DNA from: Chrysoperla carnea
Lineage: Eukaryota; Arthropoda; Insecta; Neuroptera; Chrysopidae
NCBI RefSeq assembly: GCF_905475395.1
Contig: NC_058340.1
Span: 74,750,181 to 74,814,180, forward strand
Direction: 5' to 3'
DNA length: 64,000 bases
Position 1 is the stretch's first letter. Each line of letters begins with the position of its first letter. The translations under genes were made by a program, and so were the position numbers. Shown piece after piece: positions 1 through 64,000 of the stretch. A model generated the notes under the pieces. It had not been told where the DNA came from. It did not search any database and worked only from the letters and a program-made list of their open reading frames with translations.

Positions 1-2157
1 GATTCAATGTGCACATAATCTAATAGATCTTTTGAAGGTGAAACTCGGATTGGTTGAATACTGCCATAAATTGGAACACTGTAAAAAAGAATATATTTTA
101 GAAAAAGATTAAATGAATTTAGTTTTTGAAGAATTCTTACCCGGTTTTAGCAAATGTTAACCAATTTTTTATAATTAGTGATTTCATCAATTTATCATCA
201 TTTACTAATTCTTGACAATACGCATAATTTAGTACATAAATTAAATCGTCACTATGACAGACTCCTAAATTTTCTTGCGAATGACTTAATAATATAGAAT
301 TACTGTTTGCACCACGATAAGTGAAGTAAATGAAGTAAACAGGGGAAGTTAATGCTTTAGCAAATAACTTTGCGCCTAGTTCTAAAGGTTCAACAAATAA
401 TCGATCTCCTATGGCCTGAAAAGAAACAGTATTAGGATTGTATTTTGCTGTAATAGTGTACAATAACTTACTTGAACTAATTCATTGAAAGTGGCCCTGG
501 AAATTTGTTGATTTTTCAAGTAATGAGCCTTAATTTTTTGGGAAATTAATCCATGCTCTGATTTTGGAACTGTATAATTGTAATCAAATAAATATGGAGA
601 TAATTCTTCCCATTTTTTTTCAATTTCTGGTAGATATGACGGATCAGAAACAAATTCTGCTCCTGGGTACAACCCTTCATCTCGAACTACTGATATTATT
701 AATGGTACATCGTTAACTTTTCCTTGGCGAAGTATTTCAATTGGACTCTCTGATATAAAGGGATTTGAACCACCTTTTTCAATCACAGGTCCGAAGGGAG
801 AGAATGGATTGTACAAGTAATACTATAATAAAAAGAATTATTATTGAGGAAATTAGACCAACGACAATATTCCTTACCAAAAATAACTTGACTTTCGCTA
901 CAATTTGATTTCCTGGACGATAACGCATACACTCAACCATCTCCCTATTTGATTCGGAATTACAACCAAGACTTGCAGCCAATTTTTTAGCTTTTTCTAA
1001 GCTACCTTCAGTTTGAGCCCAAGGCATTAAAGCAATTCCACTTTTTGCAATCCCACGATGAAACAAACCAGCGGACATTGGTGATAAATAATGATATGAA
1101 ACACTGGCTCCGCCAGCAGAATGTCCAGTTATTGTTACAGAATTTGGATTGCCACCAAAATATTGAATATTATCTCTAACCCATTTTAAGGCAGCATTTT
1201 GATCTTTTAAGCCATTATTTCCGGGTACTACATCATCTTCTGTGCTTAAAAATCCTAATGGTCCTAGTCGATAATTGAGAGTTACAAAAACAATATTATT
1301 TTCTAGTAAATAATGAGGTCTGTTTGTATACGACGTTCGAAACTGGAAACAACCGCCGTGAATAAATACAATAACGTCGAATTGTGCTTTTTGATTCACT
1401 TGTGGGGTGTAAACGTTAATATATAGGCAATCCTCTTCTCCTAAAATCGAAAATTTGAGTATTTTAAGATTTTCTACCCAATTACTCCGTATTTATCAGC
1501 TTACCATGAACGGGATTTTCTGTGTGAAGTAATAAATGATCATATTGTAGGCATTTAACAGTGTGGTTAGCAATCCACGTACCCTTCCACGGTTTAACTG
1601 GTTGCGGTTCCTAAAAAATATATTTACCAATGTTATTTTATGAATCATTCATTATTTTTAAGTGTTGAAATACATACTCTAAATCGATTTTTCCCTAATG
1701 GAGGACTAGCATACGGAATTCCTTCAAACGCTGCAAATTCTTTTCCATTAGTTGCCGTATCATAATATCCACGAATTGTTCCACTAGGAATTGTAACTTG
1801 AGGATATAATTTTGGAGTTTGTTGTCCTACAAATCAAGATCATAATGTCCATAGAAATACTTCTAACCCAATCAATATAAATTTCAAAGTAACTCATCGG
1901 TGTATCGGATTTTGGGCTTTCTAGTTTCATAAAAAAGCCTTAAAATTGGTTAGAAAAACGCCTTTCAAAAACTTTTAGACTGAGATCTCTACATATTTAC
2001 CTATATATTTATTTGGAAATCGGCTCAATGTTTAGAATCTATAATTCAGACTAAATGAAATGCTTTTAAAATATAGGTAAACAGAAAAGGAAAACTCACC
2101 TGACACAATGATTAATGTAAATATTCCAGTAATTAGAATAAAATATAAACTTTTCAT
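1..2157 (-). CDS. Secreted type-B carboxylesterase A, 3' end cut by window edge
   Basis: Alpha/beta-hydrolase of the insect carboxylesterase family, expected to hydrolyse ester bonds outside the cell or in the secretory path. Seven exons join in frame: 2157-2100, 1826-1678, 1610-1505, 1440-878, 822-472, 415-141 and 80-1 (incomplete). Exon 1 is a hydrophobic signal peptide starting MKSLYFILITG. The oxyanion loop HGGC, nucleophile elbow GHSAG, acid motif RDEGLYP and histidine motif GVCHSDD are all present, as are the EDCLYIN cysteine and its partner in the HTVKC stretch. About 527 residues are encoded before the edge; the complete paralogues have 546-563. Closest relative is the next gene, B, with the same intron positions, which points to a recent tandem copy. 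The substrate cannot be told from sequence: detoxification, hormone and pheromone esterases all share these motifs. Confidence 0.93.
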
Positions 2158-2512
2158 TATTATTTTTCAGTTATCACACAATTCTGTATATTCCATTTGT
2201 TTCAAACCAAAAATTCAACAGAAATAAAAATATTGACATGAGATAATTTATCAGAATGGCAGAGTTCAGCTTTTAATAAACATTTTATTTTCATAATCAT
2301 TTTATGAGTAACTAGCTGCACTGCGCCCTGCAGCTTTGTATCCGAGGCTTTATTCAATGAAAATTATTTTTTAATTCTATTTCCACTTTTTAAACAAATT
2401 TATTTTTTGCCTGTATGCAAATTTTTTTCGTCTTTTTAATGACAAAACTTCCAAAGAAACTCGAAAAGAAATATTAAGCTGAAATTTTAACAGCAAGTAT
2501 TTAAATAAAGTA

Positions 2513-2765
2513 TACAGGGTGTCTCAGAAATAACGGACCCTGTTGCATGCTCCCTACACATTCACATACTTGTACAAGAATTCATACATACACACCAACG
2601 TAACGTTTAAACTTTCGTGTCTGAATCACGCAGTTTCTACCTATTTTAATTAATAGCTAATTATCCGTGCAATGGATGAATAAATGGTAGAGGACCTTTT
2701 ATCTTAGAATTTTATTTTCCTATCTGATGCAAAAAGGATGTCCCTTAATTCTGCAACATCCTGTA
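2513..2765. mobile_element. Small MITE with imperfect terminal inverted repeats
   Basis: The left end reads TACAGGGTGTCTCAGAAATA and the right end, reversed, TACAGGATGTTGCAGAATTA, so the ends are inverted copies of about 35 bases. The element has no coding capacity and lies between esterases A and B. A partial copy in which the two end regions are close together is at about 41995-42110. The superfamily is uncertain; TA at the borders suggests a Tc1/mariner-type relative. Confidence 0.6.
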
Positions 2766-2961
2766 TCAAAGATACTTTATAAATTCAGTTTATCTCAATT
2801 TCCAAACTAATTGATTCATTCATTAAGAACTTTAGGAACAGGAAAAATAAATAAAAAAATACAATTTCTATAATAAATCGTTTAGTAAAAATCTTTTTTT
2901 TTTTATATTAAGTACAAACAAAATAAACTTCGATTAACCCTAAAAACATTTCTCAAGAACC

Positions 2962-5916
2962 TTACAATTCTTCTTTGACCTGGATTGTAATTTTATTTTC
3001 ATCAAATGGTAAAGCATTCCAAAATTGTTTATGCGAAAGAGAATCAGCAGTTTTTACAGAAATTTGCGTTGGAGATTCAAAATGTAAATAATCTAAGGGT
3101 CCTTTAGTTTTGGATACAGGTGTAGGTTGAATATTTCCAAAAGTAGGGACACTAAAAATTAAATAAAATACAACTTATAAAAAACTGCTTTCTAGACTCA
3201 GCCAATCAAAATTATCTTACCCAGTTTTTGCAAAAGTTATCAAACTATTAATTTGAATCGATTTTGCTAGCTTATCATTTTCTGATGTCAATTCAGGAGT
3301 CCACCAGTATTTGAATACATAAATTAAGTCATCGCCATGGCAAACACCAAAATCTTCTACATGTCGACTCAATATTCTCGATTTACTAAGTTCTCCGCGA
3401 TACGAGAAATACATAAAATATACAGGAGAAGTCATCGCTTTAGCAAATAATTTTGCACCCAATTCAAGGTCTACTACAAATAATCGATCGCCAATAGCCT
3501 TGGGAGGAAAAATTTATTATTAAAAGATCAATAATTGAATTTTGGATCTTCTTACTTGAATCAATTCATTGAATGTTGTTCTGGAGACTGGTTGATTTTT
3601 CAAGTAGTACGATTTAATCTTTTGAGCAACACTTGCATGCTCAGCTTTTGGAACTGTATAATTATAATCAAATAAATGTGGGGCTAATTCTTCCCATCTC
3701 TGCTCAATTTCTGGTAAATATGAAGGATTTGCCATAAATTCTCCACCTGGATATAATCCTTCAGCTTGAGTGGCTGATACAATCAATGGAGCATCATGAA
3801 CTTTGCCCTGTCGAAGTAAATCATATGGTGCCTCAGATAGGAAGGGATTTAAACCACCTTTTTCAACGACTGGTCCAAATGGTGAGAATGGATTGTACAA
3901 ATAATGCTACGAAGAAAATCCGATTAAATATTTTACTTTGTTACGATTTTTGGGATTACTTACGAAGAATAATTTGATATTGCTGACTATTTGGTAAGCT
4001 GGTCGATAACGCATACAGTCAACCATATCTCGATTAGATATTTGATCACAGCCAACACTTGCCGCTAATTTTTTAGCTTTTTCTAAATTACCTTCAGTTT
4101 GAGCCCATGGAACAACAGCAATTCCACTTACAGCATATCCTCGATGGAACAAACCAGCAGACATTGGCGATAAATAATGATAGGAGACACTTGCACCCCC
4201 TGCAGAATGTCCAATTATTGTGACAGATTCTGGATTACCACCAAAATATTGAATATTATCTCTAACCCATTTTAAGGCAGCATTTTGATCTTTTAGACCA
4301 TTATTTCCGGGTACTACATCATCTTCTGTGCTTAAAAATCCTAATGGACCCAGTCGATAGTTGAGAGTTACAAAAACAACATCGTTTTCTAATAAATAAT
4401 GAGGCTGATTTGTGTATCCTGTGCCAAACATGAAAGCACCCCCATGGATAAACACAATAACGTCCAATAAGGCTGTTTGGCTGACTTGTGGACTATAAAC
4501 GTTGACATAAAGACAATCTTCTTCGCCTAAAATTGAATGGCATGGTCAGAAACTTGGTTAATTCAGGGTTAATCAGGGCTACAGGGCTACTTCTTTACTC
4601 AAAATGGCTTAGCAATTTCAATTGCCAAAAAGTTGGCTGCATTTTCATTTTATCGAAATCCAAACATTCTTATTACTTTAGAATGAACTTACCATAAACA
4701 GGATTATCGGTATGAGTCAAAAAGTGATCATATTGTATACATTTCACCGTTGAATTTGCAATCCAAACTCCTTTCCATGGTTTTAACGGTTGAGGTTCCT
4801 GCAAAAATACTCAAATTACAGTCAATCTGCAAAAAAAAACTTACATTTCAAAATACTCACGCGAAAACGATATTTTCCTAACGGTGGCCTTGCATATGGA
4901 ATTCCTTCGAATGCAGCAAATCTTTTCCCATTCGCAGCTGCATCGTAGTATCCACGAACTGTACCACTGGGTATAGTAACTTGTGGAACTAGCGCATTAA
5001 TTTGTTCTGCAAAAAAATCAAGATGCAGATAAGATTTCTGGCAAAATTTTCATCTAAAAATTAATTTTATTTGGATAACTCCCAGAATACAATGACTATT
5101 GTTTTAAGAAAAATATTGTGAAAACAGTAAATAAAAAAAATAAATTAGTTATAAATTAAAAACTTTTTTATCTTATCTTTTTTTAGCAAAATATTTTTAA
5201 ATTTATTTTAATTTATATTTTGTAAACAGTAGTGATAAACATTTTTGTTTATTTTGTTGAAATCATCACCCGGCTTTTTTTCGACTTGTTAAAAGTAGAA
5301 TTTAGAGGTGATACGAGCAAATTTGGCATTCTAAATAAGTAATATTAATGATAAATGACTTCTGAAACAGACTACATATCTTTGCGACTTATATAAAGAC
5401 TAAATATCAAAAAAAGTTTTGCAAGAAAAGGCCAGAAAAATTATTTTTTACTTATATCTTTTATGTTGATTAATCGATATTTTTTCACATTTTCAAATTT
5501 TAACGAAAGATACATTGAAATCGACATCAAAGGCCTATTCTTGCAACATATAAAATATGCAAAAAAAGGTTATCATTTTCTTAAATAATTATGATTTTAA
5601 AACACCAAAATCCGAGAATATTTCCTAAGTTTCTTTCTTTGCTTGTTTTTGAAATTCACTCCCTAGAAAATTTCTTAATTAATATCAATTTCTTAACTTA
5701 TTAAAGACCTCAGAAAAATACAAAAATTTAATTGAATTTACAGCACAGCATAGTTTTTATTGATTTTATCCTTTATATTTCAACCCTTGGAAAATCGAAT
5801 AATCATAAAAATATTTTTTGACCAAATAAACTTAAGATATTAAAGATATAGCGATTACCTGATATTGTTAAAACGATTAATATTAAAAATGACACTTGAA
5901 CACCAAAACATTTCAT
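2962..5916 (-). CDS. Secreted type-B carboxylesterase B, complete
   Basis: Complete carboxylesterase of 563 residues in seven exons: 5916-5859, 5006-4861, 4798-4693, 4526-3964, 3906-3556, 3498-3221 and 3151-2962. The lengths sum to 564 codons including the stop. The start was chosen because it opens a hydrophobic signal peptide (MKCFGVQVSFLILIVLT) ending at the first intron, as in A. Motifs in order: disulfide EDCLYVN near residue 108, oxyanion HGGAF near 131, nucleophile GHSAG (Ser about 211), acid motif AEGLYP, histidine motif GVCHGDD. In the acid motif the usual DEG is AEG, but the catalytic Glu is kept. Gene A is the closest relative. An AT-rich TATA-like stretch lies at about 5985-6003 upstream. 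The exact substrate is unknown. Confidence 0.95.
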
Positions 5917-7153
5917 TGTTATTCATGTACCGATTATCACTTGTAAAAGATACCAAAATTAACTTAGATAAACGCTACAAAATTTTATATTTATATATCT
6001 CATTTTTATAATAGATACTGCAATACACAGTGATTTATCATACCTAATAAAAAAACATACCTTATCATTTCACAATTCCATTACTCTTTAAGGAACAATA
6101 CAATCATGAAATATCAGTTGAACATTTGCTTACGTCTTTTTTTGTGTATTCTAATATTTGTCTGCTCTAATATTTTCACTCGCAAACACCATTCAATAAT
6201 AACGTAATCAAACTATTTTTAATTAGCTAGTGCATAATTCTATTCCGGGCATATGTTGGAAATACTGGTTTCAATATATCCATCCATCCCTTTAAATATC
6301 GACTGTTGATGCAAACATTCAAATTGCTATTATTAACGAGGCTAGAGTAACTAAAATGATTCTCTCAACACAAATAGATCACCTTCTATAACGATTATGT
6401 TATCTAAATGCATTGAAGAAAGTTTAATGTTTCTACAAATCCCTGTAGACCACATAATTGTATACTCAAACTTGTTGTTATAAGATAACAATAATTTCTA
6501 AGAGATCATATTCTTTTATTTACCTTTTTTAATATATCTGTGTTTAGAATCTTATTCGAGGAGAGAAAATCCCCGTTGAATATACGACACTATATACAGA
6601 TTCTAATCAATTTTGTGGGTGGATGGTAGTCAAATTTGAAATTTTAAATGAAAGCTCCTTGCTGTATTTTTTTTTTTTCGAAAATGAGAGTATTTTTGAT
6701 CAGATATGTTTTAATTTCTTCGAAATAGCTCACTTTGAAGACAAAATCGAATGTATTAAAGCTCATTATCTACTACATTTTTGTACAAAAATTAAAGTCA
6801 GTTTAAAAACTCTGCCCACTTTAAATTAAGACAAAAGATTCCCGTCTTAAGCTTTGAAAGTTTAGCAGCTCTTTCCAATAAAAAATTAAAATTCATTAGA
6901 TATACTTTCATAAGAATAATTTTTTTTAAATGATAGTTTGGGGCAAAAATTAATGTTGAAGTTAGTTTGAAGATCTAAACAAAGTTCCAACACTTAGAAA
7001 AATATGTATTCTTTGAATTTACATCAACAAAATACCTATTCATGTTTTGGAATAAAGAAATAATTAACTCAAATCGATTTTCATCTAAAATTTTTTTTTT
7101 TGTTTCACTACATCTGACCAGGTTTTTATTTTTAAATTACAGGTTTAAAATTT
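5917..7153. other. Intergenic AT-rich spacer between esterases B and C
   Basis: Very AT-rich sequence with homopolymer runs. It should hold the promoter of esterase B near its left end and the 3' region of esterase C near its right end. A 68-codon open frame at 6623-6829 has no recognisable features. No other gene is seen. Confidence 0.6.
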
Positions 7154-7337
7154 TTAAAGTAATATTAAATTTAAGTTGTTATTCTCTTTGAAAGGTACCG
7201 AATTCCAAAATTCGAAATTCGATAACGATTTACTACTCTTCATTGATATCTTATTTGGATGTTCAATATCTAAATAATTAAAATTCCCATTTTGAATCTT
7301 AACAGGTCTATAATCAACACCAGCTATTTTTGGAACA
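7154..7337 (-). CDS. Distal duplicate last exon of esterase C
   Basis: A second copy of the final coding exon, about 480 bases beyond the proximal one (7820-7634). It begins after TTTCAG in the same phase, codes VPKIAGVDYRPVKIQNG and ends FKENNNLNLILL before a TAA. The proximal copy ends LNENKNFVLSTNL. The two are nearly identical until their last 15 or so codons, and the flanking intron sequence is duplicated as well (about 7338-7450 against 7821-7940). It has no frame damage, so alternative splicing is possible; it could also be an unused copy. Confidence 0.7.
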
Positions 7338-10300
7338 CTGAAATCATTCGAAGAAAACCATTATATTTCGAGATAGATTAATGATTTGAATAAAAATAAA
7401 CGAAAAATGATTTTCCGTAGAATTCGTTTAATTTTACGGCATTTCGATATGAGACCATTTGATTAAAATGCTTTAAATTCGAAACCAAAAATTAAAAATC
7501 TTGCAAAAATGAGCATTCTTCGAATTCATAGAAATTGAATGTCCATTTGTTAGGGTAAACAAATAATTAAATTAACTCAATTTTATTATATCTAAAAATT
7601 ATTTTTATTAGTTAGCTAAAGCACGTAATTTTTTTACAAATTAGTTGAGAGAACAAAGTTTTTATTTTCATTTAGTGGTAAGGAATTCCAAAAATCGAAA
7701 TTCGATAACGATTTACTACTCTTCATTGATATCTTATTTGGATGTTCAATATCTAAATAATTAAAATTTCCATTTTGAATCTTAACAGGTCTATAATCCA
7801 CACCAGCTACTCTTGGAACACTGAAATCATTCGAAGAAAATCATTATATTTCCAGACAGATTAATGATTTGAATAAACATAAACGAAAAATGATTTTCCG
7901 TTATAATTCGTTTAATATTAAATCAATTGTATTTCGATATGAGATCATTTTGATTAAAAGGTCCTAGATTTGTAGCCAAAATTATATAAAATACAAATCA
8001 AATTTGTGGAATTTTATGGTCTTTTAATCGGAATAGAATTTTTTTTCGCATTTCTTAAAAAAAATTTAAAAATACCGTAAAAGTGATGACATAAACCACT
8101 TTAAACTACTAATTAGACAGAGAGGTCGGACATAGTATTTGACGTCATCTACTATGTTTGCCGTAAGAACTCCATGTTAAATTCTGTTTTGCTAGAAAGG
8201 GATACAAACTAGTCTTTGAAGACTTTCTCTTGATTGTTTTTATAGTTACTCGAAAAATAATTTTTCACTGCTCTTTGCTACATGAATGAGCTTTTATTAA
8301 AGCTAAAAAAATATCATACCAATGCCCTTTTCATGCCATAAGTTACAGAGACATAAAAATTCACGAAAAATCATTTGTCATAAATTTTATAAAAAAATTT
8401 AATCATTTTTTACCTAGTTTTGGCAAATGTTAACCATAAATGTGTCATAATTTCCGTCATTTTTTGAGAATCTTTGGATTTTAAAGGTGGAGTGTAAGTG
8501 AATGGTAAAACATACATACTATCATCACAATGACTCACACCCAAATTAGCATTAACATGACTAATTTTTTGGGAAAAACTATATTCACCACGATAATTAA
8601 AATATTGGAAATATACAGGTGACTTTATAGCATTAATGAATAATCGAATGGTTTCTTCAATAGTTGCAATAAATAAACGATCTGTAAATATCTGAAACAA
8701 ACACAATACATGTTATTTACGAACTTAAGGTAGTATATCAGTATCAAAGGTAGTATATCAGGTCACAGTTAACCAATTTTTAAGCCAAATTTTTGAACAA
8801 TTTTAAGCATTGCTTAAACAAAATCTTCCTACCTGAACAAACGGTACAAAATTTTCAGTTGAAATTGCTTTATCCTTTAAGTAATATCGTCTAATGTTTC
8901 GTGAAACTTCATCTCGTCTATGTTCTGGTACTGTAAAGTTAAAGTCTAAAAGATGTGGCGCCAATGAAAACCATTTATTATTGATATCTGATAAATATCG
9001 TTGATTGCTAATAAATTCACCAGCTGGATATAAACCTTCAGCTTGTGATACAGAAAATATGATAGGAATATCTTGTATTTTTCCTTCTTTCATTAATTTA
9101 TACGGTGCTTCAGCTAAAAATGGATTGTTACCACCTTTCTCAATAGTTGGACCAAATGGTGAAAATGGATTATATAAATATCCTAAAAATTTTTTGACAT
9201 TTGACACAATATTTTGTGCAGGTCTGGTTCTCAAACAGTTGATCAACTCTTTAGTAGTGTCATCATAACATCCAACACTGTTTCCGAGGATTTTTGCTTT
9301 TTCGAGATTATTTTCGGAAAATGCCCATGGATTTAATGCCGATCCACTTTGTGCAAATCCACGGGTGAATAAATTTTTAGACCATGAGGACATGTAATGG
9401 TAAGTGACACTAGCACCTCCAGCAGACATTCCTGTTAATGTTATCGAATTTGGATTTCCACCAAAATGTGCTATTTTGTCTTTGATCCATCTAAGTGCCA
9501 CTGCTTGATCTTTAAGCCCGTTATTACCAGGGCAAACACTATCTTCAGTACTTAAAAATCCTAATGGTCCTAGTCTATAATTTATAGTTATATATATGAC
9601 ACGATTTTCGAGTAATATTTCTGGGCCCCAAACATGGCCAGTACCAAACATAAATGCACCGCCATGAATATGCACAATGACATCCAATGGTTCCGTCCAA
9701 ATTATTTTTGCTGGAGTGTATATATTTAAGTACAGGCAATCTTCTTGTCCTAAGAACAGAAAAATTCACTTCAATTATCCAAAAATTTATATTGGAAGTT
9801 AAAATATTTTATTAATACGAACCAACAGTCTCATATCCAAAATGGGAATGTTGTAAACATTTAACCGTTTGATTAGCAATCCAAATTCCTCGCCATTCAG
9901 TCACAGGTTGTGGTTCCTAATAAAATTTTATACATATGTCAACTTTAAAAATCACTCTGAATTCAAATCTAAAATTAAACTGGGTAATCACGGTGTGATT
10001 TGATTAGTGTCCCAAGATCTTTGCCTAACTAGTACTACTGGCTATCTATAACTCAGCAAAAACTATAGCGATACTTCCAAGAATGAGATTCTTCATTAAT
10101 TAAAGAATGTAACACATTCTCACATTCTGAATGTTTTTTTTATTTTTATCATTTACTAATAATAAAGGTCCTTCGGGTCAAAATTTCCCATGTATATAAT
10201 AATAAATATCTACCTGAAATCGAAGTTCTCCAACTGGTGGCTTTGCGTATGGTATTCCTTCAAATGCTGCAAAGGTTTTGCCATTATGCGCAGTTTTGTA

Positions 10301-10472
10301 ATATCCTTCAATTTCTCCTTCGGGTACAGTTATTCTTGGATATCGATTACCCTCAACAGCTGTATACAATATAGAAAATACAATTCTTGCCTATTAGTTT
10401 TAAAATCTATGAAAACTTACCAATAATAATAAAAAATATCAGAAAACAACCAAATTTCGAACTGCCTTCCAT
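7154..10472 (-). CDS. Secreted type-B carboxylesterase C, with two alternative last exons
   Basis: Complete carboxylesterase. Exons: 10472-10421, 10359-10214, 9916-9823, 9749-8833, 8691-8414, then one of two last exons, 7820-7634 (proximal) or 7337-7154 (distal). With the proximal exon the product is 557 residues. Signal peptide begins MEGSSKFGCFLIFF. Motifs: GQEDCLYLN, HGGAF, GMSAG nucleophile elbow, QAEGLYP acid motif, GVSHCDD histidine motif. The 917-base exon 9749-8833 spans the position where A, B, D and E all have an intron before the YNPFSPF-type segment, so this copy lacks that intron. The exon 3 donor is the less usual GTTCGT. Both last exons start after a good acceptor in the same phase and end in their own stop. 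Substrate unknown. Confidence 0.93.
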
Positions 10473-10718
10473 GATTATCAATTTGCTTTTAGATAAACAA
10501 ATTGAGTGACACAATTCGAGAATTTTTATTTTCAAATATTTATTATTTTACTCCAATTTAAAAAAAAAAGTTGTACTAAGAGTTTCACTTTTAATCAAGG
10601 AAGATTTGATATTAAAATACAAATACATTCCTCAAGGTCACCAATCTTTCGCATGCTATAAGCTTTGTGTTTTGGTGATTATCATCGTCATCTGGAGACT
10701 TCGTATTTTATGCTTTGT

Positions 10719-11051
10719 TAAGGAGGATCTCTCACCAGTAATAGAAAAAAATAAATTAGTAGAAAATAAACCAAATTTTTAGTATGTTGTAGTTAACGAT
10801 ACATATTATTAAATCAAAAAAAAATTTGGGTATCTTATCGATCAATTAAGAGAGTAATTAATTAATTAAAAATACACTAAATAACATAGCATGATATGAG
10901 GATGATTATGTTGTTTAGTGTATTTTTAATTAATTAATTACTCTCCTAATTGATCGATAAGATACCCAAATTTTTTTTTTTTTATTTAATAATATGTATC
11001 GTTAACTACAACATACTAAAAATTTGGATCATTTTCTACTAATCCTCCTTA
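10719..11051. mobile_element. Foldback MITE (long hairpin)
   Basis: Near-palindromic element between esterases C and D. The left arm, from TAAGGAGGAT through TTTTTAGTATGTTGTAGTTA, is repeated in inverse on the right, ending ATCCTCCTTA. Arms are roughly 130 bases with a short loop near 10885-10910. The left arm has about 25 extra bases near its tip. No coding capacity. The borders resemble PIF/Harbinger-type MITEs with a TTA target, but that assignment is a guess. Confidence 0.75.
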
Positions 11052-11585
11052 GCCATGGATATTTGTCGCTTTTTATGTAAACGTGCTGACTCCTAACTCA
11101 AATCAAATCAAATCTAGGAGCACCATAAAAAAGCTTAGTTACATTATCAATTCTGAAATTCCTAGTACAAGAATGGCTTTTGACCTTACTATATTTCTTA
11201 TCTTTCGATTTTTTGTAAATTTATGATAAACAGTTTCAGAATAATATTACATTTCAATTAAAATGGGCTGGGGTAAATTAAATAAATTAAAATGGCCTAC
11301 ATAAATACTTGCACTGCAAATTTTATACTCTGTATATATATGCAATATATATCAAGGTATACTAATTTTAATCCCAAGTTTGAAACGCTTATAAAATTGA
11401 TGATACGAACAAAATTCTGGTACTCCATTGGTATATCTAATAATATTTAATGATATATCTTTTTTCGATGGGTCAATTGAAGGTTACTCGATGAATAAAA
11501 ATTGTGATTCGTGATAATAGTACATGAAACAATGTAAAATCAAAAAATATTTATTACTATTTATTTTAAAGTTATACAAATTCAA

Positions 11586-14388
11586 TTATTTATAATTAAT
11601 CCAAAAATCATAATTCGCCAACGTTTTCGCCGTTTTCATTGTAAGTTTTGTTGGTGATTCAACATCCAAATAATTAAACTCTCCATTTAGATTAACATCC
11701 AAACGTTCGGGTTCAAAATCTCCAAATTTAACATCCCTGAAAAATATAAACAAATGAAATAAAATTCTCAAAACAGTTTAGATTGTTTCTTACCCTGTTT
11801 TTGCAAAATTTATCCATAAGTTTGTCATTAATTCTTTCATTTGATCAAACTCATCAAATTTTGTCTCAACTCCGTGATATTTAGTGATGTACAACATATC
11901 ATCTGCATGAGATACTCCATGAATTTCCCCATCGCTTGGCATTAATTGTGAGAAACTAACGGGTGCAGTATAGTTAAAATAATAAAAATAAACACGTGAT
12001 TTCATAGCTTTTGCAAATAATTTCGCTGTTTCCTCTAAAGTTGCACCAAAAAGACGATCTGACACTATCTACAAAACAGTATTCTCGTAATTAAATTACC
12101 TTTCTTTTTATACCAATTTCTATTGGGCAACAGATCGGTGTAGTTACCTATATTGACTTACCTGTTCATACCGTAGGTAACTACACCGATCTGATGCCGA
12201 TCTAACACCGTCTTTTAAAAACCCAAAATCGTTTTAATAAACTTGTTGTTACCTGGAGAAATTTCGGGAACGTTTCTTTTGAAATTGTTTCACCATTCAA
12301 ATATTTCTCCCGAATTTCTTGAGCAAAAGATTCCCGTTGATCTTTGGGTACAGTGTAGTTGTAGTCTAAAATATGTGGAGCCAACTCATTCCATTTTTCA
12401 TCGATTTCTTGTAAGATTTTTGGATCTGAGGTGAATTCAGCGGCAGGATAAAGACCTTCATCTTTTGTCATTGATATTATCAGCGGTAAATCTTGCACTT
12501 TTCCCTGTTGTAGAATTTCAAGTGGTTCTTGTGATAAGAAAGGATTATGGCCAGCTTTTTCAACTACTGGTCCAAATGGTGAAAATGGGTTATACATATA
12601 TCCCTAAAAAAATGAATAGGTATATACATTAGTAAGAAAATTACGACTTAATTTGAAAGGAGTTTAAGTTTTTTAGGTTTTTTTAGCAATGGGAGACGTT
12701 GCACTTTGCTCTGATAGATTTACACAATACTCGCCCTCTTCAGTGGCAAACCAAAGATGTCATCCAGGCGCCTCCTTCTGTTGTGTATCAGAAAACTGCG
12801 GCAAAAATGCATTCTAAAAGAAATTCTGTATAATCGTTAATCGTGATATCCAACTTCATCCAAGACTCGGAATCTGTAGGTGTTCTAACTTTGTAAGAGG
12901 GTCGATTTCGCTAACCATGTCACCAGTTGTCGCATTTTTGTCCAAACTTCCCTGTGGGCTGTATGTACTGATACCCGTAGGTAGGTGGAAAGGTATGCAT
13001 AACTTTTTTAGAAGGTAAGATGAAAATTCGAAAATAACACTTTACTTTTCCCGGATATAAAATAAAGTCTCAATAAAGCACTTACCATAAAAAATTCAAC
13101 AGCTTTTGCAATTTGATATGCAGGCCGCCTTTTCAGACACTTTACCATTTGTTCAATTGTATCTACATCACATCCAACATTTGCAGCTAAGAAATTGGCT
13201 TTCTCCAATGAATTTTCTGCAAATGCCCAAGGATTTAGTGCACTACCACTAACCGCAATTCCACGATTAAATAATCCAGCCGACCACTGAGACATATAAT
13301 GATATGTTACACTCGCCCCTCCTGCTGAAAGTCCCGTTAGCGTAATTGATTCCGGATTACCACCAAAATATTTTATATTCTCAAAGATCCATTTAAGCGC
13401 CACAGCTTGATCCTTTAAACCATTATTGCCAGGTACAATATCATCTTCAGTGCTTAAAAATCCAAATGGACCAACACGATAATTAAAATTAATGAAAATC
13501 ACATTTTTCTCTAGTAAATATTCTGGACCCCAAAAATGACCAGCTCCAAACATAAAAGCACCGCCATGTATATGTACAATCACATCCAAAGCAGCATTTG
13601 AATCAATATTTTTTGGGGTATAAATGTACAGATATAAACAATCTTCCTCCCCTAAAAAGATAAATTAGGAATATAGATTTTTTGCCTCTTCAATGGCTTA
13701 AAACGTATTCGAAAGGTCAAAAGGCTTGAAAAGTGGGTACACTATAACTTTCTGCAACCGGGCCAAACCATCACAGGGGATGCTTATTGTGAGGAAATCT
13801 ACGAAATGCACCGAAAATTTAGCAGTATGCAGCACTAGTCAACAGAAGAGGACTGATCCTGCTCCACGACAACGACATTCACACATTTCACAAATCGCTA
13901 GGTCCTGGGTTTTCTGGGTCCTTGATTGGATGAATATAGATTTAAAAAATTATAATTACCATCGACTTTTCTAAATTCCTGATCAGGTAAATGATCATAT
14001 TGTATACATTTTGTTGTTTGATTCGCAATCCAAGTTCCTTTCCAAGGTACTAAGGGACGAGGGGCCTATCAATTTAATACAATTATTTTTTTTTTATAGA
14101 AATTACATTACTTTAATAAAATTTACCTCAAATCGATACTTTCCCGTTGGCGGCAAAGCGTAAGGTATACCTTCATAAGCCGTAAAAACCTGTCCATTAG
14201 TTGCTGTTTTATAAAATCCTTTTACGATACCAAATGGAGTTTGTACTTCTGGTAATTGAAAATCTTCTCCAGATATTTTAGGCGTTACTAAAAAGACGTG
14301 CGTATATTTTAAATTTTTTGAATAGTTAGAATAGAAAAAACTCACCACCAATTAAACAAAATAACAAAATTTTAAAACTGTTCTCCAT
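11586..14388 (-). CDS. Secreted type-B carboxylesterase D, complete
   Basis: Complete carboxylesterase of 550 residues in seven exons: 14388-14346, 14287-14127, 14065-13960, 13651-13086, 12603-12253, 12068-11794 and 11736-11586, summing to 551 codons with the stop. A short signal peptide begins MENSFKILLFCLIGG. Motifs: GEEDCLYLY, oxyanion HGGAF, nucleophile elbow GLSAG, acid motif KDEGLYP, histidine motif GVSHADD. The C-terminus is shorter than in B and C and ends FDFW-like as YDFWINYK. Two introns hold foreign material: a mariner fragment in intron 3 and an unidentified GC-richer stretch (about 12700-13000) in intron 4. Closest to C by motif and spacing. Substrate unknown. Confidence 0.94.
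12131..12193. repeat. Perfect inverted repeat in esterase D intron 5
   Basis: CAGATCGGTGTAGTTACCTA (12131-12150) is followed after a 23-base loop by its exact reverse complement (12174-12193). It lies between exons 5 and 6 of esterase D and could form a stable hairpin in the pre-mRNA. It may be the tip of a small foldback element. Confidence 0.8.
13729..13920 (+). pseudogene. Mariner transposase fragment in esterase D intron 3
   Basis: Reading plus-strand frames gives KWVHYNFLQPGQTITGDAYC, then, in a different frame, NRRGLILLHDNDIHTFHKS. This is the order expected of a mariner transposase catalytic core: the WxxxxLxPGQTI.D.YC block, then the second catalytic Asp in LLHDN followed by the position normally ARPH. 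Here that position is DIHT. At least one stop and one frameshift separate the blocks. No terminal repeats were recognised, so it is an old fragment. Confidence 0.75.
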
Positions 14389-14546
14389 TTTCACTCACTT
14401 GTGGTTGATTTATTAATAAATATTTCAAAATAAAACAATACTATCTTAAAAAAGTCTTTATTTATCTTAGAAAAGATTTTTTTCAAATAAAGTACATACA
14501 TTAGGTTGTGTGATATCCATAGACTTGCATAATGTGTGTATTAGAG

Positions 14547-16126
14547 CAAGAGCCCGCTTCGGCCAGACGCACATCATTTCATAAAACCCTAAAGTTTATC
14601 TGCGCACGTCACCAACACAGGTAAGAACGATGAGCGACTATGTAGTTTAGGTAGTGGTTACCTTGGCAGGTAACAGGTAACAAAGGTGTAAAAAACAGCA
14701 CCTCAAGTACATTAAGACATAAAGCTCTATTTTTTTACATTTGCTTCAGAATAATATTTAAAATGACGTCATCCATTGCCAGACACTTAGTATAGTTTCA
14801 ACCCCCTGCCGGACACCCCCAAACTCTAAAAAATTGTGATTACACTTACATTATAGTATAAAAGCTGAATTTATTATATGTTTCTTGGGGGGCTATGAAA
14901 AGAAGTTACCCCAGTAGCCGGACAGTTTTCAAGGTTTTTTCCATCTTGCTAGAGGCCTTGAGAGTCCGCCGTCGGTGCGAGCGCGAGGCAATATATATTC
15001 AGGCGGGTTTGAGTGAAATTTCTCAAAAATATTAACAAAACTCGAAAAATTTATGGATTACTTTTTATACCATGTATGAAATATACATAGTATATTAAGT
15101 TTAGTCCCAAGTTTGTAACGCTTAAAAATAATGATGTTAGGAAAAAAATTTTGTCATAGGTATTCATAAAATCACCTTATTAGTCCATTTCCGGTTGTCC
15201 GTCCGTCCGTCCGTCCGTCTGTGGACACGATAACTCAAAAACGAAAAAAGATATCGAGTTGAAATTTTTACAGGGTACTCAGGACGTAAAAAGTGAGGTC
15301 AAGTTCGTAAATGAGCATCATAGGTCAATTGGGTCTTGGGTCCGTAGGACCCATCTTGTAAACCGTTAGAGATAGAACAAAAGTTAAAATGTAAAAAATG
15401 TTCCTTATCAAAAATTAAACAACTTTTGTTTGAAACATTTTTTCGTAAACATCACTGTTTACCCGTGAGGGCGCCAATTAGGCGGAAATTTTATAATATG
15501 TACTATACTTGATTATCAGTTATGTATGTGTCACATGTTTGTATGCGTAATGTGATAAAGAAATCAACACTGACTATGCATGGTATTTCAACAATTTACT
15601 CAGTCAATTGTTTGTTTTCACTTGTTTAGATTTGTTTTTTTATTAAACTCACCATCTCACTTAAACCCGCCTGAATATATATTGCCTCGCGCTCGCACCG
15701 ACGGCGGACTCTCAAGGCCTCTGGCAAGATGGAAAAAACCTTGAAAACTGTCCGGCTTCTGGGGTAACTTCTTTTCATAGCCCCCCAAGAAACATATATA
15801 AAATTCAGCTTTTATACTATAATGTAAGTGTAATCACAATTTTTTAGAGTTTGGGGGTGTCCGGCAGGGGGTTGAAACTATACTAAGTGTCTGGCAATGG
15901 ATGACGTCATTTTAAATATTATTCTGAAGCAAATGTAAAAAAATAGAGCTTTATGTCTTAATGTACTTGAGGTGCTGTTTTTTACACCTTTGTTACCTGT
16001 TACCTGCCAAGGTAACCACTACCTAAACTACATAGTCGCTCATCGTTCTTACCTGTGTTGGTGACGTGCGCAGATAAACTTTAGGGTTTTATGAAATGAT
16101 GTGCGTCTGGCCGAAGCGGGCTCTTG
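14547..16126. mobile_element. Non-coding element with long terminal inverted repeats of about 470 bases
   Basis: The stretch 14547-15010 recurs in inverse at 15662-16126 with very high identity. The outer tips read CAAGAGCCCGCTTCGGCC and the inner tips match GGCGGGTTT near AATATATATTC. Each arm contains TGACGTCAT (about 14765 and 15902). The 650-base middle begins TATACCATGTATGAAATA and includes four GTCC-type repeats near 15197-15215; it has no long open frame. Fragments of this middle sequence also occur at 11333-11445, 36025-36186 and 36485-36580, so it is a dispersed family. Near-identical arms suggest recent insertion or conversion between arms. No clear target duplication was found. Confidence 0.8.
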
Positions 16127-16242
16127 GACTATATGGTTCATACAGATAAGTAAAGCATATAATTTTTGAATTAAACATTTAACAAAACTTTCGTGATAAG
16201 TTTAAAACTAACTCGACCCGTGAGGAATTCCTCAGTACAGAA

Positions 16243-16245
<3 letters not shown>

Positions 16246-16313
<68 letters not shown>
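16246..16313. repeat. (TA)n microsatellite
   Basis: An uninterrupted run of alternating T and A of about 66 bases between the large inverted-repeat element and the satellite-like repeats. Confidence 0.95.
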
Positions 16314-16315
<2 letters not shown>

Positions 16316-16460
16316 AATGGAAACTGACTGATCGATCAAAGCACAGCTGTAACACACACGTTCCATAAGTAACTTGGGTGAGCACTAAGAAGGGATTTTT
16401 AGAAATTCATCCCTTAAAGGGCATGCCAGGGTAATGTTGACCTAACAAGTAAGGTTAATT

Positions 16461-17060
16461 TAATGATTGGATGCAGAGTTTCTGAGATATCGCAATATTT
16501 GAATCGATTTTGGTCCGTATCTCAAAAACTATTCGACCAGTCATCAAATGCACCCGATTTTTGTATTTTTTGGGTCAAAATTACCTTATATACTGAGTTT
16601 TATCGAAATCGGAGATAAGAAAAATGTCTCGATTTTTCGAAATTTTTTTAAGGGGTATCCCTTTGAAAAAATCAAGGAAAACGGAAAAAAATTGTGTCTT
16701 TTGGAATCTGATGAAACTCGGTGGGTAAGGTAATTTTGATCCAAAAATTATAAAAATCAGGTTTATTTAATGATTGGATGCAGAGTTTCTGAGATATGGC
16801 AATATTTAGATTGATTTTGGTCCGTATGTCACAAACTATTCGACCAGTCATCAAAGGCACCCGATTTTCGTCCTTTTTGGGTCAAAAATATCATATATAC
16901 TGATTTTTATCGAAATTGGAGATACAACAATTTTTCGATTTTTTGCAATTTTTTTAAGGGTACCCCTTTAAAAAAATCGAGAAAATCGCAAAAAAAAATT
17001 TTCTTTTGGAATTTGATGAAACTCGGTGGATAGGGTAATTTCGATCGATTTTAATGAAGA
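16461..17060. repeat. Two tandem units of a satellite-like repeat, about 307 bases each
   Basis: Units start TAATGATTGGATGCAGAG at 16461 and again at 16768. Each continues through a TCGACCAGTCATCAAA segment and ends near GATGAAACTCGGTGG. A piece of the same unit lies in inverse at 41510-41705, so the family is dispersed. No coding capacity seen. Confidence 0.8.
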
Positions 17061-17372
17061 AACTAATGATTTATTCTAAATCGGGAATAGGCTCTCTTTC
17101 ATACTTTCTGAGGTAATAGTCATCTTATCTTCAAGGATTGTATTCAAAGATGCCAAAAAGTTCAATGCTCATAACTAAGTGTAATTAGTATTTTTTAAAC
17201 AATTATTTGACAGGATTAAAATAATGATATTTATTCATTGTTTTCTCATCGAACAAATACATAAAAAGATAATTTATTATCAATATTTACAAAATAAATT
17301 GTTATTATCTAAAAATTACAACAATAATAATATTTTTACATTTCATTTCTAAATAAAAAAATTAAATATGAT

Positions 17373-20300
17373 TTAAAATAGCCAAAAATCAAAATAATTC
17401 GCTAATGTTTCTGTCACCTTGATAGTTTGATAAAATGGTGAAGCAATTTCCACAAAATTAAATACTGCATTATAATCTTGTTTGAATGGTGGCGCTTTTA
17501 AATTACCAATTTTAACAGTACTGAAAAAGAAAAACATTAAAAATTCATTCAAACCAAATAACGTGAATAATTTTCACAAATTTTCAAGTTGCCACAAAAA
17601 TATCTCGCCTAAAATTAAATTTACCTATCATTGGCAAATTGTAACCACATATCAACAAAAATTCTACTCATTGCCCGAAAATTGGAACTAAACGAATGAT
17701 TAACAAGTAAGCGTGGTAAAATATATTGTAAATCGTCACCATGACAAACACCATAATTAATACGATTATTAGCAAGCTCATTCGTTGTGCTAAATTCACC
17801 ACGATACGTCATTATGTTATAATACACAGAAATATTCAACTTTTGGGCAAAACGTGTTGCCGATTCCTGCATTGGCACCAAGTAAATTCGATCAGTCAAA
17901 ATCTACAACAAAAATAAAAAGCATAATTTAAATAAATAAATTAAAAAAAGTATAACTTTTAAAATAAAAATCGAACTTGAATAAGATGATAAGAAACATT
18001 TCAAAATTGGGATCCCGTAGTGGATACAGGTATTACGCTGCTTGTGGAAAGAAACCTGGTTGTCTACCTCCACCTCCACCGCCCCCACCTTGTCCACCTC
18101 CTCCACCACCACCCCCTCCGCCAGCCCCACTCTGTCCGCCTCAACCTCGTCCACACATCCCCAGCTGTGCGATATTGGGTAAGTAATTTTTTTATTATAA
18201 AAAATCGAGTGCAAAGTTTACTATAAAGTAATATATAACGAATGAAGACGAGGGATCCAACGAACATGCGCAAGTTTGTGTGACGTTCTTCTTCGACCAT
18301 TAAAAAATTGACAATTTATTCTTGTAACATATTTTTATCTTATTTTGAAAAACAATTTGTGGTTAACTCAAACGTACCAAAGAAAATGATTTTTTAAAAT
18401 TACCTTTTGATAATATTGATAATTTAGATTGGAAATCGGTTGTCCACCTAAATATTTATCACGGATATCCTCTGCCAAGCATTGCCATCTTTCTACTTCA
18501 ATCGTATCATTGTAACATAAAATTATCGGAGCTAAATTCGTCCAATTTGTATTAATTTTTTCAAAATATTCTGGTTGAGTTAAATATGTGACAGTTGGAT
18601 TTAAACCTTCATCGCGAACATTTTCAAAAATTAATGGTAAATCTTGTACAATATCATCTTGCAGTACCAAAATATCCCACGGTGATTTTATTAAAAATGC
18701 ATTTGGATTCGATGCATTTTCAACAACTGCGCCAAAAAATGTTACAGCATAATTTGGATCGATTCCCAATGTTTGCTAAGACAATATTCAAAATTAAAAA
18801 TTGTAATTAAAACTTTTAATTCAAAGTACAAAACATCTAAACGGGATTTTTATGTGTAGTACAGAAAAAGATGTAACAAAAATCGGCTAATTATACAAAT
18901 GAAATAAACCGCTCATTTTTTGGCTAAAATCTGGTGAAATGTGTTTCTTAGGCTTCAAATAACATTCGTAAACTATGGAGAAAGAAAGAATGCTTTCATA
19001 CTTGAAACTCCGTGAGTGGCTTCCATTTGGCATCTCCTTCTACCAAACTTCTCTCTACGACTGTTAAAAAAAAAGTGTTACGTTTTCCAATGCTAACATA
19101 ACGATAACGCAGCAAGGAATTTGTGGGACTCTATCACCACTTGAATGTTATCAAGTCGTAGAGAGAAGTTTGGTAGACTTGCCAAAAGCAAGCCACTCAC
19201 GAAGTTTGTATTTACGAAATCCTGTTTCTGTCCTGCGATCTATAAGATTGTTATATAATTCATAAATAGTCAACTTGTATTACATATATGCAATACAAGA
19301 TAACAAGACTTGATGACATTCAAGTGGTGATAGAGTCTGACAAATTCTCTGCTGCGTTATAGTTATGTTAGCATTTGAAAACGTAACACTTTTTTTTAAA
19401 GGTCGTAGAGAAAAGTTTGGTTGACTCGCCAAATGGAAGCCACTCATGAAGTTTCAAGTATGTATTAATCATTTAACAAAGCATCCGTTCTGTCTCCAAT
19501 GATATTTGACACCTAAGAAACAAATTTCACCATAGGCAACTTGTATTACATATATGTAATACAAGTTGCCTATTTATGAATTATTTAACTTGAATTAACA
19601 ATTTATTGTTTACTAACAATAGAAACACTTCCGCAGTTAACTCATGGTTTACGAATGATTTTTGACACCTTAGAAACATATTCCATAAACTGTGTTTTGA
19701 CTTTACTGCAGTTATTTGCTAGGCTAAAAATTGCTTTTCAAATGAAATTTTGCACTTTGAGTTACAACCATAACAACAAACCTCTTCAACGATTCTTTTT
19801 GCTGGTCGATTTCGTAAACATATGACCATATTGAAAACACAATCACTTGGACAATCAAGTCTCGCGGCTAATTGTTTAGCCTTATCTAACGGTTTATAAG
19901 TTAAATATTGCGAACTTAAACATGTTCCACTTAATGCAATCCCCCTGTTGAATAGTGCCACAGATTTTTGAGATAAGTAATGCAAAGTTACACTCGCAGC
20001 GCCCGCTGACCAACCAGTTAGCGTTATAGATTTAGGATTCCCTCCAAATTTTTCGATATTTATTTGTAGCCACTGTAATGCCAAAACTTGATCTTTTAAA
20101 CCATTATTGCCAGAGACAATTTCATTCTCCGTGCTAAGAAATCCAAGCGCTCCCAAACGATAATTAAATGTTACGTAGACTACATTATGTTGTAACAATA
20201 AATCTGGCCTGTAATAATAGCCAGCTTCGTATAACCACAAACCGCCATGAATATGAACAATTGTATTCAATAGTTGATCGTTGTAAATAAATTTTGGCGT

Positions 20301-20883
20301 GTAAATATTTATTACAAGACAATCTTCTTGGCCTAAAATTATTTTCGGAGTGTTAAAAAACCTTTAAATGGAATTTACCGAAAAGTTACTCATTTTCGAT
20401 TTTCTGTTTTTTTTTTTCTGTTAATAAATCTAATGACGAGTTCTTGAAAATTAATATTTCACGTTTTCTTTTTCGAAATTTGAATACTTTTCGACTCAAA
20501 TTTAGGCACTTTTCAATATATATAATCGACTTACCCAAAATTTCGTTAGTTGGCATATCCAAATGAATACAAGCAATAGTTTTGTTAGCGATGAAAGTTG
20601 AATTCCATGGTCGAATTGGTTCTGGTTCCTATTTTACAGTACAAATTTATGAATAAGAAAATAATTTTTTAACCAAAACAATTACCTTAAATCGTAAATT
20701 TCCAATTGGTGGCTCTGCAAACGGTATTCCTTCAAATCCAATAAATTCATTATTGAAAGATTGCAAATAAAAACCTTGTACACAACCGGACGATGTATTT
20801 ACTGTCAATTCACGTAATTTTATTGCCTTAATCCAAAAAATTTTAACAATTAAAAACGACAAAATAAATTTCCAGAAATGCAT
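17373..20883 (-). CDS. Secreted type-B carboxylesterase E, complete
   Basis: Complete carboxylesterase of 546 residues in six exons: 20883-20686, 20628-20535, 20332-19782, 18775-18404, 17902-17625 and 17520-17373, summing to 547 codons with the stop. Signal peptide begins MHFWKFILSFLIVKIF. Unlike A-D there is no intron after the signal peptide. Motifs: GQEDCLVIN, oxyanion HGGLW, nucleophile elbow GWSAG, acid motif RDEGLNP, histidine motif GVCHGDD. The most diverged of the five: the usual NPFSPFGP segment reads NYAVTFFGA. Its fourth intron (17903-18403) carries, on the other strand, the first exon of SDR1, so the two genes are interleaved. Its third intron is filled by a foldback repeat. Substrate unknown. 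Confidence 0.93.
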
Positions 20884-22457
20884 AGTAAAGACATTCGATA
20901 AAACTGCCTATTTAGCAAGTAAACATAAGTTACAATTTAAAAAATAATCGTGATAGAATTTATCAATTAACAAAACTCACGTTTTTAATTATAAAATCAG
21001 AATTTTTTATCAACTAAATTATCAGGAGTTTTTCATTTTCTCTTTGTTTTCGACATGTTTATTCAAAGCTATCGATCAAAATTAGAAATTTAATCGTCTA
21101 CAGGGTGTGTAATGAAACCAAGGGTTTTTTTTAAAATGTTTTAGTTTTGATGATGAAAACTCGGTGAAAGATTCGAGAACGTAAAAATTTCTCAAAGTTA
21201 TCGCCGTTAATAGGCTTGTAAACGTATAATATTCACTAGCAGATTCCAATATTCTAACTTTATCCTAGTTTAACCCAAAACTTTCTAATAAGAATTTTTT
21301 CAAAAGGGAAAAATGCTCTGATTACTGGTGCCGCTAATGGAATCGGCTTAGCTGTCGCTAGAACATTATTAAAGTTAGGTGCAAATGTAAGTACCAGTGA
21401 TTCACACTCTAAATGGACCAAACTTTATTTTTCGAAATTTTTTATAGAAAGTGTGTATGTTGGATGTTGATGAAAAAAACGGAGAACGTGCAAGTAAAGA
21501 ATTAAATGACGAATGTTGTCGTGATTGCACTTGTTTCCATAAAGTAGACGTAACTTGCCATGAAGAATTCGAAGGTACAAATATAAATCATGCCAAACTT
21601 GTGTTGAGTCCCAATTGTCTAAAAATCCTTTTTCAAAATCGTAAAAGTAATTTGGAACTGTGAACCTATACAGAAAAATCTAAGCTAAACTTAGTTATTG
21701 GTGTTTTTCCGTAAAGCCTGAACAATCTTAATATTATTTTTAAAATTTTTTTACAGAAGCTTTCAAAAATTGCCTAAAATGGGTGAGAAAATTAGACCTC
21801 GTGTTCAATAACGCTGGTATCTTAAATGACCATAAATGGAAAGAAACCGTTGCAATCAATACCGTAAGTATATAAATATACTGTCTTGAAAATATAACCA
21901 CAATAATTTCGTGCCCATAAAACCCATATTTTAGACTGGAATGATTCGTGGAACAATGTTCGCTTTCAAATATATGGGCATAGATCAAGGTGGATGTGGT
22001 GGTATAGTCGTCAACAATGCATCAATTTTGGGTTTACAACCATTAGCGGGTTCTCCTGTTTATTGTGGCACCAAACATGCAGCTGTTGGAATGACTCGTT
22101 CATGGGGAACTCCATTCTGGTATGACCGAACTGGAATTAAATTTATGGCAATTCTTCCAGGTGTTACTGATACTAATATGATTACTGGAGCTCATGGACC
22201 TGACGATCCCTTAACTAAAGAACTAGCTAGAGGATTGGATTCTTTAGCCCCTCAACCGTAAGGTTTTTGCTATTGCTAACAAACAAATCATTTTATAAAT
22301 ACCAACTTATTTTGTTTGTTTTAGGGTTGACAAGATTGGTGATCATTTTGCGACAATAATAACACAAGGATCCAATGGTTCGCTGTGGGTATCTGAAAAC
22401 GGTGAAACATATGAGGTTGAAATTCCTGATAGATCAGCACTTAAACATATTAAATAA
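17986..22457 (+). CDS. SDR1: 15-hydroxyprostaglandin dehydrogenase-like enzyme with presequence and polyproline extension
   Basis: Classical NAD-type short-chain dehydrogenase, 320 residues. Exons: 17986-18178, 21307-21386, 21448-21574, 21757-21863, 21935-22257 and 22325-22457, 321 codons with the stop. Exon 1 codes MIRNISKLGSRSGYRYY, basic and free of acidic residues like a mitochondrial presequence, then a proline run broken by cysteines. The core has TGAANGIG for cofactor, Asp in CMLDVD (NAD preference), NNAG, and Ser with YCGTK as catalytic residues. Exon 1 is 3.1 kb from exon 2, inside esterase E on the opposite strand. I assign it because SDR2 has the same exon in the same phase and no nearer candidate exists at 20884-21306. 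An AATAAA overlaps the stop. The family oxidises secondary alcohols; the substrate here is not known. Confidence 0.85.
18930..19573. repeat. Imperfect foldback repeat ending in a 42-base perfect palindrome
   Basis: The stretch from about 18930 (GGTGAAATGTGTTTCTTAGG) to 19160 recurs in inverse to about 19533, with gaps. Matching blocks include CTTGAAACTCCGTGAGTGGC and its inverse near 19438-19457. Next to the right arm, 19532-19573 is a perfect palindrome centred on TATATA. A further copy of the right-arm end lies near 19650-19700. All within esterase E intron 3, so probably a foldback transposon with later rearrangement. Confidence 0.7.
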
Positions 22458-22654
22458 ATATGCAACATATTGACGTGTATTATAACATGATCGAGAAAGT
22501 TATCGAAAAATTTGATCAACAAATTATGCTTTTTATTTTTGAGTTATTTTTCGATTATTCCCCTTATATCATTCGTCTTATTCGAAATAATAAAAACTAC
22601 GTTATACAATACATTTTTTTTTGCATTTTTTTTTTTTGCAGATAATTTTTTCTC

Positions 22655-23190
22655 ATATTTTTTGGGACCAAGACTCCACAATCTTTAGGTCTAGGTTAAT
22701 TTTGATCACAAATTTGAAAAGTATGACCCAAATTAAGTAAAATTACATACTTGGTTTATCAAAATTGGATAAAATTTGGATGTGATAGCAAAATTAAAAT
22801 TTTTGGATTTTGATGACGTCATAAAGTTCAAAAATTTAAATTTTTGTTGACACAGGCAAATTTGATCCGATTTTACTGAAATTTTTTTTGAACTCCACTA
22901 ATTTTGGGTCATTCTTTTCAGCTGTGATATCAATTTTTCGCTAGCTATCACTTATGGGCTCCTTTTCGGGACCAGGACTGCATATTTTTGAAACCTATTA
23001 GAGCTAAGTTAATTTTGGTCACAAATTTGAAAAGTATGACCCAAATTTAGTAGGATTACATACTGGGTTTATCAAAATTTGATAAAATTTGGATGTGATA
23101 GAGCAAATTATTATATTATTATTAATTTAAATTTTTTAGATTTTGATGACGTCATAAAGTTCGAAAATTCGATTTTTTTGTTTACACAGC
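22655..23190. repeat. Two tandem units of a 314-base repeat
   Basis: Units begin GGGACCAAGACTCCA at about 22664 and GGGACCAGGACTGCA at about 22978. Each contains CACAAATTTGAAAAGTATGA and GATGACGTCATAAAG. Non-coding and clearly different in sequence from the 307-base repeat at 16461. The second unit runs into the esterase relic upstream of SDR2. Confidence 0.8.
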
Positions 23191-23194
23191 AAAT

Positions 23195-23460
23195 TATATT
23201 CACCAATTCAAAATTGGTACTCGACCTCAAATAAACAAGTAAGCGTGGTCAAATACATCGTTACCATGGCAAGCTTTATACATAATATAATTTTTAACAA
23301 GCTCATTAGTAGTTCTACATTCATCGGGAGGACTAATTATGTTATAATACACTGAAATATTCGACATTTTGGGCAAAACTTGTGGGGGGCTGTCTATTAC
23401 CTGTTTTGTGTGGCACTAAGTGAATTGGATAAATTAAAATAGAAAAAATAAAAAGCATAA
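23195..23460 (-). pseudogene. Relic of esterase E exon 5 carried by the SDR duplication
   Basis: The stretch resembles 17640-17930 (esterase E exon 5 and the start of intron 4) with many substitutions and indels; shared words include AAGCGTGGT, AGCTCATT and TTATGTTATAATACAC. Reading frame is lost. It is followed, as in the parent, by AAAAATAAAAAGCATAATT and then by an SDR first exon on the plus strand. It records a segmental copy of the interleaved esterase E/SDR1 locus. Confidence 0.75.
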
Positions 23461-23494
23461 TTTTTTTAATTCATCCAAGTACAATTAATTCAAG

Positions 23495-25016
23495 ATGAAT
23501 GCCATCATTATGCGAAGAAATATTTCGAAATTTGTATTCCGTTCTGGATATAAGTATTACAGTGGCTGTGCTGAAAAGAAACCTACTTGTCCCCCACCTC
23601 CACCACCACCGCCACCACCACCTTCACCTTGTCCAACTCCACCCCCACCACCAACAAATTGTAAAATATTGGGTAAGCAAAAAAACGTTAATACGATAAT
23701 AATCGTTCGTACGAGCTTTTTTGACTAAATTAGGTACGTACGGTTTAAGCAAATTCGATAGTGGCAATTTACTTTCACACTTCGTAACTTAGAAACTCTC
23801 GAACAAAAAATTCATAAAAGTACAATTTAAACAGTGTTTGGGTCGGATTTTTTATATTCCAAAACTTCTTCGTCTTTATAATAAGTATTTATTCATAGGG
23901 ACAAATGCTCTTATTACTGGTGCCGCAAGTGGAATGGGCTTAGCTGCCACTAAAACATTATTAAATTTGGGGGCAAATGTAAGTGCTAATGGTTCATATT
24001 TGCAATAAAGTGTTGCTAACTTTTTCGAAATATTTTATAGAAAATATGTATGTTAGATGTTGATGAAAAAAACGGACAATGTGCAAGTAAAGAATTGAAT
24101 GCTGAATATGGACGTGATTGTACGTGTTTCCAAAAAGTAGATGTTACTTGCCCTGAGGCAATGGAAGGTAACATTACCTCAAAATTATTTAACATATTTT
24201 CTATCGATTGGATAATAAATCATATAAAATGTTATATTTTTACAGAAGCATTTGCTAAGTGCCATAAATGGGTAAAAAAACTAGACTACGTTTTCAATAA
24301 TGCCGGAATTTTAAATGACCATAAATGGATTGATACCGTTGCAATCAATATGGTAAGTATTCCAAACTTCTATGAAAAATGCTAATAAATTAAAGTGGAA
24401 TACGCATATATTTAGACTGCAGTAATTCATGGAACAATGCTTGGCTTCAAATATATGGGCTTGGATCAAGGTCATTGCGGTGGTACAATCATAAATCATT
24501 CTTCAGTTTTGGGTTTACAACCATTAACTGGAGCCCCGGTTTATGTTGGCACCAAACATGCAATTATTGGAATGACACGTTCCTGGGCAACACCTTTCTG
24601 GCATAAACGTACCGGAGTTAACATGTTGACATTGTGCTCAGGTGGTAGCCCCACTAATTTACTTAAATGGGCTGAGAAAGCTGATGATCCCTTAACTAAA
24701 GAATTGATTCGAGGACTTGGTACTATGCCCGATCAACAGTAAGTCTATTGTTCGTGACAGAAAAACAAAATCAATTTTTTTCTGTCTGCCAATTGTTTTA
24801 TTTTTCTGTCACGAGTTGACGGTAAATAATTCGAATCAATATTCGAATCGTTCATGATAACTCCTTTTTGTTTACAGAATTGAAAAATGGAGTGCAGCTT
24901 TTGCACATATGTTACTTAAAGGTCAAAATGGTTCTGTTTGGTACACTGAAGACTGTAATTCTTGTGAAATTGAAATTCCTGACAGATTATCACTTAAACG
25001 TAAATGTCCAAGTTGA
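23495..25016 (+). CDS. SDR2: 15-hydroxyprostaglandin dehydrogenase-like enzyme with presequence and polyproline extension
   Basis: Complete short-chain dehydrogenase. Exons: 23495-23672, 23899-23978, 24041-24167, 24246-24352, 24416-24738 and 24878-25016; exons 2 to 5 match SDR1 in length base for base. Exon 1 codes MNAIIMRRNISKFVFRSGYK, then a polyproline run with cysteines; a start at the second Met (MRRNISKF) is possible. Core motifs: TGAASGMG cofactor loop, Asp in CMLDVD, NNAG, Ser in NHSSVLG, YVGTK. The loop between catalytic region and C-terminus differs from SDR1 (CSGGSPTN instead of LPGVTDTN), so substrate range may differ. Here exons 1 and 2 are only 226 bases apart. Substrate and organelle are inferred, not shown. 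Confidence 0.92.
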
Positions 25017-28000
25017 TCTGTATTATAACATAATTATATCCATTTTCAAAATACAACCAAAAACTTATGCTTTTTATTTTTGGATTATTTCCCTGTATTA
25101 ATTTAAATACTGTTTTATTCGAAATAATAATAACGTTAAACAATATTTACATTTATTTTTTTTTTTTTTGTACTTTTGCTTATTTATTTTTAACGCTTTT
25201 ATGCATAAATAGTCAGGAATGGTTTGACAAAGGGGGATAAGAAAAGATATAGTGTGGGCGCTTTCTGGCAAACATTCGGAATATTAATCTATAATAGCGC
25301 AGGCTATTTATAAAAAATCCTTGATTGATAGCCTTTATCTCTTTATATTTAACTTACCCTTCAGGTACGGAACCATACTAGAATAAAGAGTAAACAAATT
25401 AAAATAATATATAAATAGTTACCATAGCAAACGCCAAAATGATTATAATTTTTGATAAGAAACATTTTTTGACACTTCTTTGATAAATTTCACTCTTAGG
25501 ATTTCATAAACAAGAGTTCTTGATTCTAAAAAAGTAAAAATGTATACTATTTGTTATGAGGTATATACTATTCGTGCAACTCAACTGTATGTAAAGTTGC
25601 ATAAAAAAAATTGTTTTTTGAAGACAATTTTTTCTCTATCAAGGAATACACTTTCAAAATATACACTTTTAATGTAAAAGAAAAACTGAAAAATTTTCCA
25701 AAGAAGCGCGCACTTTATGCCCTATACTATCTATATCGCGAGATGTAGTTTTTTTCTAGCACATAAATGTGCAAAATAAAAATAAAACAAGTTTAAATTG
25801 AATAATAAATACATTAATCAAAGTAAACTTATTATTAGAATGTTTGTTAGAAAGAAAAACTAAGGAAAAAATCGTATTTTTGTAAATTAGCATAAATTAA
25901 TTATTTGTTAATGTTAATGTAAATTAAATTCTATACGGTACAATATAATTCAAATTAAACGACCCTTTACGGGTTAGATATTTAGCTACGGCTACGAAGG
26001 CGAACATTCCACAACAGGAACTTACGAAGATAGGCAAGTATTAAACATTTACAGTGTGTCCACTTTAGTCAGCACCATGTGGAAAACTTTATTATTTGTT
26101 TTATGAAAAAAGTTATTCTTGATAAAAAGTTCTGCATGGCGTAGAACGCAATACAAAATAGTCAGATATCAACTTTTTGTATATTTATCGAGAAAAGTTG
26201 ATTGAAATCTACGATGCGTTTTTCTCAAATCTATCATCAGTAAAATATACCAAATAACTGAATTTGCATAACAAACACTAAAAAATCATTTTTCAATGAA
26301 ATCACTTTTTGAGTTAGTTCGTATTTTTTTATTGTAATTGTTGTAAGTAAATACGATTATTAAAATCAAACAAAAGAAAATTTAATAGGCCAGAACAATT
26401 TAATTTCCTATTCCCGGATTATTAAATAATTATTTGCCTGTCACTTTTAATAATGTTCGTTTAATTACTTTACAAGTATAATGTTGGACTAATTTCAATA
26501 TTTGCAGTTTATTAACTTATTTACTTATAGTGAGTGTATCTTAAAAACCCATCGGTCGATTTCATTTTTTTCGGTATGCCCTTTCAAATGACGTATAACT
26601 TAAGATAGGAGGTGCTTTTGCATATTAATTATACAAATTTTAATCGTTATTATCTCATTTCACAGACGGTGGACAAATTTTTTTTTTTTATTAAATACAA
26701 AAATATTTAAAATTTGATAAGTTTCTAGAGGGTCAAACAACTTGAAATTGTTTTTCTAAAGACCGACCGGACGTGCGTTATTTATCTTGTTTTGACAAAT
26801 TAGTTTATAAGATTTTGATAACTTTTTTAATTACTTGGAAATAATTAATTTTTTATAGAAATTTAACTGGAATTAAAATGTAAAGAATCATGAGATATAA
26901 ATTTGTTTTTTTACAAATTTTAATATTTTTATATTAAAGTTATAATAGTGTCTCCGTTGTCATTAAATTCAAAAAACTTTGAATTCAGATTGGGCTAAGT
27001 CTAAATTAATTCTGATAATTTTGTAAGGATGTATGAGCACAGTAGTTGGGACACAAATTTATAATAATTTATATTTTCAATTTTGATGGTGAATTATGTT
27101 ATAACTTATATTGTCATATAAGACGAAAAGTAAGAATACAATTTCTCGATATCTGGAGTAATTTTCAAAATATACAAAATTGAAAATTATGTTTAATTAT
27201 TAAGCTTTCGATTTTTCGAAATCAATGCAGATATTCAAAAGTTGTATTCTTATTTTTCGTCTACATTCATGAAGCCATAACAAAATTAAACAATTCACAT
27301 TAAGTCTAAACTTAGCCTTGGTGCTCGCACTACCTTAGTTACGGAAATATTTCACACTAGTGAAAGTCTTTTAGAGCACTCGTTGCCAACACTGGCAACG
27401 AAGACGCTTCCAGAAAAAAAGTTATTCAGTAAATATAATGATTAAAATTAATTACCGAATGTAAAAATATTTTTTTCTTTAATAATTTTATTTAAATTAA
27501 TCTAATTACAGTTTGATTCAAAAATATATACATTATGAAAAATTTTTCAATACTATAAAAATCATCCCTTAAGTTGTCTTTCTGATTTCCGTCGAGTAGG
27601 TACAAAGGTATTAATTTTGCGTAATCTGGAATAATCTGCATATTAGTGGTATGATGGATGTGTGAGTTTAGATCAGGTGTCACGAAACCTAGCCTAGATG
27701 ATGCTGATCCTAGCTTTATAAAGTATAAAATTTTGTTTTTTTATTATTATATAATTGTCTTGAAAACGAACCACTGTGTACAGTACTATTTATTAACAAA
27801 ATTATTAAAATATTTTACGTACTATTTTTAGAAATACTAGACTAAATGAGTAAATCCAATAATTAGTTTTATTTTTTTAATTTTCAAATTCGATAATCAA
27901 AGTTTAAAGAAAATGTGGTATCATCTTATTTCCAAGAAAATTATAAATTTATCAAACGAAATGATCCAAAACTGCTCTCCTGTATGAAGTGTTATCAGAG

Positions 28001-30700
28001 ATTATCATAAATTGCAACAAATTACGACTTGATTGCCATAAATATTTTCCAGAATAGGCATATTTTTCAATTTAAGAAACTTACAATCATAGTCGTATGA
28101 GGTTGGAGGGGTGGGGTGGGTTTTGTTCTTAGCTATGTTTCAAGTGCGAGTTTATGGTTCCGTACCCGATGTTAACTACAAAAGAGCTGATGATCTTCAA
28201 AAGAGCTGAGCAGATTTCCTTGAAACTTAAGAACAGCCTCGGTCAAATTACCTTTCAAAAAAAAAAATCTCAAAAATTATGTCGTCATACAATTTTTAAT
28301 TTAATAGTTTTTCTATTAAAAACTACTTTAATTCTATGTTTTTTTTATTCTATTTGTGTTAAAAATTTGTCAAAAAGTTATAAACAAAATTTGGAGTTTA
28401 TTTTCGATTTCAGTATTTAAAATTACGAAAAATATCCTGAAGTGATAATAATAAAACTAACCAATTCCTTTGAAGTAAATTAAAATAAATATTGAAAGTA
28501 TTTTTAAAATATTTGTAACTAAAACGTTTTAATTTTTATGCCCATATAACTACAGAGCGTTCAGAATTATGCAATTAGGGGACGTTTAACCTTGGTGAGG
28601 AGAGAAAAACGGAAACCTTGGATTTAAATATCTAAAAATATACAGTGTGGTGCATTTAAGATGAAGACACCCTCATATTTACGTTATTCATAGGAATAAC
28701 GATTTGTAATTTTGGGCAGTCATACAAGCCACAAGGCGATCGGTCATATTTAATAAGATATACTACTCTCCACATTGGTTGTTTGACAAAAGCAAATATG
28801 TAAATTCAATTTCACCTCTCGAAGATTGTTAATAAAAAATTTCCGATTTTTAATTAGTAGCAAATACTTAGTGTTAATTATACTCGTTCCAATATTATTT
28901 TTACACCAGATGATAATTAATATTAATTGTTATTAATAATAAATGATTTATCATGAAATGAATACAAAATAGAATAATATTTTGTTGTTAGGCTGGATTG
29001 TTTATAATTATTAATAATATTACTTTTACCAGAGTAAATATTATAAGATAATTTTTTTTTTAATTGGAAAAAAACCATATGGCATTAAATAATTTATCTC
29101 CATGATGAGTGCTCATTAAAGGATGTATGCACACGATTCGAAAATATTAAAGAACACAAAGTACACGAATTTTGCATTTTTTGTACTAATTATATCCAAA
29201 ACTAGTTTTGGATACAAAAATAAAAATGGCAAAAATCGTGTACTATAATTAATATGTGTCTTGGAACACTGCCTACTTGACACTACAGATTGAAAAGATT
29301 ACCTATATGTCTTTATTTAACATTTACATTTGTTTCAGTACACCTTCATAAGGAACTTCGTTCCTAACGGGGGTCCCACGGCCGCAATCTTTTTGTATCT
29401 GTAGAGATATATATTTATGTTCATTAATTTGGTACATTTAATTTACAGTCAGTCCATCTAACCCTGTGCGGCTAACGATTTTCTCTACCAAATACCGTGA
29501 AAGTACATCTTTAAATTTTTAATAAAATTATTTTGTTTCCATAATACAATATATCCAATATTATCGATATCTGTTCAATATATTATTGAATGTCATAAAG
29601 TGCAAACTTTTGTAAGGGATTAACTATGGTAAATCCTTTTTTTTTACTAAACTAAATATATTAACATTATAAATTATGTTTATATGTTAAAAAAACACCA
29701 GTGTCGGTAGTTTTATCAAAAAAAATGAAGTAATTTTTAATGAAAATTGCATCATTTTTATCAGTTTTAATTAAATTAATTATTGGTAAAATGAAAATCT
29801 GTAGCCATATAATAAATTGATTTTGTTAATTAAAAATAAAATTTTTACCTCTCTCAAAGAATACAAGTCTAGTTTAGCCTAGCAAGACCATTTTAAAACG
29901 CACAAGAAGCTAAATTTTTGCTATCAGTTACTGTCTAAACTATTCGGTTTATAAAAAAATGTTTCAAACAGAAAATTGTTTACGTATTTATAAAGAACAA
30001 CTTTCTAATTTAAAGCGTTTATCTATTGTTTGTCAGTTATGAATCAGAGTGAGGTTTTAATTGAACTGGAAAACTTAGATCGAATTCGATGCCGGTATAA
30101 GATGTCCCTATGAAACTAAATTTTCTCGATTAAATTTATTTATCGAATTTTAAGCATATATCAACTTAAGTAGTAGTTAGTACAAATAATTTACAGTTTT
30201 TTCCATCATAGATAAAAGGAAAGAAAAATTGTCATATGTTAATTTTGAAATAAATTCATTCATAAAATAAACATTTCCATCTGAAGAACATTATAAATAA
30301 ACCAATAAATCTATATCGAGGCCAGGCGCACTTAATAAAATTATTTATTTATTTACGTGTTACGGTTGGTCAGTGAAAAACTAACGTCATAGAAAAACTA
30401 ATCTTTTTTTTTTAATCTCCATTTTGAAAATTGATTTTCAAATAATTCAATTTAATTTTTAGCTCATTGATTAAATAATATTTAAAATTTAACTTAGTTA
30501 CATTAAAAAAACACGCGACGCCAATGATATTGTTCTTAGTCTCTTACTAATTTTCATCATTGCTAATCATATAAACTGGCATCGCACGTCTCTGTCCCTT
30601 ACCCCCCCCCCTGTTCAATTACTAATTTTAATATTTACAATTCAATAAAGGATGCAACAATTTTTATTTTGTTTTTCTTTTCAATTGATCTGATACGTGA
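25017..30700. other. Long AT-rich intergenic region between SDR2 and SDR3
   Basis: About 5.7 kb without a recognisable gene. At about 25400-25475 there is another short remnant of the esterase exon 5 histidine region (around GTTACCATAGCAAACGCC). Near 29340-29430 there is a GC-richer stretch that looks repetitive (GGGGTCCCACGGCCGCAATC). Short open frames at 27492-27683 and 28154-28420 have no family signature. Confidence 0.6.
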
Positions 30701-30713
30701 AGCGCAGTTTTGT

Positions 30714-30725
30714 TATATAAAAAGG
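30714..30725 (+). promoter_or_regulatory. TATA box of SDR3
   Basis: TATATAAAAAGG lies about 100 bases before the SDR3 start codon. Insect initiator-like TCA motifs occur about 25-50 bases downstream (near 30738, 30747 and 30765). This suggests a focused, TATA-driven promoter, as in strongly or tissue-specifically expressed genes. Confidence 0.6.
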
Positions 30726-30821
30726 CGGCAGATCAATTGTGGAATCACTTTTCGTTGTACATTCAGTTGTGTGATACCTCAGTGTTTTTTTTTAAATTTG
30801 TTGCAAAACTCTCATAAAAAA

Positions 30822-32843
30822 ATGGTTTACGATATTAAAGGCAAAAATGCTCTTGTTACTGGTGCCGCTACCGGTATTGGTTTGTGTTATGTGAAGGAAT
30901 TATTAAAATTAGGCGCAAATGTAAGTATAGTCGAAAATTGTTTACAACGATATTATATTTTTTATTTCTTAAACAAATTTTTTTTTTTTTTTGCAGAAAG
31001 TATGTATTTTGGATTTGGATGCTAAAAATGGTGAAGCTGCAAGCAAACAATTAAACACTGAATTGGGACGTGAATGTACTTGTTTCCAAAAAGTTGATGT
31101 TACAAACTCGGCACAACTAGAAAGTATGTATACCCATATAATTTATTTCTAAAAGATTTTCGAAAAATCGAATCAAATCCAACAATTGAACTATTTATGA
31201 TTTGATTGTTACAGATGCATTCAAAACATGCGTAAATTGGTGCAAACAATTGGACATTGTTATCAACAATGCCGGTGTTATGAATGACGGAAAATGGGAA
31301 TTGGAAATCGCAATTAATGTCGTATGTATTTTATTTACAAAATAATAATTGGGGTTTAAACTCCATTCTTTTAGACATACACGTCTATAACAGAAGCCAC
31401 CCACATCATTATTTTTCATCTTTATTTATTTTTATACTTCATCCGAATACATATATACATACCATAAAATTTTATGATATGGGTGTAGTCGGTTACTTTG
31501 TTCTTATCCAAGCGACGATAGTGTGATCAATTTACCCCCCCCCCCAAGAATGCCACTGCCTGGATTCGAACCCGCAGTTCGACCTCCCAGTCTAAGTAGT
31601 CAAACGATTAAATGGGATTGCGCTTTCACTTAGCCGGTTTATTTACAAATTCAGAATAAAAATTTATGTTTTTTTAGAATGCAGTCGTTCGTGGAACACA
31701 ATTAGCCTTCCAATATATGGGTAAAGACCAGGGTGGAAAAGGTGGTATTGTCGTAAACATTGCCTCAATTCTTGGTTTACAACCATTGGCTGGATGTCCA
31801 GTATATGTTGCAACCAAACACGCTGTTATTGGAATGGATCGTTCATGGGGTGTAAGTTTCGATTTAAAAAAAAAATCATGTATATTCCCTGTTATTTATT
31901 TTATTTTTATTTTTTTAGACACCATTCCATTACAATCGTACAGGAATTAAAGTTTTGACAATGTGTCCCGGAGTGACAGATACTCCTTTAATTTCTGAAG
32001 CTCATGGTTTACAAGGGGATGATATTCTTGGTCGTGAATGCCAACGTGAACTTGATTCAATGCCCAAACAATCGTAAGTAATTTTAAGTTTCTTTAATCA
32101 TTTCTTCCCAACGCAAGAGCGCAAAATGGGGAGTCAGTGTCGGATTATTCATGTCGGAGTCTCAAGGCAATGCAATTCTTTGCCACCGTTTAAAGATCAT
32201 CACCTCTTTTTAAGTTAAGATCTGGGTGTTTTAATTTAACGTAACGCACTTAATTATTAGTTCTACAATTCAATACTAGATGGCTCTGTTTTGTAACCAT
32301 GAAATATTTCATTAACTGATAGCATGCGTCGAAAAAAACCAATAATACCTTAGGACCCAAATTTTCCAATTAAATTTTCTCTCTAAACAGGTGCCGGCTC
32401 TGCTTAATGGTTACCCCATTCTTGGAGGAAGTTAGGAGAGCTATTTTTTCTCAATTTTATTTTCATTTTTCATTTCAACTGGTTGGTTTTTACGGTTTTG
32501 AATTATTTATTTGGGAATCTAAAAACTTTCTGCAATCGTCAGTAAAATATGACTAAAAATGAAAATTTACGTGACCTAAATGTCCCATTGATATCCATGA
32601 AACATATTGGCTAAAAAAGCTCTAAATAAAGTTTATAATTTAGGTACTGCCCTTTTACCATCTTACCATAATTTGTAGTTATAATATCGCTTTTCTTATT
32701 CTTTTAGACCAAGCCATGTTGCGCAAGGTATGATGACTATTATTACAAAAGGTGAAACTGGATCCGTTTGGGTTTGTGAAGGCGGACAACCTATTTATGA
32801 AGTTGAAATTCCAGACAGATTAACACTCAAACGTAAAAATTAA
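30822..32843 (+). CDS. SDR3: 15-hydroxyprostaglandin dehydrogenase-like enzyme, standard length
   Basis: Complete short-chain dehydrogenase of 265 residues. Exons: 30822-30920, 30997-31123, 31215-31321, 31678-31851, 31919-32073 and 32708-32843. It starts directly with MVYDIKGKNALVTGAATGIG, so the presequence and polyproline exon of SDR1/SDR2 is absent. The start is set by the ATG just before the conserved strand and by the TATA box about 100 bases upstream. Catalytic residues fall at about Ser141, Tyr154 and Lys158 (YVATK), with NNAG earlier and Asp in CILDLD for NAD. It has one intron (31852-31918) that SDR1 and SDR2 lack. A SINE sits in intron 3. Length and motifs match cytosolic 15-PGDH-like enzymes; the physiological substrate in insects is uncertain. 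Confidence 0.95.
31460..31640 (-). mobile_element. tRNA-derived SINE in SDR3 intron 3
   Basis: Read on the minus strand the head resembles a tRNA with a B box (GGGTTCGAATCC); the body reads AATTGATCACACTATCGTCG and then AAGTAACCGACT. The body matches the SINE at 60546 almost word for word, so the two belong to one family. A poly-G run separates head and body. Confidence 0.8.
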
Positions 32844-33212
32844 AATACTAAAGATTTTTTTTCGATAATATTAAAGGATGTGACATTTTTCATTTTTCTA
32901 GATTCTATTGCTTTTATTTTTATCTGTTTTATTCGTAATTAATATAAAAAAAACTAAGACCGAAATATTTTTATTGTTTTTTATTTCCTTTCTCACAAAT
33001 TTTCCGTATATATTTTTAAGTATTTTGCGAAAATTCTAGTGAAAAATTCGCTGTTCAATTCTAATTCTGTAGATATACGATCGAAGATATAAAATTTGTA
33101 AAATGTTTTTCCTTTTCCAACTGTTCGTATTATTATTAAATTATACAGGGTGTGAATTTTTTTTCAGTTATTTCGTATTGTTGATTTAAGTTATTTACAA
33201 AAAGAAAGATTA

Positions 33213-35632
33213 TTATGAGTATTCTTTTAAGAATTTCGCATGGAATTCTTTAATATGATTTAACATTTCTTTTAGTTTATCGGTTTGTGGTAAAATCGTT
33301 GTACGGAAGTGATATGTACCAGCTTTTTGGCCAAATCCAGAACCCGGAATAACACAAATACCTGTAAATAATGAAAAAGAAAGACAATTATAAAATAATT
33401 TCCTTTAAGAAAAACTTCTGCTTTCGTAAGATATAAGTTCTGATTTCCATTGTTGCGAATGACCTTTATCCAAACAGGAATTTGTAGATCACCACCAATG
33501 CAAAATTTTGCTCTGATCTGTTTTTACGAGCTTTAAATAATTTAAATGAGAAGCAATTTTTATAAAATCTCTGAATTTATTTACCAGTTGTTTCAAGTAA
33601 TTGGAATGCATAGAACTCGTCAGGTTCTTGACCATTCTGTTTGGCTATTTCAATTACTTTTTCTGGCATTTCTACTCGCGGGAAAGCGTACATAGCACCT
33701 TGAACTTCATTACAACTATATCCAGGAATACTGTTAAATGTATCGTAAATCAATTTGGCTCTATCCTAAAAATCAAAAAATCCAAATTGAAGATCTCTCT
33801 GATATATTTATCCGGCACACGTTTTAGATCATACCTTTAATGAACCTAAAACAGCATTCTTTTCTTTCTCAAAAAGATCATAGCTTGGATCACCTTTTTG
33901 GGGTGGATTCACAACACAATCAATCACAGTTTGGCCGTGAATATTTGGACAATAAGAGGCACTGATATTTTTTAATAATTGTGCTCTCACTTGTGGATGA
34001 AAATTTGTGATTTCTGTATAGCCACCACGAATTCCGCCTTCTGCCATATAACCTTTTGATATTGACATAAAACTGACTAATTCCATTGATGAATATGGTT
34101 CGCCCATTTCCTTCATGACCTACGAACAAAATACCGTGTACACACATCTCGTTTTTCGTATAACTATAACCATAGACAACTAATTATAATCTCAAGTGCA
34201 TGGGCTCGTTCAAGCCATTTTGAAGCTATTATAAACAATATTATTAGAATATGTCTTACCTTTTTAAATGGATGAAATTCAGAATCTTTAGCATAAATAT
34301 TAAACTGATAAACTTCGTCAGCCAGAATTAATAATTTCTCATTAAAAGCAAATTTAATAATATTCTGGATATTCTCTTTTGTTAATACTTGTCCTGTTGG
34401 ATTTCCTGGATTAATTACAACAATAGCACGTGGATTAGCATTATGTTTAGTTTTAGCTTCATTTAGTGCCCGTTCTAATTCTGTATTATTGATACTCCAC
34501 CCGTTTGCTTCATCCAAAAAGTATCCAATTTTGAGCATATTGTATTCAGTGAGTATTGCTGAATACAATGGATATTGTGGAATTGGAATCATTACTCCTG
34601 GTTTTTTACCATCGATTGTACACTTTAATAATCCTAGCACGATTTTAATAGATTCGAAACTACCTAAAACAAAAAGGTTTTTTTTTATAGAGATGGCTGA
34701 TTTAACTTCTAAGTTCTATACATTTTCAACAGATGGCAATGTCAGTTATACAATTTCCCTCAGACATATATTATTTTTAGTTTGGTTGTGTTATTATAAT
34801 GATGAAAGATGGCGCTGTATTTTAATTTCAGTATAGAGTTGAATTAATTTCTAAGTTCTATAAATTTTCAATAGATGGTAATGAGAATTCAACAAATTTG
34901 TTCCAAAAATCTAAAATACAACAAAAAATTCATACAAACCATTAGATAGAATAATATCGTCTTGGCTACATGCAAAACCATCACGTTTTGTAATAAATTG
35001 TGCAACATGTTCCCGAATTACTTCGAGACCTTGTAAATCTGCGGAATAAGAACCAATTGAATATCCATTACATGCTTTCAAAATTGTTTCTACACGATGT
35101 TTAACATCAGCTGGAAATGTTGGGTCATTCAACAGTTCTGGATGTGCAATTGATGCGCATACTTGTCGAAAAAATGTTATAGGTTTTTGCCCCATAGCTT
35201 GTGCATCGCCATTGTTTGCTTTGATTACAGTTTTGAATGGTTTCTGAACACCCTGTGAAAAAAGAACCGAAAAGAAACTTTTAAGGCAGATATTTTTAGT
35301 CTACATTATTGAGAGTGTTTCAAGAGCAACCACTTTGCTGTTGTTGAATTCTTCCAATTATGTATTCATCCGGCAGCACTCGCGTCAACCGTTCAGTAAT
35401 CTTTAGTCGCGTGATGAGAGATTTGCTCACGCATTTTACACATGCGTCAACATATTCTTTAACTTTGTAAATCATAAATAAAATTGACTGCCCTTGAAAT
35501 AATATTTACCTTTGCCATTTCCTTTTCAATCTCATTGGCCCGAATAAATAACGGCCCACGTACCGCATACTGTAATTCAATAATATATGGATTTATATTA
35601 TCCAAAGTAAGAAAATTTGTTTCCTCGGACAT
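33213..35632 (-). CDS. ALT-1: alanine aminotransferase paralogue, complete
   Basis: PLP-dependent class I aminotransferase of the alanine aminotransferase family (alanine + 2-oxoglutarate to pyruvate + glutamate). Six exons: 35632-35510, 35252-34940, 34663-34260, 34119-33835, 33765-33585 and 33361-33213; 484 residues. N-terminus is cytosolic type ([15 protein letters not shown]...YAVRGP). Visible motifs: [15 protein letters not shown], catalytic lysine in SISKGY, C-terminal IPGSGFGQ and YHFRTT. Odd points: the phosphate-loop segment GASDGIKS of ALT-2 is GSFESIKI here, and GYMGECG is GYMAEGG. The exon 2 donor is GTTTGT, shared with ALT-2. It is a tandem copy of ALT-2; reading frame is intact, but activity may be changed. 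Confidence 0.94.
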
Positions 35633-36024
35633 TTTAAACACTTATGTAACTAATACAGACAGGACAATGAAAAAACTTTAATAAAATAATTTTAAAACTA
35701 TGTTAGTGATAATATGTTAGTAATAATTAAATATTTTGATTAGGTACAATGTAGGTACCTTGAATCATTCTGTAGTTTCTCGGCAGCTAATATTATCTAC
35801 TGGACAGCGTTTATATACCTACATAGGTAGTTAATTTACATTCTGGTCTAGAAATTTGAAGAAATCGATTATTCTTTTTTGCATATTTTTAAAGCTTAGA
35901 CCCTTAAAAGTATGTCTGGATTTTTCAAATTCGAATTATTTTCGGAGATACAGCAGATTTTCTGGTAACGAAGTTTGAATTGATCGCTCATGTACCTACT
36001 GCGAGCTTCTATTGCTTCAAAAGA

Positions 36025-36186
36025 AGGCAAAACAGCTCGGTTAGCAGAACCTCAAGACCCATTCGACCTATTTTGTTCGTTATCGAATTCAACATCATTT
36101 TTTACGTCCTAACCACGCTATAAAAATTTAAAAACTTGGGACTAAAGACAATATACCTTATATATTTCATATATACATGGTATAAA
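36025..36186 (-). repeat. Dispersed repeat fragment related to the middle of the 14547-16126 element
   Basis: Reversed, it reads TATACCATGTATATATGAAA, then TTTAGTCCCAAGTTT and GAATGGGTCTTG, matching the middle part near 15070-15360. A second fragment in direct orientation lies at about 36485-36580 and includes GTTTGTAACGCTTAAAAATT. Confidence 0.65.
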
Positions 36187-36926
36187 CGTGGCTTTAATTA
36201 AAAAACACATTAATGTTAATTTTTATTCCAGGTACAACACCTTCCCTTATACAAATAAAGTAGTTTAAGTACTTGAAAATAAGCGACAATTAGGCATATG
36301 ATTGTGTCTTATCATTAATTAGAGACGAACTACTTGATTACAAAAATTTTAATCAAATTTTATTTTAAATTAATTCGTTAAAAGGTAGGTTTACATGTTC
36401 TTGTAGGTCCGTGCGCACGGCGGAGAGGGATTGGGTGGGGGGGGGGGGGTTGGTGTAAACGCCTTGACGTATCATACACACGTTTGTATACATATATGAA
36501 ATATCTCAAGGTATTCTAAATTTAGTATATGTAGTTTGTAACGCTTAAAAATTTGCTATAGGCGTTCATAAAATCCCTACTCCTATTTCGAGTGTTATGG
36601 AAGATTTTCCTACCCGCTGCACACGTCCAGTGCAGCGGGTAGGAAAATATTGTTCTATGTATATAAAAGAAAACTGACTGATAGACTTATGAACGCACAG
36701 GCCAAACTCTTGGGGCGAATAATGAAAATTTGCATATGGGTTTCTTTGGTACTGTATAGATGAGAACTTTTTCAGTAGTTCCAATTTAGACTACCAGGTT
36801 ACTGACCGTTTATCAATATCTCTTAAACGGTACGGTAAAATAATCCAATTTTTTGTTGGTTTGTTAACGTACGGAACTATAATTTTTTGAATAAATTTAA
36901 AATAAATACTAGTTAACTGCAATACT

Positions 36927-37490
36927 ACCTTAGGTTAGGTTAGGTTAGAGTGGCTGTCCTGGGGTGGGACACACTTAGACCATAGGGTACGTTGTGATAC
37001 CGTAAATGGGTTGGCCCATCCCCGGCCACTACTCCATGAACCATTTGAGGCTGTTTAAGAACAGCAGGAGGGCTTTGACGTCGACTGACTTTAGGTCGGA
37101 GAGGTCGTCAAAGAGAGGCTGGCTCAAGTAAGTCCTTTTCCTCATGACAATAGCTGGGAAGTGACAGAGAAGATGAGACATTGTCTCCTCCTCGTCACCA
37201 CTGTGACAGCTACTGCAGTAGTCGTGATACACTGCCAGGCCTAAGCGTTCAGCATGCTTGCCGCCCAGCCAGTGTCCTGTGATAGCCGCAACAACTTTGA
37301 AAACAGAGGCCCTTGGAAGTGATATGAGAATTTCGGAACGCCTGCGATTGTACTCAGACCATATCTGTCTTGCAGTACCACAAGTACGTTCTTCTCTCCA
37401 TCTAAGATTGGCCTTTTTCAGAATATCCTCTTTCAGGATAACTTGCAGTTCGCAAATGGAACTCCCGGGCAATACTACCTTAAAATAAAA
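36927..37490 (-). mobile_element. 3' end of a non-LTR retrotransposon (LINE), tail of TTAGG-type repeats
   Basis: The minus strand keeps an open frame (about 37493-37029, 154 codons) typical of the C-terminal end of LINE polyproteins with an RNase H domain: AAITGHWLGGKHAERLGL, then CSSCHSGDEEETMSHLLCHF with the CCHC-like C-x2-C...H...C finger. After the stop a 3' UTR of about 80 bases ends GGACAGCCACTC followed by four CCTAA/TAACC units (36930-36949). The 5' part is missing, as usual for truncated insertions. The clade (I/Loa/Jockey-like) is not certain. Confidence 0.8.
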
Positions 37491-37790
37491 CAATTTAATA
37501 ATATTTAAAATATTTTTTTATTTATTTTAATTAAAAATTGTATGTATAACGTTAAACAAAGAATAATCAATCGCACAAATTTTGTTTTGGCGACAAGATC
37601 ACTTTTTTTGAAACTCATATTCGGGAACAGAACTCGTGAACGAACATGAAGCTGCATACTTTTTATTCTGACTAGTAGTTTTAATTAATTTCTTCCTATT
37701 GTTGTTTTCTCACAATTATTTTAAAAATTTTTAATTCGTTTTCAGTTATTTCGTATTGTTGATTTAAGTTATTTACAAAAAGAAAGATTA

Positions 37791-40700
37791 TTATGAGTAT
37801 TCTTTTAAGAATTTCACATGGAATTCTTTAATATGATTTAACATTTCTTTTAGTTTATCGGTTTGTGGTAAAATCGTTGTACGGAAGTGATATGTACCAG
37901 CTTTTTGACCAAATCCAGAACCAGGAATAATACAAATACCTGTGAAATAGAAATAATAATTCAATTTATTCATTCTTTTTTAAATAATACATACATTGTA
38001 CAGAACATGTCATTAAAAATGGATAGAGGAGAACATAAGAGAAAGGGAGAGGTATGATGCAACTATTTCGATATTAAAATTTCAAATCAAAGAAAAATCG
38101 TGTCTAGGGCTCAAATGTTTAAAAAATACTTTTTTACTGCAATCTAGAATGTCAAAGATCTATGAAACTACTTACCAGTTGCTTCAAGTAACTGGAATGC
38201 ATAGAACACGTCAGGTTGTTGTCCATTTTGTTTGGCTATTTCAATTGCTTTTTCTGGTATTTCTACTCGCGGGAAAGCGTACATGGCACCTTGAACTTCA
38301 TTACAACTATATCCAGGAATACTGTTAAATGTATCGTAAATCAATTTGGCTCTATCCTACAAATCAAAAAATCTAAATTGAAGATCTCTCTGATATATTT
38401 ATCCGGCACACGTTTTAAATCATACCTTTAATGAACCTAAAACAGCATTCTTTTCTTTTTCAAAGAGATCGTAGCTTGGATCACCTTTTTGTGGTGAATT
38501 CACAACACAATCCATAACAGTTTGACCGAAAACAGTTGAACAAAGATTGGCGCTAATGTATTTTAATAATTGTGCTTTCACTTGTGGATGGAAATTTGTA
38601 ATTTCTGTATAACCACCACGAACACCACATTCGCCCATATAACCTTTTGATATTGACATAAAACTGGCCAATTCCATTGATGAGTAGGGTTCGCCCATTT
38701 CTTTCATGACCTGTGAACAAAATTATACGTTTAGATCTCTTAAAGAAATTCAGTTAAATCAAATATAGCGATTTTTAGTTTTTAGAACTATTTATTATTA
38801 CTCGTTCCCGATTGTTTCCGTTTAACGATTTTGCATTAAATAAAATATCTTACCTTTTTAAACGAATGAAATTCGGAACCCTTAGCATAAACATTATGCT
38901 GATAAACTTCATCAGCCAGAATTAATAATTTTTCATTAAAAGCGAACTTGATAATATTCTGAATATTCTCTTTTGTTAATACTTGTCCTGTTGGATTTCC
39001 TGGATTAATTACAACAATAGCACGTGGATTGATATTATGTTTTGTTTTGGATTCATTTAGAGCACGTTCTAATTCTGTATTATTGATACCCCATCCTTTC
39101 GACTCATCCAAAAAGTATCCAATTTGATGTATATTAAATTCGGCCAATGACGCTGAATACAATGGGTATTGTGGAATTGGAATCATAACACCTGGTTGTT
39201 TACCATCGATTGTACAAATTAATAATCGTAGCACGGATTTAATACCATCGCTGGCACCTAAAAAACAAAAGACAAATTTAAAAATCAAAACAAGTTAGAA
39301 CGACCTATAAAAATCCATGAAAAGGATGGATCTATGATTTCGATGTATTTTTTTCTGTTGAGTCAAAAATAAAGGTCTTTTTTCAAAATATTATCCAGTT
39401 TTTTTTATAAACAATTTAATTGTTTATAACGCTACCATTCATGCTAGACTGTGAAAAGGGGTGCAGTTATTCTCTAAAAGTAGCCCTCGAAAGAATTTTG
39501 CAAAATATTGATTAGAATAAAAGTTATTCAAAAATTTCGGAAGAAAACCGGGAAAATAGCACTTTTTTTTAGACATTTTCGCTTATATCTCGGGTTCTAA
39601 TCAAAATAGGAAAGTTTTTCTTGTTTGTCGTTTTCGTGGACCTTAATCGGCCACGAAAATCCTCTCAGATCTTACTACTGGCACACATTATGTAAACATA
39701 AACAAAATAATTACAAACCATTTGATAGAATAATATCATCTGAACTACATGGAAAACCATCTCGTTTTGTAATATATTGTGCAACATGTTCCCGAATCAC
39801 TTCAATACCAGGTGAATCCGTATAAGAACCAACTGAATATCCACGACATGCTTTCAATATAGTATCTGCATGACGTTTCGCATCAGCTGGAAATGCTGGA
39901 TCCTTTAAGAGCTCTGGATGCGCCACCAATGCTAATACTTGTCGGATAAATGTTATTGGTTTCTGTCCCATAGCATGTGCATCACCAATGTTTGCCTTGA
40001 CTACAGCCTTAAATGGTTTTTGGACTCCCTGCGAAAGAAGTAACACAAATTAAATAATTGATTATTGATTGTAGAAAATAAATTAAATACTTTAAAATGT
40101 ATTTTATATTACGGGATCGATTAGGAAGTATACAGGGTAGTCCATTTTAATCTATACACTTAAGTATCTCATTTTGTAATTAACCAATAAAAAAATAACT
40201 TAAACAAAAGTTGCAGAGTTTGATGGGGGGAGATCAGGTTCTGACATCAGATTGGACCTAGTTATTCGGGTTTCTTTAATAGTCAATTTATATCCTAAAC
40301 GGTAAGATTTCATAAGAAGCTTTCGGAGGAAATGTGACTTAAAAATATGTCATTATTATCAGAAAATAAGCCGGTAAAATACCGATGAGCTAAGACCGGC
40401 ACTGGATCTCATGATTAAAACTGTTAACCCCCCTCCCTTCACTCAAATGAATTGACCTCGTTTTGAGATTGAAGAGAGGATATAGAAATATATCTCAATG
40501 CTCTGAATTCATATGCAAATTAATATATTTATCTAAATTAATCTATTCAATAACTGCCCGTAGTCAAAAGACCCCTCCTTGAATCAACTTTGTTACTTTA
40601 ATTTTACTAAGCAAATAGCCTGTTGAAAGATCAACGTTACTTAAAATTAAACAAATAAAGCAGACTTCTAATTTCTGTATAATATTCGTTTTATAAAAAA

Positions 40701-42793
40701 ATTTTTTCTTACACTCTTTTGAAATAAAAGCATAGAGCGAAATTTGAATTTCCTATTTCTAGTAAAAATAGCTACTAAATCGCTAAAGGACACAGGATAT
40801 CTAAACATAGGATATTCAATTCTAATTCAATTCCACGAAATATAAAAACATTTTATTACCCGACTGTCAAGGAGTAGTTATGTTTTTCGCGCGTATCTTG
40901 TATGTATGTATGTTTTGTTTGTAAGGTTTCTTTATTACCTTGTACCTTCTAAACGGGTCGATAGATTTCGACAGTTAAGGTATCGTTATACTCGCCTTAA
41001 AAACCCAAGTGTCCTTAGATAGGTGTTTAAAAACATGGCGAATTTTTGGCGCGAAATAGTAATTCGTTAAAAAAAATTAACCAAACCTATCGAGTAGGAT
41101 ATTAAAATAAAGGAAATTGAATTGGATTCTTTTCAGATTTTATTTAATGCAATCGGTTTTAACTCATATAACTTGAAAATTTACACTTTGTATTTCTTCA
41201 TCGATTTCCGTACAACGTTTAGGATTTTCTCCCTCGTAATTAGGTAAAAAAATTGGAATTTTACGTAATTGTAGATTAATATTTTCAACATATAATACTT
41301 TTCGACGATTTAAAAAATATATATCGTAACTATTAACCGTCTTTTTCGACATTATGCAAAATTTTAAACTTAAATAATTTTGACATAAGTGATTTTGGCT
41401 CCTTGTGATTTTGGTATCAAAGTAACCAATGATTAATTTTTTTTAAATTTAGGTTGCTTTCTAATTTCAAAATCGTAGAATAAGCTAACATTTAGAATAA
41501 TGAACAGACTCAGTATATAAGGTAATTTTGACCCAAAAAGTACAAAAATCAGGTGCATTTTATGGCTGCGGTCAAATAGTTTTTGAGATACGGATTAAAA
41601 TCGATCAAAATATAGCGATAGCTCAGAAACTCTGCATCCAATCATTAAATTAACCTGATTTTTATACTTTTTGGGTCAAAATTACCCTATCCATCGAGTT
41701 TCAATTTCTAAAACAAAAATTGTTCTAATTAAATATTTTTTGGTATAATTAAATAATAATGACGTTTATTACTCATCTAGTGTTCAGTGTTCAAGGTGAA
41801 TTCAAGTGTAACTATTATAGCATATATTATTGTTTTAACATGAACATTCTAATTATTTATTACTCACATAAAATAGTATGAATTATGTGAATAGTATATT
41901 GCTTGCATGAAAAACAAGCCATGGTGCATATGGTTCTTGAAGGACAGATCAGTTTTCCGATTTTTGTAAATTTTTTACTATTCATTGGTTAATTGTACTG
42001 GGTGTCTCAGGAGTAACGGACGCATCAGGTTATCCTTGTTGCATCAGATAGAAAATAAAATTCTAAGACGAAAAGTCCTTTAATTAGTTATTAATTAAAA
42101 AATAGGGGGAAAATGATCCCCTTCAAAATGATCCCTATTGTGTGTAAATGTGGGTAAAATTAATAGGTAAAATGATATGGAATGTGTTGGTTGATTTGGA
42201 TGATTTTACCAGTGGTTTTTTGTTTTCATACTAATCGTTGATGTAATGTAAAAGAACAATTAATATTTTATGTGAACTGATAAAAATGCAATGGGATCAT
42301 TTTACCCACTTATTCATAGAAGGTCAATAAAACAATCTCTTTGAGAAATATTGAATAGTTCTAAAAATTTGAACAAATCAAAAGAAATTCCCATACCAAT
42401 ATTGCAACCCTTGAATAAAGAAACCAAAAATATTTCAACGTTGCATATCTCAATTTAAATTACATTTTTTTCTTATGGGGGTCATTATGGGACTCCTTCC
42501 CCTAATATTTTTTATATGTAAATGAATATAATTATTTAATTAAAGTTAGAAAATAGTATTGAATTTTCAATGTCAAACATAAAGTAGATGTTTCGTTACA
42601 ACGGTAACTCTATGAAATAAAACTCATGCACGTAGCAAATACCTTAAAAACAAAATATGCAATTTACCTTTTCCATTTCCTTTTCAATTTCACTGGCCCG
42701 AATAACCAACGGTCCACGGACCGCATATTGCAATTTAATAACACATGGATTTATATTATCCAAAGTAAGTAAAGAATTTTTTTCTGCAGACAT
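37791..42793 (-). CDS. ALT-2: alanine aminotransferase, cytosolic-type transcript
   Basis: PLP-dependent alanine aminotransferase. Six exons: 42793-42668, 40028-39719, 39257-38854, 38710-38426, 38356-38176 and 37939-37791; 484 residues. First exon codes [16 protein letters not shown] and the conserved YAVRGP arm. Core motifs are canonical: NGASDGIKS at the PLP phosphate loop, [25 protein letters not shown] with the catalytic lysine, RGGYTE, and C-terminal GSGFGQ with HFRTTI. The second exon begins in phase 0 after TTTCGCAG, and at least five other upstream or intervening exons end in the same phase (separate entries). The enzyme links amino-acid and carbohydrate metabolism; in many animals cytosolic and mitochondrial forms come from one locus. 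Confidence 0.95.
41185..41352 (-). CDS. Candidate alternative first exon of ALT-2 (nearest to exon 2)
   Basis: Open from ATG at 41352 to a possible donor at 41185, 56 codons, phase 0. It begins [18 protein letters not shown]. It resembles the canonical first exon in order: VENIN against LDNIN, and [10 protein letters not shown] against [10 protein letters not shown] just before the donor. The RGP motif is absent. The donor (AGT then GTAAAT) is weaker than the others. Confidence 0.5.
41510..42110. repeat. Inverted satellite-unit fragment and MITE fragment in the ALT-2 first intron region
   Basis: Positions 41510-41705 are an inverse partial copy of the 307-base repeat found at 16461 (it contains CTCTGCATCCAATCATTAAA). 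Positions 41995-42110 resemble the two ends of the MITE at 2513 brought together (GGGTGTCTCAGGAGTAACGG and TTGCATCAGATAGAAAATAA). Confidence 0.6.
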
Positions 42794-44326
42794 TATTTTT
42801 TTCACACTCACTTAACAATTTAAAAAAAGCTAATAATACCAAGAAATAAATGCAGCCACAAATAATACTGTTTTTAAAATTCACAATTTTAAATTGATAG
42901 TTTTAAAAATTTTATTATGATAATAATTTCCAAGTGTTGTGTTAATTATGATAAATCTGTTTCTATCCAGTTGTAAAAACTAAATTGTATTATTAACAAA
43001 TATATACATTTAGTGATAATAAATTTTTTATTTATTTTTATGATTAATTTTAAACAAATAAAGTACTTTTAAAGTACTTAAAAATGGATGACAATTATTG
43101 TGACGAGAATGTTTGTGTTTGTTTAAAAATAATAATGGTAAAGAGTGTTATAGAGTTTGTGAGTTGATATAATGTTTAGAACGTACACGCTACATTACAA
43201 AAATGGATTAATTAATAATAATATTTTATTGTTACATCAGTTTTTAGTATAAAAAAATTCAACAACCAGTGGTGGATTTGACAAAGATCACGTAGACTTG
43301 TATTTGTAAAAGGTAGATTTTTAAAGGTCATATGGGTAAAAATGTAAGATGAGATGATCACACAATGTGCGTGTTGCAACCGCGGATCTTCATTCAATTG
43401 TAAAATAAAAAATTTGTAGCGCAGGAGCTGCGTTAGCTAAGCGAATTCCCTTGGAGATTGAAAAAAAAAAAAAAAAATACAATTTTGTACTGTGCGCACT
43501 CCCATCCCTTGCTTATCAGTCGATTTTTCTCATTAACGAACTTGACCTTTCAAATACCAAAACCTTTCTTGATACCAAATTTTATTCAAATCGGACTTAA
43601 TTTGCGACCGCTAGAGAGGATACAGACACATAAAACGTATAAAGCAAGAGTGTTTTTAGTTAAACCGTTGTCTTCGGATGATTTCGAAAGTCCCACTACG
43701 ATATCCGACTGAAACTTTCCACCGAGAAATCGCCCCCCCCCCCAATCCGAACCATCATCCAAAACATTTTGAAATTCTATTTCCAATCATCCCGCAAAAA
43801 TCTTTTTCCGGAAATCAATGAACTGGGCCAATTTGATCCGTATATGTTGCTTTTCAGGAAAAATACCGCATGACACATGATGTTGATTAGAACTGATTCG
43901 ATGTAATCTAAATTGTAAATATTTTTCTTTAATGTCTAGTTTTAGGGACGAATGTTTATATTTCATTTGACGATTGGACGTGTTATTTCTGAAATGTAGC
44001 CTAAAACTGTAAACGAGAGGCGATATTCTGGTGCGATTTCAATAAATACCGAAAATTTCAGACTGTATTTACTATTAGGGTTTGATATACATTAATAATA
44101 ATTTATTCAAATATATTTATATTAAAAGTAATTTAAATTCGCCACTGTTTTATGCAAAGAGGCTAATTAGTAAATTCACGAAGCCGGAAAAATATTTTCC
44201 CACGAAAACTTTTATTAACATTATTCAATTTCATTGGCAGGGAATCATTTCTTCAGAAACAATACGAAAAAATATACGAAACACTCTGTATACAAAAAAT
44301 TTTATAACCGATAAACATACACAAAC

Positions 44327-44422
44327 ATTTTTCAAAATATTTGAAATTTCTTTTTTAGTTTTACTCATATGATCAATGTCGTAATTCAATTGTGAGAATT
44401 CATGTGTAACAAACAAATACAT
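44327..44422 (-). CDS. Candidate alternative first exon of ALT-2
   Basis: ATG at 44422 opens 32 codons ending in phase 0 at a GTTTGT donor, the same unusual donor sequence used by ALT exon 2. The end reads SKTKKEISNILKN, similar to ARTKEIEKILNQ of the exon at 45080. No RGP motif. Support rests on the shared end, phase and donor. Confidence 0.45.
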
Positions 44423-44626
44423 CTTTAATTTATTTTTAATTTTGATATGCGATCAAACTTTTAAAAAAAAATTTACCTTCATTAATGACAATTTATTTCC
44501 GTTCTCCAACTATGGAGACTTAACTATAATTATTCAAATTTCGCGCCACCATCAAAAAACATTTTTTTGAAAGTTATGAATACGCATGCTCTTCTCAAAA
44601 ATAAAAAGATGAAATGAAAAAATTAC

Positions 44627-44719
44627 CTGCTCTAATTGTTTTTCAAGTTCGTAAAATCGAGCTATTAATCCTCCACGAAACCAAGCATCTAAATCTATTT
44701 TATCTAATTCCGTATCCAT
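44627..44719 (-). CDS. Candidate alternative first exon of ALT-2
   Basis: ATG at 44719 opens 31 codons ending in phase 0 at CAG/GTAATT. It codes MDTELDKIDLDAWF, then RGGLIARFYELEKQLEQ, which aligns with [17 protein letters not shown] of the canonical exon. The 5' arm is about ten residues shorter than the canonical one. Confidence 0.6.
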
Positions 44720-45079
44720 TTTTAAAAAATACCGAAATAATGAATATGTCAAAAACGTAACTACAAAATTCTAAGAAATTTTATCATATTTATACAATTT
44801 TATTAAAATTGATAAGAGATTCAACTTTAATCTTATTTCAGTGTCAATCATGTTTAAATCTTTTGACTAATGTTGTAAGATTTCATACAAATTGCATTTG
44901 AAAAAGACAATTTATCGCTTCGCACGAAATAATTTCAAAAATACCGCCTATATGATGGTTATAAACCATTAATAAATGCGCAAGCGTGAAATCGAAAGAA
45001 GCAATAAGGTTAAAGGTTATTTTATATTTATATCCCATTTAAGAGTTTAGTAATAAATAAAATCAGTTAATAATATTAC

Positions 45080-45178
45080 CTGATTTAATATTTTTTCAAT
45101 TTCTTTAGTTCGAGCAGAAATTGGACTTCGATTCACCGAAGACCAAATTAAATCTAACCCATCTATTCTTGCACCCAT
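45080..45178 (-). CDS. Candidate alternative first exon of ALT-2
   Basis: ATG at 45178 opens 33 codons ending in phase 0 at CAG/GTAATA. It codes MGARIDGLDLIWSS, then RSPISARTKEIEKILNQ, which aligns with [17 protein letters not shown] of the canonical exon. Together with the exon at 44627 it shares a D-L-D-x-x-W pattern before the arm. Confidence 0.6.
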
Positions 45179-45199
45179 TTTAAAAATGTTAAGATGCAA

Positions 45200-47080
45200 A
45201 TTAAAAACATATATGACTATAAGAAATCAATGAAATTTCATCATATTTATAAAGGAAATGTTTATTAATAATTAATAAATAGCATAATTCAACTTTGAAC
45301 TGGTTTCAGTCAAAAATGATTTGTGAATTTTCGTTTACAAAAAAAACATGAAAATTTGACCGCATATCAATATTAGGTCATGCAAAAAAAAATTTTGAAT
45401 GTGAAGGTCATATTTTTTTAAATAGATAAAAAAACAGATTCTAGTTTAAACCTGATTAGAAACTTTCACTCTTGTTATCACAGAAAAAGTATTTTTTTTA
45501 AATTAAAAACAAAAACAAATGATTTTTTCGGTGAAAATTAGTACAACGGTGTAATATATCTTTTATTGACACCGCACCGGTAAAAACTAATTTGTGTTAC
45601 GGTAGACTTCAAGTATTTATTTTATGCAGAAACATTTTTTTAAATGATTTCTTCGATAAATTATTAAAATACCCTACTCTGAATATTTATTTCCACTTTT
45701 TTTTAAATAAGCGCAGACAGCATCAATAAATACACATAATACATATGTTATGTATGTGCATGCAAGCCAATGAAATACTATATAAATACAGGATGTGTAA
45801 TCAAATCTTGTACCTATTATGGAGGAATTTCTCTCAAAAATAACACAATTATATACGGTGCTATTCGTAAATTACGTCACATGTTAAAGGGAGGAGGTCA
45901 ACGAAATAAGGACACTGTGTGGCCAGGAGCAGGGGGGAGCAAAAGATTTGTAACGTCACATGTCAAGCATATCAAAATCTAAAATGTTAAAACGCAAAAT
46001 TTATATAGGTTTAAGCCTTCAACGAGTGCATTCTTGCTGTCTTGTTTTGCAAGGAGAACTGGGATAAAAGACCTCTTCATTTAACTTCATTGCATACACA
46101 ATGCATACTTTCACCTTCGTAACATACCTGCAAAGAAATCTGGTACAGCTTTACAAAACTGCAATGTAACATCAATGAGGCTTCGGACTGACATTGCTTT
46201 AAATTTCAATTATTGTTGGTGATTATACTGTAAAGCTGAGCTGGTCATAAAAAGGAAGGCTTTCTGGTAAGAAAGAATGGAGAGGTGTTATTAAAAAAGT
46301 AGGTAGCATAAGAAACATTCTCCCTCTCAATTACTTAAACCACTCCAAAATAGTTCTTAAATATAATCAGGATAGAGGATGTCTTTCTCCGTCACTGCCC
46401 AGGAAAAGAGACCTTTCCAATTTAAAGTCCTGCCAGTTCTTTTTAGGTATTATAACGAACCTTATAATCTAAATTAAATTAATTTATAATGGCCTCACTA
46501 TGGGTAGGCCATTATAACCTTGCCTAACCTTTTAAGGTACTAAAGGATTTGTATTCTTAATTTTTTTTAAATATAGCAAGATTTGAGCACCACATAGCCC
46601 TCAGTCCAACACTAGCATTTTGGTACCCAAACATTTTTTCGAACTCCTGCAGACTTTTTATTAGAACGTTATTATAAAGCTGACCAACAAGTGTTGTTTC
46701 TTTTTAGTTTCTGGTGAAGTATTTATTTTTTCGCATTAGAAAATAATAAAGCGCCATGCACCCAGGAACAGAAGCCAAGTTTTTTATGATTACAATATTT
46801 TTACTTATTTTAGTTCGAAGCTAAAAATTAAGATGGCGAATTTTCGTTATTTTGTTTATACAAAGATGTCATTCATTAATTTTTGAATTAAATATTGTGA
46901 TAAAAATAGTTTTAAAAAAATAGATAAATATTTAATAAAAAATATGAAGATTAAACAATTGAACGAGATTACTGTTTAATAAATTTGACATTATCTAAAC
47001 ATAGCCTTGAAAAAAAAAATACACAACTGTTATCTAATTAGCGTTATTCAATAAGTTCTAATTAAAAATATATAACTTGT
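45200..47080. other. Non-coding part of the ALT-2 first intron
   Basis: AT-rich, with a GC-richer patch at about 46020-46560 that looks like worn mobile-element sequence. It includes a hairpin AATGGCCTcactatgggtAGGCCATT (about 46490-46515). I see no gene and no further exon with the shared end. Confidence 0.4.
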
Positions 47081-47151
47081 AGCTAAATCAAAATTAACAC
47101 CCCTGTATACAGATGAATAAACAAAAAAAAGAAGAAACAAAATGGCACTAC

Positions 47152-47397
47152 CTTTAAGATTTCTTTTTCAATTTCTGACGCTCGTATAACAAGGGGTCCT
47201 CGAACAGCATATTCCATTGTTTTAACATGTGGATTCATGTTATCCACTGTTAAAAATGAACATTCACCTGCCATATTTCTTATTTGTATCCCGTTCAAAA
47301 TTTCAGTTGACCGCCGCCAATTTCTGATTCCATTATGATGATGATAAGCAGTTTGACAGGCAGCTGTCAAACTTTTGTTTAAAATTCGTGTTGACAT
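47152..47397 (-). CDS. Alternative first exon of ALT-2 with mitochondrial presequence
   Basis: ATG at 47397 opens 82 codons ending in phase 0 at AAG/GTAGTG. The first 41 residues are rich in Arg, Lys, Ser and Asn with a single acidic residue ([14 protein letters not shown]...IRNWRR), as in a mitochondrial targeting sequence. They are followed by [15 protein letters not shown], the full [20 protein letters not shown] arm. Joined to exon 2 at 40028 it gives 524 residues. The internal Met42 could also give a cytosolic form. This is the outermost of the candidate first exons. Confidence 0.85.
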
Positions 47398-47399
47398 TA

Positions 47400-49570
47400 T
47401 CTTTTGTTTATCTAATCAAACGTGAAATGTCATAAAATATTTTTATTTAGGACAATGTTATTGAATAATTACTTTACGATAACACAATTTACACTACAAT
47501 CAATTGCATAATTTATTTTTAAAAAGTATATCAGGAATTGTTGTTATGCGCATGAATTCGGTTAAAACAGCGCATTCATTACTCGCTTTTGTAAATTTTT
47601 ACTTCTCTCTTGTTGGTTATTACTTGGTCTATTTTTATATTTCTCCTTATAGGTAGGTACACTTCAGCAGGTGGCCGTGTGTAAATATTTTTTTAATGCT
47701 TTGCAGTTTATCTTACAACTAAATACCGCGTATTTTAAAAGATAAAAGAGTCGTTTTAATACTGTTACTTAAAAAAAAATGCATTTTAAAGACAAATTAT
47801 TGTATTCTGGTGTAAAAACAAATTTGAGAACATCCGACAAGTGAAAAAGGTCTTGTGAACTTTAGCAGAAATTTTGAAAAATAATTTCAAAATTATTTTT
47901 TGGAATTACCATAGAGTATAAGGATAGCCAAAAAGGCGCCAACCCTTTATTCAAACTACCCTCCATAATCCAAATTTCCAAATTTCAACATGGCCGATTT
48001 GATACCAACATACCGAAAAACAAAAATTTTTTAAACTTGCTAAACTTTTCGATTTTGCTTTCATTTTATTACATAAAAAATATCGACCAATAAAAATAAA
48101 CGTAAATAATTTAAAAGAGTCCTGGATTCATGTTCCAGGAGTTGACATTATTCTTGAGATTCAAGTTTCCCGAGAATCGTTTTAATTAAGTCGATGGGTA
48201 TATTCATAACATTTAGATCCATTGCAGGTAAAAAAAAAGGTAAAATTGAATTAAATTATGCATATTATAAGAATCAAACCGTATAATATGCACTGTTACC
48301 TCAGATTTTTTTAGGTTTCACTGTTCTCAAAATTATTTGCTCACTAAAATATTCCGATTTACGCTCAAATTATTTTTTTTAAAGGTAAAGTGGCACTTTA
48401 ATTACCTATGATTTTTTTTCAATCACTATAATATTTTTTGGCCAACGATTTAAAATAATTATCGCATAATTTATTACTTAAAACACACACGCTAACTAAA
48501 ATAATGTATTCCAAATTAAATATTTTGAAAACAATACTCAATTTTATTACCCGTATCAAAGGTTATCTAATTTTTTTATTGAAATATCTTAATCGTTCTT
48601 ATTTCAAAGGTTGTTTTTTTCTTAATCTCATCTTATTAAAATTATTAGAAAATATAGTATCGGTGTATAATCCTTTGTTATTTACGTATTAAAATAGTTC
48701 GTTTATCAGAGAATGCGGAAATATAGATAGTTGAAATAATAGGTAATATTTCAAATTACTCAGATCCAGATTTGATCGGGAGACTCTAGAAATCGTGTAG
48801 TTTCTTCCCGAGGATCCCATATATTGAAATTGACACTGAAATTGGTCTGAATTTCAGATATATAAGTGAGATATATAGATATATACTAGCGCCAACAAAT
48901 GAAGTGGCTATAACTAAAAAAAAATAAAACATATAGCATTGAAGCATCCTCAGCCACTCATTCTGAGGCACTGGGGATGCTTTGACAATTGCAATTAATA
49001 TAGAGATGGAAAGATACTAAATTTTCTTTTTTCTACGCCATATAGATCCTCTATCTAGTTATATAGAGATCAGTGTTCAGTACTCTGTAAATAGAAAGAG
49101 AAAAAGAGCAAATACGAAATATTCTGTACATATAAAGCAGTATTAATGCGACCTTTTTGAAACAAAACGTACATATTTGGATACGTTTTGGAAAACAGAT
49201 ACGTAGAAAAGTAATAGCCAACGGGAAACTAAATCAAATACTAAATTGAATCGAATAGATCGAATACTAAATAGTCTGTGTGGCCTCCAGAGGCACCAGT
49301 ACCTATACGATTTCAATGATAAATTCGTTTTTAAAATTATTGTATTCATTAATATTATATTAATTATCCTAGAAAAATGATTTTCGACTTTTTAGTCCCT
49401 AAAAAAAAGCTAAAGCTTGTCCCTTAAAAAGTATTTTTTGTTTAAATTTAAATTTTGTATATTTCCTTTCATAAAGTTGGTACAACTGGCTGTTGTTAAG
49501 ACTGTGGTATGCACGAACTTCTTTGTTGATGTTTAAATTTCTCAAATGAAAACTTAAAAGTATTGGATTT
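47400..49570. other. Intergenic region between ALT-2 and IFT172
   Basis: AT-rich spacer that should contain the promoter of the outermost ALT-2 exon on the left and that of IFT172 on the right. A likely repeat fragment lies near 48860-49010 (AGCGCCAACAAATGAAGTGG). Nothing else supported. Confidence 0.5.
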
Positions 49571-49574
49571 CGTG

Positions 49575-52500
49575 ATGCAGTTAAAACATTTAAAAACTGT
49601 TTTGACCGCACAGGTAAAAACTAACGATTTTCAACGATAAAAAGGTAGTACAATGTATGCTCTTTTCAGGATTATGAAAATAAAATATCTGCACTAGCAT
49701 GGTCTCCGAACAATTTAAAATTAGCAGTTGCAACATCCGATCGACAAATTATATTATTTGATGAAAAAGGTGAAAAACGTGATCGTTTTTCAACAAAACC
49801 GGCAGATCCGGCAAACGGTAAAAAATCGTATGTTATTCGCGGTATTGCATTTAGTCCGGATTCAACAAAAATTGCCGTAGCACAATCTGATAATATTGTA
49901 TATGTTTATAAAATCGGAGATGGTTGGGCTGAGAAGAAAGTTATTTGTAATAAATTTCCACAAGCACAACCGGTTATGTGTATTGTTTGGTTATCGGCTG
50001 GACCGATAATTTGCGGTCTTACCGATGGTAAAGTTCGTGCTTTACATACAAAATCGAATAAGTCACAAAGTTTATATGGATCGGAAAGTTTAGTTGTATC
50101 GTTGGCATCAAATCAACGAGGAACGGGGTTTTTATCTGGGCATGCTGATGGGAGTATTGTTCGGTTTTTTGTTGCTGAGGATAATCAATCGGGTCAGGCT
50201 CAAGGTAGAGTGGTCACACATTCGAGTCCTCCATATGCATTGGCATGGCCTCAAGGACAAATTGTAGCGGCTGGATGTGATAAACGGGTTGTTGTTTATG
50301 ATGCTCAAGGAAAATTAATGCGAAATTTTGATTATTCAAAAGATGATGATGAACATGAATTTACAGTTGCAGCGTGTAGTCCAAGTGGGCAGGTATGCAA
50401 ATTAAAAACAGGTTCACTTAATATACTTAATACATTTGATAATCAACTCAGTATATACAGAGTCAATAGACATTCAACTCTGTTAATTATATTTCTTGTT
50501 AACATCACGGTTTTGTAGACAGTGGCAATTGGAAGTTTTGATCGTTTACGTGTATATGGTTGGAGCCCTAGAGATTTAACATGGAATGAAGGCCCCATGA
50601 AAGAAATGCGATTTTTTTATACAGTCACAGCACTTGCTTGGAAACGAGATGGCTCACGTGTTGCATGCGGCGGTTTATGTGGAAGTGTTGAATTTTTCGA
50701 ATCCGGTAAATTACAATTGGTGCTTATCTACGGTCATTACGATGCCACAATTAAACGATTATCGCCTATCGCCAGATTGTGACACCGTACAAACTGTAGA
50801 AAACCCCTAAATCATAACAATTTTGGTAATTAACGGATAATTTTTAATTAAAGTTCTTCGTCGCACTGTGTGGAAAGATAAATTTGAATTAACATATGTG
50901 GGACCATCACAAGTTCTGGTAAAGCCATTAAATCCAGACGGTGGACGTGGAGTTGTTTTACGATCACAACTAGGCCGAGAAATTGATGATGTACGAATTA
51001 TGGGACGTGATAGTTATTTAGTTGCACGCACCGAGGATACACTTTTGTTAGGAGATTTACAAAGGAATCTTTTAAGTGAGGTGAGTTTAGGTGCTATTGA
51101 TATCTGGGAGTAGCACCTCAAATTCACCAATTACAAATTTTTTTGAAATGCTTATTTTGGCTTAAAATTATCATGTAGTAGGCATTTTTGGTCGCTGAAT
51201 ACGAATCCTATATCAGATTACATGGATTCTGTCACGTATTCCGAAAATCATGCCGTATTTGACCGAAAATTTTTTTCATTGCAGGTAGCTTGGAACAGTT
51301 CTGGCAGACATGAAAAATTCTATTTCGATAATCCAACAGTATGTTTAGTATTTAACGCGGGTGAATTATCTTTAATTGAATATGGCGATAATACAATTTT
51401 AGCATCCGTACGCACAGAATTCGCTAATCCACATTTAATAAGTGTGCGATTAAATGAACGTAGTCAAAATTTTGAAAACAAGAAATTAGCATATTTACTT
51501 GATCTCAAAACAATTTGTATTATCGATTTAATCACTGGAATAACGGTCAATCAAATATCGCACGATTCGAAAATTGATTGGCTTGAGCTTAGTGAAACAG
51601 CGCATAAATTATTATTCCGGGATAAAAAACAAAGGTTAATACTTTTTGATACCGCAACAAATGAAAAAATCACGATTATGAGTAATGTTAGCTACGTCCA
51701 ATGGATTCCAGGAAGCGATGTAGCTGTAGCACAAACTCGTAATAATTTGGCTGTATGGTACAATATTGATTTACCAGATCGAGTCACTTTGATACCAGTT
51801 GAAGGGGAAATTTTGGATATTGTACGTGAAAATGGTAAAACTGAGGCAATTTCACAAGATGGGAATTTAACGTTAAGCTACGAACTTGATGAAGGATTAG
51901 TTGAATTTGGGACAGCAATTCATGATAACGATTACGGACGTGCGATTTTATTTTTGGAAACACTTGGGAATAAATCAGAAGCGGAAGGTATGTGGCATAA
52001 TTTAGCATCGCTGTCGTTAAGCATGAATAATTTACGTGTGGCTGAACGATGTTTTGCCGCGTTGGGAGACGTAGCGAAAAGTTATTTCTTAAAAGAAACA
52101 ATTAAAATCGCTGATGATTTTCATAAAACGCATAATTTGGATGGTATGCAATGTCCAGAAGTTTGGGCACGTATGGCAATTTTAAACAATGATCTAAAAA
52201 CTGCCGAAAATATTTATTTAGAGCAAGGAGATATTGAAAATGCGTTAAAAATGTATCAAAAGTTTCATAAATGGGAAGAAGCACTTAGTTTAGCCGAGCA
52301 ACGTGCTTATAATCAATATGAGGATTTGAAGGAAACGTACATGCGAGTTTTATTAAAATCAGGACAGGAGGAGAAAGCTGGACAAATTTTAGAAGATCAA
52401 GGTGACATTCAAAAAGCATTAGATTTTTATTTAAAAGCAAATCGACCTGCACGTGCTGCACGAATTGTTCAACAAAATCCGAATTTATTAAATAATGAGG

Positions 52501-55500
52501 AACTTGTACGAAAAATTTCGAAGCAATTACTCAAAAATGAATTATTCGAACAAACTGCGGAACTATACCATGCAATTGGCCACGATGAACTTGCAATACA
52601 ATATTATCGTAAAGGAAAAGTGTATCCAAAAGCTTTGGATTTAGCAAGAATTGTGGCTCCTGATCAAATTATTACCCTCGAAGAAGAATGGGGTGATCAT
52701 TTAGTTGCCACCAAACAATTAGATGCAGCTATTAATCATTTCATCGAAGCTGGTAAAACACTAAAAGCATTGGATGCTTCAGTTGAAGCTCGGCAATGGA
52801 AGAAAGCCGTACAAATCATTCAAGTATTCGACGATCCCGAACCGATTTTAAAATATTACAAAAAAATTGCTAAACATTTTATCGACGTGAAAGAGTATCA
52901 TGTGGCTGAAAATTTATTGGTCAAAGCTGAAATGTATCAAGAAGTTGTTGAAATGTACAACGAATCAAAGCAATGGGATAAAGCGCACGCGTTAGCTTCG
53001 CAATATTTGGATTCAAGTGAAGTGGCTGATATGTATATTAAACAAGCGCAACAATTAGAAGCTGAAAATAAATTCCGTGATGCTGAAAAATTGTATTTAA
53101 GTGTGGGTGAACCGGATTTAGCGATTGCCATGTATAAGCGTCACGATCAGTATGATAATATGATTCGAATGGTTGAAAGATTTCATCCCGATTTGGTACA
53201 AACTACACATATACATTTGGGTCAGAAATTAGAGGAGCTAAATAAATTTAGGGCTGCTGAAACACATTATTTAGCTGCAAGTAAGTTAAAACCGATCATT
53301 CTTAAATTCTAACCTTAAAGCTAAATGAAGGAATTGCTGGGGACTTAGGGGAGGAATTTCATAAAATCCTTTCAAAATTTCATAAAATACATCCCTGGCC
53401 CTTGACCCATCCGTACAAAGATATGATCCGGGAGCGGGTGTAAATAATACTACAGATATTTTCCATCGAAAAATTATCCAGGATCTGTAAAATACTTAAG
53501 GTTTTATTTTTATTTAGATGAATGGCGTGCAGCAGTTAATATGTACCGAGCGAATAATTTATGGGAAGATGCACATCGTGTTGCAAAATCAAAAGGTGGC
53601 CAAGCGGCAGCTAATCAAATAGCTTTTATTTGGGCACGAACTTTACCCCTTGAATCCTCTATAAATCTATTGAATAAATTTGGAATTCTAGAAACATGTA
53701 TTGATTACGCTTGCGAAACATTACAATTTGATTTTGCTTTTAACTTAAGCAAAAATTTAGCACAGAAATTAAGTGATGTTCATTATAAGTATGCAATGCA
53801 CTTAGAAGACGATGGTAAGTATCAAGAGGCTGAATTTGAATTTATATCGGCGGCAAAACCGAAAGAAGCTGTATTGATGTATGTGCATACACGTGATTGG
53901 GTGAATGCGCAACGTATTGCGGAATTACATGTACCTGAAGCTATTCCTGAAGTGTTGCTAGCGCAAGCAAATGAATGTTTTGCACAAAAAGATTATACTC
54001 AGTACGAAACTTTATTGTTACGAGCACAAAAACCGGAAATGATTATTCAACAATATAAAGAAAATGGTACGTATTTGGCAAAAACTTTGTAGGTTGTATT
54101 TTAAACAGGATTTTTATATTTCCAGGTATGTGGGTTGATGCATTACGTATTTGTCGCGAATACATGCCGAATTTATTACAACCGTTACAGCAAGAATATC
54201 ATCGCGTTGCAAACAATGCGGGAGATCAAACTGATGTCGAAAGTTTATTCAATCAAAGCTCAAATTGGTTGCAATCTGGAGAATATAAACAAGCAATCGG
54301 ATGTCTTTTACGAATTACCCCAAAAATTGCTGATCAGTCAACAGTGAATCAAGCATTGATTCAGGCGGCAGATATCACAAATCGATTTTTAGATGGACCT
54401 ATTGGATTGGATGTTGTGAAAATATTAGGTCCACGTTTAATTGAAATTGGACAATATACATCGGCTGCTCAATTATTTTTAAGTGTGGATCTAATCAAAG
54501 AGGCAATTGATAGTTTTATTGCGGCTGAAGAATGGCATAAAGCGAAAAAAATAGCCAAGGAATTAGAACCAATTTATGAAAGTTATGTGGAAGCGAAATA
54601 TAAAGATAGTTTACGTAAAGATGGTAATGTAGAACAATTAGCTGACATTGGTAAGTTCGTTTTTATCTTGGAGTACCACAAGGTTTAACTTTTGGCTCTA
54701 TTTTTATTTACTTTACATTTTTATTCATATTTTCCCCGAAAAAATAGATTTATGATTGAGTTAGTGTCAAGGAAGTATCTTTTTATAGTTACCAATTTCC
54801 CAGTCCCTTTTACACAAGTCCTTTTTTCGCGCTTTTTAAAATTTTGTGAATATCTTATTCAGCCCCCTTTAAATTGTTTGAAAATTTGTATGTAGATGTC
54901 GCCCTATTAGCTCAGTTGGTTAAGGTGTAACCAATTACGTCCGCGGTATGCTTAGGGTAGCGGGTTCGATTCCCGCCGTCGCAACAAAATTAATTTAATT
55001 AATAGTTGTGATGGGCTGGTGTAGTGCATGGTATATGCATGCAGGAGGTGCAACACATATAGTGGACAGCCAATATAACCTAACTTAACCTTGTATGTAG
55101 ATAAAAGTTAATGCTAAAATAGTGTCTTTTGATTAACTCACCTTTTTTCTTCTCACTTCACAACTTTTGTTTTATTTACAGATATTATTGGAGCATTGGA
55201 TTTACTAGCAGAACAAGGTCAGTGGGCACGTTGCTTAGAAAAAGCAAAATCGCATGGTAACCAACAAGTTTTACACAAATACGTCGCATTATATGCCACA
55301 CAATTAGTTCGAGAAGGATACACTTTGGAAGCGTTAACTTTGTATTCTACACATGGGGCACCAGCGTTACCAGCAAATTTTAATATTTACGTACGAATTG
55401 CCACCGATATGTTTGCAATGGATGATTTATCGGACGAAAGTAGCTACAATTTATGGTCTCAACTACGTCAAGTTTTATTTCAAATAAATGAATCCTTACA

Positions 55501-56759
55501 AACTACCTCAAATATTCCAACGGAGAAAAAATTACAATTTCGAACGTTATTTTTAATCGCCCATTATTATGCAGTACGTTGCGCTTGTAAACAAGTAGCT
55601 ACACTCAATACAATGGTGGCAAAAATATCCGCGGCACTTTTACGCTACACGGATATTATACCAGCGGATAAAGGATTCTATGAAGCTGGAATGGATATGC
55701 GAGCTTTGGGTCGTGATTCTGAAGCGTTTGTATTTTTAAATCATTATTTAGATATTTGTGATGCAATTGAAGATCAAGATGGTAATAGTGGGGGTCAATT
55801 AGTGGATCATTCTGATTTAACGTGTACCGATTTTCCATCAAATATTCCATTGCCAGCTGAGTTATATTTGAAAAATGATTTGAGTAAACATGATGAAGCG
55901 AAAGAGTGGGTTTTAACTGTCAGCATGGATCAAAAAGTGAATCAGGTAAGTTTTTCGGTTGAAATCGATTTCTTCTGTCCAAAAATGAATCGAATAATAA
56001 AATCAGATTCTCATAATGAACAGGTTGGAGACTGACTCCTCTTGTGGAAATGTTGCAGGATTCAACTGTTCCGATTTACTATTTTGATCGCAAAATAAGG
56101 CACGTAGCTTGTTACCCCCTCCCGCACCATATATACGGATAGGTCAAGGGACAGAGATATATCAGGTGCGAGGGTTTATCGATTCCTCAATATATGACGG
56201 TTTTCCATTCAGATATCTTCGCCATTGCGAGCCTACTAGATATGTAACACGAAAGGTTACAGTGAGGCACATCAGCATCTTATCAGATAGCCATCCCGCA
56301 CTTCGGGCGCTTAAGATGTTAAAATTCCAATCGAAGGTCTATGAATGCTTCAAAGAACTGAATCGTCTAGCACTGAATAACACAGTCAAACTGATTTGGG
56401 TACCGAGCCACACTGTTATTTGCATCTGTAGAAACCTGCAGGACGCATTTGCGGTACCCCTTCCTTATTATTACGTCTTGCGCTATATTATAAAATATTT
56501 TGTTTTACAGTCGTTACCGACCGATGATCGATCATTATACGAATCGAGTTTACAATTAGAAGACACCCCATGTGTGGTTACCGGTTATCCAGTAAACACT
56601 AATCGACAACCAATCACATTCCAACGTTCTGAGTTGAAAGCAAATCGTGATGCATGGACAAAACTAAGTTTAGCCGCAAAAATGGCACCACATTCAGATG
56701 TTACAAACTGTGTGATGTTCTTCGAACAATGGTTGGGTCAATCTAGTTATGTGATGTAA
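49575..56759 (+). CDS. IFT172: Intraflagellar transport protein 172
   Basis: Peripheral IFT-B subunit needed to build cilia; in insects it works in sensory neurons and sperm-associated cilia. Nine exons: 49575-49613, 49670-50392, 50519-50705, 50854-51080, 51285-53280, 53518-54066, 54126-54650, 55182-55945 and 56511-56759; 1752 residues, close to the vertebrate length. Exon 1 is a 13-codon exon coding [13 protein letters not shown], matching the family N-terminus. The first 600 or so residues form WD40 propellers ([27 protein letters not shown]). The rest is helical TPR-like repeat ([12 protein letters not shown]-type, [23 protein letters not shown]-type). The C-terminus has CVVTGYPV. All motifs are in family order with no break. 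AATAAA lies near 56907. Intron 7 holds a SINE and intron 8 a LINE fragment. Confidence 0.97.
54899..55092 (+). mobile_element. tRNA-derived SINE in IFT172 intron 7
   Basis: The head has an A box (TAGCTCAGTTGG) and a B box (GGTTCGATTCC), about 55 bases apart, and no matching acceptor stem, so it is not a working tRNA gene. The 3' tail reads GGACAGCCAATATAACCTAA. This resembles the 3' end of the LINE at 36927 (GGACAGCCACTCTAACCTAA), the pattern expected when a SINE uses that LINE's machinery. Confidence 0.75.
56060..56470 (+). pseudogene. LINE RNase H fragment in IFT172 intron 8
   Basis: Same strand as the host gene. The recognisable part is [17 protein letters not shown], then [14 protein letters not shown], the fourth acidic block and WVPxH block of a retrotransposon RNase H domain. 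Upstream sequence fits earlier parts of the domain poorly, and the end is degenerate. By chance the frame stays open into IFT172 exon 9; that join is not a gene. Confidence 0.7.
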
Positions 56760-59685
56760 ACAAAAACAAAATCTTCCATTAAAATGTGTGTGATTATATA
56801 AAAATCCGTCCTAAGATTTTGGAATATTTAAAGAGTTAGTTATTCGAGCACTTGTAGTCGAATTTTAATTTCTAGTCTTTCTTGTTTTCTAGTCAGAATT
56901 TGTTAAATAAATAAAAAACAAAATAATTGAAAGTTATGCAACAAATTTTATTGAGAATATATTTTTAAAAATAAAATTAAAGTATTAAGGTCTGGTTTCA
57001 TTAACTTTGGTCAATCAATATTCTTTCATAATCCTGATTAATTAAAAGACATTATTAATCAAAATAAATCACTCTTAGAGGATAATCCACCTTTGATCAC
57101 TCTAAATTATACAGGGTGGACCATCAAAGTTGATGAAACCGACCAAAATGTTTTTATTTATCCAATCTTTAAATTCTTTTAACATCTTTCAACAACAGAT
57201 TAAGATTAGGTACTCAAAAAAAAAGGCACTTTATAATATTATTTGCAGTACCTTTGGGGGTTGTTCTCTTGTTTTTCCTTTTTGGATCCAAACTTATACC
57301 CTATCTTAATCTGCCATTGTAAAATTAATATTTACAAAATTCCACTAATTTCTACAAACAAAAATCAAAAGAATTTGGTTATTCTTTTCAACAAAATGTT
57401 TAATTAAAAATTGATATTTTATTTAAAGCCCTGCAAAAAAAAAAGTAGCGCATTTATAAACTTTTTAATTTTATCGAATATTTAAAGTGGTATATCCCGG
57501 GGAAAAATGATTGGATCTGAATGAAATATATTTTAATCCGATAGTTTGTACTTTCTAGTTTTTGAATCAATATCTCAAATATTTTTATCTTCCTTTAATA
57601 TTTTATGCGTAGGGCTGAAATGCTTAGAACATTTTTATTAATTTGATGTGAATTTTAAAAGCGTACGCAGGGTGTATTAGTATTTATACCAAGAAATTGA
57701 GTATTTTCAATCGAAAGCTTGTTTATTTCTCTTTAAAAAAATTTTATATTGATCTTTATACGAACTTCTTAGTTCGAGTTATTCGTCAACAAAGCAAATT
57801 AGACACTTTTCACTTTAAACTGCTATATCCCTCTGTAAGGAACGATAAAAATGTTTGAAATATTGATTCAAAATCTAGAAGGTACAATCTATCGAATCAT
57901 TTATATTTCATTCAGATTCAATCATTTTTCACCGAGATATATCTGCGCCACTTTTGCGGGACAGTTTATGTAATATTAAGTGTATTGTGGAAGCTTTGAT
58001 GTTCGCACCTCTAAGATTTATATTAAGTTTTAGATCAGGTGAAAATTGGCTGAAAATTTGCGAAGCTGTTTTCGTAAACCTATTAAATTTCCTCGTAGGA
58101 AAACTTTATATAAGTCTTGAATTTGAACATAAAAGCTTCCACAACTTACACTTACAACGCACACTTTGGGGGAAAAAAAACACAACAAATTTGACAGTTG
58201 GTGTCCGGGTGCAGTTGTTTAAAAAATTTTATTTTACAATTTTTATTGGATATTTATCCAAATAATTGTTTTGTTTATTTTTTGGCAGTCATATTAAATT
58301 TGCTGAAAGATTTTTGAAAGAATGCAAAAAAAAAAAAAACAATTTACAAAACCATTTAAAGACTTGTTCACTTTGAGATCCATACATTTTTTTAAATTAA
58401 CATTAGGTTGAAATCACGATCTGGAAAATGTAGATCCTAACACTAATGCGGAAATTATTTAAAGAAAAATATCGTATTGAAGTGAAGCAAATCATGTTTT
58501 TCTCCATGTTCGTAGTTTTCTTTTCTTTAGACCTTTTTACTTACTTATTAAATAATTTTTACAGACCTTGTCGATAATTTTTTTAATCTTTATTTCAGTA
58601 TCCAACGATTAGGGGGGAGGGATAATGTTAAGAAAATATAAATTACTCAAGAGATAAATAATTATATGTTCAATCTGAAACGACCCCGGTAACTTTGGCA
58701 ATTGCATCATGATATAGCACCTCTACAAATTCAATGAAAATCAGGAATTTTGACATGCAATATCTCAAAAACGGTGGCGAGATTTGTGCCCATTGAGAGA
58801 CATTTGTTCAAAATAACAAGAAGAATATTTTCCCAAATTCTCCAGATATAATGATCCCAGAGTCCTTTAGTATACTCTTCAAAATGGCAACTGGTGCCAA
58901 TTTTATAGTATAGAAGTGTTACTAAATTGTGCATACAATTTTTATAAAGACACGGTGCGAGTCACACAAAACGGGACTGCGAAATAAACTCACACGTGCG
59001 AAATTGCTAATAAAATAATTTTTGTAGAAGAAAAAAAAAACAGAGTCGTATGACAAGGACCCTGCACAAATTTTATGAAATAACATTTTGAAAGCATTCG
59101 AACATAACCCCGTAAAATCGATTTTTAATTCAAAATTCCCTTTTGATTCATATGGCCTATTTTTGAGTATCGACATCTGGCTTATGATCATCGAAAGTGT
59201 TTTTCCATAATGTTTGCACAGGGTGTAGGGTGTTTTTTTCCCCTTTTGGTTAAATTTTCATTAAATAACAATTTCAATATCAGAGTTTCTCAACATTTTA
59301 TCGTCCAAAAATTAAATTACAATTACTTAAATAATAATTTTCTCAAAGTCCAGCGTACATAGAATTTTTTTTTTACAGATTTATTCAGTTAATTAATTCG
59401 TGAAAAGAAGGATTCCCAAAATATTTCTCTAGTACGCACGGACCTGAAGGAAAATAATACCACTCTTTATTTAATATAATGAATAAATTTACATGTTTAA
59501 AATATTTTTGTTTAAAAATTATGGCTCAACTCCTGAGTGTGTCAAATTCTAAATAAAAAAAAAATAACATAGGATTAGTGGACACGGCGGCGGTGATTTG
59601 GCATTAATAAAAAAAAACTTGAATGGTTTATTGTGGGCTGCATTATTTTTTTTTTTTAATCAGTTGTTGCTGTCCTTTTTTTTTA
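56760..59685. other. Intergenic region between IFT172 and RPRD1 (convergent ends)
   Basis: AT-rich region holding the 3' ends of two converging genes. A short ACAGGGTGGACCATCAAAGT stretch at about 57112 resembles transposon-end sequence. Open frames of 60-100 codons (57954-58265, 58731-59191) have no recognisable family. Nothing else supported. Confidence 0.5.
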
Positions 59686-62125
59686 TCAAATACTAAACAA
59701 ATCACCAGCAGACGGTAATGGAGCCAAACCACCTGTTACATCCGGTAGTTGTGTTAGATCTGGTAAATTTTGTATATGCGATTTGACTTCTTGTTTAATC
59801 GCATGTACTTTTTGTAATTTTTCTGTGTATTCCTGTAAATAAACAAAATAGGGAAAGTTGAGATTCAGAAAAGTAGTTAAAAGATTTTTAAAACATAATT
59901 CTGGAGCCATCATATAAAAAAATTAGAAGATTTTTTTACGGGAAAAAATGTGTAGCTATAACGTCCTAAAATGAGCTGAGTGAACAAATGAATGTGAATC
60001 TGGTATGGACACCCAGAGACATTCCAGGGAATAGGGTATTATCGTTAGTCAAAAATAAATCATGAAACTTTCAGGAGTAAATTTCAGTTCGCAGCATCGT
60101 GCCATTTCTGGTAAGCTCGTCGGCTTCACAATTTCCTGGATTGTCCCTGTGTCCCGGTACCCATACCAGGTCTACATTCATTCGTTCCGCCAGCTCATTT
60201 AAGGACGTAATCGATGACATTAGAATTAAAAGTTTTGAAAATGTATACCTCTAAACGCTGTTCAGCTTGTGCAAGTAATTCTTGTTGCGCCTGTGTGAAA
60301 TCTCTTAACATGGCGGCAACTTTTTTTCTACCATCTAATTCAGCAGCTAAACGTGAATTGTAATCAAGTAGCAAACCAATTGCTTCACTCACTTGGGCAC
60401 TTAATCGTTCAGCACTTTCTCGATCTAAAACAAATGAAAATTAGAATCCCAATAAACTAATTCCCACTTGGGTTCGCTACTGTTTTATTTTTGAAAACAA
60501 CCAGAAGCTAGACTTGATGAACACTTGATTTCCATCGTCCTAAACTAGCCTAAATGGCCAAGCGGTCTAAGGCGTTTGTCTTACAACGTTGGACTATTTA
60601 GACTTAGGTTGCGGATTCGAATCCGGGTAGCGGCAGTGTGAACAATTTATGATTAATGGGAGTGCAGAATTGATCACATTGTCGTCGCTTGGAAAAGAAC
60701 GAAGTAACCGACTCCGCCCACATCAAAAAATGTAATTATAAAATATGTTTGTAATTGAATAAATAAAGATTAACAAATAATGATGTGGGTGGCCTCTGTG
60801 ATAAGGCTTATGTCACAAAAACGGAGTTTAAACCCCCATTATTATTATTATTATTATTATTTTTGAAAAAATGTGCTTAAAAAACGTTTGTCATCTGTGA
60901 ATTCTTTTTTAAATTTTATTTTAATTAACTTCACTCAACTATACTTAAATTTCCAAATAAAATTTAATTTTTTTTACCTTGCAACGATGCTAACATTCCA
61001 ATTTCCGAAACTTCTGGTGGAAGTGATGCAATTCGTTCTCTAACGGCTGCATCACTTGATGCAGCATTTTCTAATTCTTGTAAAGCACGAACTAATTCTT
61101 CAGGTTCCGGTGGATCTCCTGCTGGAGTGTGTGGACTAAGTTTAACATGTGTTTCCAATGTTCCATCAATCTTAAATAAAATTTGAACTTAGAAATTTCG
61201 AATATTCGAAAAAAAAAATGAAACTTACTTTAACTGTAACTTCAGCTGAATCAGATCGTTTGCGTTCTTTAGCCGGTGATTTTGATTTCCTTTCCGCTTT
61301 ATTTGAATTTTTATCTACATGTTCAGTCTTACTTTTTTTAGTCGGTGGAGGTGCAGCATCACCACCAGCTGCTGCAGTACTATTAGCTGGCGTAGCAAAT
61401 GCTTGTGTGAATTCTTTAATTTGTTTTGGGTCGTACACACCACGTTCACCCCAAATTTGTAGGACCCGTCCCAAACTTGCCTTAATTTTTTCATTATATC
61501 CAGTTTGTCCCATGTGTTCGAAGGCTTTTCTTAATACACTACCAAATTCACGTCCGAATTCTGGTCCTTTTTTCTTACTGTTTTGTATGACGTCATTTGC
61601 AAGGTACATAAATGTAAGTTTTCGACTATCTTTGGCTAAAAAAAAGATTTTAAGACATTTTGTAAGCTAGTTTTAGCTAAGGTCCACATTTCACGATTCA
61701 AACTCTACATATTTTTCAATCCAGAGAATATTTCGTGTAATGCGTCCACATTTCACGATTCAAACTCTACATAATCTTTGGCTAAAAAATAAAAACTATA
61801 TTTAAGACCTTTTGTAAGCTAGTTTTAGCTAAGGTCCACATTTCACGATTCAAAACTCTACATATTTTTCAATCCAGAGAATATTTCAAGTTGATATATT
61901 TTCAAAAAAAATGTTAAAAGTAAAATAAAATAAATTTGCATAGTTGGATGACTTAACCAAAACATTTTCTGTACCTTTAAGTAGCTCTTTGAACCAAACT
62001 TTGACAATTGCTGCATGATGTTTCCTATGATGTATTAGCCACAACGATAACGTTTGAATACTTTGTTGTGAAGGATTTAATTCGGCTAATTTTTTTATTA
62101 AAGCACCTTCAGAAAAGTTTGACAT
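59686..62125 (-). CDS. Regulation of nuclear pre-mRNA domain-containing protein 1 (RPRD1A/B type)
   Basis: Nuclear protein that binds the phosphorylated C-terminal domain of RNA polymerase II and helps its dephosphorylation and transcript termination. Five exons: 62125-61975, 61635-61229, 61170-60978, 60424-60249 and 59832-59686; 357 residues, longer than vertebrate RPRD1 because of a basic, Ala/Pro-rich insert. Residues 1-130 form the CID domain (MSNFSEGALIKKL...LSLWLIHHRKH...KLTFMYLANDVIQNSKKKGPEF). Next comes a lysine-rich linker (PPPTKKSKTEH...KERKRSDS), then a long coiled coil (ELENAASSDAAVRER onward). The end TGGLAPLPSAGDLF is the family signature. Introns carry a tandem duplication, a SINE and LINE remnants. 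Insects usually have one such gene, so A versus B cannot be assigned. Confidence 0.95.
59958..60213. pseudogene. Two inverted LINE RNase H fragments in RPRD1 intron 4
   Basis: On the plus strand 59958-60031 codes MNVNLVWTPRDIPGN. On the minus strand 60213-60080 codes MNVDLVWVPGHRDNPGNCEA, then DEL, the WVPGH-x-G-N-x-x-AD end of a retrotransposon RNase H. They are inverse copies of about 80 bases facing each other. Between them, 60028-60066 matches the end of the MITE described at 62242. Confidence 0.75.
60546..60865 (+). mobile_element. tRNA-derived SINE in RPRD1 intron 3
   Basis: Head with an A box (TGGCCAAGCGG) and a B box (GATTCGAATCC), resembling a tRNA with a long variable arm. The body reads AATTGATCACATTGTCGTCG then AAGTAACCGACT, and it ends in an (ATT)n run near 60845-60862. 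The same body is found in the SINE at 31460. Acceptor stem pairing is poor, so I do not call it a tRNA gene. Confidence 0.8.
61628..61891. repeat. Tandem partial duplication carrying the RPRD1 exon 2 acceptor
   Basis: The block from ATCTTTGGCTAAA (61628) through TTTTCAATCCAGAGAATATT recurs 146 bases later (from 61774). A shorter copy of CCACATTTCACGATTCAAAC lies between. Because the block starts at the intron/exon border, it copies the polypyrimidine tract, the AG and the first eight or so bases of exon 2. Confidence 0.8.
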
Positions 62126-62241
62126 TTTATTTATTTCATATATTAAAGTTTAGAAATTGAACCAGAATGAAGGTAACGCATTTTCATTGAACTTCAAACC
62201 GTTATTTACTTCAAACTTGAGACTGGCAAAGTATCGTAGGC

Positions 62242-62713
62242 CAATAGGGTATTCCACTATTTTTGAAAAAGTACTTCAAAATGTTGATTTTGCTACGAAA
62301 AAGCCACCAAAAATTTATTTCGGAAAAATACACACGCTTTCTTGCCAAAAACTTAAATTAAATTTCAAACCTTTTTTAAACTGTCAAAAAAGCGGGCATC
62401 CAATTTGATGATGTAATATGGGTATCACTATACGAAATAACACAAATAAGTTTGACAGATATATTCATAGACATCTGATTATAATAAATATAAATACTTA
62501 TTATCTATGTATATATTATACCCAACTGTCTACACTGAACTAACTGATGGTCTATGACTCATACCGCTATGACGTCACAGCAAGGCTTACCCGTGTTTTA
62601 GGTCACGTGATATACATTTTAAAAATTACTATTTTTAATTTTAATATTTTAAAAGAAAAATGTGCTTTTTTCAAATTTCATGATTTATTTTTGACTAACG
62701 ATAATACCTATTC
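62242..62713 (+). mobile_element. MITE between RPRD1 and CPSF4
   Basis: Non-coding element with short terminal inverted repeats: left AATAGGGTATTCC, right reversed GAATAGGTATTAT. The middle includes ATGGTCTATGACTCATACCG and TTTTAGGTCACGTGATATAC. A second copy lies in inverse at 63509. It occupies most of the space between two divergent start codons, so it may contribute to their promoters. Confidence 0.75.
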
Positions 62714-62955
62714 GTGTAATTTAACTTTGACCCCGGCGATGTTTTGCTACAACGTGAAGTTGGCAAATGAAAACAGCCACTACTTAAGTCATTAAAAATA
62801 AATTTTAAAAGAAAATTCGATAAATTGAAAATATTAATATTTATATTTTAATTAAATGTTAAAAATGAATTTTGATTTTAGAACTTTAAAGTAATTTTGA
62901 TTAATATTAGTGAATAGTTTTCAAACAAACATAACCTCAGAAATACAAACAAAAA

Positions 62956-63439
62956 ATGGAACTTATAGTAGCGAATGTTGATCATATTAAATTTGATATT
63001 GAAGTTGCATTAGACGAACAATATGGAGCTCTACCTCTTCCATTCCCTGGAATGGATAGTAAGTACATGGATGAATAAAAAGTACAACATAATTCTAATT
63101 GAAACATTCTACGTTTATTTCAGAATCAACAGCGGCTGTTTGTGACTTTTATACATCAGCAGCCGGTTGTCAGAAAGGACAATCGTGTCCTTTTCGGCAT
63201 GTTCGAGGCGATCGTACAATTGTTTGTAAACATTGGCTACGTGGATTGTGTAAAAAAGGCGATCAATGTGAATTTTTACATGAATATGATATGACTAAAA
63301 TGCCGGAATGTTATTTTTATTCGCGTTTTAATGCGTGCCACAATAAAGAATGTCCATTTTTACATATTGATCCGGAAAGTAAAATTAAAGATTGTCCATG
63401 GTATGATCGTGGATTTTGTCGACATGGTCCACATTGCAG
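62956..63439 (+). CDS. CPSF4: Cleavage and polyadenylation specificity factor subunit 4 (CPSF30), 5' part
   Basis: CCCH zinc-finger subunit of the mRNA 3'-end cleavage complex that helps read the AAUAAA signal in the nucleus (Drosophila clipper). Two exons are visible: 62956-63058 and 63124-63439; the gene continues beyond the window. It starts MELIVANVDHIKFDIEVALD, the usual family N-terminus. Fingers follow: CDFYTSAAGCQKGQSCPFRH, CKHWLRGLCKKGDQCEFLH, CYFYSRFNACHNKECPFLH, and the start of a fourth (CPWYDRGFCRHGPHC). The family has five fingers, usually followed by a CCHC knuckle; the remainder lies beyond the next intron. It is divergent from RPRD1, whose start codon is about 830 bases away. 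Confidence 0.96.
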
Positions 63440-63508
63440 GTAAAATATTCTCATTTATGCTTTGAAGACATTTTAATGATTCGTTCACTGGCGTAATTCG
63501 CTAAACTT

Positions 63509-63965
63509 GAATAGGGTATTATCGTTAGTCAAAAATAAATCATGAAATTTGTAAAAAGTTAAAATTTATGTTATAATATACTTAAATATTCTAATTTCGT
63601 GACCTAAAACGCGGGTAAGCCCTGCTGTGATGTCTTAGCGGTATGAGTCATAGACCATCAGTTAGTTCAGTGTAGACAGCTGGGTATAATATATCCACAG
63701 ATAATAAATATTTATATTTATATTATAATCAGATGTCTATGAATATATCTGTCAAACTTATTTGTGTTATTTCGTATAGTGATACCCATATTACGTCATC
63801 AAATTGGATGCCCGCGTTTTTGACAGTTTAAAAAAGGTTTAAAATTTAATTTAAATTTTTGGCAAGAAAGCGTGTGTATTTTTCCGAAATAAATTTTTGA
63901 TGGATTTTTATTAGCAAAATCAACATTTTGAAGTACTTTTTCAAAAATATTGGAATACTCGATTG
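63509..63965 (-). mobile_element. Inverse copy of the 62242 MITE in CPSF4 intron 2
   Basis: Starts GAATAGGGTATTATCGTTAG and ends near GGAATACTC. The body is the reverse complement of 62242-62713 with small differences. With the first copy it brackets CPSF4 exons 1 and 2 as a large inverted repeat. Confidence 0.75.
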
Positions 63966-64000
63966 AAAAATTAACCAGATTTTGGTGTCTATCAATCATT

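Follow-up and report, generated by a model that had tools for sequence, protein, structure and literature searches.

Candidate tandem array of alternative first exons in an alanine aminotransferase gene of Chrysoperla carnea

An alanine aminotransferase (ALT) gene of Chrysoperla carnea, here called ALT-A, may carry several alternative promoters with their first exons, arranged as a small tandem array, through which the active-site plug of the enzyme would be exchanged; we put the probability of this reading at about 0.5. The gene was analysed in a window of 64,000 nucleotides taken from chromosome 4. The DNA documents homology between the exons together with intact frames and donors, and for two extra exons, X45 and X446, also an upstream block, TATA box included, that is conserved between them.

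In the proposed array, a promoter at 47.4 kb would give rise to the mitochondrial enzyme and one at 42.8 kb to the cytosolic enzyme. Further isoforms would come from X45 and X446, a related pair of TATA-type cassettes located between these ordinary starts, and X41, located after the cytosolic exon, is probably a third extra cassette. Splicing of every first exon to the acceptor at 40028 would be in phase 0, so that the catalytic body would remain constant and nothing but the N-terminal arm and the plug would be swapped. The extra promoters may be active in a limited set of tissues, and the resulting variants may have altered or lost activity, acting for example as modifiers in mixed dimers.

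The locus and its two ordinary starts

The features are as follows, with positions given in the window.

37791..47397, minus strand: ALT-A gene, exons from 47397 down to 37791, all first exons predicted to lead to acceptor 40028
47152..47397, minus strand: first exon of the mitochondrial ALT, 82 codons, ALT exon-1 score 116.8
45179..45318, minus strand: upstream block of X45, conserved, containing TATAAATA at -73
45080..45178, minus strand: X45, candidate extra first exon, 33 codons, YAVRGP plug changed to SVNRSP
44720..44859, minus strand: upstream block of X446, conserved, containing TATAAATA at -75
44627..44719, minus strand: X446, candidate extra first exon, 31 codons, plug changed to AWFRGG
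44327..44422, minus strand: X443, an earlier candidate, rejected here
42668..42793, minus strand: first exon of the cytosolic ALT, 42 codons
41185..41352, minus strand: X41, 56 codons, probably an extra first exon, without the plug but retaining the ENIN and TEID-type ends
39719..40028, minus strand: exon 2, common, bearing the shared acceptor
39257-38854, 38710-38426, 38356-38176 and 37939-37791 (span 37791..39257), minus strand: common exons 3-6
35632-33213: ALT-B, a second and complete ALT gene immediately downstream of ALT-A, acceptor at 35252

A sequence-only reading of this DNA had proposed up to six alternative first exons upstream of one acceptor. All six donors are present at the coordinates it gave, each with its ATG, open frame and phase 0 end, and the acceptor at 40028 is real (CAG/GGAGTC, phase 0) and compatible with the candidate phase 0 donors. 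The cytosolic first exon together with exons 2-6 gives a complete ALT of 484 amino acids, and the spliced normal form matches solved ALTs over the full length (human ALT2 3ihj, E 6e-182; barley AlaAT 3tcm, E 4e-147). ALT-B was absent from that reading.

The first exons with donors at 47152 and 42668 resemble a mitochondrial and cytosolic pair, the targeting being judged by eye from a basic leader. Their DNA agrees at 74% over 115 nt, and the internal Met42 of the 47152..47397 exon is a possible further cytosolic start. This is similar to the situation in dual-targeted ALT genes, which have a mitochondrial and a cytosolic start; ALT-A differs from these in having two or three more first exons, which contain neither a targeting sequence nor an intact plug. 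To our knowledge, the ALT genes of other insects have one or two starts.

The X45/X446 pair: promoter block, frame and plug

Judging from their DNA, X45 and X446 are a tandemly duplicated, putative promoter-plus-first-exon cassette. When seven flank sequences were compared, the two matched at 67% over 269 nt (E about 1e-9), and the likeness was limited to approximately 140 bases upstream, the exon and the donor. The similarity reached z values of 5.3 (-140 to -81), 5.0 (-80 to -41) and 4.7 (exon) and vanished outside about -140 to +40, with 0.0 at -300 to -221 and -0.1 and 0.3 past +40. Since the upstream blocks are homologous, the TATA box of X45 and X446 counts as one event and not as two; by chance, TATAAATA occurs in 103 of 6,520 control stretches of 61 nt. 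The 20-mer TATAAATATGATRAAATTTC has exact matches in 559 Mb only at X45 and X446, and the reversed control pattern was found once. Near X41, no TATAWAW is present within 300 nt. A genome DNA search found no more copies of the X446 cassette; this search missed X45 (67% identical) and thus sees closer copies only. Because of their homology, their own TATA-containing upstream block and their intact ATG, frame and CAG/GTAAT donor, X45 and X446 fit well the earlier proposal of alternative first exons with different N-terminal arms. X41, in which ATG, frame and phase 0 donor are likewise intact, fits it moderately, and X443 is not supported as such an exon.

It might also be that X45, X446 and X41 are old duplicates of first exons, once working and now relaxed or silent, from which no protein is made today; we consider this somewhat unlikely. 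Between X45 and X446, amino acids showed no sign of purifying selection (dN/dS 1.88, 20 codons) and there was no third-position excess, the plug tyrosine is gone in all three exons and the overall similarity is low, all of which would suit such duplicates. Two further points speak against the array: for frames that stay open, neutral evolution would be expected to leave the pair as much amino-acid likeness as it has (P 0.14-0.26), and the exons, being 65% identical, are hardly better kept than the upstream flanks (60-64%). However, the ATG, the open frame, the phase 0 end and a consensus donor have survived in both exons despite upstream flanks that are about 38% different, their lengths differ by 6 nt, which preserves the frame, and the upstream TATA block is still present. 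When neutral decay was simulated to the divergence of X45 and X446, ATG, frame and donor stayed intact in both with a chance of only 1e-5 to 6e-4, and an open frame with equal ALT likeness was obtained with P 0.0004 to 0.011 (six comparisons). The earlier suggestion of decayed exon copies is weakened by the preserved frames but agrees with the lack of a purifying signal in the amino acids of this pair.

The plug motif of ALT, Tyr-x-Ile/Val-Arg-Gly-Pro (YAVRGP), is a loop closing over the active site. It is changed in the variant first exons: X45, X446 and X41 are all without the plug tyrosine, X45 retaining the arginine and proline, X446 the arginine and glycine, and X41 lacking the plug altogether. 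The lost tyrosine is proposed to matter for catalysis, which counts against an array of working isoforms.

A quite unlikely explanation is that tissue-limited promoters, with testis as a candidate tissue, supply catalytically dead or weak subunits that, in mixed dimers, modify the normal enzyme, or that the promoters serve the expression level only and the N-terminus is incidental. According to excerpts of PMC4094517, the plug residues Tyr15, Ile17 and Arg18 of E. coli AlaA line the active site, the arm contributes to dimer formation, and an isoform of human ALT2 lacking its first 100 residues is reported as inactive. These observations would suit dead or weak subunits, as would the unaltered catalytic body, and a dN/dS near or above 1 would suit loose sequence demands; the plug arginine and the E-I/L-E-K helix, both retained in X45 and X446, argue against it.

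Candidates against chance, and other placements of the exons

Of the four extra exons proposed earlier, X45, X446 and X41 lie beyond chance and X443 does not. Each candidate was compared with ALT exon 1, anchored at the donor, and the scores were set against 1,723 real frames and 41,799 Markov frames as controls. Neither X446 (32.5) nor X45 (26.2) was equalled by any control, and the score of X41 (24.7) was reached by no real frame and by one Markov frame. The score of X443 (7.7) was reached by 46 real and 829 Markov frames, and 0.7-1.0 frames as good are expected among the 36 ATG-to-GT frames of the stretch; with its poor donor (AAT/GTTTGT), X443 was rejected as an ALT first exon and is regarded as a chance frame. 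In an unanchored test, using the best match in each of 40 control stretches (20 stretches, both strands), X446 (32.5) exceeded all of them (maximum 30.8), X45 (26.5) was exceeded by one and X41 (24.7) by four. For finding broken copies, the unanchored profile scan was too noisy.

X45 is secure because it is related to X446 at the DNA level. At the DNA level the X41 exon is unlike the other ALT-A first exons (z about 0.5), its kinship being one of protein profile only. By their sequence, X45 and X446 are solid relatives of ALT exon 1 and X41 is a probable extra ALT first exon. Codon usage gives modest support (P 0.005 for X446, 0.027 for X45 and 0.14 for X41). The ending E/T-x-E-I-x-x-x-L/M, said before to be shared by five of the exons, is a loose pattern: the exon at 41185 ends in EIDEEI and has no L/M, and the one at 44327 contains EIxxxL only. 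That ALT-like frames ending at GT arose by chance in AT-rich intron DNA holds for X443 and is possible for X41, with its single Markov equal, its four higher control stretches and its dissimilar DNA; as a general explanation it is very improbable in view of the control scores of X45 and X446 and the homology between them.

An aligned AG lies 38 and 41 nt before the ATG in X45 and X446, which might thus be internal exons. Their ATG frame would then be out of phase with the donor of the mitochondrial exon; a non-coding leader exon would suit such a placement. It is unlikely that the extra exons serve ALT-B through its acceptor at 35252, since this requires read-through beyond the end of ALT-A.

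Between 40028 and 47152, a tblastn search with the whole ALT found nothing left of exons 2-6 apart from one chance-level match (20 amino acids, E 8.4), suggesting extra first exons rather than the heads of lost genes. Genome-wide, 18 matches to ALT were obtained (E up to 10), 13 of them within the two tandem ALT genes; the five located elsewhere (E 1.2e-7 to 0.19, 29-43% identity) look like other aminotransferases. No retrocopies that would record splicing were recognised in the genome, and a query of X45 plus part of exon 2 matched X45 itself, both exon 2s and nothing else.

Comparison with known first-exon clusters

In UGT1, GCNT2 and the clustered protocadherins, homologous first exons lie in tandem upstream of one constant exon set (excerpts of PMC1885805), and in UGT1 each variable first exon is preceded by its own promoter (excerpts of PMC3325998). 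ALT-A resembles such multiple-variable-first-exon clusters in having at least two homologous first exons in tandem (X45/X446; mitochondrial/cytosolic), and the UGT1-type clusters in that the N-terminal part would be exchanged and the constant part kept, as predicted for ALT-A from its sequence. In contrast to UGT1-type clusters, ALT-A would swap 31-56 codons, which in this PLP enzyme encode arm and plug and not a whole domain, has two or three extra exons only and has no relationship to the vertebrate clusters. Dscam cassettes provide diversity of a cell-adhesion receptor, whereas ALT-A encodes a metabolic enzyme. Chelicerate Dscam is, like ALT-A, an arthropod gene with tandem 5´ cassettes (excerpts of PMC4835542).

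Among the titles and abstract openings of the literature on ALT isoforms and first exons, none reported an ALT gene with variable first exons. The terms "alanine aminotransferase" and "alternative first exon" occur together in four papers; in excerpts of the one that mentions them most, on rice, they have nothing to do with each other. A Sparus aurata ALT splice-variant paper (2008) is cited by title in PMC9309667, and excerpts of the Drosophila ALT paper PMC10663161 mention no isoforms.

A bolder version of the array, which we hold to be unlikely, would be a UGT1-like, TATA-driven set of first exons swapping the plug of a housekeeping PLP enzyme, with a normal ALT for two compartments and isoforms with altered second-substrate choice or a role in mixed-dimer regulation, the fast amino-acid change reflecting diversification and not decay. 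Should the cassettes be in use, the choice of promoter would diversify a textbook enzyme of amino-acid metabolism in the loop that closes its active site. ALT-A would then be an uncommon example of an insect metabolic enzyme with variable first exons, and a natural experiment on the role of the plug in eukaryotic ALT.

The alanine aminotransferase genes and their neighbourhood

The cytosolic form of the alanine aminotransferase (ALT) gene ALT-A joins its first exon to five downstream exons in a complete frame of 484 codons, with GT/AG at every intron; the encoded protein aligns almost end to end with human ALT2 (3ihj, E 6e-182) and barley AlaAT (3tcm, E 4e-147). The mitochondrial first exon adds a basic leader, by eye a putative mitochondrial targeting sequence, and repeats the N-terminal arm; within it, an in-frame Met42 is located at 47272-47274, from which leaky scanning could generate a second cytosolic form. 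Candidate additional first exons (X45, X446, X443 and X41) precede the common acceptor at 40028.

Features of the two ALT genes (window positions)
42793-42668, 40028-39719, 39257-38854, 38710-38426, 38356-38176, 37939-37791, minus strand: exons of ALT-A, cytosolic form
47397-47152, minus strand: mitochondrial first exon of ALT-A
45178-45080, minus strand: X45
44719-44627, minus strand: X446
44422-44327, minus strand: X443
41352-41185, minus strand: X41
35632-33213, minus strand: ALT-B, complete second ALT gene, six exons, open frame, one recognised first exon

ALT-B, located downstream of ALT-A, was absent from the sequence-only reading. As matched by alignment, it carries Phe in place of the PLP-phosphate Ser (AlaA Ser105; NGSFES for NGASDG) and, in the NIGD motif, Asn in place of Ile (AlaA Ile40), residues whose functional roles are described in PMC4094517; because of these two replacements its activity may be changed or lost. 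The two genes are near-identical in intron 4 (95.7%), exon 5 (95.0%) and exon 6 (97.3%), compared with 82-87% in exons 1-4 and 47-53% in introns 1, 2, 3 and 5 (first 1,000 bases at most), and the tracts 38425-38176 plus 37939-37791 of ALT-A and 33834-33585 plus 33361-33213 of ALT-B appear gene-conversion-like.

Between both genes, a 154-codon frame (37029-37493, minus strand) resembles by eye the end of a non-LTR retroelement and gave no Pfam match. Carboxylesterase-like frames, recognised by eye, lie in a row at 409-20270 (minus strand), with a Pfam COesterase match in both frames tested. An IFT172-like gene (49976-56035, plus strand; IFT140/IFT172 TPR match in the one frame tested) and the mitochondrial ALT exon are arranged head to head.

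Extra first exons compared with chance

Frames starting with ATG, at least 20 codons long and ending in phase 0 at a GT were scored with the frame end aligned (donor-anchored) to an ALT exon 1 profile of 34 columns, built from the lacewing mitochondrial, cytosolic and ALT-B first exons and human and barley ALT; X45, X446, X41 and X443 were kept out of it. Two sets served as controls: 1,723 real frames on both strands of 246 kb of this genome (46 kb within the window plus twenty stretches of 10 kb), and 41,799 frames in 16 Mb generated by a third-order Markov model. The scores of X446 (32.5) and X45 (26.2) were reached by no control frame of either kind and that of X41 (24.7) by none of the real and one of the Markov frames, whereas X443 (7.7) was reached by 46 and 829, respectively. 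Since 47400-40029 contains 36 such ATG-to-GT frames, the number expected there to score as well as X41 is about 0.001, and as well as X443 0.7-1.0; X443 was therefore dropped as a first exon.

With a profile of human and barley only, X446 was reached by no frame, X45 (19.0) by ten and X41 (23.0) by three Markov frames, and neither of them by a real one. An ungapped 20-codon test agreed with the profile test: among 2,098 real and 65,313 Markov sites, none reached X45 or X446, 1 and 24 reached X41, and 334 and 10,218 reached X443. The unanchored profile is weak, since 20 control stretches, each read on both strands (40 in all), had best scores of 19.2 to 30.8: X446 (32.5) was above all 40, X45 (26.5) was exceeded by one and X41 (24.7) by four. 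X45 is nevertheless secure because its DNA is homologous to X446 (67% over 269 nt, E about 1e-9 in a comparison among seven flank sequences). DNA similarity of the X41 exon to the other ALT-A first exons was not found, so that the anchored test by itself carries the case for X41. Of the four extra first exons claimed from sequence alone, X45 and X446 thus stand as real and X41 as probable, while X443 is at chance level.

Retention or decay of X45 and X446

X45 and X446 were compared in blocks, with z-scores relative to random sequence pairs drawn from this genome. Likeness was found in the upstream blocks -140..-81 (z 5.3), -80..-41 (5.0) and -40..-1 (2.3), in the exon (4.7) and at intron positions +1..+40 (2.0), and ends outside (-300..-221, 0.0; -220..-141, 1.5; +41..+120, -0.1; +121..+200, 0.3). 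The cytosolic first exon of ALT-A against that of ALT-B gave 15.2 for the exon and -1.4 to 2.1 around it; the mitochondrial and cytosolic first exons gave 5.3 for the exon, 3.0 for -140..-81 and -0.7 to 1.5 for other blocks. Because likeness spans upstream blocks and exon in X45/X446 and mainly the exon in the other pairs, the unit looks like a promoter-plus-first-exon cassette, but a duplication of exactly that size would give the same picture. The pattern TATAAATATGATRAAATTTC in the -80..-41 block has exact genome matches at the X45 and X446 sites only (reversed control pattern: one match), and TATAAATA is located 73 and 75 nt upstream of the ATG in the pair, with a chance rate of 103 in 6,520 control stretches of 61 nt.

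A 25-nt element (88% match, inverted orientation) flanks the pair at 44437-44461 and 45351-45375 and may be a boundary element or due to chance. A perhaps MITE-like inverted repeat (41508-41699; 57-nt arms, 84% complementary, 78-nt spacer) lies in the intron that separates X41 from the cytosolic exon.

The main rival explanation is that the extra first exons are silent or relaxed copies. It is favoured by the dN/dS ratio of X45 versus X446, which is 1.9 (dN 0.69, dS 0.37) over the few codons compared, the last 20, while over 34 codons it is 0.21 for the mitochondrial and cytosolic exons and 0.22 for the cytosolic and ALT-B exons. Given an open frame, the amino-acid likeness of X45 and X446 is not above neutral (eight identical residues in 20, P 0.14; P 0.20-0.26 by substitution score), and their exon identity (65%) is barely higher than that upstream (60-64%; first 40 intron bases, 53%). 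The low odds of neutral survival argue against such copies. With the upstream flanks as neutral yardstick (38% different, about 0.55 changes per site between copies), 0.05-0.15 indels per substitution and either of two assumed ancestors, simulated ATG, frame and GT survived without frameshift in 0.35-2.5% per lineage and in both exons at 1e-5 to 6e-4, values uncorrected for only intact exons being noticeable. When ALT-likeness decay was simulated for X45, X446 and X41, each from either source exon, an ordinary first exon at the observed distance was open and equally ALT-like in 0.04-1.1% of runs (noticing bias uncorrected). Codon usage is coding-like in X446 (P 0.005) and X45 (P 0.027) and not clearly so in X41 (0.14) and X443 (0.16), in a weak test that gives 0.35 for the true mitochondrial and 0.05 for the cytosolic exon. 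Frame and signals thus seem to be retained in a rapidly changing sequence, which would fit relaxed or diversifying isoforms, or copies whose job was lost late.

It does not appear that X45 and X446 once headed tandem ALT genes now lost, since tblastn with the whole ALT gave, apart from one chance-level match (E 8.4), no trace of exons 2-6 in the DNA separating the first exons. A retrocopy recording X45/X446 splicing was not recognised in the genome (559,487,470 bases, 337 contigs).

Predicted consequences for the active-site plug

According to PMC4094517, the N-terminal arm of E. coli AlaA aids dimer formation and turns back to plug the active site; in this plug, Tyr15, Ile17 and Arg18 reach catalytic residues and Gly19-Pro20 form the end; Tyr15 and Arg18 are proposed to hold the glutamate side-chain carboxylate. 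The same paper describes a different placement of the plug in human ALT2 and reports an ALT2 isoform without the first 100 residues to be inactive. In our own alignment, YAVRGP of ALT would correspond to the AlaA plug motif (Tyr-x-Ile/Val-Arg-Gly-Pro). At this position X45 has SVNRSP, which keeps Arg and Pro, and X446 has AWFRGG, which keeps Arg and Gly; X41 has an unrelated NYEGENP stretch, and the motif Tyr is lost in all three.

The most favoured reading of the locus, with a probability of about one half, is a set of alternative first exons through which the plug is exchanged. Literature searches, as far as they went, turned up no description of variable first exons in any ALT gene. Since the plug Tyr is lost in X45, X446 and X41, these variant first exons are predicted to go beyond retargeting of the enzyme, and would change the handling of the second substrate or lead to loss of activity.
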